Source: Candidatus Hydrogenedentota bacterium (GTDB lineage: Bacteria; Hydrogenedentota; Hydrogenedentia; Hydrogenedentales; SLHB01). Taken from it: a stretch of DNA of 64,000 nucleotides. Positions 1 to 64,000 of the stretch are shown one piece after another. Made by a program: the position numbers and the translations under genes. The stretch's first letter is position 1. Every line of letters begins with the position of its first letter. The notes beneath the pieces were generated by a model, which did no database searches, was not told where the DNA came from, and was given only the letters and a program-made list of their open reading frames with translations. Where the stretch lies: the NCBI GenBank assembly GCA_029552745.1, contig JAKPDK010000160.1, positions 1 through 64,000 of the forward strand, written 5' to 3'.

Positions 1-93
1 ATGACAATCTGGGTGTCTCATAGCCCAACGATATCCGATCTGGGCCGCTCGATAAAACCCCCGAATCCGGTATCCCTTATGATGCACCTGCAT
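1..93 (-). CDS. 5' fragment of an unidentified gene (runs off the left edge)
   Basis: An ATG at 93-91 is preceded by a strong ribosome binding site (GAGGAGGT read on the minus strand, about 103-109) at ideal spacing, and the frame stays open to base 1, giving 31 residues starting MQVHHKGYRIRGFYRAAQIG. The fragment is too short to assign to a family. It lies about 70 bp downstream of the PHP hydrolase gene on the same strand, so it may be the last visible member of the minus-strand export operon. The ribosome binding site is the main reason for calling it a gene; the length alone would not be enough. Confidence 0.5.
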   Translation of the reverse strand, partial: MQVHHKGYRIRGFYRAAQIGYRWAMRHPDCH

Positions 94-161
94 CTTAGTC
101 TACCTCCTCGATGCAGTGCCAAAGGTTTGTGAGCTTATGCATATTGACTATTCTATGTTTC

Positions 162-2405
162 TCAGGGTTCCCGGCGCCTTGCAATGAGTTCTTGTGCAAG
201 GACCTTTTCTAAATCCTCATATACGAGACGGACTTGAGCGATCTTTTCCTTGAACTCCTTTGCACATGAAGCTATCGCGAGGTCATAGGGCATGGTCGCA
301 GGGTCATCGACCATTTTTAAGTGACGATCCATGTCTTCATCCATTTCTTGCAAGATCTGTTTGCACCACTGAATAAGCCCGGGTGCTTCTTCGATACTCC
401 ATGTCCGAAAGCCATTTCGTACTACGTAGATCGGCGTTGTGTGAGCCGCCGAACCGTCATGCCCCAGTACATGGATAGCAAACCATCCCCCGTATCCCAC
501 TTCGACGGTCTTCGTCAGGAAAAGCTCGGTTTGCTCCGGATCATCGGACACGCTCTCCTCAATGCATTTACCATTTCTGACAACCATGAGACGTTTTGGT
601 GCGGACTGTCCCCTTAGCCCCCAAGCTTTGACCTTTAACGTGAGTGTGCGGTTCTCAGCGGATACGATTTCTCCTCCCGGAAGCACACCGTCCATAGAAA
701 AATCAATCATCGGTCCGTTCGTTACAAATGTTTTCCCTGCCTTGAGCCCATCAAACCATGCATCAGGATCAAACGGCCTCTCGCCTAGATACACATAGAC
801 TCTCACCTCACCCACTGATGAGCCGTAAGGGGTATCGGATCCGGCAGAAGCTGCTAATCGGAAACCGAGGTTCAGAAACTTGTAATAGAGTTCAGGCTCC
901 AAGGTGTTGCACTGCATGATTGCCCCGAAGTCCGATTTTTGCAAGGGCATCAACATAGCCAGATCACGTTCGCCGTTGAATAGCCTGTAATGTGATATGT
1001 GCGCATGTCCGTAAAGTCCGCCTTGGCGATGAATCTCGTCGGCAACCCAGTCCGAAAACAGGTATTTGTCCTCGTCGCGAACGAGCTCCTGTACATTCAA
1101 TCCAATCGTATGGCCAAGATAAAAGCGAGGATCTTCCTGCCCCGGAACCAAGACTCTGTCACCCACTTGATAACGGAAATCTTTTCCAAACCCGCGTTGG
1201 GGATACCAAAGCCGCAGCCAGTCGCCCATGGTTAGGATGTTCGCCACATGGATATCCGCCGCAACCGCCCACTTCATTAACCTTGCCGCATCCTGGTTTG
1301 TCATAAGTCTTGCGTGCACGTGGTCATCGCCTGACCACCATCCCAAACGCTTCATATCCGTCCATCGTATCAACTGGTAATCGCGAGTAGTCGTCTTTCC
1401 TTCCTCTATCCGAAAGACGTCGCGAATAGGCTCAAATTCGACACCATGGTGTATAAATATCTCCCATTCCCCGTCGGGCAAGGCATTTGAAAACTCCCCG
1501 TCGGCCAACCAGTACAAACCTGCCCATTGCCCTGCAACTCGCAGCGCCATAGGTTGTTCAAAACCAAAATCCGATGAACCCGCGATATTGCCTGTCTGTG
1601 AAGCCATATCAATGAAACTACCGGGTTGATACAACGTGTTTGTCGGACGGTGAACGAGCCGCACGAGAGCTGATGTGATCTCCCCCATCTCGTCTCGAAT
1701 CGTAACCTTGAGGTGCCCGACGGGACGGCCAGTTATTTTGAGGATAGCGAGGCGGGAATCTTTCTCATCGGAGTCTCGAACAAACAAAACGTGATGTTTG
1801 GATGAACCGGCAGGTACTCGCTTAAAGACCAAAAGATGCCACGTGGTACCCTTTTCGCCAAAAAGCAGACGGGGAGCAGCGCCCGGCTCGCTCAGAACTT
1901 CTAAATCCAAAGACGACACTTCGAACCGTACACCGGAACCCGGCCTCTCGATACGCAAAAGGACAGCACCTGCTGCTCCAGGCAAATTGATCGTAATCGG
2001 ATTGAGCCTCAATCCTCGCAGGTCGTCAACCGGAACAAAAATGTTCGAAATTTTTTCGACAAGATGCGCCAGTTCATGCTGTGCTAATGTTCGACGTTTT
2101 GCCTGCTCCGGTGTCTCTTGGATGCCCGCAGGCATAGCAGTAGAAGATTCTTCGAAAAGTCTTACAATTTGGCTTAAGGCGATTGTGTTCTGTTCGTTCA
2201 ACAAATACCCACCGTATCTTAGTAGAGTCTGGGCAAACTCCTTCGCGTGAATCGCTGGCGGTTCAGGCTGGATACCTGCCAAAGCGCGTTCTTCATCCAA
2301 CGCTTCTTCTGAACCGTGTGCGTAGGCTATGCTCGTCCGGAAAAGTAAACTGAGCAAAAATAACATCCCAACCATGACACAACCATAGAATATGCTTTGA
2401 CTCAT
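162..2405 (-). CDS. Exported CehA/McbA-type PHP-domain metallohydrolase (paralogue 2)
   Basis: Predicted exported hydrolase of the CehA/McbA group, named after carbaryl hydrolases and belonging to the PHP metallophosphoesterase-like fold. The start was placed at the ATG at 2405 because TAGGAGGTTC precedes it; the frame is open 12 codons further upstream without such a site. The first ~28 residues are a hydrophobic signal peptide ending near AYAHG. About 350 residues of beta-rich, carboxypeptidase-regulatory-like sequence follow, then the PHP core beginning at GWWSGDDHVHAR, with further likely metal-binding positions in YGHAHIS and SAGSDTPYG. The last ~150 residues form a small beta domain and a helical tail. 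It shares architecture with the protein encoded at 7047-9266, suggesting duplication within the operon. The substrate is unknown, and the CehA name does not imply carbamate hydrolysis. The gap to the upstream gene is 61 bp. Confidence 0.85.
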   Translation of the reverse strand: MSQSIFYGCVMVGMLFLLSLLFRTSIAYAHGSEEALDEERALAGIQPEPPAIHAKEFAQTLLRYGGYLLNEQNTIALSQIVRLFEESSTAMPAGIQETPEQAKRRTLAQHELAHLVEKISNIFVPVDDLRGLRLNPITINLPGAAGAVLLRIERPGSGVRFEVSSLDLEVLSEPGAAPRLLFGEKGTTWHLLVFKRVPAGSSKHHVLFVRDSDEKDSRLAILKITGRPVGHLKVTIRDEMGEITSALVRLVHRPTNTLYQPGSFIDMASQTGNIAGSSDFGFEQPMALRVAGQWAGLYWLADGEFSNALPDGEWEIFIHHGVEFEPIRDVFRIEEGKTTTRDYQLIRWTDMKRLGWWSGDDHVHARLMTNQDAARLMKWAVAADIHVANILTMGDWLRLWYPQRGFGKDFRYQVGDRVLVPGQEDPRFYLGHTIGLNVQELVRDEDKYLFSDWVADEIHRQGGLYGHAHISHYRLFNGERDLAMLMPLQKSDFGAIMQCNTLEPELYYKFLNLGFRLAASAGSDTPYGSSVGEVRVYVYLGERPFDPDAWFDGLKAGKTFVTNGPMIDFSMDGVLPGGEIVSAENRTLTLKVKAWGLRGQSAPKRLMVVRNGKCIEESVSDDPEQTELFLTKTVEVGYGGWFAIHVLGHDGSAAHTTPIYVVRNGFRTWSIEEAPGLIQWCKQILQEMDEDMDRHLKMVDDPATMPYDLAIASCAKEFKEKIAQVRLVYEDLEKVLAQELIARRREP

Positions 2406-2466
2406 GTTCCTTGAACCTCCTACAAGTGATGGAAACCTCATAGCTTTAGTCTGACCTTGAATACAA

Positions 2467-3276
2467 TTAGCTTCTTCTCACGAATATTTCGGCGAAAAGA
2501 GACCGTTTGCCCGTTACAATCTTTGCTTCTCCAGGTACCGAAAAATCCTTGGCATTCGGTGGAAACTCTTGCCCCTTCGCCTGTGTCCGTTCAACAAGTT
2601 GCAACGGAACCCGCAAATTCCAGTTGTCCCCTGTATCTTCGACATCTGCAACTTGGCCAACAAATCTTCCTAAGTCTGATACTGATAAGCGCACCGCCTG
2701 GCCGGGCAAAATCCGTTGAGTACCCTGCTTTGGTATGACAGCGCGAAATTCATATTTCTCGGGAACGATGATGAAGGCAATTCTCTTTTTCCCAGGAGAG
2801 GGGGCATTTATTTTCGAATCTTCCTGAAGCTGAAAGATTCCCGACTCCGGTGCTCTTATTTGTTCCAGCTGCTGAAAATCGGGACTCAGTAGATTTTCGG
2901 CTGAAGATAGGGTTTCCACAACGCATGAAAGTGTCCCATCACCGTCCCGAAGAAGCGAGAGAGCTTCCGCAACTTTTTGGTGTGCTTTAACCTGCCGGGC
3001 TAAATTTCGGTCTTTAGTTCCCTCACAAATGACATCTCCTGTGGTGACCATAGTGCCCTGTTCCACAAGATAGCGCAAAACACAAAAATCTTCATCGACC
3101 TCCAAAGGCACCGAAGAACATAACACTTTGCCGGAGACTTTGGTGACAACTTCCACTGTAGTGAAGGCAGAATAGAGAACAAATACAAAGACCCCAAGCG
3201 AAAGCAAATATCCCGTGACTTCACAGAACAGCACAAATCGTCGTGAAAACTTTGACCTTATAAACTTTTGTTTCAT
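2467..3276 (-). CDS. Short HlyD-like membrane fusion (adaptor) protein
   Basis: 269 residues. A basic N-terminus is followed by one membrane segment (about residues 13-38, around TGYLLSLGVFVFVLYSAF) and then a beta-rich periplasmic part. The pattern VEVVTKVSGKVLCSS followed by short repeats with VEQGTMVTTGDVIC resembles the first half of a biotinyl-lipoyl (HlyD) domain, and ESGIFQLQ... the second half. It is shorter than most HlyD-type adaptors because the long coiled-coil hairpin is nearly absent, so it might not reach an outer-membrane channel. It starts 18 bp after the stop of the ABC half-transporter gene and has AGGTAGGACGG upstream of its ATG. Its position next to two exporter genes supports an accessory role in export. 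The family call is tentative because it rests on pattern and context. Confidence 0.65.
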   Translation of the reverse strand: MKQKFIRSKFSRRFVLFCEVTGYLLSLGVFVFVLYSAFTTVEVVTKVSGKVLCSSVPLEVDEDFCVLRYLVEQGTMVTTGDVICEGTKDRNLARQVKAHQKVAEALSLLRDGDGTLSCVVETLSSAENLLSPDFQQLEQIRAPESGIFQLQEDSKINAPSPGKKRIAFIIVPEKYEFRAVIPKQGTQRILPGQAVRLSVSDLGRFVGQVADVEDTGDNWNLRVPLQLVERTQAKGQEFPPNAKDFSVPGEAKIVTGKRSLFAEIFVRRS

Positions 3277-3294
3277 GCCGTATTTCCGTCCTAC

Positions 3295-5124
3295 CTAAAC
3301 AACAGTCTGAACGGACTCGTTCACCCAGAGTCTGAAATAAAACTGTCCTTTTTCCATAAGTTCTTCGTGGGTTCCCGTTTCCACAATCTGCCCATGATGC
3401 AACACAACAACCCGGTCGGCACTTTTTGCCGTCAACACATTGTGCGCGACAATAATTCGCGTCGCGGACGCGCAAAAGCGGTCTACCTCTGTCACCACTT
3501 CTTTTTCTGTAACAGGGTCTAGGGCTGATGTGGCTTCATCCAACAAGAGAATGGCCGGTTGTCGAATGAGCGCACGGGCAATGGCAACACGCTGTTGTTG
3601 TCCCCCTGATATGCCTCCCGCTTCGTTCAACAATGTTTGATAACCGTTCGGAAGACGCAAAGCGAATTCATCGACACGCGCCGCGTGCGCGGCTTGTTGG
3701 AAAAGCTCGTCCGAGGCACGGTGATTGCCAAATCGAATATTTGCCTCAATGGTATCTGCAAACGTGACTATTTGCTGGGGAACGATTGCCATCCCTTTTC
3801 GTAAGTCTTCTTGTTTTACCGTTCGCACATCTACCCCATCGATTAGAACACGACCTTCTTGTGGATCATATAAGCGCAGGATCAACCCCAGCAGGGTCGA
3901 TTTTCCCGCACCTGTATGTCCGACAATGGCTAACTTTTCCCCAGGTCTAACAGATAAGGTGAGATTGCGTATCACAGGATTGTCTTGGGTATATCCAAAC
4001 GATACGTTTTGGAGATCGACTGAGCCATGCTTTATGAAAAAGACGTTCGACTCTTCCGGCTCAGGCACACTCGGTTTTATAGCGAGCGTCTCCAACATGC
4101 GCTCAGCAGGGACGAGCTTTTGTCGAACTAATTGCACAGTGGAGATAACGTCCTCAAAGGGACGTATCAGCATGATTACAAGTCCACCTACCGCTCCCTG
4201 TTCTCCAAAAGTCAGGGAACCCTGAATGACGAACCACCCCATAACGGTGCCCAAAATGCCCCAAAATGCCCCCAAAGCGACAAAAGTGAAATAATTATCA
4301 AACTGAAGGAGAACATCCCTCATGAACCGGGAACGCGCAGAGCGACAAGCTTGGTTTCCATACCAAAAGCGGGCAAGACGCTCCAAATTATAGGCTTTGA
4401 CGAGTTTCCAAGGGTAAAGAACTTCACGGCACACGGACTCGAGGCGTTGCGTTTCAACCCGATATTGCCTGTCCCACTTCCGGATACTTGTAGCAATTTT
4501 GTGTTTCACGGCAAAGAAGAGGACGAGGTATATTGCCACAGGTATTATTAGCCACCAGCCAAAACTTTGAATCACAAAAACCACAACGATAACCCGCTGC
4601 AACACTGAAAATACCTTTGGAATTACCTCAGATGAGAGAAACGCCGCATCTTCACAGTCGTTGGTACTTCGAAACATGTGTTCCCCCACGGGACGGCTGG
4701 AGAAATCGGTAACCGACAAAGTCTGGACGTGGTGGAAGAAATCATGTTTTAGGGTTACAGCAATTCGCGGCATCAGATAGGCGGACATCACATTACACGG
4801 TGTGCCACCGGCATCCGCCCGTTCGGCTCCCGCAACATATCCCAGAATGCGCATGAGGATGCCCACAAAGACCGAAACGGCTGTAATCTTTAGTAGGAGT
4901 ACCATATCCCGATGGGGGAAAGCTTCATCAAGTATTCGAGGAACCAACAGAGGGGGAATAATGCCCAAGAAGGACAAAGCTATACTAGATAGAAGACGAA
5001 GGATCAATTTATCCCAGTATGGCAAGAGATACCGTTGCAGGTGAAACAGAATTCGGATACGTTCTCGCAACGGCAAACGACTGGAGTCGACAACTTCTTT
5101 GGCATGAACGTTAAGTCTGATCAT
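3295..5124 (-). CDS. ABC exporter half-transporter, canonical ATPase motifs
   Basis: 609 residues: an N-terminal six-helix ABC exporter membrane domain (roughly residues 35-330) and a C-terminal nucleotide-binding domain. Walker A is GHTGAGKST, the signature is ISGGQQQRVAIARAL, Walker B with the catalytic glutamate is ILLLDEATSALD, and the switch histidine lies in IIVAHN. The ATG at 5124 is preceded by AAGGTAGA, which lies in the last codons of the upstream ABC gene, so the two genes are probably translationally coupled. Together with its neighbour it should form a heterodimeric inner-membrane exporter. The cargo cannot be read from the sequence. There is no peptidase C39 domain, so the substrate is probably not a leader-peptide bacteriocin processed by the transporter itself. 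Confidence 0.93.
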   Translation of the reverse strand: MIRLNVHAKEVVDSSRLPLRERIRILFHLQRYLLPYWDKLILRLLSSIALSFLGIIPPLLVPRILDEAFPHRDMVLLLKITAVSVFVGILMRILGYVAGAERADAGGTPCNVMSAYLMPRIAVTLKHDFFHHVQTLSVTDFSSRPVGEHMFRSTNDCEDAAFLSSEVIPKVFSVLQRVIVVVFVIQSFGWWLIIPVAIYLVLFFAVKHKIATSIRKWDRQYRVETQRLESVCREVLYPWKLVKAYNLERLARFWYGNQACRSARSRFMRDVLLQFDNYFTFVALGAFWGILGTVMGWFVIQGSLTFGEQGAVGGLVIMLIRPFEDVISTVQLVRQKLVPAERMLETLAIKPSVPEPEESNVFFIKHGSVDLQNVSFGYTQDNPVIRNLTLSVRPGEKLAIVGHTGAGKSTLLGLILRLYDPQEGRVLIDGVDVRTVKQEDLRKGMAIVPQQIVTFADTIEANIRFGNHRASDELFQQAAHAARVDEFALRLPNGYQTLLNEAGGISGGQQQRVAIARALIRQPAILLLDEATSALDPVTEKEVVTEVDRFCASATRIIVAHNVLTAKSADRVVVLHHGQIVETGTHEELMEKGQFYFRLWVNESVQTVV

Positions 5125-5129
5125 GACGT

Positions 5130-7013
5130 CTACCTTATATGCCCTTGCGAGAAAGTATTCGGAGAAGCGTGTTTATGTAGCTCGGCTGCCCATAAGCCAG
5201 CGTAAACGCCTTGTGTATCCCTTATCAGGTCTGTATGTTTTCCACACTGAACAATCTCGCCCTGCTGCATCACCAATATGAGGTCCGCGTCTTGTACGGA
5301 AACAATGTGATGAGCGATGACAAGACAGGTCCTGCCTCGGGCTGCTTCGTTCAATTGGGCTAAGACTTCGATTTCTGTAAGAGGATCTAATGAGGAAGTG
5401 GCTTCATCAAGATACAAGAATTTTGGATTTCTAATAAGCACACGTGCAATAGCAATGCGTTGGCGTTCCCCCATAGAAAGGTTTCCCCCTTCCAGTAACT
5501 CGGTATCGAGCCCTTTTGGCAGCGATTGAACCAGTGGTTCCAGCCCTGCGCGTTGTATCGCTTTCAGAAGTTCGTCCTCAGTGGCGCCGGGGTTACCAAT
5601 CAACATATTGTCTCTTATAGTAGCGGAGAAGACGAAATTCTCCTGTAAAACAACGCTAACGTGCTGCCGATAGCTTTCGAGGTCGATATCCTTGAGGTCA
5701 TATCCATCAATAAGTACCCGTCCTCTGGTTGGGTCGCAGAATCGCATGAGAAGGTTAAATAGAGACGTTTTCCCCGCACCCGAAACACCCACAATCGCAA
5801 CTTTTTGTCCTGGAGCGACCCCAAAGCTAATGCCCTTCAGTACATCCTCGCCGTCATTCCCATATCGAAACCAAACGTCTTCAAACTGTACCCGTCCCAA
5901 AGGATTGGTCAATTTTATTGCATTGGCTTTGCTCTGAATACTAGGAACAATGTCAAGCGTCTCCAACATACGCTGAGCTGGGACGGCATCCACCCGAAGT
6001 CGTTGAATGGTTGACATAAGAGCAAACAAAGGATTCTGGATGAGCGCGATCATTTCGAACATAGCCATGAATTGGCCCGTCGTCATTTTTCCGATTATGA
6101 CGAAGTACCCGCACACGATGGTGTGCGTAATAGCCCCTACAAAAAAACTTTGGAGAAATTCACCGCCTTCTCTCCAAGCCGAGAGAAGAGAAAAGAACGC
6201 TAACCGGGCACGCATTACCTCTTTCAGACGGTTGAAATAGCGGTAACGGACAAGTCTTTCCAAAGCGAGTGATTTAGTGAGAAAGAACGCTGTGAAGCAC
6301 TCTTGGAGTATAGCCGCCACACGCTGTTCTGCTTTTCGAGTGTATTGCTGGGCTTTGTAGATCCAGCCCACCACAACATGACTATAGAAAAAGTAAACTA
6401 GAATGTAGAACCAGACAAGCCCAACCACCGTTGGACTGACGGCAAGAACGACAGAAACAGTTACCAGCATCTCCGCCACGGATTCGAGAACTTCTGGAAC
6501 AGCATTTGCCACAAAACCTGTTGCCACTTCCGTGTCGTTGTTGATGCGGTACATGTTTTCGCCAATAGGGCGTGATTGATGAAAAGCCAGGTGCATCCGT
6601 TGAACGTGGTCAAATAACAACCTCTTAAAAACGATGTTGAGACGCAAAAGGATGTAGTGGCAGATATTTGCATAAATAATGATGAAAACAAGAATGTGTG
6701 TCGTGAGGACGAATTTCGCCCCCGACCATAAAACGAAGTGATAAAGGTCCTTTTCCAAAATGCCGTCATCAACGATACGTACTGTAATCAACGCACTCAA
6801 TATGGAAACCACCGTATGCGCCAGACGATACAGAACACGCAGCAGCATCTTGTCCCAATAGGACAAAGCATACGGCAAAAACCGCATGAGAAGACGGGCA
6901 AAACCGATCACACCCGAGTAATGACTCTCTAACGTTTCCTGAGAACCGGAAGGTGTAGATTCATTTTGCCCATAAAGCGCGGGTGAAACTAGACTGTCTG
7001 CATTTTCAGTCAT
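5130..7013 (-). CDS. ABC exporter half-transporter with altered signature motif
   Basis: About 627 residues, with an exporter membrane domain (about residues 50-350) and an ATPase domain. Walker A is GVSGAGKTSL, Walker B is FLYLDEATSSLD and the switch histidine is in LVIAHH. The signature reads LSMGERQRIAIARVL, so the second conserved position of LSGGQ is replaced. Its partner at 3295-5124 has the canonical version. One altered and one canonical signature is common in heterodimeric exporters with asymmetric ATP sites. The frame is open to a TTG at 7046 that directly follows the stop of the upstream gene. I chose the ATG at 7013, but neither start has a good Shine-Dalgarno sequence, which fits translational coupling to the upstream gene. 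Confidence 0.92.
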   Translation of the reverse strand: MTENADSLVSPALYGQNESTPSGSQETLESHYSGVIGFARLLMRFLPYALSYWDKMLLRVLYRLAHTVVSILSALITVRIVDDGILEKDLYHFVLWSGAKFVLTTHILVFIIIYANICHYILLRLNIVFKRLLFDHVQRMHLAFHQSRPIGENMYRINNDTEVATGFVANAVPEVLESVAEMLVTVSVVLAVSPTVVGLVWFYILVYFFYSHVVVGWIYKAQQYTRKAEQRVAAILQECFTAFFLTKSLALERLVRYRYFNRLKEVMRARLAFFSLLSAWREGGEFLQSFFVGAITHTIVCGYFVIIGKMTTGQFMAMFEMIALIQNPLFALMSTIQRLRVDAVPAQRMLETLDIVPSIQSKANAIKLTNPLGRVQFEDVWFRYGNDGEDVLKGISFGVAPGQKVAIVGVSGAGKTSLFNLLMRFCDPTRGRVLIDGYDLKDIDLESYRQHVSVVLQENFVFSATIRDNMLIGNPGATEDELLKAIQRAGLEPLVQSLPKGLDTELLEGGNLSMGERQRIAIARVLIRNPKFLYLDEATSSLDPLTEIEVLAQLNEAARGRTCLVIAHHIVSVQDADLILVMQQGEIVQCGKHTDLIRDTQGVYAGLWAAELHKHASPNTFSQGHIR

Positions 7014-7046
7014 TTTGCTGTTATTGTTTGAACACCAAGGTGGCAA

Positions 7047-9266
7047 CTACGGAATCAGAGTTTTATGAGCGTGCAGCAATGCTTGGAGTCTTTTTATACC
7101 TTCCTGAACATGTGCCATGGCTTCTTCGCGTTGTTCTGCGTTCTGGAAATGGCCTCTCGTACGGATTTCTTCAAGATGTCGCTGAAATCTGTCCAGCCAA
7201 AACTCGGCATCTTCCGGTATGAACACAGGCCGCCCTGCCACATGCACGTACACGGCGCTCGTATGGGCAATATGAGGACGCGCTGTATGATAGTCCTCTG
7301 CCGTTCGTATCATGGTGTATTCGTCGTTTGGACTACACCGCGCGACAAACCACCTGCTTTTGTCTGCAGTCGTGTCAAAAGACATTGACACTGACTTGTC
7401 TTGGGTGGTTACCGACTTGATCACCTCTCCATTAGAGACAATCTGCAGGTTGCCCAGCGGGTAACGGGAAAGGGCGTTAAGTTCAATCTTTATGGGCTCC
7501 CCCTGTTTTAACTCCAATACGCTCCCCACATCACTCCCGTTAACCTTCAATACAAGCAAAGGACCGGAGGTGACAAAGGTTCTCCCGGCCCGAATTCCGT
7601 CCAACCATGCGTCATATGTAAAATGCGGTTGGACCTTCACATAGGTTCGAGCACAACCTACTAAACGTGCCGGATGGTCACTGCCGTTTCCCAAAGGCAC
7701 ACGTACCCCGCAATTGAGAAGTCGATAGTAATAGGGCGCATCCAGTTGGTCGATACAATCTGCCAAACCTAACACTGCGTTGACGGCCGTATCTCCATTT
7801 TCAAAGGGACCCAACCCATGAGCCTCGCAGTAAATACCGCCCTGGGCATGACAATTGTCAATCGCTGTTTTATTCGTGGGATAGTCAATAGCGTTTTCGT
7901 CGCCGCCACTCCCCCGTCCGGTCGCTACCGGTTGAACAATCTCCTTTATTCCAAGCAGATTTATGTGACCATATATGTTATCGTTTCGATATTCTTCCCC
8001 CATTTGAATATGATACTCATTCGAGCAGTATCCGGGAACAGGTCCCATGGGAAAATGGTCGGGCTTGATGAAAGGCCCGTTGGGGGTCCACTGAAACAGC
8101 GTCAGATTATTTATCACCCGAACATCTTCGGCACGCTGCACCATAGCCAATAGGTCCAGATCCTCGTTGATGTCCCATGAATTCTTGACCCAGTGTACGT
8201 GCGTATCCCCGGAAATCCAGCCTTGTTCTTTCATATCGATGAACCGCCGCACATTAAAGGAGACCTGTCCAGTTTCACCCGGTGCCAATGAGATTGTCTT
8301 AGTAACAATCTCAGATTCGAAGCCTCGTTCAACCGTCACTTCAGTTTTTCCGGGAGGAACCAGAATCTCAAACTCGCCTTGAGTGTAGGAAAATGGAACT
8401 TTCCACATAGCAGGCCGGAATATCACCGGTTTCTCCGTCAAAGTCGGCTCATCGGCAAACGGTTTTGTATGACGATAAACGTGATCGTCGCATAAGACAT
8501 AAACACGCGCCGGACAAGAAGTCTTGGTATCGTCGTCCGATATACTTCCCCTAAGAAGTGCGGGTTCTTGAATCAGAACCGGCAGAGTCACTTCTCGAGT
8601 ATTCCCGCCGGTATCATCCAGAATTATCCGAAAACTATTTGCACCATCGTTTTCAAAAATAAGCTTTGTAAGCAAGTAAATAGATTCCCCTGGTGCCAGC
8701 TGTATAGCAGACCAGGGATACGGGTCGACAGGGTCAGTCTTTAGAATGCCACTCAGGGAGGTGTTGCTAGTATTTATAACCTGCAAGAGGACAAATCGCT
8801 CAATTCCTCGAACAACGGCGATTTCTTGCGGGCCATTGCACTCAAGTTTGTCGTTTTGCCAGTCTACACGCAAAAACAGCAATTCTTCTGACAATTTTTT
8901 GAAAAATGCATCGACATTCGCCGAAGTTTTTAGCCGCTCATCGCGAGTCCTCTGGTTTTTTCGCCAGCCTTTTGTATGTTGGTAGATATCTTCCGCCAAT
9001 TCAATCGCCTCGGTTTGATTGCGCATCGGACATTCATAGAAGAGTCTGCTGAGTAAGCGATAGTAATGATCAAAACTGGTATCACTGAGGCCCTCTTGGG
9101 TGTTATGAAGAAGGGACACGGGTGCGACCTCCTGTGCGAAAACTTCGTTTGCTTCCGAAAGAAAGCAGACAAACAACAACAAACATGGCAACACGCATCG
9201 CATATACTGTTTAACTGTTTTCTGAAAAACCTGTAACTTTTGTTTAAAGCCTATGAGCCTATTCAT
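7047..9266 (-). CDS. Exported CehA/McbA-type PHP-domain metallohydrolase (paralogue 1)
   Basis: About 739 residues. The ATG at 9266 was chosen because it forms an ATGA overlap with the stop of the nitrilase-like gene, the usual sign of translational coupling; the frame is open 14 codons further upstream. A signal peptide covers residues 1-45 (hydrophobic core VLPCLLLFVCFL, likely cleavage after EVFAQ). About 330 residues of beta-rich N-terminal domain follow, then the PHP core at GWISGDTHVHWV with additional metal-site candidates in YCEAHGLGPFE and GNGSDHPARL. The C-terminal part resembles that of the paralogue at 162-2405 (GRTFVTSGPLL here, GKTFVTNGPMI there). It probably acts as a hydrolase outside the cytoplasm; the substrate is unknown. 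Confidence 0.86.
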   Translation of the reverse strand: MNRLIGFKQKLQVFQKTVKQYMRCVLPCLLLFVCFLSEANEVFAQEVAPVSLLHNTQEGLSDTSFDHYYRLLSRLFYECPMRNQTEAIELAEDIYQHTKGWRKNQRTRDERLKTSANVDAFFKKLSEELLFLRVDWQNDKLECNGPQEIAVVRGIERFVLLQVINTSNTSLSGILKTDPVDPYPWSAIQLAPGESIYLLTKLIFENDGANSFRIILDDTGGNTREVTLPVLIQEPALLRGSISDDDTKTSCPARVYVLCDDHVYRHTKPFADEPTLTEKPVIFRPAMWKVPFSYTQGEFEILVPPGKTEVTVERGFESEIVTKTISLAPGETGQVSFNVRRFIDMKEQGWISGDTHVHWVKNSWDINEDLDLLAMVQRAEDVRVINNLTLFQWTPNGPFIKPDHFPMGPVPGYCSNEYHIQMGEEYRNDNIYGHINLLGIKEIVQPVATGRGSGGDENAIDYPTNKTAIDNCHAQGGIYCEAHGLGPFENGDTAVNAVLGLADCIDQLDAPYYYRLLNCGVRVPLGNGSDHPARLVGCARTYVKVQPHFTYDAWLDGIRAGRTFVTSGPLLVLKVNGSDVGSVLELKQGEPIKIELNALSRYPLGNLQIVSNGEVIKSVTTQDKSVSMSFDTTADKSRWFVARCSPNDEYTMIRTAEDYHTARPHIAHTSAVYVHVAGRPVFIPEDAEFWLDRFQRHLEEIRTRGHFQNAEQREEAMAHVQEGIKRLQALLHAHKTLIP

Positions 9267-11110
9267 GGAGATACTTCTTCTGGATGCCTTTTGGGCCAAT
9301 GCTTCCACGCTGCCTTATCCGCCTCATAACGTTGCAGAAGTGCATCCTTATCATTCGGCATAAAATAGATGCATCCTCTTCTGTAAAAGGTTTTCCCTTT
9401 CTGAACAGAAACAAAAGGCGCGGGACCTGTGTGCAGACAAGGGTACCCACCGTTGCACATCAACACCATAGGCGCGGAGTCCCACGCATAACCCACGAGA
9501 TGTTTGCCATCCACAGTTTCAGCCACCATCAGATTAACGTCGGCTACCTGATCTAACAGCCAAAGATTGGGTTGTTCCCGAGGACCTTCATACGTGACAG
9601 GGCTTTCGTGACAGCGAATAATTACCCAGGGCGCTTTGCCCATCTCTTGAGAGGTCGGTGTAGTTTCAGACAACGGAAGCCACTTCCCCTGACAGCGAAT
9701 AAACACGCGACTCACATCAAAAGGATAGTGAAACTCAGGCGCATTACCCAGGCGAAGACAAGGATTCATATCTACCCAGGCTAAATCGTTTTCTGTCTCG
9801 TTCCGGATAGAAAACTCCAGAAATACGGCATCACGGTAAGGGCGCACGCTTGCGGCGAAATGAAGTCCCTCTTTTGTCTGGACCTGATAAGTCCACTCCC
9901 CGCTACGATCATCATGGTTCCATTTGGGCCATGGTGATAATGAGCTTAACTGCAGACAATCCGGTTTGTAATGGTCTATGAAGTGGAACCCCATAGGCGA
10001 AGACAACGTTTCCGGCAAACGTAACTCCGCCCAACCTGTCATCCAACGAGACTTCACATGCACGGCGAGAGGCGAGAGAGGTGTACCCACCTTCATGGAA
10101 CTATCGGGCAACACGGGAGTCTCAACAGGAACACCTTCCACCTCACAGTGCTGGGGGATATCAGGAGGGTCAGGTAAATTGTCATAGTACCGCCATACTG
10201 GGTGTTCCCCGAGAATCTCCGAATATACATCCGGGACCCGTTGATAGAACTCCCGAGCATGTTTTCGATGAAGTCGCAGTTGCGATAAAGGCAAATCTGC
10301 CACGATGTAATCTTCTCGCCCTTCTGATGCGACTGCCTTTATTTTACCCGGCCATTCCGCGATCATGGTGCCCCCGCCGATGGCCTTATTTGTGCACACC
10401 AGATGTACGGCATTTCTAAAGGCATCGGCTTTCACAATGTAGTCCTCCACCATACCACTCCGGGCATTGAGCCAAAGCAGGACTTCCGCGCCCTTCAAAG
10501 AGAGGATTCTAGGAACTTCTGGGAAATAGCCATCGTAGCAGGTGAAAATACCAATGCGGCCAAAATCTAAGTCAAAGACCGGCAAGGCATCGCCCGGGGT
10601 CATGCAGCCCTCTGGATCACTTTGAGTAGGAGGCCACAGAAAAGGTGGTTCCCCCACTGCGGGATGGATTTTGGCAAAACGCCCGACAAGATTGCCCTTT
10701 CTATCAAACAAGAGGGCTGTATTCTTGTAATTCCCTTCCTCGTCAACTATTTCGAAACAACCCGCGACAACATATAAACCGTTTCGAGAAGCTGCCTCAC
10801 CGATACGTTGCGTACTCCGATTAGGAACCCGAAACTTGCCTAGCAACAATTCTGGAAACACCACAAGGTCTGCTTTGTCAGCGCCGGCACGGTCAATATA
10901 ACCGATCACCGAATCTACAGTATCCTGTGGCTCATCATCTTGGCCTTGCCAAATCCAAGTGCCATTTAACTGAACGGCAGCAACTCGCACCGAACTGTAA
11001 GCCAATTGTGACTGCGTCAGCGGTGGAGGAGAATTCCCTTGGGAAAAACCTGACGAACAAATGAAAAAGAGCATGGCACATCCCATTTTGATTTTCACTT
11101 TCCTAGCCAC
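9263..11110 (-). CDS. Exported nitrilase-fold hydrolase with extra C-terminal domain
   Basis: About 615 residues. Residues about 40-320 are a carbon-nitrogen hydrolase (nitrilase/amidase) domain with the Glu-Lys-Cys triad visible in VVFPELLLGKF, GRFAKIHPA and GIFTCYDGYFPE. Such enzymes hydrolyse nitriles, amides or ureido bonds. A hydrophobic stretch near the N-terminus (CAMLFFICSSGFSQ) suggests export, which is unusual for the family. About 290 residues after the catalytic domain form a beta-rich region of no recognised family. The start is uncertain: GTG 11110, GTG 11098 and ATG 11086 are all possible, and the basic KVKIK just before the hydrophobic segment favours one of the GTGs. It is the first gene of the operon and a paralogue of the shorter enzyme at 15756-16646. 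Confidence 0.85.
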   Translation of the reverse strand: MARKVKIKMGCAMLFFICSSGFSQGNSPPPLTQSQLAYSSVRVAAVQLNGTWIWQGQDDEPQDTVDSVIGYIDRAGADKADLVVFPELLLGKFRVPNRSTQRIGEAASRNGLYVVAGCFEIVDEEGNYKNTALLFDRKGNLVGRFAKIHPAVGEPPFLWPPTQSDPEGCMTPGDALPVFDLDFGRIGIFTCYDGYFPEVPRILSLKGAEVLLWLNARSGMVEDYIVKADAFRNAVHLVCTNKAIGGGTMIAEWPGKIKAVASEGREDYIVADLPLSQLRLHRKHAREFYQRVPDVYSEILGEHPVWRYYDNLPDPPDIPQHCEVEGVPVETPVLPDSSMKVGTPLSPLAVHVKSRWMTGWAELRLPETLSSPMGFHFIDHYKPDCLQLSSLSPWPKWNHDDRSGEWTYQVQTKEGLHFAASVRPYRDAVFLEFSIRNETENDLAWVDMNPCLRLGNAPEFHYPFDVSRVFIRCQGKWLPLSETTPTSQEMGKAPWVIIRCHESPVTYEGPREQPNLWLLDQVADVNLMVAETVDGKHLVGYAWDSAPMVLMCNGGYPCLHTGPAPFVSVQKGKTFYRRGCIYFMPNDKDALLQRYEADKAAWKHWPKRHPEEVSP

Positions 11111-11260
11111 TCGTATTAGGGAAACTTTGCATCCTGTACAAATACTACCCTGAATTATGGGGAAGTTCTTCCCGCAAGACCCCCTTTAGTTTCTTGAATT
11201 CTCAGATCGAGCGTCTAATGACTGGTTGAGGAAACCGATGGAGGGGAAGCCGATGAATGA

Positions 11261-12166
11261 TTAATATCGGGTAGCTTTTAACATTTCGCGGTATTCCGTG
11301 GGGCTCATCCCCAAATGTTCTTTAAACACCGCGTAGAAACGACTCGCAGAACCAAAACCCGCTTCAAACGCGATATCCAAAACACGCAAGTCTGAAGTGG
11401 CAAGTCGCATTTGCGCGTGGCTTAGTCTTTGCATGGTAATAAAGTCGATCAAAGTTGTCCCCGTCCGGTGGCGAAACACTTGTACGGCGTAATTGGGGTG
11501 TAAGCCCACCGCTTCGGCTACATCGGGCACCGTGATAGGGTTCATATAGTTTTCAGAAATATATTTTGCCATCTGCTGTACTTTGGCAAGCGCACCACTC
11601 ACTGAAAATGACCGGTTGCTACTGAAGTGCTTGCCCGCGTCATCCTGGCCAGAAAGTCTGTCGGCAACCCTTCGGAACCAGGCTTCAATTTCGAGAAGCA
11701 TCGTCTTGCGGGAGTCGAGCGTGTCTCGAATCAGATCTTCCATCCAGACTTCACATTGTTTTTCAAAATAACCCGCCACATACTCACATGGTGGAAAAAT
11801 CATATCGCCATTCAGCAGAACGGACACCAGTTTTTCGGGTACTTCCCACATGAGAAACCACTGAATGGGAACGGTAAGTCCTTTAAAGTGACTGCCTTGC
11901 TCCAGTCGAACCACTTGGTGAGGCATTCCAGCCCAAAATACTACTAAGGATCCTTTAGGAACGTTCACCAAGTGTCCACCGTGTAAGTACGTGAATCCGC
12001 CGTGCTCGAGAAAGTTAATCTCTATATCGTTATGCTGATGGCACTCTGGCATAATCTGCGGCGAAGAATGCCAGACAGCAAGTCCAAAGTTTGAGCGCTG
12101 TTCACGAGGGGTAATGAATATTTCTTGATCACACTTAGATTTCAAGAGTATCCGTCCCGCTTTCAA
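11261..12166 (-). CDS. AraC-family transcriptional regulator
   Basis: 301 residues. The N-terminal ~150 residues form a cupin-like sensing domain (histidines in CHQHNDIEINFLEHG, later GMPHQVVRLEQG), as in MelR-type sugar regulators. The C-terminal ~100 residues carry two helix-turn-helix units: PDVAEAVGLHPNYAVQVFR and LDIAFEAGFGSASRFYAVFK, ending with the family signature MSPTEYR. It lies 150 bp upstream of the export operon on the same strand and 103 bp from the divergent glycosidase-like gene. AraC regulators of this type usually activate adjacent catabolic genes in response to a sugar, so either or both neighbours may be targets. The inducer cannot be inferred. Confidence 0.93.
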   Translation of the reverse strand: MKAGRILLKSKCDQEIFITPREQRSNFGLAVWHSSPQIMPECHQHNDIEINFLEHGGFTYLHGGHLVNVPKGSLVVFWAGMPHQVVRLEQGSHFKGLTVPIQWFLMWEVPEKLVSVLLNGDMIFPPCEYVAGYFEKQCEVWMEDLIRDTLDSRKTMLLEIEAWFRRVADRLSGQDDAGKHFSSNRSFSVSGALAKVQQMAKYISENYMNPITVPDVAEAVGLHPNYAVQVFRHRTGTTLIDFITMQRLSHAQMRLATSDLRVLDIAFEAGFGSASRFYAVFKEHLGMSPTEYREMLKATRY

Positions 12167-12269
12167 GAAGAACTTTCTCGTAATATCTTTTATCGTATCG
12201 TCAGTATAACATGATGCCCAAAACGACGGAAAACAACCGCTTTCTGAAAATCCGTAGGAGGAAATTCGA

Positions 12270-14639
12270 ATGTTCTTTCTAGGTTATTTTGCTTTAGAGG
12301 TATTGAAACTATTCGTTAGCGGACAAGTCGAAAATCCCGCCGCCACAGACATAACGAAACAAACCGTCAACGAGACAAGAGTTGCGGACAATCCGCTGTT
12401 GAGCAAATTTCTTGACCTAGAAAGAGGCGAGGTACTGCGCTGTGAAGGAGCTGTAAAGCAGCCATGGATTGTATCCTTAAGCGAAAACTTGCACACCACA
12501 CCTTTTGAAACTCTTTTTTACAGTGTCACGGTGAAGCTGGAAAAGATTGACCCCAGCGGCGATCTCTTCTTTGGCGTACGAATAACCGACCATTCCGGCA
12601 GCGAAATTAGTCATCTCTTTGCTGCCCGACTTCCGAGCTTCTCCTTGAACCAATGGCAAGAAGTGAAAGCCGTTTTCGCATCCTCCGCCCGCGCCGCGAA
12701 AGTGGAGTTTCAAGTCCATGGGACGGGAAACCACATTTTCTGCGTCAGCAATCCCCAATTGTCGGCGATATCTGTCCCGGCATCGGATGAATTGAAGCGC
12801 ATTCCAGAAACAATAACCTTGGAGAATGACATACTGAGGGTGCATTTCAATAGCGATGAGTTCCGCATCGTCGCAACGGACAAACGTTGTTCAAAAACAT
12901 GGGACACCTTCGGCGAAAACTTGCACGTGAAAATCACCCGCGTCGCGCAGACCAGTCCTATCCAGGCTGTTGCTAAGGGGTACTATCTTGACGCAATTGC
13001 CGCCATTACAATAGAACTTCGCCTTGAGGAAACCGAGCCCGAGTTTTCCATACATACCCACATGGCACCCGACGTGCCCATGGCGCTATGGGCTGGAGCG
13101 TTCTCCACAACTCCCACATTTTGCGCACCAGAAAGAGGGCATGAGCTTGTCGTACCACTTGGAGAGGGCTTCCTCTATCCTACAGACAATGAGAAAATTC
13201 CAAACCACATGCTCCAACTGGCAGATGGGACTGGTTTGACCATGCCGTGGTTTGGTGTGTTCGATAATAGGAGCGGCTGTGCCGCCATGTGTTTCACCCG
13301 AGATGAAAATGATGCTTTAGCCCGCTTATATTACCGTCAAGAGGGTGGGAAGAAAGCCGGAGCAGTTACCCTGGACTGGCTTCCTCAAAAGAATTTTTGG
13401 GGCTACGACCGAACGGTCAAATACTGGTTTACTGACTCGAGTGGGTATGTTGCCCTATGTAAACGGTATAGAAAAGAAGCGAAAGAGACGGGAAAACTTG
13501 TAACCTTTGAGGAAAAACGAGTACGGCGGCCAGCAGTAGACCTGTTGCTAGGCGCACCAAACTGCTGGTTTCAATTTCTCTGGCACCTCCCCGACAAGGC
13601 TAAGAGACTCGAATACTTGAGATATCTGCATGATCGCGGCGTCGACCGAATGCTATTCTCGAATGCGGACGCACTGGACTCGACCGATGAGATCATTTCG
13701 TGGGGATATGTGCCTACGGCATACGATTTGTATAGCGACGTTTGGCCTGAAGAAGAGGCTGAACTGGCTCAGGTACCAGGACGTTCTTATGGCTATCCCG
13801 ACAAAATCCTGGTTCGGTACAATGGGACGCTGCAACGAGGATGGGTTCAGAAGACGTCCGCCGGTGAATTTCCTTCCTATGTGCTTTGTACAACCCAACA
13901 AGTCGGTTGGGCAAAGGAACGAATTCCTCTTATCCCTCCGTCTCAAAAAAGGTTGGCACATTTCTTTGACACGACTGCCGGTTTGCCTCTTTTCGAATGT
14001 TACAGCCCTCAGCACCCAATGACGCGAGCCGATGACAAATCAGCCCGGATCGAATTGTTTAAGTATGCCGACTCGCTGGGACTGCTTGTCGGTTCTGAGA
14101 TGGGAGTGGACTGGGCAGTACCCTACCTTGCTTATTGCGAAGGTATGATGAGCCCTGTACCCTATCGACACCCGGAAGCCGGCTACCTTAAACAAGATAT
14201 GGAGCCGGATGAGCACACCTACCAATATCAACTAAACCCAGCGGTGCGTGTGCCTTTGTGGGAGTTGGTTTACCACGATGCGTGTATTGCTTACTGGTAC
14301 TGGGGCGATACGACAAATACCTTTACAAAGCTTTGGAACGTACGAAATCTCTTCAATGCCTTGTATGCCACCCCGCCCCTGTATCTTATTTTGAAAGACG
14401 AAGAAGTCTATTTGAAACAACGCGACCGCATGGTAGAAACGCATCTTCAACTCAAACCCGTATTTGAAGCGGTGGGTTTTTCTGAGATGATGTCTCATGC
14501 GTTTTTGTCAACCGACCGCAAACTGCAAGTCAGTAGATTTTATAACGGCGCAGAGGTTGTCGTGAATTTTTCTGGCGAGGCGAGAAAATATCGGGATACT
14601 GAAATACCTGCCCAGAGTTTTAAGGTTCTTGTTCCCTGA
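12270..14639 (+). CDS. Large glycoside-hydrolase-like protein (DUF5696/GH101-like appearance)
   Basis: 789 residues with TAGGAGGAAATTCGA before the ATG. The N-terminus has a short hydrophobic stretch but no convincing signal peptide. Residues about 60-170 look like a jelly-roll carbohydrate-binding region, residues 175-400 like a galactose-mutarotase-type beta-sandwich (LENDILRVHFNSDEFRI...), and residues 430-700 like a TIM barrel with acidic motifs such as FSNADALDS and VGSEMGVDW. A C-terminal beta domain follows. This order matches large bacterial glycosidases of the GH101/DUF5696 type; I cannot fix the family or catalytic residues. It is divergent from the AraC regulator, a common arrangement for a regulated sugar-hydrolysing enzyme. 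Confidence 0.7.
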   Translation: MFFLGYFALEVLKLFVSGQVENPAATDITKQTVNETRVADNPLLSKFLDLERGEVLRCEGAVKQPWIVSLSENLHTTPFETLFYSVTVKLEKIDPSGDLFFGVRITDHSGSEISHLFAARLPSFSLNQWQEVKAVFASSARAAKVEFQVHGTGNHIFCVSNPQLSAISVPASDELKRIPETITLENDILRVHFNSDEFRIVATDKRCSKTWDTFGENLHVKITRVAQTSPIQAVAKGYYLDAIAAITIELRLEETEPEFSIHTHMAPDVPMALWAGAFSTTPTFCAPERGHELVVPLGEGFLYPTDNEKIPNHMLQLADGTGLTMPWFGVFDNRSGCAAMCFTRDENDALARLYYRQEGGKKAGAVTLDWLPQKNFWGYDRTVKYWFTDSSGYVALCKRYRKEAKETGKLVTFEEKRVRRPAVDLLLGAPNCWFQFLWHLPDKAKRLEYLRYLHDRGVDRMLFSNADALDSTDEIISWGYVPTAYDLYSDVWPEEEAELAQVPGRSYGYPDKILVRYNGTLQRGWVQKTSAGEFPSYVLCTTQQVGWAKERIPLIPPSQKRLAHFFDTTAGLPLFECYSPQHPMTRADDKSARIELFKYADSLGLLVGSEMGVDWAVPYLAYCEGMMSPVPYRHPEAGYLKQDMEPDEHTYQYQLNPAVRVPLWELVYHDACIAYWYWGDTTNTFTKLWNVRNLFNALYATPPLYLILKDEEVYLKQRDRMVETHLQLKPVFEAVGFSEMMSHAFLSTDRKLQVSRFYNGAEVVVNFSGEARKYRDTEIPAQSFKVLVP

Positions 14640-14705
14640 GCCTAGGGAGAAATAGACTCGTTTCAGGTACCATGACATTACGTGCCATGCCTTTTATGTA
14701 AAGAT

Positions 14706-15623
14706 TCATGCGGCTATAGTTAAACGGTTTCTCCCGGAATTTTTGCTTTGGTACATCAGCATATCAGCACGTCGCAAAAATTCCCGGCTTTCTTCGTCTG
14801 GGTGCAATAAGGTCCCACCGATGGATATCGTCACGGTGAGCATCTGATTACTGACTTCTTGACTCGAATGAGCCACCAACACGAGCAAACGATTCCCGAC
14901 ACTTGACAAAGCCTCCAACGTCACATTAGGAAGTATGGCAACAAACTCTTCTTCTCCCCATCTCCCCAAAAAGTCATAAGAACGCATGGCGCCCGCGAGG
15001 GTACGTGCCACCGTCTTCAGAACTAGATCGCCGACCTCATGCCCATAGGTGTCATTGACCCGTTTGAAGTGGTCAATATCTATCATGAGCAGACCCAAAC
15101 GATTCTGAAGCCGTTTTGCTTCTTGGACACGCTTTTCGAGCATTTCCTCCGTGTAACGACGGTTGCCAATGCCCGTAAGAGGACAGATCAACGCCATTTC
15201 GCGCAAAGACTCCGCCTCGCGGATCGCGGATATCTCGGGAGTCATATCCCGAAAGGTTTCCAGTGCGCCGACTAGCGTTCCGGAACTATTATAAATAGGG
15301 GCAACGGAGACAAATACAGGTACCCGGTGGCCGTCTTTGTGATGAAGGTAAACATGAGCCTGACGCTGTTCTTTGTCCTGAAGGCAAGCCTCCAAGGGAC
15401 AATGTCCCCGACAAAGGGAACGCCCGTCATCGTCAACATGAATCAATAAGTTGTCCGAGCAAGAATGCCCCAAGACTTCCTCGCGGCTATAGCCGGTTAT
15501 ACGTTCCGCCGCAGCATTCCAATAAAAAATTCGCCGCTCCGTGTCGGTAAAATACACTCCATCATAAATATTGTCCAAAAGTACCCGAAATAGCGATTCC
15601 TGCCCCAGCTCATCAATGTCCAT
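14706..15623 (-). CDS. PAS-GGDEF diguanylate cyclase with GEEEF variant active site
   Basis: 305 residues. An N-terminal PAS domain (about 10-130) senses an unknown signal; it contains a cysteine-rich loop (CSDNLL...LCRGHCPLEAC) seen in many PAS-GGDEF proteins. The C-terminal domain (about 140-305) is a GGDEF diguanylate cyclase, which makes cyclic di-GMP from two GTP. The active-site loop reads GRWGEEEFVAIL, so the second glycine of GGEEF is a glutamate. The substrate-binding DIDHFKRVNDTYGHEVGD segment is intact. Activity is likely but not certain with this variant. AGGAGGG precedes the ATG. It has no membrane segment and no obvious output partner nearby. Confidence 0.93.
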   Translation of the reverse strand: MDIDELGQESLFRVLLDNIYDGVYFTDTERRIFYWNAAAERITGYSREEVLGHSCSDNLLIHVDDDGRSLCRGHCPLEACLQDKEQRQAHVYLHHKDGHRVPVFVSVAPIYNSSGTLVGALETFRDMTPEISAIREAESLREMALICPLTGIGNRRYTEEMLEKRVQEAKRLQNRLGLLMIDIDHFKRVNDTYGHEVGDLVLKTVARTLAGAMRSYDFLGRWGEEEFVAILPNVTLEALSSVGNRLLVLVAHSSQEVSNQMLTVTISIGGTLLHPDEESREFLRRADMLMYQSKNSGRNRLTIAA

Positions 15624-15755
15624 AACCTATTCCCTCCTATTGTATTCTATCGCAAAACCGGGAATAGGCTCCACCGAAATTTATCCGTGGCATCGAGGTT
15701 ATACAGAAGTATCGAAAAGAATATACTTAATGAGGCATGAGGGGACAATCTCATT

Positions 15756-16646
15756 TCACAATTGAGATTTGTTGACAAACTGAGAACACTCCGGATAGTC
15801 CCAAGGGATATCCGGATAGTCTTGCCACATTTTGATGTCCTGGCAGAGTAGACCGTATAAGTCAGGACGCCGTTGATGCATAGTGCGCAAATGCTTTCGA
15901 TGACGACGCAAACCTGCTAGATCAATGGTTGCATGAACACAGGCATCGCCCGGCTCCTTAATACGCGGGAAAAGCCTGCCCTCTTCTTTCTCTCCTTCCC
16001 CAGAAACATAAGCGCCAAACGGACCCGCGAAACCTGTGTTTCGACCATTGGTGATACACCCCCCTACCACACAGCCGTAAGCAGAGGCTGCCGAAAGACA
16101 AAAGAAGTCCTCCACCATACCCTCACGGCCATTGATCCATAAGATGACTTCCGCCCCACTGTATGAGGTGCACCCCCAGGCTTCGGGGAAATATCCATCG
16201 TAGCATTGGAGAATCCCCACAGGACCAAAATCTAAATGAAATACGGTGAATTGGTGGCCAAGAATCCCGCGCGCCTCTGAATCCCAATTTGGCAAGGGCG
16301 GCCACCAATGGGGACCCGGACCGGATGCGGGGTGCGTCTTGTAATAACGGCCCAAGAGATTGCCACTGCGGTCGACCATCAACGCTGTGGTAGAATAACG
16401 CTCGTTGTGCGTTTCCACCAAGCCGGCTATCGCATACATGTTATGCATTCTTGCTAGCTCAAAAAAACGTTGGACATTTTTGTCCTGAATAGTTATGCGA
16501 TTACCCAAAATGTATTCCGGGAAAACGATCAAATCCGAACCATAATAACTTGCTTCTGAGAAAAACGCCGGCATGCGCTCCACGGCATAATCGGGATCGT
16601 TCTTATCAGTGAGTTGCACAAGCGTCACACGTGCCTGGTCTTTCAC
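15756..16646 (-). CDS. Cytoplasmic nitrilase-fold (carbon-nitrogen) hydrolase
   Basis: 296 residues, the normal size for a single-domain carbon-nitrogen hydrolase. The triad is visible: Glu in IVFPEYILG, Lys in RYYKTHPA and Cys in LQCYDGYFPE. The residues around the cysteine and lysine are almost the same as in the exported enzyme at 9263-11110, so the two are paralogues. This one has no signal peptide and no extra C-terminal domain. The start is GTG, with GGAGAG about 11 bp upstream. The substrate is unknown; the HWWPPLPNWDSEA insertion near the active site resembles the LWPPTQSDPEG segment in the paralogue and may shape a shared substrate pocket. Confidence 0.88.
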   Translation of the reverse strand: MKDQARVTLVQLTDKNDPDYAVERMPAFFSEASYYGSDLIVFPEYILGNRITIQDKNVQRFFELARMHNMYAIAGLVETHNERYSTTALMVDRSGNLLGRYYKTHPASGPGPHWWPPLPNWDSEARGILGHQFTVFHLDFGPVGILQCYDGYFPEAWGCTSYSGAEVILWINGREGMVEDFFCLSAASAYGCVVGGCITNGRNTGFAGPFGAYVSGEGEKEEGRLFPRIKEPGDACVHATIDLAGLRRHRKHLRTMHQRRPDLYGLLCQDIKMWQDYPDIPWDYPECSQFVNKSQL

Positions 16647-16748
16647 GTTAAATCACTCTCCAACTGGTTAGACGAAGAATGTACATTGCTCAAACATTTA
16701 TAACAAACAAACCGTCGAGACACAAAAACCGCACGACGCCTCATAGGT

Positions 16749-16973
16749 TTATTGTGCGGGTGCAGCTGGCTTAGCTGGTGGCGGCGGCAGATTTCTCATC
16801 ATTTGTTCCTTAATCTGTTTGTCCATCTGCTGCTTAAATTCTAAAGCCTTTTGAACACCTTGTTGATCTTGCTGATCTAGCTTAATCGTAGTCTCTTGCT
16901 GTTTACCTTGTCCGCAGCCAATACTGCAAAAAATCACCACGACCACCAAAATAATTCCCAACCAACGTTTCAT
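16749..16973 (-). CDS. Small lipoprotein with Gln-rich helix and proline tail
   Basis: 74 residues. The N-terminus MKRWLGIILVVVVIFCSIGC is a lipoprotein signal with lipobox SIGC, so the mature protein begins at that cysteine and is only about 55 residues long. It is Gln/Lys-rich and probably helical (QQGVQKALEFKQQMDKQIKEQ) and ends in a short LPPPPAKPAAPAQ tail. I recognise no family. It lies 111 bp downstream of the pseudopilin gene on the same strand, with a hairpin between them, so it may have its own promoter. GAGGGA precedes the ATG. Confidence 0.75.
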   Translation of the reverse strand: MKRWLGIILVVVVIFCSIGCGQGKQQETTIKLDQQDQQGVQKALEFKQQMDKQIKEQMMRNLPPPPAKPAAPAQ

Positions 16974-17015
16974 TTTAGATCTCCCTCGTGCGGCCCTTCG
17001 TTTTGGATAGAAGAA

Positions 17016-17049
17016 GGGATGGCGAGAAGGCCCGGAATCTCACCATCCC
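17016..17049 (-). terminator. Hairpin, probable weak terminator after the pseudopilin gene
   Basis: GGGATGGCGAG at 17016-17026 pairs with CTCACCATCCC at 17039-17049 (11 bp with one G-T pair) around a 12-base loop. On the minus strand, downstream of the pseudopilin stop, it is followed by TTCTTCTATCC, which is pyrimidine-rich but not a clean T run. It may therefore only attenuate transcription into the small lipoprotein gene. Confidence 0.45.
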
Positions 17050-17084
17050 AACTATCTGAGAACATGGTGCCTCAGCGTCTAAAA

Positions 17085-18161
17085 TCAATCACTACCACCC
17101 CAGAAACCGCCGTAGACCCAATAAACGTTTCCGGCAGACATCGGCGATGCAAAGCCCGTGGCTTTAACCGGTGCTTTTGTGTTGTATTTGACAAACTCCA
17201 CATGACCATCCATGTAAAGCACGTTGGAACCACCGGGCAAGTGGTTAAATACACCCGCGATGGCAGGTGGATTAAACCCACCGGAACCCGCGTCTGCGTT
17301 GGCATTCCAGGCATCCCACATGACGGCTACTGTGCTCTGAGCTTTTGCTGCGCCTGAGGGATTGTTGATATCCGTGATCAAGAACCGTTCGATACCCTCT
17401 TTCAGAGCAAGGTAACTGGTGGGCAAAGGATTGCCATCATCGTCCACAAAGCCCCAAGCACCCGGGCTGCCGCCGTAACCGGACTCACCAATCTTTATGC
17501 CGTCATCAAGTGTTGGCGTTGTGCGTTGCAAATAAACTGCTGCCGACTCGGGACCTGGGCAGTTGATCGTTTTGAAATCGAATGTGCTCGGATTCCACGC
17601 GACAACGTCCCACGGAACGCTCCAGTTCATTTGCGCGAACGCAATGTCACACAACTGCGACTGAGTCGCAAACATCCATGCCGAATACTCGTAGGACACA
17701 GGATAGGATAGGATGCCCCAGCGACAAAGGTTTGCGTAAACATCGTTCGGAGCGGCTGGCGTGACGATCTTGCTGATTTGCGCGGCAACGTCTTGCTCGA
17801 TCCCGTAACCACCAGCATAGGGTGGCGGATTCCACCACGCGGTGTTGTTCTTAATCCGAGGATCGGACGGACAGATAATCAGACTGGCATCCGTCCAGTA
17901 CTCGGGATACAAGACACTCGCGTCAAATGACAATGCACCTGCGTTGTTGATAAACTTGTTAATAGGCGGCGGAAACTTGTCCTTGTTTTCGCCGCTGAAC
18001 ATCTTGAAGATAAGACCAAACTGCTTCAAGTTGTTCTGGCAGCTTGCCCGCCGAGCAGCCTCCCGGGCTCGCGCAAGGGCTGGCAGCAAGATCGCTGCGA
18101 GGATAGCAATGATTGCTATCACAACCAATAGTTCAATCAGTGTGAAACCCTTCCTTCTCAT
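17085..18161 (-). CDS. DUF1559-type pseudopilin (prepilin-like, H-X-DG family)
   Basis: About 358 residues. The ATG at 18161 was chosen because AAAGGAGGTCAGAAAA precedes it and because it gives the short basic leader MRRKG before the prepilin peptidase cleavage site and FTLIEL. The type IV pilin helix follows ([20 protein letters not shown]). The C-terminal part has [18 protein letters not shown], the histidine...DG motif of the large DUF1559/H-X9-DG family. These proteins are numerous in Planctomycetes, Lentisphaerae and related candidate phyla and are thought to be exported by type II secretion or pilus-like machinery. No assembly genes are nearby, as is usual for this family. The frame is open 18 codons further upstream, but those starts lack a better ribosome site. 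Confidence 0.92.
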
Positions 18162-18466
18162 TTTTCTGACCTCCTTTTTCATTAAGCCTCGGCAAGAGGC
18201 CCATCCTCCTGCCATTAGTGCCTCCAGCGTTTTGGCTTTATCATTGCCTTATCAACGCCATGTTCAAAGAGTACTTCTAAATGCAATCAAAATCTTCTTA
18301 TTTTCGGCACGCCTATTCTTATTTTCTAAGGATTTTGGAGACGAAGACAGGCGTGTTGGCGGGTTAGCTAGCCCAGCACTGCTGGTATGTTGCACGCCCC
18401 CGCACCCTCGTCACTCTCAGATGGAGGGCCGCCTTTCACGGCTTCCTAATACATTGGGTTTTGCCA

Positions 18467-18611
18467 TGTCCTTGCCGGAAGTACCGTAGACACGGCACGA
18501 CAGTCTTCTCATGTATTTGGGAATACTTCATCGCCGCAACGCGTGCCCTTGCGCTAAGCGGTTAAGGGGATTTCTCCGTCGCATCGAAGACTTATTTTTC
18601 TCGCAATGACA
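18467..18611. repeat. Degenerate copy of a non-coding inverted-repeat element
   Basis: This lies in the 725-bp gap between the pseudopilin gene and the tRNA. GGTTAAGGGGATT (18560-18572) and CTCGCAATGACAA (18600-18612) match the right half of the better-preserved element at 59213-59351 in the same order and at nearly the same spacing. Upstream, TGTCCTTGC (18467-18475), GGCACGAC and ATTTGGGAATAC match the left half more loosely. Similarity may extend on both sides (about 18390-18660). The rest of the gap holds no supported gene; open frames here are antisense or chance frames. Confidence 0.6.
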
Positions 18612-18886
18612 AATGCAGCGCGAGTTGTGAGAAAAGGGTTGTTTTCGGCGAGCACCTGGCACGCTGTATCACCGCCGAGCTCGTACAAGTCAGACGGACG
18701 TCCTGCCGCCGCCCGTCTCTCCAAATCGCACTATGACAACACAGGGCTATGCGATCAAGGTGGGCGTCCTGGGTGAGTATTGGATAGGGTGCAGAATATT
18801 TTACTTCCACATTAGAATACCGGAGGGAGACATGGACCTGCTTGTTCGATGTTGTCTTATAAAAGAGGTTCGAGTATGAAAAACCC

Positions 18887-18963
18887 TGGTGGGCGACACT
18901 GGGCTCGAACCAGTGACCTCCGCCGTGTGAGGACGGCGCTCTAACCACCTGAGCTAGTCGCCC
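18887..18963 (-). tRNA. tRNA-Val (anticodon CAC)
   Basis: On the minus strand the sequence folds as a full cloverleaf. The acceptor stem is GGGCGAC/GTCGCCC and the D stem GCTC/GAGC. The anticodon stem CCGTC/GGCGG carries the loop CTCACAC, whose anticodon CAC reads GUG (valine). The T arm is ACTGG-TTCGAGC-CCAGT, followed by discriminator A and an encoded CCA end (18887-18889). It stands alone, with no other tRNA nearby. Confidence 0.96.
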
Positions 18964-19264
18964 ACCTTTCGAACAAAGCTGAGAGGTAAATTGCCGAAGA
19001 CATGTAGAGGATAGCACAGGTTGGTAGTCTTGATCAATAAGACATGCGGGGAAGACTTAAAAAAATCATAATGCCGCCGACATGAAAATGCAGCAATCAC
19101 CTGAACTTGTGACCCACCGGTGGGTGCAAGGTCGGGCGCTTCTCTCCGCCATCCATATTACCGCTTAGGGGATAAGATATTACGCATTGTCCTTGTATCT
19201 GTGTTATTCTGTTGCAATTGTCAAACAATACCTCTACAACCTAGAAATTGGAGGAGATGTCGCC

Positions 19265-20518
19265 ATGAACCAAGTATCGGAAGAACAAAAAATGACACGT
19301 CGAGAATTCGCCAAAGCCGCGGCGGTTACGGGTGTAGCTTTAGCGGCTTCAAGTCCGGCTTTTGCGGCAAAACGCCCCCATGTTTTGAAAGTAGGTCTAC
19401 TAGGCTGCGGCGGCCGCGGGACAGGGGCCTTATTCAATATGTTGGAAGGTAATGACCACGTCAAAGTCATTGCGCTTGCCGATATTTTTGAAGACAGGGT
19501 CATGGGCGTTTATGACAAATTGATGAAGGTCACGGACGCCAACCTAAAAAGAAAAATCGACATTTCAAAAAAGGCTTGCTTTGTGGGTGTCGACGCTTAT
19601 AAACAGATCTTAAAAACCGATATTGACGTTTTGATTGAAGGGACACTTCCCTACTGCCGTCCGAAACACGTGGCGGCAGCCGTAGACGCCAAAAAACATA
19701 TCTTCTGCGAAAAACCGGTAGCGGTTGATCCGGTAGGCATTCGTTTGTTTTTGGATGCGGCGCGTCGGCACAAAGAAATGGGGCTTTCGCTTGTTGCAGG
19801 TACCCAGCGACGTCATCAGAAAGAGTATATCGAGAGCGTCAAAAAGATCCAGGAAGGGGCTGTAGGTGAAGTTCGAGCACTGCGCGCCTATTGGTGCGGG
19901 TCATTGCCTTTCGTTCGCGACCGCCAGCCTGGAATGAGCGATCTAGAATATCGGCTTAGAAATTGGTACGCCTACTGCTGGGTCTGCGGTGATAACATTG
20001 TAGAGCAGCATGTTCATAATATTGACGTCTGCAATTGGGTGATGAATGATCATCCTGTATCCGCAATTGGTCTCGGAGGCCGAGCCTGGAAACCTGCCGA
20101 GGAGAAATACGGCGACATCTGGGACAACTTTGCAGTAGATTTTGAATATCCCAATGGGGTACACATGTTCAGTTTTTCGCGCCACTGGAATAAATCGTAC
20201 AACGAAGTCTCAGAACTTGTGATAGGTTCCAAGGGCTCAACGGCTTGCCACACCCTCGGGGAACCCGGCACAAACCCGTACATTCAGGAGCACATCGATT
20301 TAGTGAACAGCATTCGCGGTACAGGACCTTACTTGCACGAGGGAGAACAAGTTGCTGTTAGCACCATGACTGCCATCATGGGACGTATGGCGGCATACAC
20401 GGGCAAGAAATTAACATGGGACGAAGCGCTTAACTCTAATTTGAGTTTGGTTCCCGACACCTTAGACTTTTCCAAACCTTACCCCGTCGGGCCTGTCCCG
20501 GTACCAGGCGGAGAATAA
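19265..20518 (+). CDS. Tat-exported Gfo/Idh/MocA-family oxidoreductase
   Basis: About 417 residues. The ATG at 19265 follows GGAGGAGATGTCGCC and gives a twin-arginine signal (MTRREFAKAAAVTGVALAAS, cleavage near AFAA); the longer open frame upstream lacks this. The NAD(P)-binding Rossmann fold begins VGLLGCGGRGTGA, and the family motif EKPVAVDP follows. The C-terminal half is the alpha/beta domain of the Gfo/Idh/MocA family, which oxidises or reduces sugars, inositols or their derivatives. A Tat signal is common in this family in Planctomycetes and related groups because the cofactor is loaded before export. It heads a plus-strand cluster with a sugar isomerase-like gene 20 bp downstream. The exact substrate is unknown. 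Confidence 0.93.
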   Translation: MNQVSEEQKMTRREFAKAAAVTGVALAASSPAFAAKRPHVLKVGLLGCGGRGTGALFNMLEGNDHVKVIALADIFEDRVMGVYDKLMKVTDANLKRKIDISKKACFVGVDAYKQILKTDIDVLIEGTLPYCRPKHVAAAVDAKKHIFCEKPVAVDPVGIRLFLDAARRHKEMGLSLVAGTQRRHQKEYIESVKKIQEGAVGEVRALRAYWCGSLPFVRDRQPGMSDLEYRLRNWYAYCWVCGDNIVEQHVHNIDVCNWVMNDHPVSAIGLGGRAWKPAEEKYGDIWDNFAVDFEYPNGVHMFSFSRHWNKSYNEVSELVIGSKGSTACHTLGEPGTNPYIQEHIDLVNSIRGTGPYLHEGEQVAVSTMTAIMGRMAAYTGKKLTWDEALNSNLSLVPDTLDFSKPYPVGPVPVPGGE

Positions 20519-20538
20519 ATTAGGGAGGAGATCAGCGA

Positions 20539-21423
20539 ATGGACAGACGTTCTTTTTTCAAGACCTGCACGATTACGGCCGCAGGTTTAACTCTTCTGGA
20601 GAAATCTGCCCCCATGGCCTATGCCGCTTCTGCAAAGGAGTCATTTGCGGGGCTACCACTGAAGATGGCCGTTTCTCCGGGTTGGTTCGATGGTTCCATA
20701 GACCAACAGTTGGAGCAGATTGCCCGCTGGGGCTTCCCTGCCTATGAATGGTTGAACCCCGAGGGTGATTTGGAAAGCTTGCGAAAAAAAGCCGATAGTT
20801 TGGGGCTAGTTCCAACATGCATCGTTGGTGCGGGCGCCATCGCCCCCGGCAACATGGTGAAAGTAGAGGATCACGACAAAGTAGTTAACCAGTTTAAGGA
20901 GCGGATCAAGATTGCCAAAACTATTGGGTGTACTCGGTTGATAGGGCTAAGCGGCAATCAACGAGATGACATTTCCTATGAGGAACAGATGCAAAACGTG
21001 CTCACCTGCTTGAAGCGCTTAGCGCCTATTGCAGAGGAAAACCGTGTCGTGCTGATCATGGAGGCATTAAATCCTTTGGTCGATCACAAGGGATATTTCC
21101 TCACCCGAACCGACCAGACGATCGAGCTTCTGAAAGCCGTAGGCAGCCCCAACGTAAAAATGTTGTTTGATATTTATCATCAACAAATTACAGAAGGCAA
21201 CGTCATCCGCAACATAACGCAAAATATCCAATATATCGGGCATTTTCACGTCGCCGATAACCCAGGAAGAAAAGAACCGGGAACCGGCGAACTGAACTAT
21301 CGCAATATCTTCAAGGCTATCCATGAAACCGGCTATGACGGTTTTGTCGCCTTAGAATGCGGTAAGTCGGGCTCCACAGAAGAGGCGCTGAGGTCGGTGC
21401 TGGCGTGTTTTGACTGGGCGTGA
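20539..21423 (+). CDS. Tat-exported hydroxypyruvate-isomerase-like TIM barrel
   Basis: 294 residues. MDRRSFFKTCTITAAG is a twin-arginine signal with probable cleavage at AYAAS. The rest is a sugar-phosphate isomerase/epimerase TIM barrel (AP-endonuclease-2 fold), closest in look to hydroxypyruvate isomerase. Metal-binding candidates lie in LIMEALNP, MLFDIYHQQ, HFHVADNPGR and ALECG. The HVADNPGR and GTGELNY motifs are characteristic of that subgroup. GGGAGGAGATC precedes the ATG, 20 bp after the dehydrogenase stop, so both are one operon. They probably act in turn on one sugar outside the cytoplasm (inference). Confidence 0.9.
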   Translation: MDRRSFFKTCTITAAGLTLLEKSAPMAYAASAKESFAGLPLKMAVSPGWFDGSIDQQLEQIARWGFPAYEWLNPEGDLESLRKKADSLGLVPTCIVGAGAIAPGNMVKVEDHDKVVNQFKERIKIAKTIGCTRLIGLSGNQRDDISYEEQMQNVLTCLKRLAPIAEENRVVLIMEALNPLVDHKGYFLTRTDQTIELLKAVGSPNVKMLFDIYHQQITEGNVIRNITQNIQYIGHFHVADNPGRKEPGTGELNYRNIFKAIHETGYDGFVALECGKSGSTEEALRSVLACFDWA

Positions 21424-21447
21424 GCCCACTACACTACATTTTATTTG

Positions 21448-21482
21448 GGCGAAGGCAGTTCACAACGCCTTCGCCTTTTGTT
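21448..21482 (+). terminator. Intrinsic terminator after the isomerase-like gene
   Basis: GGCGAAGGC (21448-21456) pairs perfectly with GCCTTCGCC (21467-21475) around a 10-base loop and is followed by TTTTGTT. It would end the two-gene dehydrogenase/isomerase transcript before the esterase gene. Confidence 0.85.
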
Positions 21483-21532
21483 ATGATCAGATCAAACAGA
21501 CCTGGGTTTGATGTCATTGAAAGGGCTTTTCC

Positions 21533-22504
21533 ATGCTGAGTTTTGTTTTCGACATGCCCCTAGAGCAATTGCGCACTTGTCTTCTTCCACAAAGCAAGCC
21601 GGATGACTTCGATGTTTTCTGGCAAGAACGTCTCACTGAAAGTAAGAAACAGCCGTTAGACCCCATTTCAGAGCCAATTCCCTATCCTATTCCTGAAATC
21701 AGAGTTGAAAAAGTGTCCTTTGCGGCCTTTGATGGAGGACGGATTGTTGGTTGGTTCATTTCCCCAAAAGCTGCCGGCCCCCATCCGGCACTCGTGTTCT
21801 ATCATGGGTATAGCGGAAACCGCGGCAACGTCTCTAATTACCTCCTTTGGGCGTTGCAGGGATTTGTGTGTTTCGCGATAGATGTGCGTGGCCAAAACGG
21901 GGAGAGTTCAGACTGGGCGCAGTATCCGTCAGGAAGAAGTTCAGGATGGATGACGGCGGGAATACTCGACCCCAAAACGTACTATTTTGTGCGTGCGTAT
22001 GTGGATGCTGTTCGCGCCTTGGATTACGTTGTAACACGGGCGGAAGTAGATGGGGCTCGCATCGGAACCGCCGGATGTAGCCAAGGCGGGGGTCTATCCT
22101 TGGCGGCTTGTTCGCTAGACAAACGCCCGGCACTTTGTCTTTCAGAGGTGCCCGGTTTTTGCCATTTCAAGCGAACCCTGGAAATCACACGCGCCGCGCC
22201 CTGGACCGACCTGATTAGTTATTTCCAACTCCATCCCGAAAACATCGAAATTGCTGAACGCACCTTAAGTTACGTGGAACTAAACAACTTGACCGAGCGC
22301 ATCACCTGTCCCACGCTTATCAGCGTTGGTCTTCTAGATGAACTTTGCGTGCCATCGAGCATTTTCAGCGCTTACAATCGAATCCCCGCTACTGAAAAAC
22401 AACTTGACGTGTTTCCATTCAACGGCCATCAAGCCGCTCTGAATATTGAAAATCAAATCACTTGGGCACGTCGCTATTTATTGGAGATACCTGCAAGAAA
22501 ATAA
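21533..22504 (+). CDS. CE7-type acetyl xylan esterase / cephalosporin-C deacetylase
   Basis: 323 residues, the usual size of carbohydrate esterase family 7. This alpha/beta hydrolase removes acetyl groups from xylo-oligosaccharides and cephalosporin C. The nucleophile serine lies in GTAGCSQGGGLSLA, the acid in SVGLLDELCVPS and the histidine in FPFNGHQAA. The family motif DVRGQ (oxyanion region) is present in FAIDVRGQNGESS. It has no signal peptide, so it would act on imported acetylated oligosaccharides. GAAAGGG precedes the ATG. It begins 50 bp after the terminator and probably forms a new transcript with the amidohydrolase and GH116-like genes. Confidence 0.92.
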   Translation: MLSFVFDMPLEQLRTCLLPQSKPDDFDVFWQERLTESKKQPLDPISEPIPYPIPEIRVEKVSFAAFDGGRIVGWFISPKAAGPHPALVFYHGYSGNRGNVSNYLLWALQGFVCFAIDVRGQNGESSDWAQYPSGRSSGWMTAGILDPKTYYFVRAYVDAVRALDYVVTRAEVDGARIGTAGCSQGGGLSLAACSLDKRPALCLSEVPGFCHFKRTLEITRAAPWTDLISYFQLHPENIEIAERTLSYVELNNLTERITCPTLISVGLLDELCVPSSIFSAYNRIPATEKQLDVFPFNGHQAALNIENQITWARRYLLEIPARK

Positions 22505-22534
22505 ACGACGTCAAACAAAGAAAGGTGGCACAAA

Positions 22535-23770
22535 ATGAAAATGAACGACATCGAGAAACGGCTTTACCACGAACTGGAAAACCTCGAGATTATTGATGCG
22601 CACGAACATCTGGGGCCCGAGAGCGCGCGAATCGCCGCTGAGGTGGATGTCTTCACGTTCTTCGCTCACTACACACGGGGAGATCTTTTAGTCGCCGGCA
22701 TGCCGGAAGATGTTTACAAGAAATTGTTTGACCGATCTGTCCCTTTGGACGAGCGGTGGCGCCTTTTCGCTCCCTATTGGGAACAAATTCGATACGGTTC
22801 CTATGCGAAAGCAGCGTTGATCGCGGCAAAACGGTTTTATGACGTTGAAGACATCAACGAAAACACCTATATCCCGCTCACGGAAAAAATCCAAAAAGCA
22901 AATACCCCCGGTATTTATGAGCGTGTTCTTCGAGACGCTTGCAAGATTCGCACCGCACTGACCCAGTGTGGCTCAACCGATTTGGGGGGCACCCCCCTGC
23001 TGACTCCCGTGATGCCTTTGATCTACAGCATGGAAACAGGTACAGACCTGATGCAGCCGAAGTTTGCCCCCGACGCAAAAATCAATTCTTTGGATGACTT
23101 CTTGGATGCCATGAAAGCCTACGTAATGCGCGTCAAGAAAGAAGGGGCTGTCGGACTGAAAATGATGTCCAACCCGTATCAAAGCCCAAGTAAAGACGCT
23201 GCTTCTACCGCCTTCAACGACATCAAGACGGGAAATCAGAAAACGTTACCCCTACCTAATCCTCTGCGTGACTATGTGGTCGACGAAGTAATTCGATTTG
23301 CTGCCGAGCAGCATATGGTCATTTGCGTGCACACGGGCTATTGGGGCGATTTTCGAATGCTTGACCCTACCCACATGATTCCTATTTTACAACGCCATCC
23401 AAAAGCCCGCTTCGATATCTATCACTTGGGTTATCCGTGGATGCGAGAAGCCATTATGCTAGGCAAAGGCTTCCCGAACGTGTGGCTAAATTTGTGCTGG
23501 ACACATATTATCTCTCAAAAGTTCGTCCAGATTGCCGTCGACGAACTTATTGATTTGATACCGGTAAACAAAGTCATCGGTTTTGGAGGCGACTATGGCC
23601 TCCCCGTCGAAAAAGTGTACGGACACCTTGTCATGGCACGGCAAGATTTTGCGCGTGTGTTTGCACGGCGCATTGCGGACGGCGATTTGACAGAAAACCA
23701 GGCATTGGCAATTCTTAAAAATTGGCTCTGGGACAATCCCAAGGAACTGTACGACTTAAGGCTACAATAA
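22535..23770 (+). CDS. Amidohydrolase-family metal-dependent hydrolase
   Basis: 411 residues. IIDAHEHLG near residue 20 is the first metal motif (HxH) of an amidohydrolase TIM barrel. Later candidates are VICVHTGYWGDF, FDIYHLGYPW and a final aspartate in IGFGGDYGLPVEKVYG. This pattern is like the Amidohydro_2 group, and the length and C-terminal LKNWLWDNPKELY resemble uronate-isomerase-like or lactonase-like members. AAAGGTGG lies before the ATG. It is 30 bp after the esterase gene and 33 bp before the GH116-like gene. The substrate is unknown; a sugar acid or lactone would fit the neighbours (inference). Confidence 0.85.
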   Translation: MKMNDIEKRLYHELENLEIIDAHEHLGPESARIAAEVDVFTFFAHYTRGDLLVAGMPEDVYKKLFDRSVPLDERWRLFAPYWEQIRYGSYAKAALIAAKRFYDVEDINENTYIPLTEKIQKANTPGIYERVLRDACKIRTALTQCGSTDLGGTPLLTPVMPLIYSMETGTDLMQPKFAPDAKINSLDDFLDAMKAYVMRVKKEGAVGLKMMSNPYQSPSKDAASTAFNDIKTGNQKTLPLPNPLRDYVVDEVIRFAAEQHMVICVHTGYWGDFRMLDPTHMIPILQRHPKARFDIYHLGYPWMREAIMLGKGFPNVWLNLCWTHIISQKFVQIAVDELIDLIPVNKVIGFGGDYGLPVEKVYGHLVMARQDFARVFARRIADGDLTENQALAILKNWLWDNPKELYDLRLQ

Positions 23771-23803
23771 CACACATATCTTGTGCCAAGAAGGGGAATG
23801 TAT

Positions 23804-26371
23804 ATGAACATCTTTTCCAAAAAGCAGCGTAGTTTTGCTGGGGAAACTCTGGCAACAATTTCTTTCCCTCTGGGTGGAATCGGCACAGGCTGTGTAGGTT
23901 TGTCGGGGCGTGGAGGACTTACCGACTGGCAAATCTTTAACCGACCCAGCATAGGATTCTCTTTGCCAAAAACGTTTCCGATTATTTGGGCACAAGAACA
24001 AGGAAAACCTTCGGTCTGTCGGGTGTTGCAAGCTCCACCGTGTCCACCCTACGAAGCCGGAGGACATGGCCACTTTTCGGGAAGCGGCGAAGGGCTCCCT
24101 CACATGGATAGGTGCGTTTTCCACGGAGAGTTCCCCTTTGCATGGATCGCATTTCAATCGCGCAAACTTCCTGTTTCTGTTTCGTTAGAAGCCTATAACC
24201 CTTTTATCCCCAGCGATCCTGATGCGTCCGGCTATCCCGCCGCCATTCTAAGATATACCTTAAAAAATCGCACTCGAAATAGGGTCCGAGCCACCGTGGC
24301 ATGGAGTCTTTTTAACGCGGTGGGGCTCATTGGAAGCGCACAGAACGACCCTAATCTCCGAACAACCATTGAATTTGGAGTGGGACGTAATGTGAACCAG
24401 TACAAAGAAGAAGGTGGCGTCCGAGGACTATTTTTCTCGTCCGAAAAATGGCCCGAGGGACACCCGCGGCATGGCTCCATGGCGCTCACCACACCAGAAA
24501 AATCTGTCACCGTAATGAAATATTGGTTGAGAGCCGGATGGTTCTCTCCAATGCATGAGTTTTGGGATGAGTTTTCACAAAACGGCATCCTTCCCGACCA
24601 TGACTATGACCCCACCCCTGAAGGAGAAAGTGCTGCTGGCGCCCTCGGCGTGCGCCTATCCCTATCGCCGGGTCAAAGTCGCACGGTTTGCTTCTATATA
24701 ACCTGGTATTTCCCAATCTATGAAAAAAGCTGGGGCGCAAAACCTGACCCTTCTTCCGGTATTCCGGTAAGTCCGAGCGGCTGGCCCATTTGGAAAAACT
24801 ATTACGCACATCAATTTACGGATGCTTTTGATGTTGCGGTGAAACTAAACCACTCAGAAAAAACACTTCGAGAAGTAACGCGCGACTTTCATGACTCTTT
24901 GTTTTCTACCACAGCCCCATCCGTCGTGCTAGACGCCGTGTCCAGTCAAATTGCCATTCTTAAAAGTCCGACCTGTTTACGACTAGAAGATGGGACATTC
25001 TACGGTTTCGAGGGGTGTTCCCCCTGTATGGGGTGTTGTGAGGGTTCTTGCACGCATGTTTGGAATTATCAGTTGGCGTTGCCGTTCTTGTTCCCCTCCT
25101 TGGAACGTTCTATGCGCACCGCCGACTACAAATATAACCAGCGCGAGGATGGAAGCATGGGGTTTCGTCTCCAACTGCCCATCGGCGTACCACCCGACAC
25201 GTTCCTGCCTTGCGGCGATGGACAAATGGGCGGCATCATCAAGCTATACCGCGACTGGAAGATATCGGGCGACGATGAATGGTTAAAAACCTTGTGGCCT
25301 GCAGCAAAACGCGCGTTGGAATATGCATGGGTTCAATGGGATGCAGACAAAGATGGCGTCATGGAAGGCATCCAACACAACACCTATGACATCGAATTTC
25401 ATGGACCCAATCCCCTTATGACCATTTTCTACCTCGGTGCTTTGACGGCAGGCTCCAGAATTGCCGAGTATCTTGGTGACAAGGATACGGCGGAGAAATA
25501 CCTAGAAATCGCTGCAAAAGGCAAGAAGTGGATCGAAGAAAACTTGTTCAACTCCAAATATTTCGTGCAGATCTACGATGAAGAGAAAGTGTCCGCGTAC
25601 CAGTTTGGGAAAGGGTGTCTTTCAGATCAGCTTTTGGGACAATGGCTTTCAAGCGCTTCTGGATTGGGGTATGTTATCTCTCCACAAAAGGTGAAGAAAA
25701 CACTCCAGAGCATCTTCAAGTATAACTGGAAACAAAGCCTTGCGGAACATCCCAATGCGCAACGGGTCTATGCTCTCAATAACGAATCAGGGCTTTTGAT
25801 GTGTTCTTGGCCTCTCGGCGAACGACCTCGAATCCCCTTTCCCTATTCCGACGAGGTATGGACAGGCACAGAGTACCAAGTTGCCTCCCATTTGATTTGG
25901 GAGGGTTTTGTCGAGGAGGGTGCTCGCATTGTTGCGGGGACTCGAGCGAGATACGATGGAAAAAAACGCAACCCATGGAACGAATTTGAGTGCGGCTTTT
26001 TCTATGCCCGTGCCATGGCTGCGTACGGCCTTCTCTTGGCTTTGTCGGGCTTCTCTTTCGATGTCGGGAAAGGGAGAATTGGTTTCGAGCCCCGCATCAA
26101 ATCAGACAAATTCAAAACATTCTGGGCACTCGACAACGCTTGGGGCACCTACGAACAAGAAAAGACCTTCGTGGTTCTTGAAGTTCACTGGGGTAAACTG
26201 GAACTCCGTGAACTACTTTCCCCCGTGTTTCAAAAATTACATGTGCCCCAAGTCATTTTGAAGAAAAACGGGACTTCAAAAATCCTTCGTGCTTCCAGTA
26301 ATGGCACGAGCATTCAATTGGCAAAGCCTCTTCGGCTCACGTCGGGAGACTGTATCACCGTAAAAAAATAA
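23804..26371 (+). CDS. GH116-like beta-glucosidase/xylosidase (non-lysosomal glucosylceramidase family)
   Basis: About 855 residues. The N-terminal domain begins with ISFPLGGIGTGCVGLSGRGG, the typical opening of the GBA2/GH116 family, followed by a beta-sandwich to about residue 340. The C-terminal ~450 residues form an (alpha/alpha)6 barrel with CTHVWNYQLALPFLFPS, GDGQMGGIIKLYRDW and GIQHNTYDIEFHGPNPL. Family members cleave beta-glucosides or beta-xylosides. I cannot confirm the catalytic acids by eye. The ATG at 23804 has AAGGGGAA at good spacing; the frame is open seven codons upstream to a GTG. It has no signal peptide. It closes the esterase-amidohydrolase cluster, consistent with intracellular breakdown of acetylated oligosaccharides. 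Confidence 0.85.
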   Translation: MNIFSKKQRSFAGETLATISFPLGGIGTGCVGLSGRGGLTDWQIFNRPSIGFSLPKTFPIIWAQEQGKPSVCRVLQAPPCPPYEAGGHGHFSGSGEGLPHMDRCVFHGEFPFAWIAFQSRKLPVSVSLEAYNPFIPSDPDASGYPAAILRYTLKNRTRNRVRATVAWSLFNAVGLIGSAQNDPNLRTTIEFGVGRNVNQYKEEGGVRGLFFSSEKWPEGHPRHGSMALTTPEKSVTVMKYWLRAGWFSPMHEFWDEFSQNGILPDHDYDPTPEGESAAGALGVRLSLSPGQSRTVCFYITWYFPIYEKSWGAKPDPSSGIPVSPSGWPIWKNYYAHQFTDAFDVAVKLNHSEKTLREVTRDFHDSLFSTTAPSVVLDAVSSQIAILKSPTCLRLEDGTFYGFEGCSPCMGCCEGSCTHVWNYQLALPFLFPSLERSMRTADYKYNQREDGSMGFRLQLPIGVPPDTFLPCGDGQMGGIIKLYRDWKISGDDEWLKTLWPAAKRALEYAWVQWDADKDGVMEGIQHNTYDIEFHGPNPLMTIFYLGALTAGSRIAEYLGDKDTAEKYLEIAAKGKKWIEENLFNSKYFVQIYDEEKVSAYQFGKGCLSDQLLGQWLSSASGLGYVISPQKVKKTLQSIFKYNWKQSLAEHPNAQRVYALNNESGLLMCSWPLGERPRIPFPYSDEVWTGTEYQVASHLIWEGFVEEGARIVAGTRARYDGKKRNPWNEFECGFFYARAMAAYGLLLALSGFSFDVGKGRIGFEPRIKSDKFKTFWALDNAWGTYEQEKTFVVLEVHWGKLELRELLSPVFQKLHVPQVILKKNGTSKILRASSNGTSIQLAKPLRLTSGDCITVKK

Positions 26372-26388
26372 CGGAACGTTCTTGAGGG

Positions 26389-27654
26389 TTAGCCTACTCG
26401 CTGCCAAGCTCGATAAAGAATATCAAAAGCGGCGTTTATATCCTTTTCCGTAATAATCAAGGGTGGGCTGACCCTCAACACTTTTTCTGCCAGGGGACCC
26501 AAGAAATGCACTCCCATGCCGTCTATTCCCCGATAGGCTTCAAGGACGCATCGCTCTGCTGTGATTTTATCAGACATTTCTAGACCGTAAACCAGACCCT
26601 CTCCGCGGACCGCTTTCGCAAATGGAAAACGTTCCACGAGCGACTCCAACTTTTCACGCATCACTGGAGCCACAGCCCTACAATGGTCCACAATTCCTTC
26701 TTCCTCGAAAACATCGAAAACGGCACATGCCGCGGCACAGGCTCTCGGATTTGCGCTAAAGGTATCCGAAGCCTCTCCGTATGTCAACGCGTCAATTAGG
26801 TCAGCCCTTCCAGCCACAGCAGCAGCAGGTTCTCCATTACCTAGTCCCTTTCCCAAAACAACCAAGTCCGGTTGGACATCGTAGGTCTCGAATGCATACA
26901 TATTGCCGGTGCGTCCGTGACATGATTGGACTTCGTCGAAGATAAATGCGACATCATGCGCTTCGCACCAACGTTGCAGCAGTTTATGGTACCACTTGGG
27001 CGGGTGGAAGGAACCGGCGGCCCCTAGGTACGGCTCGGTGATCAACAAGGCAATCTTGTTGGGAAACTCAGCCGCTAAAGTATCGAGTTCGTTTTGATAA
27101 AAAGACTCGGGTTTCTCCTCATACATGGGAAAAGAAATGAACCGCACATTGGGGTTGCTGCTCTGGCAGCCGGTCGTATCTCCTGCCAAACCTTTTTTCC
27201 CGTGAAAACCATAGCGTGTGGCCAAGATAATCGGACGGTCAGGATGTTTGTGCAAAGCACACCACATAGCCTTTTGAATCCCTTCGGAACCACTGGCTGC
27301 CCAAAGTACTTTCTCCGCTTTTGGATTGCCATGCTTCATACTTCGAATAATGCGCTCGGAAGCCTCAACTTCTACCTCCGTTACCATATTGTAAGAACTT
27401 CGAGGTAGCTCGCCGCAGTACTGTTGATACAACGTCTCAAACCGTGGGTGGGCATGCCCCAGATTCGTCACAAGCACTCCGGAAGTGAAATCGTAGAGCT
27501 TGCGCCCTTCCAGCGTTTCAAGTATGACCCCCTTGGCCTTTTTCACAACAACTTGAGTAGGCGTATAGGTTCGCTGACCGATACCCTCTATGGCTGCAAG
27601 CCGTTGACGGATGGTATTGCTCTTAGGTTCCCCGCTGTGCTGTACCGCTGTCAT
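26389..27654 (-). CDS. Class III PLP-dependent aminotransferase
   Basis: 421 residues with the fold-type I class III pattern. The PLP-binding lysine is in VVLGKGLGNGEPAAAV, the aspartate contacting the pyridine nitrogen is in FIFDEVQSCHGRTG, and the glycine-rich region is AASGSEGIQKAM. The family moves an amino group from an omega-amino acid or amino sugar to a keto acid (GABA, acetylornithine, glutamate semialdehyde and others). The exact substrate cannot be read. GGAGG is correctly placed before the ATG. It is convergent with the GH116-like gene (17 bp between stops) and divergent from the membrane protein gene, so it appears to be transcribed alone. Confidence 0.9.
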   Translation of the reverse strand: MTAVQHSGEPKSNTIRQRLAAIEGIGQRTYTPTQVVVKKAKGVILETLEGRKLYDFTSGVLVTNLGHAHPRFETLYQQYCGELPRSSYNMVTEVEVEASERIIRSMKHGNPKAEKVLWAASGSEGIQKAMWCALHKHPDRPIILATRYGFHGKKGLAGDTTGCQSSNPNVRFISFPMYEEKPESFYQNELDTLAAEFPNKIALLITEPYLGAAGSFHPPKWYHKLLQRWCEAHDVAFIFDEVQSCHGRTGNMYAFETYDVQPDLVVLGKGLGNGEPAAAVAGRADLIDALTYGEASDTFSANPRACAAACAVFDVFEEEGIVDHCRAVAPVMREKLESLVERFPFAKAVRGEGLVYGLEMSDKITAERCVLEAYRGIDGMGVHFLGPLAEKVLRVSPPLIITEKDINAAFDILYRAWQRVG

Positions 27655-27775
27655 GGAAAAATCCTCCGCGAAATGAAATGAATCGGGACAAAAGCGTATA
27701 CTACAGGACTTTTGAAAGTAAGCTTAACAAAAGTCATTCAATTCTTACAATTAACCATGTGGTTCCCATTGAAAT

Positions 27776-29557
27776 ATGTTACGTCTTCTTAAAGTTTTTT
27801 TAGAGAAGTATTTCCAAAAATATAGCAAAATAAAGTTTTTCTTTTTGGCGGTTTTGCTTGGGCTACCTTCAGTCTGGACAGGTATGTCCGCAGATGATTA
27901 TGTGATTCGCAGCATTGTTCTGCAGAAGTCGAGTCTCGCAAAGGATGTCGGGACACCCCTCGATACGTTTGCATTCATACCCTCACCGGAACATGTGGCT
28001 CGGGGTATAGAAAAAGGTGTCTACCCCTGGTGGACGGCGCCGGACGCGCGTTTGGCATTTTGGCGCCCACTGAGCGCAGCAACCCACTGGCTCGACTTCC
28101 ATGCATTTCCCAATGCGTTCTGGCTGATGCACTTGGAGAACCTTTTGTGCTATGCCCTGCTCGGAGTCCTATGTTTGGCAGCATACAGACGGTTCATGAC
28201 TCCGGCCTGGGCAGCATCTCTCGCCGCATTTCTTTACATTTGTGACGAAGCGCATGGCATGTCCGTTGGGTGGCTGGCTGCGCGAAATGCCTTAACAGCG
28301 CCTGTATTTGCTATGGGCATGTTTCTTTGCCACGTGCAATCGCGAGAGCGAAATTCGCTCATGTGGCACCTTTCGGCTTGTTTACTTTTGGTATTGGCGC
28401 TCTTGTCAGGAGAGTCCGCCGTTTCCATTGGCGGTTACCTTTTCGCCTATGCGTGTTTTCTCGATCCAAACCGCAAACTGGTGCGTTTTTTTGCTCTTTT
28501 CCCCTACGCTGCAATCGTCGTCGTGTGGCGAATTATCTACGTTCGAATGGGTTATGCCGTAAACGGGACGGGGCTCTATATCGACCCCGGAAAGGACACC
28601 GCACACTTTTTATACGCCGTCTTACAACGCTTGCCTGCTTTGTTGTTAGGACAATTGGCAATTCCAAACTCCGGAACAGTTACAATGCTACCAGAAACAT
28701 GGGTGCCCCTCTATGTTTTGGGGGCATTAATCTTCCTCGGTTGGGTAGCCTACATGCTATTCCCATTATGGCGTACCGACCGGGTCTCCAAGTTCTTTGC
28801 TTTGGGCATGGTGCTCTCTGCTGTACCTTCATGCGCCACCCTTCCCAATGACCGGCTGCTTTTCTTCGCGGGATTCGGCGGTATGGGGTTGGTTGCAAGA
28901 TACCTTGTCTACTATTGGGAAAGAATAGAAAACCAGGAGCCGAGTGTCCACAGTCCAAGAACATCTGAGCGTTTTCTCGCAAGTATATGGACCTTCTTGC
29001 ACGGGTATGCTGCCCCCGTTTTATTGCCGGTCGCGTGTCTCATTCCTTTGTTCATGGGAAAACCGATTGAATTAGCTGCAAAAAGCTTCCCTCAAAACGG
29101 AGCAAAATCTGTGATCATAGCAAATGTCCCTGTTGATTTGATGTTAGCGTATGTGCCGATGATGCTTGAAGCAAAAGGGAGAGAATATCCCCCTAGAACA
29201 CTCCTCCTAACGGCAGGACTAACTGAAGTCGAGTTTTCGCGGGAAGACGAAAAATCCCTGATTGCCCATATCCGAGGCGGGCTGTTCCCGGCACCTTGGA
29301 CAAGAAGTTTTCGGGATATAACTCGTCCCTTTCACGAGGGCGAGAGAATCAATGTAAACGATGTTCAGGTGGAGATACTGGGTGTTAGCAACGACGGCAG
29401 ACCCGAAAGAATCAGATTTACGTTTCCTGAAAACATTGAGGATTTGCCGGCTTCATGGGTTACATGGTCGGTAAAGGGTTTCGTCCCCTTTGATTTGCCA
29501 AAAGTGGGTGACACCGTTTCTATAAAGAAATTGCCTTTGTTTTGGTGGATGAATTAG
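27776..29557 (+). CDS. Polytopic membrane protein, GT-C glycosyltransferase-like
   Basis: 593 residues. One segment lies near residues 22-40, followed by a loop with SADDYVIRSI and WWTAPDARLAFWRPLS. About nine further hydrophobic helices run to residue ~430, and a soluble domain of ~150 residues closes the protein. The acidic DD just after the first helix and the WRPLS motif resemble lipid-linked-sugar glycosyltransferases of the GT-C fold, but no family could be fixed. No clear Shine-Dalgarno sequence precedes the ATG. It lies 90 bp upstream of the iron-sulfur locus on the same strand; a functional link is unlikely. Confidence 0.7.
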   Translation: MLRLLKVFLEKYFQKYSKIKFFFLAVLLGLPSVWTGMSADDYVIRSIVLQKSSLAKDVGTPLDTFAFIPSPEHVARGIEKGVYPWWTAPDARLAFWRPLSAATHWLDFHAFPNAFWLMHLENLLCYALLGVLCLAAYRRFMTPAWAASLAAFLYICDEAHGMSVGWLAARNALTAPVFAMGMFLCHVQSRERNSLMWHLSACLLLVLALLSGESAVSIGGYLFAYACFLDPNRKLVRFFALFPYAAIVVVWRIIYVRMGYAVNGTGLYIDPGKDTAHFLYAVLQRLPALLLGQLAIPNSGTVTMLPETWVPLYVLGALIFLGWVAYMLFPLWRTDRVSKFFALGMVLSAVPSCATLPNDRLLFFAGFGGMGLVARYLVYYWERIENQEPSVHSPRTSERFLASIWTFLHGYAAPVLLPVACLIPLFMGKPIELAAKSFPQNGAKSVIIANVPVDLMLAYVPMMLEAKGREYPPRTLLLTAGLTEVEFSREDEKSLIAHIRGGLFPAPWTRSFRDITRPFHEGERINVNDVQVEILGVSNDGRPERIRFTFPENIEDLPASWVTWSVKGFVPFDLPKVGDTVSIKKLPLFWWMN

Positions 29558-29647
29558 TTGCAAATATCAAAGAGGACTTGAAAATCGTTATACTTGAGAG
29601 TCTGGTAACCATGACTCCGACAAACCCAACATAGATGGAAGGCCAAG

Positions 29648-30382
29648 ATGGGCGTTTTAGAAGTTCGAAATTTGACCTTGGTGCTGGATAACAAAAAAAT
29701 CCTTGATAATCTCTCCATTGATTTTTGGCAAGGACACGTACATGCCTTGTGCGGCCCCAATGGAGCGGGAAAATCAACTCTCGCCAATACAATCATGGGT
29801 TTATCGGGATACACAGATATTGAAGGCGACATTTTGCTGGATGGCGCGTCTATTCGGCACCTTTCGGTAGATGAACGAGCCCGTCGCGGGATCACGCTCG
29901 CATGGCAAGAACCCGCGCGCTTCGAAGGGCTTCGAGTGGCTGACTTTCTGCTGGCAGGTGCCAAGAACAAGCGCCGCTCTGTCGCTGCCGATGCACTTAA
30001 AACCGTTGGCCTCGAGCCGGATAAATATCTCAATCGGGCGGTGGATAAAACCCTGAGCGGCGGAGAAAGAAAACGCATCGAACTGGCATCCATCTTGACC
30101 ATGCAACCGCGGATCGTCTTGATGGATGAACCCGACTCGGGCATTGATGTCGAGGCGTTAGAGCAGATTTTTGCGTGTTTGAGGATCTTTAAGAGCCAGG
30201 GGACAACGGTTATCCTCATTACACACAGCGCTGCGGTTCTTCGCCAAGCCGAACATGCATTTCTTATGTGTAATGGACGTCTTATCGATAAAGGTTCGAC
30301 AAGCCGCATCTACCGGTATTTTGAGGACAAGTGTATCCCCTGTGCTCACATAAATGAACCAGTTGAGGAAGAGACAAAATGA
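29648..30382 (+). CDS. SufC-like ATPase of a two-gene SUF-like minimal (SMS) unit
   Basis: 244 residues of a SufC-type ABC ATPase without membrane domain. Walker A is CGPNGAGKSTLANTI, the signature LSGGERKRIELASIL and Walker B IVLMDEPDSGIDVEAL; the final DSGID matches the SufC family DSGLD. It differs clearly from the second SufC at 32992-33747, which has EIPGITNSYFLQ and LAILDETDSGLD. It overlaps the next gene by ATGA. SufC-type proteins power conformational change in the SufB/D scaffold during Fe-S cluster assembly. The pairing with one short SufB-like protein matches the SmsCB arrangement known mostly from anaerobes; assigning it to that group needs a tree. Confidence 0.88.
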   Translation: MGVLEVRNLTLVLDNKKILDNLSIDFWQGHVHALCGPNGAGKSTLANTIMGLSGYTDIEGDILLDGASIRHLSVDERARRGITLAWQEPARFEGLRVADFLLAGAKNKRRSVAADALKTVGLEPDKYLNRAVDKTLSGGERKRIELASILTMQPRIVLMDEPDSGIDVEALEQIFACLRIFKSQGTTVILITHSAAVLRQAEHAFLMCNGRLIDKGSTSRIYRYFEDKCIPCAHINEPVEEETK

Positions 30383-31314
30383 CCAATCAGGATATCGTGG
30401 CGGAACTCCTTCAATCCATCGGGATGCCTGTAGGACATGGGTTGCCTGAAGACGTTGCCCGTTTGCAAGTCCATGGAAACAAAGTTGTCGGAACTCACCT
30501 TCTTCCAGGTTTGCTCGCCGATGTGGAAGAACAGCCCGACGGGATCCACGCCGTGATCCGCGTGAAGAACGGCGTAAAAATCGCGAAACCCATCCACATT
30601 TGCTTTGGATTATTGCCGGAAAGAGGCATTCAACATATCCGTCTGGAAATTGTTATGGAGGAGCATGCCACGGCATCTGTTCTTGCCCACTGCACGTTTC
30701 CAAACGCCGTGGAGGTAGAACACAAAATGGATGCCGTGATTCAAATACAACCCCACGCGGTATATAGTTATCTGGAGCGCCATGTCCATGGTGACAAGGG
30801 CGGAGTGCTAGTCATCCCAAAAGCGAAAATCTCTGTCGAAGAAGGCGCACATTTCAAAACCGAATTTGAACTGATTAAAGGAAGTGCGGGCAAAATTTCC
30901 TTCGATTATGAAGCCACATGTAAAGAAAAGAGCATACTTGAAATGATCGCACGCATCAGTGGGAAAGGCGAAGACACTATCCAAATTCGGGAGACCGGGC
31001 TTCTCCAAGGTGCGCATGCCCGAGCAATTTTGAAAACGAGTATAGCCGTCCGTGACCATGCCCGAGCAGACGTCTATAACGCCCTCACCGCAGCGGGTCC
31101 CTATTCCCGGGGACATGTGGATTGTAAAGAAATAGTTCAAGGTGCCGCGGTTGCCCGCGCAACTCCAATTGTCGAAGTCAATCATCCAACGGCACATGTC
31201 ACACATGAGGCTGCGATTGGCAGCGTGGATTCCAAACAGTTAGAAACGTTGATGTCTCGGGGCCTTTCTGAAGAAGACGCCGTGGAACTCATCATTCGCG
31301 GCATGCTTAGCTAA
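30379..31314 (+). CDS. Short SufB/SufD-like scaffold of the minimal (SMS) unit
   Basis: 311 residues, against ~450-500 for SufB, because the N-terminal helical region is missing and only the beta-helix core remains. The C-terminal segment aligns by eye with SufB: SRGHVDCKEIVQG here against [13 protein letters not shown] in the SufB at 31500-32990, so the cluster-transfer cysteine (near residue 249) is kept. HVTHEAAIG (His near 276) matches the histidine region that SufD supplies. A homodimer could therefore provide both cysteine and histidine (inference). The ATGA overlap with the SufC-like gene indicates translational coupling and an SufB2C2-type complex. The 185 bp after it hold no supported gene. 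Confidence 0.88.
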   Translation: MTNQDIVAELLQSIGMPVGHGLPEDVARLQVHGNKVVGTHLLPGLLADVEEQPDGIHAVIRVKNGVKIAKPIHICFGLLPERGIQHIRLEIVMEEHATASVLAHCTFPNAVEVEHKMDAVIQIQPHAVYSYLERHVHGDKGGVLVIPKAKISVEEGAHFKTEFELIKGSAGKISFDYEATCKEKSILEMIARISGKGEDTIQIRETGLLQGAHARAILKTSIAVRDHARADVYNALTAAGPYSRGHVDCKEIVQGAAVARATPIVEVNHPTAHVTHEAAIGSVDSKQLETLMSRGLSEEDAVELIIRGMLS

Positions 31315-31499
31315 CTCCCCCTCGTTCCGCCCAACGAATGTCCGCAAAGGACGGACGCTTTTACCTCTAAGGAAATAAATGACTTATCCAATCTGTTGTG
31401 GTTATAAGAAGATGGAACTACTTGCTAAAGAGTACGAAATCTTCTCAGCCCATTCATTAAAGTAACATATAAGCTGAGCAATGGCAGGTTACAACTGAC

Positions 31500-32990
31500 A
31501 TGGCGGATTTGAAGGATCAAACAGGGTATATTGGCAGTCGGGTCGAACAGAGCACCCGGGAACTGGCTGAATTAACCGACCGCGAATACAAATATGGCTG
31601 GGTGACGCCGGTAGAACAAGATACCGTTGAACCCGGACTTAACGAAGACGTTATTCGACTTATTTCAGCCAAGAAAGAGGAGCCCTCTTGGCTGCTAGAC
31701 TGGCGACTCAAGGCTTACCGTCACTGGCTCACGATGACGGAACCCCGCTGGGCAAATGTGACCTATCCCCCCATCGACTACCAAGCCCAGCGGTATTATG
31801 CCGCGCCAAAGAAACGCCCTCAAAAACCTGGAAGTCTTGAAGAGGTGGACAAAGAACTCCTAAAGACCTTCGAGAAACTAGGCATACCCCTAGAAGAACA
31901 AAAAAGACTGGCGGGAGTTGCTGTTGACGCCGTATTTGACAGTGTCTCTGTAGCAACCACCCATCAGGATATTCTAGCCCGAAAAGGGATTATTTTCTGC
32001 TCGTTTTCGGAAGCGGTAAAAAAGCACCCTGATCTAGTCAAAGAGTTTTTAGGATCGGTAGTCCCTTACACAGACAACTTTTTCGCGGCTCTCAATTCCG
32101 CTGTATTTAGTGATGGGTCATTTTGTTACATCCCCAAAGGCGTTAAATGCCCCATGGACCTGTCGACCTATTTTCGAATTAACGCCGCAGAGACGGGGCA
32201 ATTCGAACGTACACTTATCATTGCCGATGAAGGCGCCCAGGTGAACTATTTAGAAGGTTGCACCGCACCGATTCGCGATGAAAACCAACTACATGCCGCC
32301 GTCGTCGAGCTGATTGCCCTGGAGGGTGCCCGCATCAACTACGCCACCGTGCAAAACTGGTACAGTGGAGACCAGTTTGGGAGAGGAGGTATTTATAACT
32401 TCGTCACCAAACGCGGCATATGCAAGGGGGCAGGGTCCCATATTTCTTGGACTCAGGTCGAAACCGGTAGTGCAATAACTTGGAAATACCCCGGCTGCAT
32501 TCTGCAGGGCGATGACTCCGTAGGCGAGTTTTACTCCGTAGCACTCAGCACGAAACGGCAACAAGCGGACACCGGCACCAAGATGATTCACTTGGGAAAA
32601 AATACCAGGAGCACGATCATTTCAAAAACGATATCCGCGCGTGAAGGCAATAATAGCTACCGCGGTTTGGTGCAAATCATGCCGAAAGCCTCCAACTCTC
32701 GCAATTACACGCAATGTGATTCGCTCCTTATTGGTAATAAATGTGGTGCCCATACGTTTCCATACATCGACGTGCGCAATATGACCTCGCGGGTGGAACA
32801 CGAAGCCTCTACGTCGAAGATCAGTGAAGAACAATTGTTTTATTGCAAGCAACGCGGGATTGGTCCTGAGGATGCCATTTCCTTGGTTGTAAACGGTTTT
32901 TGTAAAGAAGTCTTTGAACATTTGCCCATGGAGTTTGCTGTGGAAGCTTCAAGGCTTCTCAACGTAAGTTTGGAAGGGAGTGTCGGTTAA
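31500..32990 (+). CDS. sufB: Fe-S cluster assembly scaffold SufB
   Basis: 496 residues, full length for SufB, the scaffold on which a nascent Fe-S cluster forms in the SufBC2D complex. The core motifs are all present: [39 protein letters not shown] and ITWKYPGC. The transfer cysteine is in NYTQCDSLL (near residue 406, equivalent to E. coli Cys405), and [18 protein letters not shown] follows. The ATG at 31500 lacks a clear Shine-Dalgarno sequence but begins a typical N-terminus. One base separates its stop from the sufC ATG. Confidence 0.97.
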
Positions 32991-32991
32991 G

Positions 32992-33747
32992 ATGTTGGAA
33001 ATTCGAAATCTCCATGCCGAGGTGGAGGGCAATGAAATACTAAAAGGAGTGGATTTGACCGTTCGCGCGGGAGAAGTTCACGCCGTCATGGGGCCTAATG
33101 GCTCCGGCAAGAGTACGCTATCTCAAGTATTGGCGGGCAATGAACAATATGAAGTGACGGAGGGCCAGGTGCGCTTTTTGGGGCGAGACTTGCTAGAACT
33201 TCCAGCGGAAGAACGGGCGCGTTTAGGATTGTTTTTGGCGTTTCAATACCCCGTAGAGATTCCAGGAATTACCAATAGCTATTTTCTTCAAGCGGCGCTC
33301 AATGAAATCCGTAAAAGCAATGGACTCGAAGAGCTCGATGCCGTAGACTTCCGTAAGTTACTCGAAGAGAAGATGGATCTGGTTGCCGTAGACCACTCTT
33401 TTGCTGAACGGCCGGTCAATGACGGCTTTTCAGGAGGGGAAAAGAAACGGAATGAGATCTTGCAGCTCGCCGTACTGGAGCCACGCCTTGCTATCCTGGA
33501 TGAAACCGACTCTGGTCTGGATATTGATGCGTTGCGCATCGTTGCTGAAGGGGTGAATCGACTCAGAACCTCCGAAAGGGCTTTCATTGTAGTGACACAT
33601 TATCAGCGTCTGCTTGAATATATTGTCCCCGACTATGTCCATGTCTTGTACAAAGGCTCTATTGTTAAATCCGGAGGCAAAGAACTCGCCCGCGAACTCG
33701 AAGCAAGAGGGTATGACTGGTTAAAAGAAAAATCTGCGGTTTCGTAA
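32992..33747 (+). CDS. sufC: Fe-S cluster assembly ATPase SufC
   Basis: About 251 residues. Walker A is GPNGSGKST, the signature FSGGEKKRNEILQLAV and Walker B LAILDETDSGLDIDAL; FQYPVEIPGITNS is the typical SufC Q-loop region. SufC is the ATPase subunit that binds SufB and SufD and has no membrane domain. I chose the ATG one base after the sufB stop. A GTG four codons upstream inside sufB is possible but too close to the GGAAGGGA site. Translational coupling to sufB is likely. Confidence 0.96.
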   Translation: MLEIRNLHAEVEGNEILKGVDLTVRAGEVHAVMGPNGSGKSTLSQVLAGNEQYEVTEGQVRFLGRDLLELPAEERARLGLFLAFQYPVEIPGITNSYFLQAALNEIRKSNGLEELDAVDFRKLLEEKMDLVAVDHSFAERPVNDGFSGGEKKRNEILQLAVLEPRLAILDETDSGLDIDALRIVAEGVNRLRTSERAFIVVTHYQRLLEYIVPDYVHVLYKGSIVKSGGKELARELEARGYDWLKEKSAVS

Positions 33748-33793
33748 CGCATAAAAAAAAAGAGATTATTCTGGGACGATTGGGAAATGTATC

Positions 33794-35134
33794 ATGCAAA
33801 GCAGTGATTTTAAGAAAGTTTTCGAGCTATTGTTAAAGGAATCTGACCTAGCAGACCACGGGCAGATTCCTAGAGAAATTGCCCTTTTCAGACAAACAAA
33901 TGCTAAACGTTTTTTTGAACTAGAACTGCCACATCGCAAAACGGAAACATGGCGTTTTACTGACATCACGCCATTGACTCGAACTAGCTTTTCTACAAGG
34001 CTCTCTGTGCACGACGATCTCATAAGTCCCCAAGATATCTCGGGATTCTTATATCAGAATGGTGACTTTACCAATTGGGTTTTTGTCAACGGCAGATGGT
34101 CTTCTCGACTGTCACAAGATACAAGTTGTTTCGGCGTGCAGGTTTCCGACCTTCACACAGCCATACAGAACTCCAACGGTATGTTTGCACGACACATCCT
34201 TAATGCAGAAAACGGAACAGAAAACGTTTTTTCTGCCCTGAATAATGCTTTGCTGCAGGATGGTGTATACATTCACGTACCCCGAGGAACAAAGAATGCT
34301 TCCATCGTTCACGTCCTTTTTGTGACGACCGACCAGGAGCATCCGTCAGCGCAACATCCTCATAATATAATAAACGTAGAAGATGGTGCAGAATTAACCT
34401 TAATTATTTCGTTCGTGCACATGGGAAAAGCGACACCGCATTTCTCCAACGTCCGAACAGATTTTCACATCGCAAATAACGCTAAAGTTACCTATGTCAA
34501 AGTGATTTCGGACAATAACGGTGGCTTCCATTTGGATTCATCTCACGTACGAATAGGTGCTTCAAGTTCTTTTGACGCATTCTCTGCTACACTCTCCGGT
34601 AAAATCGTCAGAAATGAGACACATGTCCAACTCAAAGCCGAGAATTCCACCTGCTCTTTGAACGGTTTGTACCTGGCTGCTGACGAACAGCTCGTGGACA
34701 ATTTTTGTTCTATACGACATGGTGCGCCCTCCTGCCAAAGTTGGATAGGCTACAAAGGTGTGCTTCAAGACAAAAGCCGTGGTGTCTTTTTGGGCAAAAT
34801 CCACGTTGAACGCGATGCCCAAAAAACAGATTCGAAACAACTGAACAACAACCTGTTACTGTCTGACAGAGCCTTTGTCCATACCCGCCCACAACTGGAA
34901 ATCTACGCTGATGACGTTAAATGCACGCATGGGGCAACCGTGGGGCAGCCGCCGGATGAATTGGTGTTTTATTTTCGCTCTCGAGGAATTAGCCCGGAGA
35001 CAGCCAAGGGGATACTCACCTACGGCTTCGCCAAGGAAGCCATAGACAAGGTATCATGTCCCGCTGTCCAAGAAAGACTGGAGAAGTACATCCTCGAACG
35101 TTTCCTTGGAAAAACCATGGGAAAAGAAGAATGA
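33794..35134 (+). CDS. sufD: Fe-S cluster assembly protein SufD
   Basis: 446 residues. It shares the SufB/D beta-helix core but lacks the NYTQC cysteine motif. KCTHGATVGQ carries the conserved SufD histidine (equivalent to E. coli His360), and the C-terminus YFRSRGISPETAKGILTYGFA is typical. The N-terminal TETWRFTDI motif (KTETWRFT) is a standard SufD feature. It pairs with SufB to form the cluster-building interface. Its stop overlaps the sufS ATG (ATGA at 35131-35134). Confidence 0.95.
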   Translation: MQSSDFKKVFELLLKESDLADHGQIPREIALFRQTNAKRFFELELPHRKTETWRFTDITPLTRTSFSTRLSVHDDLISPQDISGFLYQNGDFTNWVFVNGRWSSRLSQDTSCFGVQVSDLHTAIQNSNGMFARHILNAENGTENVFSALNNALLQDGVYIHVPRGTKNASIVHVLFVTTDQEHPSAQHPHNIINVEDGAELTLIISFVHMGKATPHFSNVRTDFHIANNAKVTYVKVISDNNGGFHLDSSHVRIGASSSFDAFSATLSGKIVRNETHVQLKAENSTCSLNGLYLAADEQLVDNFCSIRHGAPSCQSWIGYKGVLQDKSRGVFLGKIHVERDAQKTDSKQLNNNLLLSDRAFVHTRPQLEIYADDVKCTHGATVGQPPDELVFYFRSRGISPETAKGILTYGFAKEAIDKVSCPAVQERLEKYILERFLGKTMGKEE

Positions 35135-36399
35135 CGATCACACTCGATAGAGAGACCATAAAGCAGGACCGCGCTTTAACCACAGAAGAAGTGGAGCGAT
35201 TAAGGAATGAGTTTCCTATTCTTCGCACGAGACCCAACGGCAAACCTTTAATTTATTTCGACAATGCTGCTACGAGTCAAAAGCCCTACCGAGTTCTCTG
35301 CGCGATAGATAAGTACTACAAAAACCAAAATGCAAACGTGCATCGCGGCGTACATTTTTTAAGTGAAATAGCTACTTCAGCATATGAGTGCGCACGCAAA
35401 AAAGTGCAGCGGTTTCTCAACGCCAACCTAAGTTGTGAAATTGTTTTTACACGTGGTACCACAGAGGGCATCAATCTTGTCTCCAATTCTTACGGCAGAA
35501 AAAATGTGAAAGCCGGCGACGAAATACTCATCTCCTACATGGAACACCACTCAAATATCGTGCCTTGGCAAATGCTCTGCGAGAATACAGGGGCTGTTCT
35601 AAAGGTGCTCCCAATAAATCGTGAGGGCGAACTAATACTCGATGACCTTGAAAATTTGCTCTCGCCCCGAACAAAGATCGTAGCGATCACACATGTTTCC
35701 AATGCCCTCGGTACCATCAATCCTATTAAGAGAATCATAAGAGCGGCACATGAGCGCGGTGCTGTTGTACTGATTGATGCGGCACAATCTGCGTCGCACT
35801 TACCTATCGACGTACAAGACCTGGGTTGCGATTTTCTCGTGTGCTCGGGCCACAAAATGTATGGACCTACGGGCATAGGTGTACTCTACGGACGCGCAGA
35901 ACTTCTTGACTCGATGCCTCCTTACCAAGGCGGCGGGGACATGATTCTCTCTGTACGTTTTGACAAAACCACTTATAATACGTTACCTCACAAATTCGAG
36001 GCTGGGACACCTCACATAGCCGGGGCTATCGGCTTGGGTGCGGCGATAGAGTTTTTGAACAGCGTGGGCATGAAACGCATCGAAGCTTATGAACGGCAAT
36101 TGCTGGACTACGCTACCAACATCTTGAAGAACATCGATGGTGTTCATATTATAGGTACAGCGCGTGAGAAAGCCGGCGTGCTTTCCTTTTACATGGATTG
36201 CGCCCATCCTCACGACATTGGACAGATTTTGGACAGTTTAGGGATTGCCGTGCGCGCGGGTCACCACTGTGCCCAACCTGTGATGGAGTTCTTCGGAGTC
36301 CCCGCAACTACACGCGCCTCTTTCGCGTTGTTCAACACACGAGACGAAATTGACGCCCTAGCGGCAGGAATTCTAAAAGTAAAAGAAATCTTTGAGTAA
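35131..36399 (+). CDS. sufS: Cysteine desulfurase SufS
   Basis: 422 residues of a PLP-dependent group II cysteine desulfurase, which takes sulfur from cysteine as a persulfide. The ATG at 35131 overlaps the sufD stop; a longer frame runs back inside sufD. PLP-site motifs are EHHSNIVPW (stacking histidine region), LIDAAQSASH (aspartate) and CSGHKMYGPTG (Schiff-base lysine). The catalytic cysteine is in RAGHHCAQPVMEFF. The stop overlaps the sufU start by TAATG, so desulfurase and acceptor are translated together. Confidence 0.97.
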   Translation: MTITLDRETIKQDRALTTEEVERLRNEFPILRTRPNGKPLIYFDNAATSQKPYRVLCAIDKYYKNQNANVHRGVHFLSEIATSAYECARKKVQRFLNANLSCEIVFTRGTTEGINLVSNSYGRKNVKAGDEILISYMEHHSNIVPWQMLCENTGAVLKVLPINREGELILDDLENLLSPRTKIVAITHVSNALGTINPIKRIIRAAHERGAVVLIDAAQSASHLPIDVQDLGCDFLVCSGHKMYGPTGIGVLYGRAELLDSMPPYQGGGDMILSVRFDKTTYNTLPHKFEAGTPHIAGAIGLGAAIEFLNSVGMKRIEAYERQLLDYATNILKNIDGVHIIGTAREKAGVLSFYMDCAHPHDIGQILDSLGIAVRAGHHCAQPVMEFFGVPATTRASFALFNTRDEIDALAAGILKVKEIFE

Positions 36400-36848
36400 T
36401 GTGTAACCGTGGTTTATACGAACAAATTATTTTGGATCACAACAAGAATCCCAAGAACTTTCGTGTACTTCCTGACGCGAATAGACAAAGCGAGGGCTAC
36501 AATCCCCTTTGCGGCGATCATTACACCGTCTATCTTAAATTAGAAAACGATCAAATCACAGATATTAGCTTTAACGGTGTCGGATGCGCTATATCGAAAG
36601 CGTCCGCTTCGGTCATGACACAACTCCTCAAAGGAAAAACAAAAAAAGAAGCGGAAGACCTTTTCGCCAAATTTCACCAAATGGTGACTTCTGACCCAGA
36701 TAAACCCGTGAATGAGCAAGAACTGGGCAAGCTGTATGCGTTTGCCGGCGTCCGCGAATTTCCCGTAAGAATCAAGTGCGCCACGCTGGCTTGGCACGCC
36801 ATGTTAGCCGCTCTGGACGGCAAAAACACACCTATCACTACAGAGTAA
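36399..36848 (+). CDS. sufU: SufU zinc-dependent sulfur acceptor
   Basis: 149 residues. The IscU-like fold carries three zinc-ligand cysteines and one aspartate, in NPLCGD, VGCAISKASAS and RIKCATLAWHA. The ~20-residue insertion between the second and third motifs separates SufU from true IscU scaffolds, as in Firmicutes. SufU receives sulfur from SufS and passes it to SufBCD, replacing SufE. It is the last gene of the operon. I see no clear terminator before the next gene, which begins 79 bp downstream. Confidence 0.95.
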   Translation: MCNRGLYEQIILDHNKNPKNFRVLPDANRQSEGYNPLCGDHYTVYLKLENDQITDISFNGVGCAISKASASVMTQLLKGKTKKEAEDLFAKFHQMVTSDPDKPVNEQELGKLYAFAGVREFPVRIKCATLAWHAMLAALDGKNTPITTE

Positions 36849-36927
36849 TCTCCGCTATTCCTAAGTTTACTCTACCCACCTCCAGCATTTATCCTAGTCT
36901 CGCTAATTATGAGTTCAGGAGTTTACG

Positions 36928-39195
36928 ATGTCTTCTCATGTATTATTCTTAACCTTCGCAATTACTTTTTATCCTGTCGAACATGACCTTCCCCTTCATA
37001 ACCCTCTCAAAGGGTGGGTTCTTATTGACCACGCAATCCCCGGCGAAATAGACGCCGGCCGTTCATTAAAATTTGTCAAAGACGGAACGCCCTATGAATG
37101 GTTTCCAAACGTTGCGATCATGTCCACTTGGGCGCAGGTGGAAAAGGAGCCAGGCATATTAGACTGGTCGTTGGTTGATCAAGCCCTCGATTATTGGACG
37201 TCCCTCGGCAAAACAATCCACCTTCGCTTTTCCACCGAAGATTTTGGCTATATTCGGGGCTGTCCGGAATGGCTTTATTCTCTTGGTGTGCCGCAATTCT
37301 CTCGAGAAGGTCGTCTTTTCCCTGATTACAGTCATCCGGAATATCAAAAACACCTAGAGCGCTTTCTAAATGCTTTTTTTGATAAGTTTGGAGAAGACCC
37401 TCGTATAGAAACCATCGATCTTCGTGGATACGGTGAATGGGGGGAATGGCATTCCGGGTTCCTGTATAAAACAACAGAGGACAGAATTGCCGCGTTAAAG
37501 ACAATCGTTGACGCGTGGCGACGTGCCAATCGCCAACGAAAATATCTGATGCTCTCGGCGAGTTATGAGTGGCTTGCACCATGGAATTCAAACGTGCAGT
37601 TTCTGCCTTTCGGCACGTCAATTTACGAAACCTTTCCGCCTTCCTATCAGGATTTTCTCCGGCGCAGTGTTTTTGACTACGCTTATTCGTTTCCAGATGT
37701 CTCTCTGAGAAGAGACGGCGTAGGCGGAGCCGTTTTCCAAGAATACGACGGCCGATTGATAGCCGATTTTTTCCAACACTATCGAAAACCCATCTGCACC
37801 GAATTCTTTGGTGGCTTGGATGCCTATCGAGGCCCGTCCGTTGTTGGCTTTCCTAATACAAAAGAAGGAGATGACTTCATTGAAAATGCAGTAGATGAAG
37901 CAATGACTCATCATCCGAATTATTGCACTGTATTTGGGTGGCGTGCAGAACAAGCCGCATCTTTCTACAACGACTACAAGGAATTGGTGATTCGTGCGCA
38001 TAGATTGATGGGCTATCGTTTTGTCCCTGTTGTCGTGGAACTGCCGGAATCGACACGCCCTGGGGACCACCTTGCTATTTCTGTGACATGGGAGAATCGA
38101 GGGGGCGGTAGATGCTACATCCCTTTTAGACTTCAGTTCTATTTTTGCCGTGGCAAGGATATTCCGTGGACAGCCGACGATCCGTCTTTTGACCTGACCA
38201 ATCTTGTCAGTGGCGAAACATATAGACATACTTCCCTTCTGCAAGGACCTCCTGATCTTGAGTCCGGGACCTACGAAGTACGTTGTGCCTTGACCAACAA
38301 CTTTGGAAGACCCGTGATTGAGCTACCCATTGAGGGAGGAGACCCTCTGCGTCGCTACGCTATCGGTAAAATTCTGATATCGTCAGATGCCCCAGGGACG
38401 ACGGCAAAACCTCAAGCAGAACTCTCAAAGCAAGGTAATCAGTGGACACTTCAACAGCCGTTGGCGGCGAACGGCACATATATCGTTTCCTTCCGCTATA
38501 AAGTGCTTCGCCCACCCGATATGGGTTTGGACTCCGACAATCCCGGTTACTTTTGCTTTTATGCGCAAAACGAAACGCCAACCCGCGTTGCGGAGTCACG
38601 GTGGTTTGACAGAACCCTTGACGCTGTAGGCCACAAGTCCTTTCTGGTTTCTACAGGCTCAGGAGAGTCCTACCGAGTAATCTGGGAATCTTGTGACAAC
38701 GGCCAACTGGATTTGGATCAAGTAGAGGTGGAAACCGTGCCCAGAGAGAAAGTGGTACCATTGGACGTACGAACCGATCAGGTTGTACTTGCCCAAGGTG
38801 CCAGCATTCAAAAGGGAAATCACGTGAGAGCTTCTCGTGAAAGGTTGCAAGTCAACCTTCCCCACGATTGGTTTCCTTTCCTCAAAACAAACGTAAAACG
38901 GACAGTTTTGAAAAGAAATACGGTGTACACCATTTGGTTTTATTTCTCTGCGCGCCCTCAAATTTGGCAAGGCGACTATTTTTATCTCGCCATCCGAAAC
39001 TCCAAAGAACCCGATGCACCACCTAGCCAATTGCCATCAAAGTTCTTTATCTGGACGCAACGGCACACCACGAATCCGGTACGTCGCGCCTACACGTTTC
39101 GTACCTATGCCGAAGAAGATACCTATCTCGAATGGGGAATTAAGAACGGCGGAGAATGTGAGGTTTTTGAAGTAATTCTTCAAGATAGAAGTTAG
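36928..39195 (+). CDS. DUF4832/GH42-like glycosidase-fold protein with beta-sandwich tail
   Basis: 755 residues. The first 16 residues are hydrophobic but short for a signal peptide. Residues about 20-370 form a TIM barrel with HNPLKGWV near the start and DLRGYGEWGEWHSG in the middle, the hallmark of the DUF4832/DUF4874 family related to GH42-type beta-galactosidases. The glutamates in GEWGEWH and TEFFGG are candidate catalytic acids. The remaining ~380 residues contain two or three beta-sandwich modules. TCAGGAG lies before the ATG. The porin-like gene follows 13 bp after its stop, so the two are probably cotranscribed. The substrate is unknown. Confidence 0.78.
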   Translation: MSSHVLFLTFAITFYPVEHDLPLHNPLKGWVLIDHAIPGEIDAGRSLKFVKDGTPYEWFPNVAIMSTWAQVEKEPGILDWSLVDQALDYWTSLGKTIHLRFSTEDFGYIRGCPEWLYSLGVPQFSREGRLFPDYSHPEYQKHLERFLNAFFDKFGEDPRIETIDLRGYGEWGEWHSGFLYKTTEDRIAALKTIVDAWRRANRQRKYLMLSASYEWLAPWNSNVQFLPFGTSIYETFPPSYQDFLRRSVFDYAYSFPDVSLRRDGVGGAVFQEYDGRLIADFFQHYRKPICTEFFGGLDAYRGPSVVGFPNTKEGDDFIENAVDEAMTHHPNYCTVFGWRAEQAASFYNDYKELVIRAHRLMGYRFVPVVVELPESTRPGDHLAISVTWENRGGGRCYIPFRLQFYFCRGKDIPWTADDPSFDLTNLVSGETYRHTSLLQGPPDLESGTYEVRCALTNNFGRPVIELPIEGGDPLRRYAIGKILISSDAPGTTAKPQAELSKQGNQWTLQQPLAANGTYIVSFRYKVLRPPDMGLDSDNPGYFCFYAQNETPTRVAESRWFDRTLDAVGHKSFLVSTGSGESYRVIWESCDNGQLDLDQVEVETVPREKVVPLDVRTDQVVLAQGASIQKGNHVRASRERLQVNLPHDWFPFLKTNVKRTVLKRNTVYTIWFYFSARPQIWQGDYFYLAIRNSKEPDAPPSQLPSKFFIWTQRHTTNPVRRAYTFRTYAEEDTYLEWGIKNGGECEVFEVILQDRS

Positions 39196-39208
39196 GAGAT
39201 TGCTTGCA

Positions 39209-40807
39209 ATGCGAGAAAGGAAACAAGAGTATTGCGGTTCGACTTTCACAATTCTTTTTGCGACGCTCTGTAGCGTTTGCTTTTCGAACAGTCTGGGCGA
39301 AATCAAAACAATCGAAATCGGTGGCAAAATCGAAATATACGGTGCGTGGTATTCAGGCCTATATGACCCCAATGGCGCATCAGTTCGTATCCCTTCCTTT
39401 TGGTTGTGGGGACGCCCCATCGGACCCTTTGGAACCATCTCCTCGATCCAAGCTGATGACCGCACGTCTTTATCCTTTTTGGAACAACGGACACGACTGA
39501 ACATACAAACCCTTTTCACAGACGAACTACTCCTTTTCACAGAAATTGACTCTACCAACGTATGGGGAGATGGGTTCCCTTCGGACTATCTCACTGGAGT
39601 CGATCGTCGCAGAGAAACGGGTGGAGAAATCGAGGTCTTCCAATCCTTCATAGAGATTTCTAAACTCTGGGGTTTGCCACTGAACCTGAGAATAGGTCGG
39701 CAATCCATGGAGTTTGGCTCAGGTTGGTTAGTAGGCGCTGACCCTGGCCCAGACCCTTTCATTGGCTTTTCTTTCGACGCAATCCGAGCGACCTATAAAA
39801 GCGACCTCATAACAGTTGATACATGGTGGAGCAAACTTTTTGAATCGGAAAATCAAGAAGAAGACGGCGATACCGATTTCATGGGAATATACATGACTTT
39901 CTCGCGGAAGCCCGAGATGGACCATTCGTTTACGTTTGACCTAGACCTTTATTGGATGTTTTTTCGGGACGCGCGGGCATTGTCTGATACAAATTCCACC
40001 GCTCTTTTTAAAAAGTTAGAGGACTTACTCGGCCTTGATGACTATGATCCCACAACCTTGCATACCTTTGGGGTGCGGATTGCCGGAACATTAAACGCGT
40101 GGGACTGGGAACTGGAAGCCGCCAGACAGACGGGCGAAGCGGATGCTGCAGGGTTCCTTTTCCACCCTCTAGGGGGCGTATATGGAGATAACTCCGCGAC
40201 GTTCTCCGATTGGGCTGGGCATGCACAAGTCGGATACACTCTCAACTCAGATTGGAATCCCCGGATATATATTGGTGGGGCATACTACGGGGGTGAGGAC
40301 TGCCGAACGGTCACACTCGGACAGTGGCTGAATCCATTCTTCAAACCACGCGCCAGCATCTCCTTCAACCGTCTGTTCAGTGTATGGCGTGAAGACAATT
40401 TCATTGATGCGGGCGAAATGTCCAATTTTTGGAAGGCTTATGGGGGCATTTCCACATCGGTTTCAGAAAAGCTCGAACTTGGGGCGGAAGTCATGTATTT
40501 CGAGGCGGTCGAAGGTTTTCGTCCCCCCATCAGCCTTGGGATAGGGAAATGGCAAATACCCCTCCTGCCACAATTACCGTTTTTGACGTCGTCGCCGGAC
40601 AAATCACTGGGGTGGGAAACAATATTGTGGGCTAGCTATAACTATTCCGAAGACATTAATTTTTCAGTAGGCTGGTCGAGGTTTTTTATCGGAGACGCCA
40701 TCTCAAATGGAGTCGTTTTTACTGACCAAAATGGACTGGCAAATATTGGAGGAATAAACAAAAAGACAGCTGACTATCTCTACTTCCAAACCACCGTCAC
40801 GTTTTAG
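39209..40807 (+). CDS. Predicted outer-membrane beta-barrel porin (alginate-export-like)
   Basis: About 532 residues. The ATG at 39209 has TAGGAG upstream, and a signal peptide (FTILFATLCSVCFSNSLG) follows a basic start. The mature part alternates polar and aromatic residues in strands such as FLEQRTRLNIQTLFTDELLL, LNLRIGRQSMEFGSG and YLYFQTTVTF. It ends in phenylalanine, the usual C-terminal signature for BAM-dependent insertion. Motifs (RLGRQ-like GRQSMEFGSG, DAIRATYKS) recall the alginate export/AlgE-type barrels. It probably passes saccharides or other solutes through the outer membrane. Its end overlaps the convergent methyltransferase gene by 11 bp. Confidence 0.82.
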   Translation: MRERKQEYCGSTFTILFATLCSVCFSNSLGEIKTIEIGGKIEIYGAWYSGLYDPNGASVRIPSFWLWGRPIGPFGTISSIQADDRTSLSFLEQRTRLNIQTLFTDELLLFTEIDSTNVWGDGFPSDYLTGVDRRRETGGEIEVFQSFIEISKLWGLPLNLRIGRQSMEFGSGWLVGADPGPDPFIGFSFDAIRATYKSDLITVDTWWSKLFESENQEEDGDTDFMGIYMTFSRKPEMDHSFTFDLDLYWMFFRDARALSDTNSTALFKKLEDLLGLDDYDPTTLHTFGVRIAGTLNAWDWELEAARQTGEADAAGFLFHPLGGVYGDNSATFSDWAGHAQVGYTLNSDWNPRIYIGGAYYGGEDCRTVTLGQWLNPFFKPRASISFNRLFSVWREDNFIDAGEMSNFWKAYGGISTSVSEKLELGAEVMYFEAVEGFRPPISLGIGKWQIPLLPQLPFLTSSPDKSLGWETILWASYNYSEDINFSVGWSRFFIGDAISNGVVFTDQNGLANIGGINKKTADYLYFQTTVTF

Positions 40808-41543
40808 CTTTTTTACGAAAAAGGCACACGATGTCTGTAGAAGTCTCAGCATCGTACGGATTCTGATCAAACGAACCCAATACCTGCTCCACTTGAAGAC
40901 CAGCAAAAACAGCGGCATCGAGAATATCGTCTCTTCCCCAATTTCGAAGCAGTCCCCAATCCGCTGTCTGCTGCCAATCTCCCCCTCGGTTCACAAAGAA
41001 TTGCATCGACACCAGCGTCTGCCCACGCACAGGGACCAAACTCTTTACTGCAACAAGCGGGGCGCCCTCAAACACAAGCTGTTCAACGCGATGGCGCGGT
41101 TTCAACGCCGCCGTGGCTACATAATTTAACGTCTGGGTAATAAATACCCCGTTGGGATTGAGACGTTCACCAACACCCAAGAACACCTTTCGGAGGTCCG
41201 TTGGGTCTTGCAAAACCGACAGGGAATTTCCTAAACATATCGCCATGTCCCACATACCAAGGGGCAGCATCTTCATATCCGAACATACAAACTGAATGTG
41301 TTCGTGCTTTCTGTGTTTTTTGGCATACTCCAACATTTCGGGGCTAACATCTACTGCCGTTACACGAGCCCCATGCGCTGCCAAAAAATGGGAGTGCAAC
41401 CCTGTCCCACATGCAATATCTATCACCTTCTTAGATTCAAAAAGATTCAGGCAATCAAGTAACAACGGGCCCTCTCGTTCCAAACGTTTCGTGCTGTTGG
41501 TCAAAACATCATAATAGGCTGCGATGGTTGAAAATGTATTCAT
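40797..41543 (-). CDS. Class I SAM-dependent methyltransferase
   Basis: 248 residues. Motif I is VIDIACGTGLHSHFLAAHG, motif II is VTAVDVSPEMLEYAKKH, and MAICLGNSLSVLQD follows, all typical of class I methyltransferases. It has no transmembrane segment. The substrate cannot be inferred. It lies 36 bp downstream of nrfA on the same strand and could be cotranscribed with nrfHA, although no functional link is obvious. Its 3' end overlaps that of the porin gene. Confidence 0.9.
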   Translation of the reverse strand: MNTFSTIAAYYDVLTNSTKRLEREGPLLLDCLNLFESKKVIDIACGTGLHSHFLAAHGARVTAVDVSPEMLEYAKKHRKHEHIQFVCSDMKMLPLGMWDMAICLGNSLSVLQDPTDLRKVFLGVGERLNPNGVFITQTLNYVATAALKPRHRVEQLVFEGAPLVAVKSLVPVRGQTLVSMQFFVNRGGDWQQTADWGLLRNWGRDDILDAAVFAGLQVEQVLGSFDQNPYDAETSTDIVCLFRKKAKT

Positions 41544-41578
41544 ACCTTGCCTTCATGCCTTCAAACCCATGAGAAACC

Positions 41579-43081
41579 TTAAGAGTGGTCGCGAACGTCA
41601 GGACAAGTTGCAGATGAAACCATTTGCTCCTTCACGGTTTCCCCTGCTACATCGGATTTGCCCATAAGTGCCAACTCTCCCTCTCGAATATAGTCCATAG
41701 CCGTGAACAGAATACGCGCCGCTTCTTGAGGAGCGTGAAATCCAGTAGAGTTTTCTGCCTCAACGAAATCCAACAGGAAGGTGGCTCTTCGCTGACACTC
41801 GAGGGCTTTGCTCATCAGTGGCTCGGCAGTACCGGCTTGTTTGGCATTCTTGATGCTGTCTATCAACGTCATTAACGCATCCATTGCTTTGTTTCGCATT
41901 TCGTAAGTCCGCGCCTGAATTGTTTCCACCCGAGCTTTGAGCTCTTCTTCCGGAACCTTGTGACATGTTTGGCACGCGTTATTAATGTTCAGGAGTGGAC
42001 TTCTCACGTGATGGTCACTGATTTTAAGCGCACCAACCCGAGTGTACGGCATGTGGCAATCCGCACATGCAACTCCTGACCTCGAGTGAATGCCCTGATT
42101 CCACATCTCAAACTCCGGATGCTGGGCTTTTAACATAGGTGCTTCGGTTTCCGCATGAGACCAATCTTTAAACCCAATTTCATCATAATAGGCTAAAATT
42201 TCGTCTGCTTTTAAACCTTTGAACCAAGGGAATACCAACCTTTTTTCCTCGCCCTTGAAATAGTATTCATCATGACACTGCGCACACACAAAAGCTCGCA
42301 TTTCCTGACGTGTGGCCATCTTGTTCACATCATAATCTTTGATTCCTTGTAACGCTTTATAAGTTCGAATCCCTTCAATAAACGCTGGGCGCGTGATCCG
42401 TAATGCCATCGTGGCAGGATCATGACAGTCGATGCAGGTCACAGGATGCGTAACCAGTTCCCTGGCTTCCTTATAGGGCATAGCATTCAATTTCTCAAAG
42501 CCACGGGTAATATCGCCATCACCGAGTTTTTTGTACGTGACGTAAGTTGATGCGTGACAGTTGAGACAGGTGCCCGGCTGTGGTTTTTTCTGGCGTTGCG
42601 TGAAAGTCTGGTCCTCAAGCATGTAGGCATGGCCACGTTCTTCCCTAAAATCAATAGAAAAGGCATATCCGGCCCACATCGTTTTGAGACGTGGGTCTTC
42701 TTCGAGTTTCGATTGCGAAACGATCGAACGTGGATCGGCTTCATCGGGCGTCCGTGGTAAAGCCTCACTTCCCCCGAAACGTGTCCGGACCATGTCCACC
42801 GTCCGCCTATAGCGGTCGTATTGCATGGGAAAGTTCTTGCCCCAAATAGCAGGATCTTCCGTTTCGTCCGTGAGTTCGACAACACGAAAGAAAGGATTCC
42901 GCGCCTCTTGTTTTCGTTCGAAAATATTCACCAACAGCGCAGTAACGGCAAAGGTTGCAGCAGCGGACAACAAAGCTGCTATCGCCAATAGCCCCCCGAG
43001 TTTGCTGGCTTTCATAAAATAGCCGCCACCCTGATTCCCCTGTTTAGAATTGCGACCTTGATCATTCGGATAGTCATTCAT
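41579..43081 (-). CDS. nrfA: Cytochrome c nitrite reductase catalytic subunit NrfA (CxxCH first heme)
   Basis: 500 residues. NrfA reduces nitrite to ammonium with six electrons on the outer face of the cytoplasmic membrane. There are five heme motifs: CLNCH (172-176), CIDCH (216-220), CAQCH (266-270), CADCH (339-343) and CQTCH (370-374). In classical NrfA the first motif is CxxCK, with lysine as the proximal ligand of the catalytic heme; here it is CxxCH, as in a known NrfA subgroup. Active-site candidates are conserved in ERGHAYMLED (Arg), CHDEYYF (Tyr) and WNQGIHSRSG (His). A polar Asn/Gln/Gly-rich segment precedes a hydrophobic signal or anchor (about 29-53). GGGAGGAAATAGC lies before the ATG. 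nrfH is 34 bp upstream. Confidence 0.95.
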   Translation of the reverse strand: MNDYPNDQGRNSKQGNQGGGYFMKASKLGGLLAIAALLSAAATFAVTALLVNIFERKQEARNPFFRVVELTDETEDPAIWGKNFPMQYDRYRRTVDMVRTRFGGSEALPRTPDEADPRSIVSQSKLEEDPRLKTMWAGYAFSIDFREERGHAYMLEDQTFTQRQKKPQPGTCLNCHASTYVTYKKLGDGDITRGFEKLNAMPYKEARELVTHPVTCIDCHDPATMALRITRPAFIEGIRTYKALQGIKDYDVNKMATRQEMRAFVCAQCHDEYYFKGEEKRLVFPWFKGLKADEILAYYDEIGFKDWSHAETEAPMLKAQHPEFEMWNQGIHSRSGVACADCHMPYTRVGALKISDHHVRSPLLNINNACQTCHKVPEEELKARVETIQARTYEMRNKAMDALMTLIDSIKNAKQAGTAEPLMSKALECQRRATFLLDFVEAENSTGFHAPQEAARILFTAMDYIREGELALMGKSDVAGETVKEQMVSSATCPDVRDHS

Positions 43082-43115
43082 ATGCTATTTCCTCCCGTTC
43101 GAATCTGAAATTTTT

Positions 43116-43589
43116 TCACTCGAGATGACCTACAGAAGCGTGACAATGAATACATTCCAGTTTTTCTTGAACGTGCCCAGGTCGGTTTTCAATCATCTGG
43201 ACAATATTGAGATGACAGTAACGGCAATTCTGCTCGGCGATACGACGATTAAGGTCTGTGATTTGTATTGGTTGATGAAAACGCCCTGTCGTGAATGCCC
43301 AAGAATGATGATAACCGTTCAGCGCTTTCATAAAGTACTTGCCCACAAAGTTGTGCGGTACATGACAGTCGTTGCAGGTAGCCACGCTATGATGGCTTCC
43401 TTTAGAATACGCGTCGTAGTGGTCCTTCATGATGTGGCAATTGGCACAGGTTGCCGGGTCATTACCTAAATACGACGCCCCCTTGGCATAAACGAACGTA
43501 TAGGAACCAACACCAAATCCAACCCCACTGGTTATCCCAAAAACAAGCACAATGGCCGGCAAAAACTGCGGTTGATTCCATTTGCTCAC
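43116..43589 (-). CDS. nrfH: NrfH tetraheme quinol-oxidising cytochrome c
   Basis: 157 residues of the NapC/NirT family. One N-terminal membrane helix (about 10-35) anchors the protein, followed by four heme motifs: CANCH (48-52), CNDCH (72-76), CRYCH (122-126) and CIHCH (146-150). Methionine in CANCHIM fits the unusual axial ligand near heme 1. NrfH takes electrons from menaquinol and passes them to NrfA. The start codon is GTG with AAGGAGAGAAGAC before it. The order nrfH-nrfA is the usual one and supports both calls. Confidence 0.95.
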   Translation of the reverse strand: MSKWNQPQFLPAIVLVFGITSGVGFGVGSYTFVYAKGASYLGNDPATCANCHIMKDHYDAYSKGSHHSVATCNDCHVPHNFVGKYFMKALNGYHHSWAFTTGRFHQPIQITDLNRRIAEQNCRYCHLNIVQMIENRPGHVQEKLECIHCHASVGHLE

Positions 43590-43690
43590 GTCTTCTCTCC
43601 TTCTTTACGTCCGCACTACTTCTGAAATAACAAACTGCCACACAAAAAACAACAGATTTTTTCTTGATTCAGACATTTAATATCTGCTAA

Positions 43691-43699
43691 TGTTATAAG
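43691..43699 (+). promoter_or_regulatory. Possible extended -10 promoter for rplJL
   Basis: TGTTATAAG (-10 at 43694-43699) is an extended -10 with CAGACA as a weak -35 about 18 bp upstream. It lies about 60 bp before the L10 leader and points toward rplJ. Confidence 0.35.
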
Positions 43700-43759
43700 C
43701 GTTAAACTATTCCGTGATACCGGTCCAAGACAGTCGGCGGTCCGAGCGACCTTAAATAT

Positions 43760-43850
43760 GCCTACCGAGACGCGGGCACGGACGGAAGAAACGCAAAAGC
43801 TTCTGTCCCGCATTGTCTTTGGACGGTGCGGGATTTCTTTTTCGGTAGGC
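43760..43850 (+). ncRNA. Ribosomal protein L10 leader (autoregulatory mRNA element)
   Basis: A 9-bp closing stem GCCTACCGA (43760-43768) pairs perfectly with TCGGTAGGC (43842-43850). Inside, TCCCGCA near 43806 pairs with TGCGGGA near 43827 to form a second arm. The position, 27 bp before rplJ, fits the L10 leader to which the L10-(L12)4 complex binds to repress its own translation. The first inner arm (CGCGGGCACGGACG...) is less regular and should be checked with a covariance model. Confidence 0.75.
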
Positions 43851-43877
43851 GCATAGATGAAAGGAGGTGAAATCATT

Positions 43878-44408
43878 TTGCCTAGACCAGAAAAAGTTGA
43901 TGCAATTGCGGAATTCAAAGAACGTCTGCAGTCTCATGCGCTGGCCATCGCTACGCGGTTTACGGGCATGACGGCCGCTCAGGCTACCGCTCTCCGAAAA
44001 AAACTGCGCGATAGCGGGATAAAATTTAAAGTGTATAAAAACACCTTAGCCGCACGCGCGCTGTCGGAACTCGGCTATGGCGACGCGGTTAAGTTTATGG
44101 ATGGTCCCACGGCGTGGGCGTTCTCCCAGGATCCCGTTGCCCCCACCAAAATCTTGCGGGACTTTGGTAAAGAAGTGCCTGCATTAGATATGAACGGAGG
44201 CATCATTGAAGGCAAAGTCATTGGTAAATCCGACTTAATGGCGCTTGCCGACATGCCGCCACGCGAGGTACTCCTTGCTCAAGTCGTCGGTGTCATTGCG
44301 ATGCCGCTTAGAAACTTTGTCGGTGTACTTAGCGCACCGTTGCGCGACACAGTTAACGTAATTGACCAAGTGAGAAAGAAAAAAGAAGAAACAAATGCAG
44401 CAGCTTAA
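43878..44408 (+). CDS. rplJ: 50S ribosomal protein L10
   Basis: About 176 residues. I start it at TTG 43878, giving the usual L10 beginning (MPRPEKVDAIAEFK), because AAAGGAGGTGAAATCATT lies at correct spacing. The upstream in-frame ATG at 43857 would include the ribosome binding site in the protein. Conserved features are VTGMTAAQATALRKKLR-like (FTGMTAAQ), KVYKNTLAARAL and GPTAWAFSQDPVAPTKIL. L10 anchors the L7/L12 stalk on the large subunit. Only rplL follows; rplKA upstream and rpoBC downstream are absent. Confidence 0.95.
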   Translation: MPRPEKVDAIAEFKERLQSHALAIATRFTGMTAAQATALRKKLRDSGIKFKVYKNTLAARALSELGYGDAVKFMDGPTAWAFSQDPVAPTKILRDFGKEVPALDMNGGIIEGKVIGKSDLMALADMPPREVLLAQVVGVIAMPLRNFVGVLSAPLRDTVNVIDQVRKKKEETNAAA

Positions 44409-44441
44409 CACAGATAAGCTGCTATAGGAGGAAAACGAAAG

Positions 44442-44840
44442 ATGTCAGATAAATTGGATGCAATCGTTGAAGAAGTCGCAGGGCTTACCGTCCTGGAACT
44501 GAGCCAACTCGTTAAGAAAATGGAAGAAAAATTCGGCGTTTCCGCCGCGATGCCGGTCATGGCGGGCGTCATGCCGATGGGTGCTGCTGCCGGCGGAGCC
44601 GAGGCAGCCGCGGATGAAGGTCCCACGGAATTCGATGTTATCCTCAAAGAAGTCGGCGCCCAAAAGATTCAGGTGATCAAAGAGGTACGGGCTATCACGG
44701 GTCTCGGACTAAAAGAAGCGAAAGACCTCGTAGATGGCGCACCCAAGCCCATCAAAGAAGGCGTAAACGAAGAAGAAGCGAAGTCTATCAAAGAGAAACT
44801 GGAAGCCGTGGGCGCAACCATCGAGCTCAAGGGCAAGTAA
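44442..44840 (+). CDS. rplL: 50S ribosomal protein L7/L12
   Basis: 132 residues: an N-terminal dimerisation helix region ([17 protein letters not shown]), an Ala/Gly/Met-rich hinge ([25 protein letters not shown]) abbreviated here from residues ~33-57, and the C-terminal factor-binding domain ([20 protein letters not shown], then [14 protein letters not shown]). It recruits and stimulates elongation factors on the ribosomal stalk. AGGAGG precedes the ATG, 33 bp after rplJ. A strong terminator follows. Confidence 0.97.
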
Positions 44841-44853
44841 GTTTTAATCAACT

Positions 44854-44893
44854 GGGCGGACAGAGAAAAAGGCTGTCCGCCCTTTTTCTTTTT
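44854..44893 (+). terminator. Strong intrinsic terminator after rplL
   Basis: GGGCGGACAG (44854-44863) pairs perfectly with CTGTCCGCCC (44873-44882) around a 9-base loop, followed by TTTTTCTTTTT. It ends the rplJL transcript, confirming that rpoBC is not read through from here. Confidence 0.93.
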
Positions 44894-44942
44894 ACTTGAA
44901 TGTAAAAACGATCATGACGCATGTAAGGCAGGTCTCAAGTTG

Positions 44943-45548
44943 TTACGGCAATGAAAGCACTTCTTGAATACGACAACGTAACATAGGCACCACTTCCTTC
45001 TCGAACCAGGGATTGTTCTGCAACCATCGTAAGTTCCGAAACGAGGGGTGTGGCAAAACAAAATAGTGCGGCAAATAATCCCTCCAAGAACGAACTGTCT
45101 CGGTTAGACTCCCGCATACTCGGTCCCCAAGATATAACCGATGCGCATAAGTCCCTGCCAAGATCTTCAGGTCGATTTTTTGGAGGTGTTTCAGTAATAG
45201 CGGCAGCCATTGCTCTGCACATTCGGTTCGCGGTGGCAAATCCCCACCACGGGCATTTCTGCCTGGATAACAAAGTCCTGTGGGAATAATCGCAATGCGC
45301 GAAACGTCGTAGAAAGTTTCTCGGTCTATTCCCATCCACTGTCGCAAACGGTCTCCACTCGGATCATTCCATGGGATACCTGTTTGGTGCACTCGCAAAC
45401 CCGGCGCCTGACCCACAATGAGAATCCGTGCTGTTTCAGAAACACGGAAGATAGGTCGAGGGCCTAACGGCAAAACAGATTTACAAATAGTGCAGGCTCG
45501 AACGCGCTGAATGAGGTCGTCCAAACTTACTGGTTCTAAACCCACCAT
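44943..45548 (-). CDS. Uracil-DNA-glycosylase-superfamily protein
   Basis: 201 residues. The motif GQAPG (in LIVGQAPGLRVHQTG) and the C-terminal LPHPSFRN match the water-activating and DNA-contacting motifs of the UDG superfamily. PWNDPSGDRLRQWMG and the GGDLPPRTECAEQW motif place it in a bacterial UDG-like family of ~190-200 residues with no well-established substrate. Two N-terminal cysteines (RACTICKS) recall Fe-S UDG families, but I cannot identify all four ligands. It probably removes uracil or another damaged base from DNA (inference). It is convergent with rplJL. Confidence 0.87.
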   Translation of the reverse strand: MVGLEPVSLDDLIQRVRACTICKSVLPLGPRPIFRVSETARILIVGQAPGLRVHQTGIPWNDPSGDRLRQWMGIDRETFYDVSRIAIIPTGLCYPGRNARGGDLPPRTECAEQWLPLLLKHLQKIDLKILAGTYAHRLYLGDRVCGSLTETVRSWRDYLPHYFVLPHPSFRNLRWLQNNPWFEKEVVPMLRCRIQEVLSLP

Positions 45549-45582
45549 AAACCGACCGCATGAACTACAGCGAAAAGAGACT

Positions 45583-46527
45583 TCATGATTTGGTATCCCA
45601 ACGCTGGGTACCTTTCATTGTCTTCGGCATAGTCATACCCAGAATACCCACGGTCACATTGAGATCAACATCTGACGTAATCGTTTTTGGCCATCCGGTC
45701 GCACGCTCCAAAAATGCCGTACCTGACACTTTCCCTGTCACATTCGTGGTCATCTTCATTCCCATAAACTCAATACCAGGCGCGTTGGGATTTGACGTGA
45801 CATCAGAAACAAAAGTCAACTTCAGAAGGTCGTTTTCTTTGCCCTCAAATTTCCATTTTTCGGTCACATTCATCGCCGTAGGAGCCTCAGTAGAATAGGT
45901 CTTTGTCCACTCCATTCCTTTCTTAACCGGTTGGTCGGTATACATGGAAAAAGTAACTGCCAACTCATCCCTCATGGCTGCATCCCCCAACTGTTGAGCG
46001 ACCATTTTCCGCACCAACGTTTCCACCTGTCCCATTGCAGCGGCGAGCTGCCCCTTCAGCATTGGAGGAACGTCCTGGGACTCCGCCACCCCCTTTTTCA
46101 GACGCTCAACGATCTTATCCGCCAGTTCACGCGCCTGCGCATTCATGCCTTGTACGCTCGTTACCGTGCCGCGCGCACCTAGCACCATCTGAAACGTCTT
46201 GCCATCCAAAGACAAACTACCTAAATCCGGAAGCATGCCTCCAAGTGCAGAAAGACCTTCAATATCACCAAGACCACCCTTTTCGATGGTCACTTTCATG
46301 TAGTGATTGCCTTCGGAGTCTACGCGTTCGACATCGAAACGGTATTGGGTCACTTTGCGGTTTGTCTTCTCGGGATTTTTGGGGTCCGAGTACTCCTGAA
46401 CAACCTCCACTACCCGCGAATCGCCTTCTGACAACTTGATCCGTAGGTCGGTCTTCCCACAAGCGGATAACAACAGAACGAGTGAGATACTTGTGGCTAT
46501 TTGCATAACTTTCTGAAAACTTTTCAT
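45583..46527 (-). CDS. DUF6263-like lipoprotein
   Basis: About 314 residues. The ATG at 46527 was chosen because AAAGGGGAG precedes it and the lipoprotein signal then starts properly (MKSFQKVMQ..., lipobox LSAC). The frame is open 30 codons further upstream. The mature protein is beta-rich, with a long central helix region (AQARELADKIVERLKKGVAE) and a C-terminal half of alternating strands ending in MPKTMKGTQRWDTKS. This layout matches DUF6263-type proteins of unknown function. It lies 34 bp downstream-to-upstream of the UDG-family gene on the same strand and 117 bp after gpmI. Confidence 0.75.
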   Translation of the reverse strand: MKSFQKVMQIATSISLVLLLSACGKTDLRIKLSEGDSRVVEVVQEYSDPKNPEKTNRKVTQYRFDVERVDSEGNHYMKVTIEKGGLGDIEGLSALGGMLPDLGSLSLDGKTFQMVLGARGTVTSVQGMNAQARELADKIVERLKKGVAESQDVPPMLKGQLAAAMGQVETLVRKMVAQQLGDAAMRDELAVTFSMYTDQPVKKGMEWTKTYSTEAPTAMNVTEKWKFEGKENDLLKLTFVSDVTSNPNAPGIEFMGMKMTTNVTGKVSGTAFLERATGWPKTITSDVDLNVTVGILGMTMPKTMKGTQRWDTKS

Positions 46528-46644
46528 AGCCCGTTGCTCCCCTTTCAATGATATTCGACACGCTCGTCGGTAAAAACCAACTCCGGCCAGTGCACCCATA
46601 TTTTTGTTGTTTTTCACCTGCGATCAGACTAAGGCTTTGTGTCT

Positions 46645-48270
46645 TTAACCGACTTCTATCAGAGATTCATCATAGTCTTCGGGTTTTTCGAAGCCTAGAA
46701 GGTTTAAGAGGGTCGCGGCGACATTGCTCAAGCCTGGCTGATAGACATTTCTCATTTGAATCTGATTTGCCCCCGAGAAATCCCGAATAATGAACGGAAC
46801 AGGATTCAGCGTATGGGCAACCATGGGCTCCCGCTTTCCCTTCTTTTCGGTCCACATGCAATCCGCGTTACCGTGGTCAGCGGTCACAACCAAGACCCCT
46901 TTACGTTCCGCAATGGACGGTAACAGACGCATTAAACCTAAATCGACAGACTCACAGGCAATACGAATCGCTAATGGTTCTCCCGTATGCCCGACCATGT
47001 CGCCATTGGCATAATTGAGTCGGATGAATTTGTATTTGCCACTTTCGATAGCTTCAATCGTCAAATCCGTAATCTCAGCGGCTTTCATCCAAGGCCTCAA
47101 ATTGAAACGAATCCGATCGGATGGAACTTCTACATATTTCTCAAGGGTTTCGTCAATGTATCCCGAGTTATTTCCATTCCAAAAATACGTGACATGCCCA
47201 TACTTCTGCGTCTCCGATATAGCATACGACGTAACACCAGCGGCACAAAGATATTGACCTATCGTTCGATCAATCGCCGGAGGAGCAACCAGAAAGTTCT
47301 TGGGGATATGAGCATCGCCGTCATATTCCATCATGCCCGCGTAAAAAACTCGGGGAACCCGCTTTCTGTCAAATTCTCTGAAATCTTCCTCTTCGAATGC
47401 CCTGGAAATTTCAATAGCACGATCACCACGGAAATTAAAAAACACGACGGCATCGCCATCTTCTATAGTCCCAATCGGTTTGCCGTTTTCAACGATAACA
47501 AAACTAGGCAGATACTGATCCGTGATGGTGGGGTCTTCCCTGTAGTACGTTTCCACCGCCTCCGCAGCAGAAGAAAAGGGACGTCCCTCCCCCAAAACAT
47601 GCGCTTTCCATCCGTTTTCCACTACGCCCCAGTTCGCATTATACCTGTCCATAGTGGCAACCATGCGGCCACCGCCAGAGGCTATTCGATAATCTCGTCC
47701 ATTTGTGGATAGCGCCCGAAGTCGTTCTTCAAGGACGCTTAAGTAACGCAAGACACTCCGTTCATCCACATCCCGCCCATCTGCAAGAGGATGTATCCGA
47801 ACCCTCTTGAACTCTTCCCTTGCGCATCTGTCCAACAAAGCGAGGAGATGGTCAATATGACTGTGCACATTCCCATCAGACAACAAACCAATGAAATGGA
47901 CTGTGCCTCCTCGCGTTGCACACTCTCGGATTTTCTGCCACGCGTCACCCTCAAAGATTCTGCCTGAAGCAATGGCATCGTTGACTAACTTCGCTCCCTG
48001 CGCGAATACGCGCCCAGCGCCTAGCGCATTGTGACCCACTTCGGAGTTTCCCATGTCATCATCGCTCGGTAACCCCACAGCGGTCCCATGAGCCCGCAGT
48101 TTGGTAAATAGCGGCGACTGGAAAAGTTCATCCAGTGTCGGCGTATATGCCATGTAAACTCCATCCGATTCGTCGTGCTTCCCAATGCCCATACCATCCA
48201 TAATCACAAGAACAACCGGGCCTTCAAATGGTACGTACTTATTCAGTCTTTTCAAAGTCAGGTTCGCCAT
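46645..48270 (-). CDS. gpmI: 2,3-bisphosphoglycerate-independent phosphoglycerate mutase
   Basis: 541 residues, typical for the alkaline-phosphatase-superfamily mutase that interconverts 3- and 2-phosphoglycerate in glycolysis and gluconeogenesis. The first metal motif is VLVIMDGMGIGKHD, the catalytic serine is in DMGNSEVGHNALGAGRV and the later metal motif is VVTADHGNADCM. TTGAGGATTAAGC before the ATG begins right after the stop of the small upstream frame. Mutase activity requires Mn2+ in this family. Confidence 0.97.
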   Translation of the reverse strand: MANLTLKRLNKYVPFEGPVVLVIMDGMGIGKHDESDGVYMAYTPTLDELFQSPLFTKLRAHGTAVGLPSDDDMGNSEVGHNALGAGRVFAQGAKLVNDAIASGRIFEGDAWQKIRECATRGGTVHFIGLLSDGNVHSHIDHLLALLDRCAREEFKRVRIHPLADGRDVDERSVLRYLSVLEERLRALSTNGRDYRIASGGGRMVATMDRYNANWGVVENGWKAHVLGEGRPFSSAAEAVETYYREDPTITDQYLPSFVIVENGKPIGTIEDGDAVVFFNFRGDRAIEISRAFEEEDFREFDRKRVPRVFYAGMMEYDGDAHIPKNFLVAPPAIDRTIGQYLCAAGVTSYAISETQKYGHVTYFWNGNNSGYIDETLEKYVEVPSDRIRFNLRPWMKAAEITDLTIEAIESGKYKFIRLNYANGDMVGHTGEPLAIRIACESVDLGLMRLLPSIAERKGVLVVTADHGNADCMWTEKKGKREPMVAHTLNPVPFIIRDFSGANQIQMRNVYQPGLSNVAATLLNLLGFEKPEDYDESLIEVG

Positions 48271-48279
48271 GCTTAATCC

Positions 48280-48540
48280 TCAATCAGCCAAGTTCATTCC
48301 ATCAATGGTCACAATTTCTGCCGGCAGAACAAAAGATGGTCCACCGCACCAGTGAGATATGGTGCAAGTGTATGTGACACGCGCCTCAGATTCAAACTTA
48401 TGTCTCAAGCTGCCAAGAGACAGATCGCTATTATAGTGGTCTTTATAAAAACGATTCCCAAAATGCCCGTCATTCCCGGATACAACTAAACGCCCTTGAA
48501 AAATGCGTTTTTCACTGTCAAACTCACGTATATAGCCCAT
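48280..48540 (-). CDS. Hypothetical 86-residue protein upstream of gpmI
   Basis: An 86-residue frame starting MGYIREFDSEKRIFQGRLVV ends 9 bp before the gpmI start. The sequence looks protein-like (charged and aromatic residues, CTISHWCGGPSF) but matches no family I know. Against it, there is no Shine-Dalgarno sequence before the ATG, and only 26 bp separate it from the divergent gene at 48567, leaving little room for two promoters. It could be a real leader gene or a chance frame. Confidence 0.4.
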   Translation of the reverse strand: MGYIREFDSEKRIFQGRLVVSGNDGHFGNRFYKDHYNSDLSLGSLRHKFESEARVTYTCTISHWCGGPSFVLPAEIVTIDGMNLAD

Positions 48541-48566
48541 CTAGCCAGGATGTCGGGAGGTTTATC

Positions 48567-50984
48567 ATGAGACGCTGCGCCCTGTTTTTCGTTGCCTTTC
48601 TCTTTGTTACCTTCAATTTAGTCACAGCCCCTTCCTTCGCGGAGGACGTAGACCTTTCTCGAGCAGTTATAATTACCCACTCTCCGCAGGACGTTATCGC
48701 CCCCGCAATAAGTTTTCTTTCTGATGAAATACAGAGGAGGTCTGAACTACGACTGCCTCAAGATACTGCTGACAGGTCTATCTCTGGTCCCAAGATCTGT
48801 GTTGACGTGGCGGAGTATCTCCAACAGAGCATGGCTTGTCCGTCCGATTCATCGTCTGTATTGGCAAAGCAGGAAGGGTATGCCATTTGGGTAGACTGCT
48901 CTAAGAAATCCCAGGAGATTTTGTACCTAGTTGGTCACGACAAACGAGGTGCTTTGTTCGCAGTAGGACGTTTTATACGCCTGGCATCTTTCACCTCGAG
49001 AAGCCTTTTCTTCCCATCTAACACTTCCATAGCAACAGTTCCTGCGTACCCGTTGCGGGGTCATCAACTAAGTTACGGCAACATGAATAATAGTTGCGAC
49101 GCGTGGGATATCAACGACTATGAGCAGTATGTGCGCGACTTGATGGTTTTTGAAACAAATAGCATAGAGCTGTGCCCCCACATCGATTCAGAAAGTGGAT
49201 TTGAAGGCAAACATATGAAATATACGTTAGAAGAAATGACAGCCATGCTTTGTGAACTGGGCGCCAAATACGATTTGGACATATGGTTGTTCCTCCCGTT
49301 GGACGAAGACGTCACAGACCCTGTTGAGTCACAACAAGCGCTTGACCTAAGAAAAAGTCTGTTCCAGTGCTGTCCGCGAATTTCTCACATCATGGTACCC
49401 GGCGGAGACCCAGGACATACGCACCCAAGTGTTCTGATGCCTTGGCTAGCCCGGTTGGCAGAAGTTCTGCGCTCAATACATCCCGCAGCCGGGCTTTGGG
49501 TATCAAATCAGGGGTTCGACACAGAACAGAATCAGTGCTTTTTTGAATACCTTCAGCAAGAAAAACCTCGATGGCTTACCGGTGTCGTCTATGGACCCTG
49601 GACAAGAATGAGGATAGAAGAAGAGCGTCTGCATGTCCCGCCCCAGTTTCAGATACGCTTCTACCCTGACATAACCCACGCGCTTCGATGTCAATATCCA
49701 TTAGCGCAATGGGACAGGGCTTTTGCCTTAACCCATGGCCGAGAACCAATTTGTCCGCGACCTACGGACATGGTGACTATCTTTACTCGCAGCCTTCCGT
49801 CAACAGACGGTTTTGTGGCTTATTCCGAGGGAGTTCACGACGACTTCAACAAAGCAGCAGCGAGCTTGCTCGGATGGGACCCGACGATACCCTTCCCCAA
49901 GCTTCTTTCGGAGTACGCTCACGCCTTTTTCGGGACCGAATTCGAAGAAGAAGTCTCCAAGGGACTTGAATTGCTTGAGATAACATGGCGTGGACCGATT
50001 TCTAACAAGGAACATATTGAAAAGACCCGCCGTTTATGGGAAAAGATTGCCGCTACTACCGAAAATCGCCCGCCTAGTGCCTGGCGGTCTCAACTCTACT
50101 TGTACAGAGCCATTTATGACTCCTTCCTGCAAAAGAAATCGGAATTCGACCGTGTTCAAGAGAAAAAAGTACTAGCAACAGTTGAAAGCAAGAGACACGA
50201 GGGGGCAAAACAGGCAGCACTTGCAGGTGTCCAAGCATTAGAAGAAGCGAGAAACACGCCGCTACCTCGGTCTATTCTTTGCGACATGGCTGAACTGCAC
50301 CGATTAGGACTAGACCTTTTCAGGAAAATCGGCTATCAATTGTCCGCCAGCCCGCCCTACCTGGCAATGAATCCCGAGCGGGGTGCGACACTGGATTTTC
50401 TCGACAGGCCTTTGAACAATACCCTGTGGCTTGAGCAACAGTTCACAGAAATCCTGAACATGAAAAGCGCTGAAGAACAGGAGCAGCGGTTGACCCAAAT
50501 CATGAGCTGGGATACGGTCGCCCCGGACTCCTTCTACGATGACCTTGGCAACGTGACGAACCAACCTCATTTAGTAATTCAATCAACCTATTCTGAAGAC
50601 CCTTCATATGTCAAAAGCACACAGAATGAGTACATGAATGGGCTGGACCATAATACGATGAAGTTCTTGACTGCCCGCCTTTCTTGGCTGGACCAAGCCC
50701 AAACCCTTTACGGGACTCCACTAAGAATGCACTACGAAAACTTGGCGACAGATGCCCAATACAAAGTGCGGGTGACATACGCCGGACGGTTCAAACCCAC
50801 GATGGAGCTTTGGGCAGACGGTCAATACAAGGTTCACGACGCACTGCCGCAGCCGGATCCAACTTGGCCGACCGAATTCAACATTCCCAAAGAAGCCACC
50901 CAAGACGCCGAACTCGATCTCGAATGGAGATTGGTCTGGGGTCGTGGTTGCCAAGTGGCGGAGGTATGGCTGATCAAGATTTGA
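48567..50984 (+). CDS. Secreted carbohydrate-active-like protein, tandem paralogue A
   Basis: 805 residues with a signal peptide (MRRCALFFVAFLFVTFNLV, cleavage near SFAED). Residues ~25-150 resemble the N-terminal domain of GH67/GH20-type enzymes (DLSRAVIITHSP, then DKRGALFAVGRFIRL). A probable TIM barrel with YPLRGHQLSYGN, DIWLFLPLDEDV, PGGDPGHTHPSVLMPW and YPDITHALRCQYP follows. The end is a ~100-residue beta domain (YKVRVTYAGRF to QVAEVW). The family is not one I can name, and glycosidase activity is an inference. GGGAGG precedes the ATG. It is followed after 77 bp by a same-length paralogue. Confidence 0.72.
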   Translation: MRRCALFFVAFLFVTFNLVTAPSFAEDVDLSRAVIITHSPQDVIAPAISFLSDEIQRRSELRLPQDTADRSISGPKICVDVAEYLQQSMACPSDSSSVLAKQEGYAIWVDCSKKSQEILYLVGHDKRGALFAVGRFIRLASFTSRSLFFPSNTSIATVPAYPLRGHQLSYGNMNNSCDAWDINDYEQYVRDLMVFETNSIELCPHIDSESGFEGKHMKYTLEEMTAMLCELGAKYDLDIWLFLPLDEDVTDPVESQQALDLRKSLFQCCPRISHIMVPGGDPGHTHPSVLMPWLARLAEVLRSIHPAAGLWVSNQGFDTEQNQCFFEYLQQEKPRWLTGVVYGPWTRMRIEEERLHVPPQFQIRFYPDITHALRCQYPLAQWDRAFALTHGREPICPRPTDMVTIFTRSLPSTDGFVAYSEGVHDDFNKAAASLLGWDPTIPFPKLLSEYAHAFFGTEFEEEVSKGLELLEITWRGPISNKEHIEKTRRLWEKIAATTENRPPSAWRSQLYLYRAIYDSFLQKKSEFDRVQEKKVLATVESKRHEGAKQAALAGVQALEEARNTPLPRSILCDMAELHRLGLDLFRKIGYQLSASPPYLAMNPERGATLDFLDRPLNNTLWLEQQFTEILNMKSAEEQEQRLTQIMSWDTVAPDSFYDDLGNVTNQPHLVIQSTYSEDPSYVKSTQNEYMNGLDHNTMKFLTARLSWLDQAQTLYGTPLRMHYENLATDAQYKVRVTYAGRFKPTMELWADGQYKVHDALPQPDPTWPTEFNIPKEATQDAELDLEWRLVWGRGCQVAEVWLIKI
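50701..50984 (+). repeat. Direct repeat unit A: near-identical 3' end shared by the tandem paralogues
   Basis: These 284 bases align without gaps to 53205-53488. By eye about 83 % of bases match, including long identical runs such as AAACCCTTTACGGGACTCCA. The upstream parts of the two genes are visibly less alike. Confidence 0.8.
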
Positions 50985-51061
50985 ACCTAAACATTTTCCA
51001 TGTCACACTAAACGCTGGCAGAGTTTTTCACCCAAAAGAACTGCTGATAAAAGGAGGAGTT

Positions 51062-53488
51062 ATGAGTGCAGTACCATTTTCCCGTTTCAGTCTCAGCTTG
51101 ACTCTGTTGAGTGTTTCTGTGTTGTTTCCAGTTACCGTTTGCCAGGCTCAAACCCTCGACCTCTCCCGCGCCGTCATCCTTTCCAATTCCCCTTGGGAGA
51201 AGGTCGGCAAAGCCATGGACTTACTCGTTGACGAGATAGCCCACCGGACGGGCGTAAGACTTCCCAGGGTCAGCGCCATACCGAATGATCGCACACCAGC
51301 AATTTTTGTTGACGTACTCTCTCATTTGACGCCAGACGTAAAACTCCCAAAAGATCCTGAGGGGATGTTGAACAAACCCGAAGGATACGCCGTGTGGGTG
51401 GAAGCGGAATCTGTGCCAGCTATTCGCGTGCACGTTGTGGGCAACGACGTGCGAGGAGCCCTATTTGGCGCAGGCCGACTCGTCCGGCTCTTGATACTCC
51501 GTAATCATTCGGTAGAACTTCAACCCGATACGTGCGTTGTGACCGCGCCTCGCTATCCCATCAGGGGTCATCAACTGGGCTACCGAGATACAGCGAATAC
51601 CTATGATGCATGGGACGTATCGGGGTACGAACAATATATCCGAGACTTGGTATTGTTTGGGACGAACAGTATCGAATTGATCCCCACACTCGACCCAGAC
51701 GAATACCAAGGACGATTGATGAAACGCGGCATGTGGGAAATGAATGCGTTACTCAGCAAAATGATCGGTGATTACGGTTTGGATGTATGGTTCTGGTTGC
51801 CGTTAGAGGAAGATGTGACTAATCCCAAAGAGGCGCAAGAAGCGCTCGAGGTAAGACGTGCGCTCTTTAAAGCCTGTCCGCATATCGCTCACGTAATGGT
51901 TCCCGGCGGCGACCCGGGACATACCCCGCCGGACATCTTGATGCCCTGGCTAGCAAAACTTGCCGAAGTTCTACACGAAACGCACCCGGGGGCAGGACTA
52001 TGGGTCTCCAATCAGGGATTTGAAAAAGACCAGAATGAGTGGTTCCTAAACTATCTTGAGCAAGAGAAACCTACCTGGTTAACCGGTGTCGTTTATGGGC
52101 CGTGGACAAAAATGAGCCTTGAGGAACAACGGAAACGTATCCCCAAACAGTTCCAACAACGCTGGTATCCAGATATAACGCACACCTTGCGCTGCCAGTA
52201 CCCGGTACCCGAACTGGATCGTGCCTTTGGGCTCACCCTCAGCCGCGAGCCGGTTTGTCCACGTCCGTTTGAAATGGCAAACATCTTTAACCTCGAAGCT
52301 AAATTTACAGATGGTTTCGTGTCATATTCGGACGGTTCCCATGATGACTTCAATAAAGTCGTTTTCAGCATGCTTGGCTGGGATCCTCAAACTTCCCCAG
52401 AGACAATCGCCAAGGAGTACGCAGACGCCTTCTTTGGAGACGATTTCGCGGAGGCAGGGGCGCGGGGCATCATCATGCTGGACAGAAATTGGCGCGGCGC
52501 TATTAATAACAACCCTTTGATTGAACAGACACGAACTATTTGGGAAAGCATCGCGTCACTCGCCGCGTCCCAATTCCAGGATAATTGGCGCATGCAAATG
52601 TATGTTTATCGGGCAAATTATGACTCCATGCTGCAGCATAAAGCCACTTTCGAACAAAAAGAAGAAGAAAAAATCCTTCATGCCGTGGCGAAAGCAAAGT
52701 CTGACGGTGGCGAAGCAGCAGCAAAAGCAGGTATAAAGGCAATCGACATATCGAGAAACACACCGTTTCCGGATGTCGTGCATGCCCGTATGTATCGGTT
52801 GCAGGAACTTGGGCTCATGCTCATGAAGAGCATCGGGTATCAACTGAGTGTCAAGCCACCCTTCTTCGCTCTTAATCCAGAAAGAAGCGCCTCGTTGGAT
52901 TTCCTGAACTTGCCGCTCAATAACATCTTATGGTTAGAAAAACAATTCAAAGAAGTCCTCGATATGCGTGACCCAGCAAAACAAATGAAGCACGTCGAAG
53001 AAATACTTGCTTGGGAAGATGCGGGACCGGGAGGTTTTTATGATGATTTGGGAAATCTCTCCAAACAACCCCACCTGGTTCGACAGACGACATGGCGAGA
53101 GGACCCGGGATTCATTCATGGACCACAAGAGGAGTTCAGCAAGGCGTTGGACAACGCAACACTTCGCTTTGAAGATGCCCGCCTCTCCTGGCTCGACCAA
53201 TCCCAAACCCTTTACGGGACTCCATTAAAAATGCGCTATGAAAACTTGGCGGCAGATGCCCAATATAAAGTGCGGGTAACATACGCCGGACGGTTCAAAG
53301 CCACGATGGAACTCTGGGCGGATGGTCAATACAAGGTTCACGACGCACTGCTGCAGCCCAGTCCGACTTGGCCTGTCGAATTCGACGTTCCCAAAGAAGC
53401 CACCCAAGACGGGGTTTTGGAACTGGAATGGAGACTGGTTGCGGGTCGCGGCTGTCAAGTTGCGGAAGTCTGGCTCCTAAAGAAATAA
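51062..53488 (+). CDS. Secreted carbohydrate-active-like protein, tandem paralogue B
   Basis: About 808 residues. The ATG at 51062 was chosen because AAAGGAGGAGTT precedes it and a signal peptide follows (MSAVPFSRFSLSLTLL..., cleavage near CQAQ). The longer open frame runs back inside gene A. The domain layout matches paralogue A: DLSRAVILSNSP, DVRGALFGAGRLVRL, YPIRGHQLGYRD, VWFWLPLEEDVTNP, PGGDPGHTPPDILMPW, YPDITHTLRCQYP and the closing beta domain. The overall protein is roughly half to two-thirds identical to A by eye, rising to ~80 % over the last 100 residues. A terminator follows. Confidence 0.72.
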   Translation: MSAVPFSRFSLSLTLLSVSVLFPVTVCQAQTLDLSRAVILSNSPWEKVGKAMDLLVDEIAHRTGVRLPRVSAIPNDRTPAIFVDVLSHLTPDVKLPKDPEGMLNKPEGYAVWVEAESVPAIRVHVVGNDVRGALFGAGRLVRLLILRNHSVELQPDTCVVTAPRYPIRGHQLGYRDTANTYDAWDVSGYEQYIRDLVLFGTNSIELIPTLDPDEYQGRLMKRGMWEMNALLSKMIGDYGLDVWFWLPLEEDVTNPKEAQEALEVRRALFKACPHIAHVMVPGGDPGHTPPDILMPWLAKLAEVLHETHPGAGLWVSNQGFEKDQNEWFLNYLEQEKPTWLTGVVYGPWTKMSLEEQRKRIPKQFQQRWYPDITHTLRCQYPVPELDRAFGLTLSREPVCPRPFEMANIFNLEAKFTDGFVSYSDGSHDDFNKVVFSMLGWDPQTSPETIAKEYADAFFGDDFAEAGARGIIMLDRNWRGAINNNPLIEQTRTIWESIASLAASQFQDNWRMQMYVYRANYDSMLQHKATFEQKEEEKILHAVAKAKSDGGEAAAKAGIKAIDISRNTPFPDVVHARMYRLQELGLMLMKSIGYQLSVKPPFFALNPERSASLDFLNLPLNNILWLEKQFKEVLDMRDPAKQMKHVEEILAWEDAGPGGFYDDLGNLSKQPHLVRQTTWREDPGFIHGPQEEFSKALDNATLRFEDARLSWLDQSQTLYGTPLKMRYENLAADAQYKVRVTYAGRFKATMELWADGQYKVHDALLQPSPTWPVEFDVPKEATQDGVLELEWRLVAGRGCQVAEVWLLKK
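53205..53488 (+). repeat. Direct repeat unit B: 3' end of paralogue B
   Basis: Gap-free counterpart of 50701-50984, offset by exactly 2504 bp up to the stop codons. Confidence 0.8.
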
Positions 53489-53509
53489 CCCAGAGCCATA
53501 AATCGTCGG

Positions 53510-53541
53510 GGCGCGCTTACGCCTGTGAGCGCGCCTTTTCT
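53510..53541 (+). terminator. Intrinsic terminator after paralogue B
   Basis: GGCGCGCT (53510-53517) pairs with AGCGCGCC (53528-53535) around a 10-base loop, followed by TTTTCTATC. The T run points to use on the plus strand only. Confidence 0.82.
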
Positions 53542-53551
53542 ATCTATAGAA

Positions 53552-54571
53552 CTACACAGACTGCGGAAATACCCCGTCATCTGCCGCTTTTTGAGCGAGT
53601 AGAGCGATACGAGAACTCTCGAGCACTCTGTGCGTCGTAAGTCCTTTCAAATTGGGAGCTCCCTTTATTTCGGCACAAAAATCTTCCAAATACGCCGCCG
53701 ATCGCGAAAGAAGAGCCGTTTCAATGACCGGCTCTGGCGACACATGGTCCCAAAGAAGCACTTTGTCCTGCGTGCACGAAGCCTCAGCCACTCCTTCCGA
53801 CCCCGCAAGGGTGAAACGCCAATACCCAGGCATGGTGTAACCGTGCCGATCGGAACTCAAGTAGGATACATCGCCCATCGCGGTCCCGTTGTTATCTAGT
53901 TTAAGCATAAAGGCTGCTCCGTCTTGAAAATGAGGATGTGCCTTGCACTTGGCGTTCCATACACGAGCCGCGGTGACCTCAACAATTCGACGGCCCGTCA
54001 TGAAGGGAATAATGTCAATGGCGTGTATCCCAATATCATTGATAGTTCCCCCGTGTTTCCCGGGCTCGAAATACCACCCCGCCCGTTTCCCGTACAATAG
54101 GGGATGCTGTCCGAGAAACACAATGCTGTGAACTTCACCCAACCTTCCGTCTTCCACAAGTTCTTTCAGTCTGAGGAATACACCCGAAGCGCTCAAATCC
54201 AACATACATCCTACACACAGGCTTTTCTCCAATGAGAGCGAGCGGATTATCGCGAGTTCTTCTAAAGACGTGCACAACGGCTTGTCACTAATGACATGAT
54301 GCCCCGTTTCCATGGCGCGCGTAAGGCGCGCGCCACGAATACTGTAATAGTCGCCACACGCTATTACATCACACTCTACACTTTGGAGCATGTCTTCATA
54401 AGAGGTGTGCGTGACACTTATGCCTCGGTCATTCAACTGCTCTCTTGCAACAGGGTCCTCTTCGCATATACCGACAATGCGCCCAACAGAATGCTCTACC
54501 ACATGATGGAATAGAGAAAAAATGTGCCCGTGTCGAAAACCAACAAAAGCAAAACGCAATGACCCTGCCAT
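53552..54571 (-). CDS. Cytoplasmic Gfo/Idh/MocA-family oxidoreductase
   Basis: 339 residues. A Rossmann fold starts FAFVGFRHGHIFS, in a less common form without GxGxxG, and SDKPLCTSLEEL is the EKP-type motif. The catalytic-region motif GGTINDIGIHAIDIIPF corresponds to the family's GGxxxDxGxHxxD signature. There is no signal peptide, unlike the enzyme at 19265-20518. It lies downstream of the fucose-isomerase-like gene, 46 bp away, so both may form one operon for a sugar. AGGAAG precedes the ATG. The substrate is unknown. Confidence 0.91.
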   Translation of the reverse strand: MAGSLRFAFVGFRHGHIFSLFHHVVEHSVGRIVGICEEDPVAREQLNDRGISVTHTSYEDMLQSVECDVIACGDYYSIRGARLTRAMETGHHVISDKPLCTSLEELAIIRSLSLEKSLCVGCMLDLSASGVFLRLKELVEDGRLGEVHSIVFLGQHPLLYGKRAGWYFEPGKHGGTINDIGIHAIDIIPFMTGRRIVEVTAARVWNAKCKAHPHFQDGAAFMLKLDNNGTAMGDVSYLSSDRHGYTMPGYWRFTLAGSEGVAEASCTQDKVLLWDHVSPEPVIETALLSRSAAYLEDFCAEIKGAPNLKGLTTHRVLESSRIALLAQKAADDGVFPQSV

Positions 54572-54617
54572 TGAATGGACTTCCTAACAAACTTCGCACC
54601 AAACACTATACAGACCG

Positions 54618-56087
54618 TTACGCTGTGGCCGCTTTCGGAGAATGAATCGTTTCTATTCCATAAAGTTGGCAAAAGGCTTCCACATCTCTTCGATGGTTAC
54701 CATAAAAAACAACTTGATGAAACCCAAGAACGTTTCTGACATCTTCCACGTCATCCATTTTAATCTCAACACTAGTGCGACAACCACCTGCGGGAGGCGT
54801 AGACACGTTCCCCACCACCGTGCCCGTATCCACAATCACTTGGTTCGGATTCTGAAACCTAACCAGAGTAACGGGCTGACCTTCCCGCCAGAGGACCTGA
54901 AGAGACACCCCTAAATTGGACTCCGCGTGTGAGCGCAAAATGAAGGGGACCGGCGGTTCTTCAAATCCATTCAGCCTTGTGCCGCACACACAGTGCGCCG
55001 CAATCAACACGTTCTTCACGGTTTCAGGCACCGGGTCATTCATAAAACCTGGTTTGTCAAAGAGGTAACTCGTGAGCATGAGGGAAATCGCGCCAAAAAC
55101 GTCCGCCTCACAACCGTAGGTAATACCCGCATCTTGAAAAAGGGACGCCGCCATACAGGGTGGTGTCGGCACATGCCGCTCGGCTACCATCCCTAGGCAA
55201 TCTGTCGTGACCGCATTGGCTTCCTCTTTTTCAATGAGACGCAGCGCCGCGACAAACGAGCGCGCCGCATTTATAAGGTCTTCGCGACTCGGCTCAACGA
55301 TTTTCTCCGCCTTCTTCCTCATGTCGCGAGCGATCTGTTTCACTTCATCTGTAACTGGGGTCGCGTCAAAAAGATTCGGAAGTTCGGAACGGGGCACATA
55401 GCGCACCCGAGTGCCAAGTCGTTCTAACACATCTTCTTTACGTTCTGCACCCGCCACAACTAGTAACCGCGATTCTTCAAACTGACGTTTCGCGCGCACC
55501 ATACGCAACGCCTGATTCAACGCACCGGTATCCAAGGATGAAATCACATATACACCGCTTCTACGGGAAATATCATGCACATGCCCTGTGAATGCGGTGC
55601 CGATGGGGGCAAAAATAATGGTAGGAATCCCCAGTTTGGTTACCGCCTCCGCCCAATGCCAAACTCCAAAATGCTGCAAGACTAAACACACGGCATCGGG
55701 CTTTCGTACCCCGAGGTCACTTACAAACGCATCAAGCCCTTGGTCATTTTCAATGGGCTTGTCCTCCTGTAACAAGGTGACACCCGCTCGATTCGCTGCC
55801 TGACACAAGGAACGGTTGTACTCATCATAATGCTTCTCCACATCGTAAGAGGCGCCCGGCCAGCCCAACCAATAAGGCGGGGGCAGACGCAACGACGCAA
55901 CCCGTACTTGAACCTTGGGTTTTGGACGATATGCCGTCGGGTTAAGTGCCCCCCGTAAGAATGTGTTTGATGTTCTTCCCCGCTGTTCTGCCGTGGCAAG
56001 TGGCGAAATCGCCGCCGCAGAAGCCATTGCCAAAAAACAACGCCGAGACAGTCGGCAACAGGAACAACCTCCAGATGTCTCTTTCAT
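54618..56087 (-). CDS. Tat-exported L-fucose/L-arabinose-isomerase-like protein
   Basis: 489 residues. CRLSRRCFLAMASAAAIS is a twin-arginine signal, preceded by a cysteine-rich stretch (GGCSCC). The rest resembles the L-fucose/L-arabinose isomerase fold: an N-terminal Rossmann-like region (VCLVLQHFGVWHWAEAV), and a C-terminal domain with TDCLGMVAERH, TYGCEADVFGAISLML and AHCVCGTRLNG. A glutamate and an aspartate in GCEADVFG fit the metal site. Export of such a protein is unusual for a classical sugar isomerase, so the true role may differ. TGAGGAGAACC precedes the ATG. Confidence 0.78.
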   Translation of the reverse strand: MKETSGGCSCCRLSRRCFLAMASAAAISPLATAEQRGRTSNTFLRGALNPTAYRPKPKVQVRVASLRLPPPYWLGWPGASYDVEKHYDEYNRSLCQAANRAGVTLLQEDKPIENDQGLDAFVSDLGVRKPDAVCLVLQHFGVWHWAEAVTKLGIPTIIFAPIGTAFTGHVHDISRRSGVYVISSLDTGALNQALRMVRAKRQFEESRLLVVAGAERKEDVLERLGTRVRYVPRSELPNLFDATPVTDEVKQIARDMRKKAEKIVEPSREDLINAARSFVAALRLIEKEEANAVTTDCLGMVAERHVPTPPCMAASLFQDAGITYGCEADVFGAISLMLTSYLFDKPGFMNDPVPETVKNVLIAAHCVCGTRLNGFEEPPVPFILRSHAESNLGVSLQVLWREGQPVTLVRFQNPNQVIVDTGTVVGNVSTPPAGGCRTSVEIKMDDVEDVRNVLGFHQVVFYGNHRRDVEAFCQLYGIETIHSPKAATA

Positions 56088-56169
56088 TGACGGTTCTCCT
56101 CACTTCCCCATTTCGGAGAGTTCATACTACTTACCGTGTCCCTGCCTCATAAGAAGGATGACCTAGCCT

Positions 56170-58998
56170 TCATGAATCCAACGCTGATCTGACCGCATGC
56201 GCTAGCTCAGAAAATGTGTAGGGCTTTTTCAGATACCGCGTGGTTCCCAGAGTCAGGATTTCTCTCACACGATCTGTCTCAGCAAAACCACTGACCACGA
56301 CCGCCTTTTGCTTTGGGTTGACCTCCAAGACTTTCTTATACGTATCTAGACCGTCTATCCCGTCTCCCAGCAGCATATCTAAAACAAGGAGATGCACCGG
56401 CTGCTTTTTCAAAAATTCGACTGCTGCCTCACCACTTTCGACTGCGTGAACTACATACCCAGTCATCTCCAACATTCTGGAGACGATGTCCCGCTGTTCC
56501 GGCATGTCATCTACTACTAGGACCGTCTCCCCTTTACCCTTCGGCAAATCAATGGGAGGCTTTTGAGAAGACGGCATTGCCTCACCGTGCACCGCTGGGA
56601 AATAAAGCCTAAACTTTGACCCCTGCCCTTCCCGGGTCTCAACCGTTACATAACCGCCACAATCCCGCACGGTGTTCCATACGACGGTCAAACCAAGTCC
56701 TGTCCCACTCCGCCCCATCACTTTTCTGGTGTAAAAAGGCTCAAAGATGTGAACGCGGTCAACTTCTGAAATACCGGTGCCCGTATCGCTGACTTCCAGC
56801 ACAACATAGTCCCCGGGTTTCACTTCACCCTCTTCGCTGCCAGATTCATTCACGAGACATCGATAGGTGCGAACACAGACCGTCCCGCCCTGTGGCATTG
56901 CTTCGCAGGCGTTTAAGACAAGATTCATCACGGACTTTAGAATGTGGCTTCCCGAAGCGCGCACACACAGCGTATCGCGTGTCATTTCACAATGCACCGT
57001 CACGGCAGGATAACTTTTCTTCATTTGTTCCAAATACGGGCTGTTTAAGTACTCGGAAATGATTTCATTTAGGTCAACTACTTCCATCCGAGCTACGCTA
57101 CGACGAGACAATGCCAGCAAGTCGTCAACGACGCCCGCTGCTCGCTCGCCGGCTTTCTTGATTGTCTCCAAAGACTTCCTAAGGGGATTGTCCTGGGTGA
57201 CACGCGTCAATAACAAGTCTGGCAACCCCACCAACCCGCAAAGTATATTGTTCAAATCGTGAGCAACACCGCCGGCGAGTCGCCCCAACGCCTCCATTTT
57301 CTCCGCTTGGGCGACTCGCGCCTCCAAACGTTTTAATTCAGTTAGATCGGTGACCAACACAAAACCACCATGCAAGTTCCCTTCTGCGTCGAACGCTAGA
57401 CTAGGCGACAGTAATGCGGGGATCGAAACCCCTTGGAAATTGCGAAGCTGAACCTCGAACGAGTGCCCGCGCTCGGAACCTTGTTTCACAAACGATTCAA
57501 ACGCTTCCTTGGAATCCGTCTCATCGAAGAAACGCAAAACCGGCTGTTCCAGTAGTTCCTGCGGCGCGCAGTTTAAAATCTCCGCCATACGGCGATTTGT
57601 ATAGGTAATGTGCAAAGTGGAGTCAACGCAGAACAACCCCTCGCCCAGTGAGTCGACCAGCTCTCGGTAAAGTCGTTCGCTACGCTCCAGCTTTAGATAT
57701 GCCTTTTTCCGAAAGAGCGCATTACCAATCACTTCTCCCGCAAAACGCAAAATGGAAAGCGTGCTTTCGTCCCATTCGCGCTCCTGCCGCACTGCATCAA
57801 AACCAATGAAACCAATGGTTTGTTTGCCAACAACTATGGGCACATTCAGAAGCGACAAAATGCCTTGTGCCTCCAATATCTCCTTTTCCGCACTTGCCTC
57901 CGGCGGTAAGTCGCGCACATGTAGCGCAATGGTTTTCTCCTTTTGAAGTTGGTCAATGAACCAACAATACTGCGCCGACGACAAATCCTGCAGATTGCGA
58001 ATCTGAGGGGAAATTCCTTCCCGACACCACTCGTGCGTATTGGAAAAATGTTGCCCGTCCTCCGAAAACTGGAATACATAACCGCGGTCTGCGTCCGAAA
58101 AAAGGCCTATTGCCTCCAAAGAGCGGTCGATGGCAGCGTCAAGTTCATGAGGTTCTATCAACACCAAGTCTGTCGAGATCGCTGTTACCAGACGATGAAA
58201 CCCCAACTCACGTCGTAAAGCGAGCTCCGCCACCTTTTGGTCAGTAATATCGTGAAGGACGACTACAACCTGTTCAGGCTGAGGCGTATAGACTGATATT
58301 TCGAAGTACTTTTTGAATTTTGGACTATATCTCTCGGCTCGCTGGGATTCTCCAGTCGCGGCAACGTCTACGAAAATTTGGAACCACCTCCTGTCCAAGT
58401 CCGGGAAAAGCTCCAAAAGAGTTTTTCCGAGCGCTTCTGCCTCTGGAATCCCCCAGACGTTTAACAACGCCGAATTGACTTCAACCACGCGACCGTCCAC
58501 CGGCTTACCAAATTCATCACGAATCACCTCCAGAACTAAGAAGCCATCGAGCATTTCATTAAACAGCAACCGATACCGTCGTTCGCTATTCTGAAGGGCT
58601 TCTTCTAGCAACTTTTCTTTTGTGATTTCTCGAACAACAACCTGAACTGCGGGTTGACCGCTCTGGGGATCACGAACGAGAAAACTGTCATGAATCGCCC
58701 ATTTTACATTTCCTTTCAAAGTAGTAAAGCAAGAAATGTAGCCGCGTACCTCCCCTTTATTCCGCGTCTGCAACCGTAACGTGCCCGGTGAACTATACGT
58801 TTTCATCAACTGTTCAATGTTTTTTCCGACGACTTCTATTTCTCCGTCCAATTCCAGCATACGTCGGGTGGTAGGATCCATGTATAAGACCGTGCCATCC
58901 ATGGCATACCGGTAAATCCCGATCTCTGCAAGCGCCAATGACTGGGCGATGGAAGACATATATTCCTGAGGATTGTCGAAAACAGAACCCACTCCCAT
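56170..58998 (-). CDS. Hybrid sensor histidine kinase (PAS-PAS-GAF-PAS-HisKA-HATPase-REC)
   Basis: About 942 residues, no membrane helices. Order by eye: PAS (about 15-130), PAS (135-260), GAF (270-435, ending IGFIGFDAVRQER...), PAS (440-560), HisKA with the phosphorylated histidine in GGVAHDLNNIL (about 580), HATPase with NLVLNACEAMP and EVSDTGTGISE, GTGLGLTVV. A C-terminal receiver domain has VLVVDDMPEQ, phospho-acceptor aspartate in LLVLDMLLGD and RYLKKPY. The ATG at 58998 follows CGGAGGG; the frame opens nine codons further upstream. A cytoplasmic or redox signal is likely. No partner regulator is adjacent, so phosphotransfer probably goes to a distant protein. Confidence 0.94.
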   Translation of the reverse strand: MGVGSVFDNPQEYMSSIAQSLALAEIGIYRYAMDGTVLYMDPTTRRMLELDGEIEVVGKNIEQLMKTYSSPGTLRLQTRNKGEVRGYISCFTTLKGNVKWAIHDSFLVRDPQSGQPAVQVVVREITKEKLLEEALQNSERRYRLLFNEMLDGFLVLEVIRDEFGKPVDGRVVEVNSALLNVWGIPEAEALGKTLLELFPDLDRRWFQIFVDVAATGESQRAERYSPKFKKYFEISVYTPQPEQVVVVLHDITDQKVAELALRRELGFHRLVTAISTDLVLIEPHELDAAIDRSLEAIGLFSDADRGYVFQFSEDGQHFSNTHEWCREGISPQIRNLQDLSSAQYCWFIDQLQKEKTIALHVRDLPPEASAEKEILEAQGILSLLNVPIVVGKQTIGFIGFDAVRQEREWDESTLSILRFAGEVIGNALFRKKAYLKLERSERLYRELVDSLGEGLFCVDSTLHITYTNRRMAEILNCAPQELLEQPVLRFFDETDSKEAFESFVKQGSERGHSFEVQLRNFQGVSIPALLSPSLAFDAEGNLHGGFVLVTDLTELKRLEARVAQAEKMEALGRLAGGVAHDLNNILCGLVGLPDLLLTRVTQDNPLRKSLETIKKAGERAAGVVDDLLALSRRSVARMEVVDLNEIISEYLNSPYLEQMKKSYPAVTVHCEMTRDTLCVRASGSHILKSVMNLVLNACEAMPQGGTVCVRTYRCLVNESGSEEGEVKPGDYVVLEVSDTGTGISEVDRVHIFEPFYTRKVMGRSGTGLGLTVVWNTVRDCGGYVTVETREGQGSKFRLYFPAVHGEAMPSSQKPPIDLPKGKGETVLVVDDMPEQRDIVSRMLEMTGYVVHAVESGEAAVEFLKKQPVHLLVLDMLLGDGIDGLDTYKKVLEVNPKQKAVVVSGFAETDRVREILTLGTTRYLKKPYTFSELAHAVRSALDS

Positions 58999-59212
58999 AG
59001 TGTTCCCTCCGGGCTTAACAGCCACGTCTAAGTATAATACAAAACTCTCTAATACGCCACATCCTGTTTTCCGTCCAGTGCCCTTGGCATATTTGGTTAT
59101 TTGGGATAGGTAGTAAGAGAAAAGACTTTAACCTAAGGTGGTGCAGGCATCTTGCCTGTGCGAGAATGTGCACTCCCCAGCCCTGCGTCCCCTTCACTGT
59201 GCATTCCGGCGC

Positions 59213-59351
59213 TGTCATTGCGACGAGTGCCGTCGGGCACGACGTGGCAATCCCCTTAGGATTTCGGAGATACCCTATTTCTCGTCCCCGTGCGCTGCGC
59301 GGTTAAGGGGATTGCTTCGTCGCTTCGCAGACTCCGCTCCTCGCAATGACA
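59213..59351. repeat. Inverted-repeat non-coding element (MITE-like), better copy
   Basis: The outer arms TGTCATTGCGA (59213-59223) and TCGCAATGACA (59341-59351) are perfect inverted repeats. Inner arms GCAATCCCCTTA (59247-59258) and TAAGGGGATTGC (59304-59315) are also perfect. The whole would fold into one long hairpin with side bulges. It occupies the centre of the 528-bp gap between the kinase and the methyltransferase-like gene. A degenerate copy lies at 18467-18611. No transposase is encoded. The rest of the gap holds no supported gene. Confidence 0.85.
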
Positions 59352-59526
59352 ACCGGGGAAGAACGTATAAGAAAAGAGGTTCGTCTGCGAACGTGTCTTC
59401 TCGAACGCAGTGCCAAATCTTTATGAACTTTTGCACCATCGAAAACATGCGCGGGTTTGTTGTATCCTAAACTTGACCGGTACCATTCGAAACGCTTGAT
59501 TCCACTGACAATCGAAGCGAGGCGCC

Positions 59527-60675
59527 ATGACGGCAAAAGAATGCGTGAAAAAGGTTATTAACTTAGAACCGGCCCCCTATGTACCGCTAGGGTTTTATGT
59601 TGTTGATTACGACATTGTGGAGGCGGTCATAGGCAGAAAAACCTACGTACGTAACAAGGTAAGAATGCAAATCGCCTATTGGGAAGGGCATCGTGACGAA
59701 GTGGTACAAAGCCTGAAAGAAGATACAGTCGAGTTCTTCACAAAAATTGACTGTTGCGACATTATTACCTTCAAAGAGGCACCTATCGTCCCACCCAAAG
59801 ACTATGAACCTCCCCGAGTGAAAAGATTGACCGAAAATACCTGGCAAGATGAGCGGGGTTGCATCTGGCAAGCGTCCACCCTTACGAATGACATATCCAT
59901 CGTTCATGTCCCCGACGAAATGAAAAAACTGCAGCCTCGTGTCGAAGACTACGATGGTCCTGTCAATGTCACGCCGCCGGACCCTTCCGTTTATGAAGCG
60001 TGCGATTATGTCATAGAAAAACTCGGGAAAGAACGATACATTGCGGGTACGACTGGCGGCTTGACAGCCATGGTTCACTTACCCGGAGAGAGCGGCGGTT
60101 TGTTAGGTTACTATCTCCTGCCCGAGGTAGTACATGCTGCGGCGCGGCGTTCCGTCGCAATTCAAAATGTGCAAGATGCGTGGAACATTCGTCCAGGACA
60201 AGATGCCGTCTTCTTCGAACAAGATATGGCGGCAAGCAAAGGGCCCATGATCTCTCCGGAGTTATTCCGTGAGTTTTGTCTGCCGTACATGAAAGAGCGG
60301 GTCTCGCGCGTTCGCAGTCTGGGGAAACAGGTCATTCTCCATAACTGTGGGAACAACCGGGTGCTGATGGACCAATTCATCGAAGCCGGCATCCAATGCT
60401 ATCAGTCGTTACAAAGCATCCCTGATATGGAACTCGGTGGGCTAAAACGCGACTTCGGAAAACACCTCGCTTTTTGGGGAGGAATCTCGCTTGAGGTGCT
60501 GCTGACGGGAACGCCCGATGATTGCAGAAAAAACGTTCGGCAAGCTATGGAAACGGGCGCACCAGGAGGCGGTTTTATCCTCGGACCTAGTCATTCCATC
60601 GCCAAGGGTACTCCATACGACAATTTTATGGCTGTTCTGGATGAGTACATGAGACTTCGCTACGCCTTCAGTTGA
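59527..60675 (+). CDS. Uroporphyrinogen-decarboxylase-family (URO-D/MtaA-like) protein
   Basis: 382 residues. The TIM-barrel fold of the URO-D superfamily is shown by AASKGPMISPELFREF, VILHNCGNNRVLM, LAFWGGISLEVLLTG and the C-terminal GGGFILGPSHSIAKGTPYDN. His and Cys in LHNCGNN match the zinc ligand positions of corrinoid-linked methyltransferases (MtaA/CmuA type) rather than true HemE. It may therefore move methyl groups from a corrinoid protein, but no corrinoid protein is nearby. GAGGCGCC precedes the ATG. The convergent neighbour ends 3 bp away. Confidence 0.88.
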   Translation: MTAKECVKKVINLEPAPYVPLGFYVVDYDIVEAVIGRKTYVRNKVRMQIAYWEGHRDEVVQSLKEDTVEFFTKIDCCDIITFKEAPIVPPKDYEPPRVKRLTENTWQDERGCIWQASTLTNDISIVHVPDEMKKLQPRVEDYDGPVNVTPPDPSVYEACDYVIEKLGKERYIAGTTGGLTAMVHLPGESGGLLGYYLLPEVVHAAARRSVAIQNVQDAWNIRPGQDAVFFEQDMAASKGPMISPELFREFCLPYMKERVSRVRSLGKQVILHNCGNNRVLMDQFIEAGIQCYQSLQSIPDMELGGLKRDFGKHLAFWGGISLEVLLTGTPDDCRKNVRQAMETGAPGGGFILGPSHSIAKGTPYDNFMAVLDEYMRLRYAFS

Positions 60676-60678
60676 GGG

Positions 60679-61701
60679 TCAGCATTTTTCGCAAAACCCC
60701 TCGGAGAAAAGCAACGCCAGCCCCGTTGATCCCCAAAATATGAGGTTCACAATGACAAGGTGTACCACTACGGCGCCGGCTATGGCCTCATAGGTCACGC
60801 CCCCGACCATATGCAATATGGTTCCTGCCGCGACATAAGGTATGCCGGTTGCACTGGGCGTCACCGGAGATATCGAAACGATGCCATGTAACGCCGAAGC
60901 AACGGCGACCACCCAGAAGCTCACAGCGAAACCAAACGCAGCATATAAAAAAACACCGGCGAAAACATCGATTGCCGTAAAAAGTAATGTCAAACTGGAT
61001 AGTAAAGGAATTTGTTTCCAGAATACTCTAAACTCAGCTAGGACACGAAGAAGTCTTTCCTGAACACCACCTACGCGTAGAGGGCTTCGATGAACAAACC
61101 TCTTTGCAAAATGAAGTGACAAAAAGAAAACAGCCGCACAAACGACAAGCAACAAAGTTGCCGAACCCCAAAACACGAGTCGAAACTTCTCAAGTTCAAG
61201 AGACACGAGCTTTTGGAACGGTATAAAAAGTAAGCCGCAACAACCCAGGAAGATTGTGGATAACGCCTCTATCACACGGTCTGTCAGAATCCAGGCACCA
61301 ACCCGCGTACTCCGGTAAAGAGGAAACACAAGCGGGAGGAATTCACCAAGACGCGCCGGAGAAAGATTCCCTCCGGCTTTAGAAAGGAAAAACAAAGACA
61401 CGGCACGTGCTTCACGGCCAAGAGCGACACGCCATTTCAGAGCTCTCCCCCACTCCGTCAATGCCTCCAACAGACACAATAAAACGAAATACTGCGGTGG
61501 AACATGGACGATGGCATTCACGATCCTGTCCCAACCAATGAAATAGACAGCAGCACCAAAAATCCCAATTCCAATCGCAGCAAAGAGCAAACTGCGCCCG
61601 GCATAGCCATTCGATTCGGGCTGTCCCGTTAAGGCTTTATCCCCTGAGTCTTTTGCCGATCTTTCCGCGGGTGTATCCATTGGAGTTTCACTCAAACCCA
61701 T
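60679..61701 (-). CDS. Flippase-like membrane protein (LPG synthase TM / UPF0104 family)
   Basis: 340 residues. A polar N-terminus of ~33 residues is followed by seven to eight membrane helices. KAGGNLSPARLGEFLPLVF is the family signature motif of the lysylphosphatidylglycerol-synthase membrane domain, and SPVTPSATGIPYVAAG is the second conserved motif. The C-terminal LPG synthetase catalytic domain is absent, as is usual for this stand-alone group, whose proposed role is moving lipids or lipid-linked sugars across the membrane. The ATG at 61701 or at 61680 is possible. Confidence 0.88.
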   Translation of the reverse strand: MGLSETPMDTPAERSAKDSGDKALTGQPESNGYAGRSLLFAAIGIGIFGAAVYFIGWDRIVNAIVHVPPQYFVLLCLLEALTEWGRALKWRVALGREARAVSLFFLSKAGGNLSPARLGEFLPLVFPLYRSTRVGAWILTDRVIEALSTIFLGCCGLLFIPFQKLVSLELEKFRLVFWGSATLLLVVCAAVFFLSLHFAKRFVHRSPLRVGGVQERLLRVLAEFRVFWKQIPLLSSLTLLFTAIDVFAGVFLYAAFGFAVSFWVVAVASALHGIVSISPVTPSATGIPYVAAGTILHMVGGVTYEAIAGAVVVHLVIVNLIFWGSTGLALLFSEGFCEKC

Positions 61702-62247
61702 GTTAAATCAAGTTTCAAACCAGATAAACAATATTTGTTCGTCCCATCCCTCAGACGCTTCTTGTTATGTTGCAAGAATAACTGCATTGGGATGAAAGTA
61801 TTCAGAAAGCCCTATGGAACATTGTACAGTATGCCGGAAAACATTGTGTGATTCTTTCAGTTAATCCACGAAAAGAAATAATTTGAAGACCTTTTACAAT
61901 AATCCTAAGGTCTCATAAAACAACGATACTTAATCTAAGCTGCTGGATAGAAGCCCTAAATCCGATGTTCCATACAATGTGGCGACATCTTCGTCTCACC
62001 GCTTCGATCCAGTAAAAAAATTTCTGAAGTTGTACTGCATGTCAAGCATTCCAACAAAAATTACATGAAAAGCCAATGCAAATTAGCTTAAAGAAAATTA
62101 AGCGTTTAGCTTTTATGTTTGACTCCCTTATGGGGTCGTCAAGAACTTGGAAATAAACCACTAGGTTCGCAATGTGAAAAAAGTTTTTGGTATAAAATCA
62201 GACCTTATCTATGATTGCCCAGCGGACGAAAATTCAAGGAGGGAAAG
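61702..62247. other. 546-bp AT-rich gap with one possible promoter before kdsA
   Basis: No supported gene or RNA. TGGTATAAAATC (62189-62200) looks like an extended -10 promoter 50 bp before the kdsA ATG. The region is visibly richer in A and T than the window average, and the same AT-rich look continues in kdsA and kdsD. Confidence 0.5.
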
Positions 62248-63054
62248 ATGACCATAGATTTCGTCCAAATAAGACCATTTTTTGCAATAGCGGGACCTTG
62301 CGTCATTGAAAGCGAGGAACTGTGCCTTGAAATCGCAGAAAAGGTAAAAGCTATATGCGAAAAACTGAGTATGCAATACATTTTTAAAGCGAGTTTTGAC
62401 AAAGCTAATAGAAGTTCCGTCAACTCGTTCAGGGGCCCGGGCATAGAAAAAGGGCTGGCGGTCTTAAAAAGAGTTAAAAACGACGTGGGAGTTATGGTAT
62501 TAACGGATGTCCATTCCGTGTCAGACGTAGAACTCTGCAAAGATGTCGTCGATGTGTTACAAATACCAGCTTTTCTATGTAGACAAACAGATTTATTGCT
62601 CGCGGCAGGCAAATCCAATTGTTGGGTCAACATAAAAAAGGGACAGTTTGTTAGTCCATATGATATGAAGAATGCTTACGATAAGGTTGCGGCGACAGGC
62701 AACAAAAAAATCATGCTGACGGAACGAGGAACTTTTTGGGGCTACAACAATCTCGTTAATGATTTTCGTTCGCTGCCGATAATGGCCGAAACAGGGGCGT
62801 TAGTCGTATTTGATGCAACACACAGTGTACAACTCCCGGGGGCGGGTGGAACCTGCTCTTCCGGTGAGAGAAGATTTATCCTACCATTAGCCCGGGCTGC
62901 TGCCGCAGTTGGAATTGATGGCCTGTTTATCGAAGTACACCCAAACCCGGACGCAGCTTTATGTGATGGACCAAACTCTCTTCCGTTAAATGAGGTCGAA
63001 AAGGTGTTAAGACAAACGAAGGAAATCTGGGAATATGTCAAAGGACTATCTTAA
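62248..63054 (+). CDS. kdsA: 3-deoxy-D-manno-octulosonate 8-phosphate synthase (KdsA)
   Basis: About 268 residues, typical for KdsA, which joins phosphoenolpyruvate and arabinose 5-phosphate to make KDO-8-phosphate for lipopolysaccharide. The ATG at 62248 has AAGGAGGG before it; the longer frame upstream has no start with a better site. Family motifs are IAGPCVIESEE, YIFKASFDKANRSS, VLTDVHSV, DVLQIPAFLCRQTDLL and DATHSVQLPGAGG. Asn or Cys in the metal site (CWVNIKKGQF, asparagine) would separate the metal-independent and metal-dependent types. The next gene overlaps by 20 bp. Confidence 0.96.
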   Translation: MTIDFVQIRPFFAIAGPCVIESEELCLEIAEKVKAICEKLSMQYIFKASFDKANRSSVNSFRGPGIEKGLAVLKRVKNDVGVMVLTDVHSVSDVELCKDVVDVLQIPAFLCRQTDLLLAAGKSNCWVNIKKGQFVSPYDMKNAYDKVAATGNKKIMLTERGTFWGYNNLVNDFRSLPIMAETGALVVFDATHSVQLPGAGGTCSSGERRFILPLARAAAAVGIDGLFIEVHPNPDAALCDGPNSLPLNEVEKVLRQTKEIWEYVKGLS

Positions 63055-64000
63055 GATAGCGAGAGATGTCTTAGACATCGAAGCGCAAGCAATACTCAAC
63101 CTAAAAGACACCATAGACCAAAACTTTGCTAAAACCATTGACTTGATACACAAATCAAAAGGTCGTGTCGTGGTGACAGGCATTGGAAAGTCAGGGATCA
63201 TAGGCCAAAAGTTTGCTGCAAGTCTCGCCTCTACGGGGACGCCGAGTTTGTGGGTCCATTCGACGGAGGCCTTACATGGGGATCTCGGGAAAATAGTTAA
63301 GAATGATATTGTTATTCCAATATCCTACAGCGGTGAGTCAGAGGAGGTGAATAAGCTTCTGCCGATAGCGCGCAAGATAGGCTCTAAAATTATATCAATT
63401 ACAGGAAATGCTACGTCGCACTTGGCGAGTCTTTCTGACATCGTGCTACTAGTGAAAGTGGATAAAGAAGCTTGTCCGATGAACCTCGCCCCGACGGCGA
63501 GCATCACCGCCATTCTCGCATTATGCGATGCTATTGTCGTTGCACTTATCCATTTACGCGGGTTTAATAAAAAGGATTTTGCCTTATATCATCCTTCCGG
63601 CAGACTGGGCAAGCGTCTTCTTTTAAAGACTTCAGACATTATGCGAAAAGGCAAAAAAAGTGCAATTGTGCAGGAGCAAGAACTCTTGAAGGACGTCTTA
63701 GTTCAGATAACCGAGGCAAAAAGTGGAGCGGCAGTGGTGGTTGATGAAAAAGGAATACTGAAAGGAATATTTACAGATGGCGATCTCCGCAGACATCTTG
63801 AGAGAGGAGCTAATATCCTGAAGACAAGGATCGGCGCACTTATGACATCTCCTTGCATTTCTATCGAGGACAATGCCTCTGCATACGACGCTTACTTTCT
63901 TCTGAAAGACAATAAAATTGATGAGGTCCCCGTCGTGAATAAACAGGGTAAAGTACTGGGAGTTGTGGATATTCAGGACCTAATAGATGTGGGACTCTAA
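63035..64000 (+). CDS. kdsD: Arabinose-5-phosphate isomerase (KdsD/KpsF)
   Basis: 321 residues; the stop TAA is the last codon of the window, so the gene is complete. An N-terminal SIS sugar-isomerase domain (about 30-180; VVTGIGKSGIIGQKFAASLA, WVHSTEALHGDLG, PISYSGESEEV) is followed by two CBS domains (about 195-320; GIFTDGDLRRHLERG, LGVVDIQDLI). It converts ribulose 5-phosphate to arabinose 5-phosphate, the substrate of KdsA. The ATG lies inside the 3' end of kdsA, so the two are coupled. The pair probably belongs to a KDO/lipopolysaccharide gene cluster continuing to the right. Confidence 0.96.
   Translation: MSKDYLKIARDVLDIEAQAILNLKDTIDQNFAKTIDLIHKSKGRVVVTGIGKSGIIGQKFAASLASTGTPSLWVHSTEALHGDLGKIVKNDIVIPISYSGESEEVNKLLPIARKIGSKIISITGNATSHLASLSDIVLLVKVDKEACPMNLAPTASITAILALCDAIVVALIHLRGFNKKDFALYHPSGRLGKRLLLKTSDIMRKGKKSAIVQEQELLKDVLVQITEAKSGAAVVVDEKGILKGIFTDGDLRRHLERGANILKTRIGALMTSPCISIEDNASAYDAYFLLKDNKIDEVPVVNKQGKVLGVVDIQDLIDVGL

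Follow-up and report, generated by a model that had tools for sequence, protein, structure and literature searches.

The operon described here occupies positions 162-11110 of a 64,000-nt window (the whole stretch of DNA analysed) from a Candidatus Hydrogenedentota bacterium MAG (GCA_029552745.1, contig JAKPDK010000160.1, positions 1-64,000), and joins an ABC exporter-fold pair and a short adaptor to three putatively exported hydrolases. At a probability of roughly 0.4, we read it as an AraC-controlled accessory of glycan utilisation, probably acting on decorated glycans of galactose type. It looks like a polysaccharide-breakdown accessory because relatives keep its parts scattered among sugar-cleaving genes. 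Hydrogenedentota are a poorly characterised, uncultured phylum. The window's own genome (G000) was compared with others, among them G007, G013, G015, G025, G030 and G062, within a phylum set of 68 Hydrogenedentota genomes, its own included, and a wider set of 386 genomes that includes other phyla. Families were assigned by Pfam and NCBIfam profile matches.

Organisation of the operon and its surroundings

All six genes lie on the minus strand and are transcribed in the order nit615, CehA-1, ABC1, ABC2, adaptor, CehA-2 (Table 1), which confirms the gene content given by the initial annotation: two ABC half-transporters, a HlyD-like adaptor and three hydrolases. Its description of the spacing as ATGA or near-zero holds insofar as gaps are short throughout (-4 to 33 bp), but the ATGA overlap is limited to nit615/CehA-1 (-4, with ATG at 9266 as the start). 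The remaining gaps are 33 bp for CehA-1/ABC1 (0 with the TTG at 7046), 5 bp for ABC1/ABC2, 18 bp for ABC2/adaptor and 25 bp for adaptor/CehA-2. As only 161 bp separate CehA-2, the last gene, from the contig end, the operon may extend past the contig. The hydrophobic export signals first noted on the three hydrolases are plausible by heuristic prediction, also for the nit615 and CehA-1 orthologs.

Table 1. Genes of the operon and its upstream flank in the 64,000-nt window.
Feature	Coordinates	Strand	Description
CehA-2	162..2441	-	exported (predicted) CehA/McbA-type PHP metallohydrolase; NF038032 163 bits
Adaptor	2467..3276	-	short membrane-anchored MFP/HlyD-like protein
ABC2	3295..5124	-	exporter-fold half-transporter, ABC1 partner; PF00005+PF00664
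ABC1	5130..7013	-	exporter-fold half-transporter, without C39 peptidase domain; PF00005+PF00664
CehA-1	7047..9266	-	exported (predicted) CehA/McbA-type PHP metallohydrolase; NF038032 155 bits
nit615	9263..11110	-	exported (predicted) nitrilase-superfamily amidohydrolase fused to C-terminal beta-rich domain; PF00795
AraC/MelR-like regulator	11261..12166	-	HTH_18 + MelR-like match
GH129/DagB-like glycosidase	12270..14639	+	divergent from AraC gene; PF11308 77 bits
nit296	15756..16646	-	second nitrilase-superfamily amidohydrolase, without signal; PF00795

The AraC gene, noted as upstream at the outset, lies 150 bp from the operon on the same strand. Its product is the probable regulator and is 52% identical to the AraC protein whose gene neighbours CehA-1 in G025. 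Among the solved structures closest to the GH129-like protein are the 3,6-anhydro-D-galactosidase DagB (5opq, E 8e-21) and a GH129 alpha-N-acetylgalactosaminidase. This gene, at 12270, had escaped the initial annotation. The earlier count of one nitrilase-fold enzyme and two CehA/McbA PHP hydrolases was right as to families, but overlooked a second nitrilase at 15756, nit296. The latter has a 71% ortholog beside the G015 ABC module, and numerous Hydrogenedentota genomes carry 61-74% homologs; being so widely conserved, it was rejected as a linked part and is probably a neighbour of the system.

Hardly any free sequence remains within 162-16646 for a precursor peptide, and none is linked to the operon. 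The operon contains no biosynthetic gene, and none was seen at the G015 and G025 loci. Pfam detected no C39 peptidase domain in either ABC protein, and no outer-membrane channel is linked to the operon. A terminator/promoter scan of the locus gave nothing informative. Searching 13 upstream regions for a shared regulatory motif returned nothing at widths 16 and 18; at width 20, one of the three widths tried, the result was somewhat, not clearly, above shuffled controls. A role in defence was rejected, as PADLOC returned no specific anti-phage match, only generic ATPase matches to mad3/mad8.

The ABC pair and its adaptor

The ABC1 orthologs of G015 and G025 are 49-61% identical and their clade has 100/100 support. 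ABC2 has orthologs in these two genomes only among the 386, the next-best matches scoring ~350 bits against ~1190 for the orthologs. The two trees are congruent, with the same topology, and ABC1-ABC2 constitutes its own heterodimer clade within Hydrogenedentota. All NCBIfam scores are far under cut-off, which places the pair in no named family, a point in favour of the original interpretation. A contig scan with the ABC2 membrane domain recovered the G015 and G025 loci only, though distant relatives may escape it because just two peptide patterns were used. In G030, a GH106 rhamnosidase-like gene lies two genes upstream of the sister pair.

The adaptor comprises one N-terminal TM helix, split lipoyl/beta-barrel domains and a very short helical hairpin, with helices predicted at 22 and 12 residues. 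It has no Pfam match and a weak one to TIGR01843 (HlyD; 24.5 bits, cut-off 208.65). Its N-terminal ~80 residues match E. coli HlyD (8dck, E 6e-11), and its model, of moderate confidence (mean pLDDT 62), resembles MexA/AcrA/BesA (Foldseek E 1.5e-8 to 1e-6, probability 1.0; TM-scores low). By sequence match and model it has the membrane fusion protein superfamily fold; with its score under the cut-off and no long hairpin predicted, the adaptor does not qualify as a type I secretion HlyD. Within the phylum its orthologs are restricted to G015 and G025.

NHLM/NHLP bacteriocin export (TIGR03796/03797) likewise combines two ABC proteins and a single HlyD-like adaptor, but the window pair lacks a C39 domain and a precursor gene, and its best scores, 277 and 247 bits, are far under the respective cut-offs of 853 and 709. 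ABC-MFP tripartite pumps and type I secretion systems (HlyB/HlyD, MacAB) likewise combine an inner-membrane ABC protein with a membrane-anchored adaptor. However, the window has a heterodimeric ABC pair without a C39 or C39-like domain, an adaptor far under the family cut-offs and no linked outer-membrane factor. BesA of Borrelia, like the window adaptor, has no long hairpin (PMC3807786), but belongs to an RND pump. The heterodimeric type IV ABC exporter TM287/288 is comparable in its side-by-side half-transporter genes and similar length and fold, whereas the window pair falls in its own Hydrogenedentota clade and is accompanied by an adaptor and putatively secreted hydrolases.

The hydrolases

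In nit615, the amidohydrolase domain (~40-320; CN_hydrolase match E 4e-36) precedes a beta-rich C-terminal domain (~345-605) of no named family. The Glu-Lys-Cys triad, E87-K147-C191, is kept in relatives. The closest solved structures are N-carbamoyl-D-amino-acid hydrolases; the protein scores below all nitrilase equivalog cut-offs tested (carbamoylase, nitrilase, formamidase, Lnt), at best 55.1 of 132.9 for Lnt and 49 of 410 for AguB. The predicted structure is poor (mean pLDDT 50), and Foldseek recovered only the nitrilase fold from it, leaving the C-terminal domain unassigned. As a stand-alone protein, this domain is encoded beside a melibiase in G007 and beside a nitrilase+creatininase pair in G000:C102. 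Full-length relatives of nit615 lie near GH129-like genes in 3/3 independent loci. In G025 and G013, relatives of the window's GH129-like gene have nit615-type genes nearby, and the G013 gene (57% to the window's) is immediately upstream of nit639. nit615 keeps company with GH129-like genes, not with the exporter. G062 was rejected as a further carrier of nit615: over its 570 residues the protein is 100% identical to that of G025, and the symporters of the two genomes are 99.9% identical. The G062 sequences are most likely cross-binned contigs, and this genome is therefore not independent.

CehA/McbA enzymes are known carbamate (carbaryl) hydrolases (review: PMC8292978). CehA-1 and CehA-2 resemble them in their PHP domain motifs and in scoring above the NF038032 cut-off (80 bits), but exceed them in length and have N-terminal regions and signal-like N-termini. 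The CehA-1 orthologs score 141-143 bits and retain HVH and further PHP motifs; close ones occur in G015 and G025 only among the 386 genomes. A sequence search found no relative of CehA-1 among solved structures. CehA-2 belongs to a family common in the phylum (homologs in 20/68 genomes, the window's own included, mostly 35-40% identical) and is tied to the operon by position only; its G025 homolog follows an arabinofuranosidase-like gene at ~20 bp. G000 has 12 NF038032 matches, 5 of them above cut-off, which suggests diverse substrates; the carbamate hydrolase resemblance does not fix the substrate of either enzyme.

Distribution and competing explanations

Orthologs of ABC2, the adaptor and CehA-1 have an identical distribution, 3/68 genomes (G000, G015 and G025), spread over two families; the chance of this is 2e-5 if they are independent. 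ABC1 adjoins ABC2 in all three carriers, and the 386 genomes, other phyla included, contain no further ABC2 or CehA-1 ortholog. Hydrolases and exporter thus go together, since these three genes share the same genomes. The export system proposed in the initial annotation keeps its exporter and CehA-1 on this ground, but nit615 follows GH129-like genes and CehA-2 is widespread. The parts form a single operon in the window only: CehA-1 and the ABC pair are on different contigs in G015 and G025, as are the adaptor and the ABC pair in G025. The full exporter-hydrolase link rests on co-occurrence in three MAGs. A conserved system had been expected to show the six families together within ~15 kb beyond close relatives; no other genome searched has the set within that distance, and the claim fails in this strong form. 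A literature search found no system with this gene set, in keeping with the earlier statement that no such named system was known.

Where they occur in G015 and G025, the parts have as neighbours AraC regulators, a GH36 alpha-galactosidase, a GH129/DagB-like gene and a sodium symporter; of the three carriers, only these two have this GH36 subfamily. Within 16 kb of G025 are AraC - CehA-1 - GH36 / GH129-like - symporter - nit615, so that glycosidases, regulator and sugar transporter come together there as in a PUL. In G015 the ABC1-ABC2-adaptor genes face GH36 and nit296, behind a GH63/trehalase-like gene, and CehA-1 is near the symporter gene. Of such PUL parts the window itself has the AraC and GH129-like genes only, and orthologs of GH36 and of the symporter are absent from G000. 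The glycosidase neighbourhood is weak evidence alone because glycosidase genes are very common in the phylum. The carrageenan locus of Zobellia galactanivorans, an AraC regulon without SusCD, is similar in its AraC regulator, GH129-like enzyme and cytoplasmic-membrane transporters (PMC5698469). Unlike the window, it has GH127, sulfatases and sugar-oxidising enzymes, and its description, in the parts of the source consulted, includes neither a nitrilase nor a CehA enzyme nor an adaptor-equipped ABC exporter.

In the glycan reading, the AraC regulator would respond to a sugar signal, and nit615 and CehA-1, acting outside the cytoplasm, would cleave off substituents of amide, carbamoyl or ester type. 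The stripped glycan would then be open to GH129/GH36-type enzymes, and the sodium symporter, where present (G015, G025), would import the sugar. The ABC pair and adaptor would pump a product outward, to the periplasm or by way of an outer-membrane channel encoded elsewhere; the likeliest cargo would be a toxic by-product that is released or accumulates. Cargo, substrate and transport direction are inferences in this reading.

Chance co-transcription of a general efflux operon (ABC1-ABC2-adaptor) with glycan hydrolases in one genome would account for the linkage in a single genome, the different contigs of exporter and CehA-1 in G015 and G025 and the commonness of the CehA-2 family; it is rather unlikely given the identical 3/68 distribution and the congruent ABC trees. 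Slightly less probable still is that the pair and adaptor act on a compound made by the cell (e.g. a glycolipid or conjugate), exporting it for trimming outside by the secreted amidase and the PHP hydrolases. The adaptor beside an exporter-fold pair, the predicted signals on hydrolases of the same operon and the restriction of CehA-1 to exporter-bearing genomes fit it, but biosynthetic gene, precursor peptide and C39 peptidase are missing from the operon and were not seen at the G015 and G025 loci, the neighbours (glycosidases, symporter) are catabolic and nit615 is tied to GH129-like genes. Type IV ABC importers do exist, IrtAB and YbtPQ taking up siderophores (PMC10246721, PMC10967856), and the pair might similarly take up an oligosaccharide or conjugate freed by the hydrolases, the locus being catabolic and no ortholog of the symporter having turned up in G000. 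However, a membrane-fusion-type adaptor is a hallmark of export and argues for it over import, and neither a binding protein nor a siderophore-interacting domain is linked; import is very improbable. Slightly less credit still goes to detoxification unrelated to glycans, with nit615 and CehA-1 cleaving a toxic amide or carbamate outside and the pump keeping the product out. The carbaryl hydrolases of the CehA/McbA family and the N-carbamoyl amidohydrolases nearest nit615 are in its favour, but family resemblance does not set the substrate and glycosidases are neighbours throughout. The GH129-like gene, nit296 and the G015 and G025 loci (GH36, GH129, symporter, AraC) favour glycan catabolism over stand-alone export or detoxification.

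It is doubtful, though less so than these alternatives, that the Hydrogenedentota-specific ABC heterodimer, hairpin-poor adaptor, dedicated secreted amidohydrolase and PHP hydrolase form an undescribed hydrolase-coupled export system for one envelope-crossing compound, the hydrolases finishing an exported conjugate or the pump clearing an extracellular cleavage product. If the glycan reading is true, a Hydrogenedentota lineage would break down galactoside-type glycans with the help of a dedicated ABC-adaptor pump and secreted amide and PHP hydrolases; our literature search did not find this combination. Testable roles would follow for an exported fused nitrilase, a CehA-type enzyme specific to the gene set and a near-hairpinless adaptor.

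A single operon of known families

Six genes follow one another on the minus strand of the window: nit615 (an exported nitrilase-fold protein fused to a C-terminal beta-rich domain), CehA-1, ABC1, ABC2, adaptor and CehA-2. They lie where the initial annotation had placed them, and family matches concur with its assignments: one CN_hydrolase, two CehA/McbA-type PHP metallohydrolases and two ABC half-exporters. Intergenic spacings are -4, 33, 5, 18 and 25 bp; the ATGA overlap first described is confined to one pair, the other genes being separated by short gaps. This close spacing makes a single transcription unit very likely. The AraC-type regulator gene reported upstream is indeed present, 150 bp from the operon on the same strand; its closest curated model is MelR, under that model's cut-off (178 of 253 bits). 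As the window begins at the end of its contig, the operon may continue past CehA-2. Sequence comparison found the nitrilase and PHP catalytic motifs intact. Signal-like N-termini, called by hydrophobicity and an AxA heuristic rather than SignalP, are carried by all three hydrolases and by the nit615 and CehA-1 orthologs.

The short HlyD-like adaptor scores under all family cut-offs. Its first ~80 residues match E. coli HlyD, and structural comparison of its predicted model indicated similarity to membrane-fusion-type periplasmic adaptors. Since the model is of moderate confidence (mean pLDDT 62) and TM-scores are low, the predicted fold class is supported and its finer details are not. The very short predicted hairpin (helices of 22 and 12 residues) recalls BesA of Borrelia, which itself has none (PMC3807786).

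Features of the window (contig G000:C24) and of two further loci
Feature	Contig	Positions	Strand	Remarks
Six-gene operon	G000:C24	162-11110	-	
GH129/DagB-like glycosidase	G000:C24	12270-14639	opposite to operon	adjoins operon; absent from initial annotation
nit296, second nitrilase	G000:C24	15756-16646		no signal; not far from operon; absent from initial annotation
Small putative lipoprotein	G000:C24	16749-16973	-	74 aa, SIGC lipobox; between nit296 and DUF1559 pilin-like gene
Two SUF-type sets in tandem	G000:C24	29648-36399	+	first: SufC-like ATPase and small SufBD-core protein (311 aa), resembling the minimal SmsCB pair; second, directly after: reads as full SufB-SufC-SufD-SufS
AlgE-like outer-membrane protein (PF13372)	G000:C24	39200-40807	+	adjoins DUF4832 protein; suggests that such outer-membrane porins exist in the organism
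Cytochrome c552 (NrfA-type nitrite reductase, PF02335)	G000:C24	41579-43081	-	N-terminal membrane-anchor-like segment
Two adjacent large secreted paralogs	G000:C24	48567-53488	+	805 and 934 aa as called; C-termini near-identical; no Pfam match for the first
Lone secreted nit615 C-terminal domain (L140)	G000:C102	6513-10783		zero gap to nitrilase, then creatininase-family gene and beta-helix protein
Signal-bearing nitrilase, other phylum (L145)	G211:C125	3415-6520		48% identical to catalytic part of G025 nit615; near TonB-dependent receptor and gene resembling metal-uptake binding protein

Distribution of the gene set

Orthologs of ABC2 and of the adaptor were confined to three of 68 Hydrogenedentota genomes: G000 (the window's genome, itself a MAG of this phylum), G015 and G025. 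An ABC1 ortholog adjoins ABC2 in each. CehA-1 orthologs (46-51% identical) occupy exactly these three genomes, the next-best match being partial in length (E 4e-51). Identical 3/68 sets would arise by chance with a probability of 2e-5, a figure that assumes independence and takes no account of phylogeny. G000 and G015 are members of a family with many non-carriers, G025 of a different one. No further ABC2 or CehA-1 orthologs were detected in 386 genomes including other phyla. By contrast, the CehA-2 family has members in 20 of the 68. The ABC1 and ABC2 trees, rooted at midpoint, share the topology ((window, G015), G025), G011, and together with a pair in G030 the two proteins form a clade separate from other sampled exporters.

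The complete operon is known from one MAG. The conserved six-gene export system initially envisaged, which was to be abandoned if the set did not recur beyond close relatives, is thus not upheld; what stands is a genuine operon whose gene set is unusual and drawn from known families. Linkage in the other carriers may be underestimated, as G015 is 66% complete and the contigs of G015 and G025 are short.

Glycosidase neighbourhoods

Of the structures solved, that of DagB is among those most closely related to the window's GH129/DagB-like enzyme; in Zobellia, DagB works in a carrageenan locus under AraC control (PMC5698469). In G025, contig C652 bears AraC genes, one of them encoding a protein with 52% identity to that of the window, as well as CehA-1, genes for a GH36 melibiase-type enzyme, a GH129-like enzyme and a sodium symporter, and nit615 (56%); ABC1-ABC2 follow an AraC gene on C480, with a sulfatase gene farther upstream, and the adaptor is on C503. 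On G015 C46, a GH63/trehalase-like gene, ABC1, ABC2 and adaptor share one strand, and GH36, nit296 and a metallo-beta-lactamase-type gene the other; on C42, CehA-1 accompanies the symporter gene. Only two of the 68 genomes, both of them carriers, have the GH36 subfamily, which matches alpha-galactosidases of known structure.

Among solved structures, nit615 is closest to N-carbamoyl amidohydrolases. Full-length versions of the fused nitrilase come from three independent genomes, G000, G025 and G013, and each has a GH129-like gene no more than a few kilobases away. In G013 such a gene is directly upstream of the relative, nit639, and the C-terminal 106 residues of its product share 57% identity with the window's GH129-like protein. 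G062 was rejected as a fourth such genome: its nit615 is 100% identical to that of G025 over its 570 residues and the neighbouring symporter 99.9% (L094, G062:C469, versus L092, G025:C652), in MAGs of different families, and the shared contigs are likely due to cross-binning. The C-terminal domain also stands alone: in G007 its neighbour is a melibiase, and in G000 (L140) it adjoins a nitrilase and a creatininase-family gene, the latter arrangement being a separated form of the fusion; its chance joining to a nitrilase is therefore unlikely.

Proposed role of the module

Judging from these neighbours, the system would help to degrade a glycan containing residues of the alpha-galactose or anhydrogalactose type. 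By family, nit615 and CehA-1 would act outside the cytoplasm, cleaving groups of amide, carbamoyl or ester type, and the adaptor suggests outward transport by the ABC pair. For a catabolic locus, efflux of a by-product is the best fit; the main rival is export of a product made by the cell. Exporter-fold importers do exist, such as IrtAB and YbtPQ (PMC10246721, PMC10967856), but the presence of an adaptor makes import less likely here.

Glycosidases are abundant in Hydrogenedentota, so their presence alone is weak evidence for a glycan role, and motif discovery in the upstream regions established no shared regulatory motif. The specific arguments are that a rare GH36 is shared, that nitrilase and GH129 genes pair repeatedly and that AraC is shared as well. 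Co-occurrence and gene neighbourhoods support a putative module, present in a few Hydrogenedentota, that would act as an accessory to glycan catabolism.
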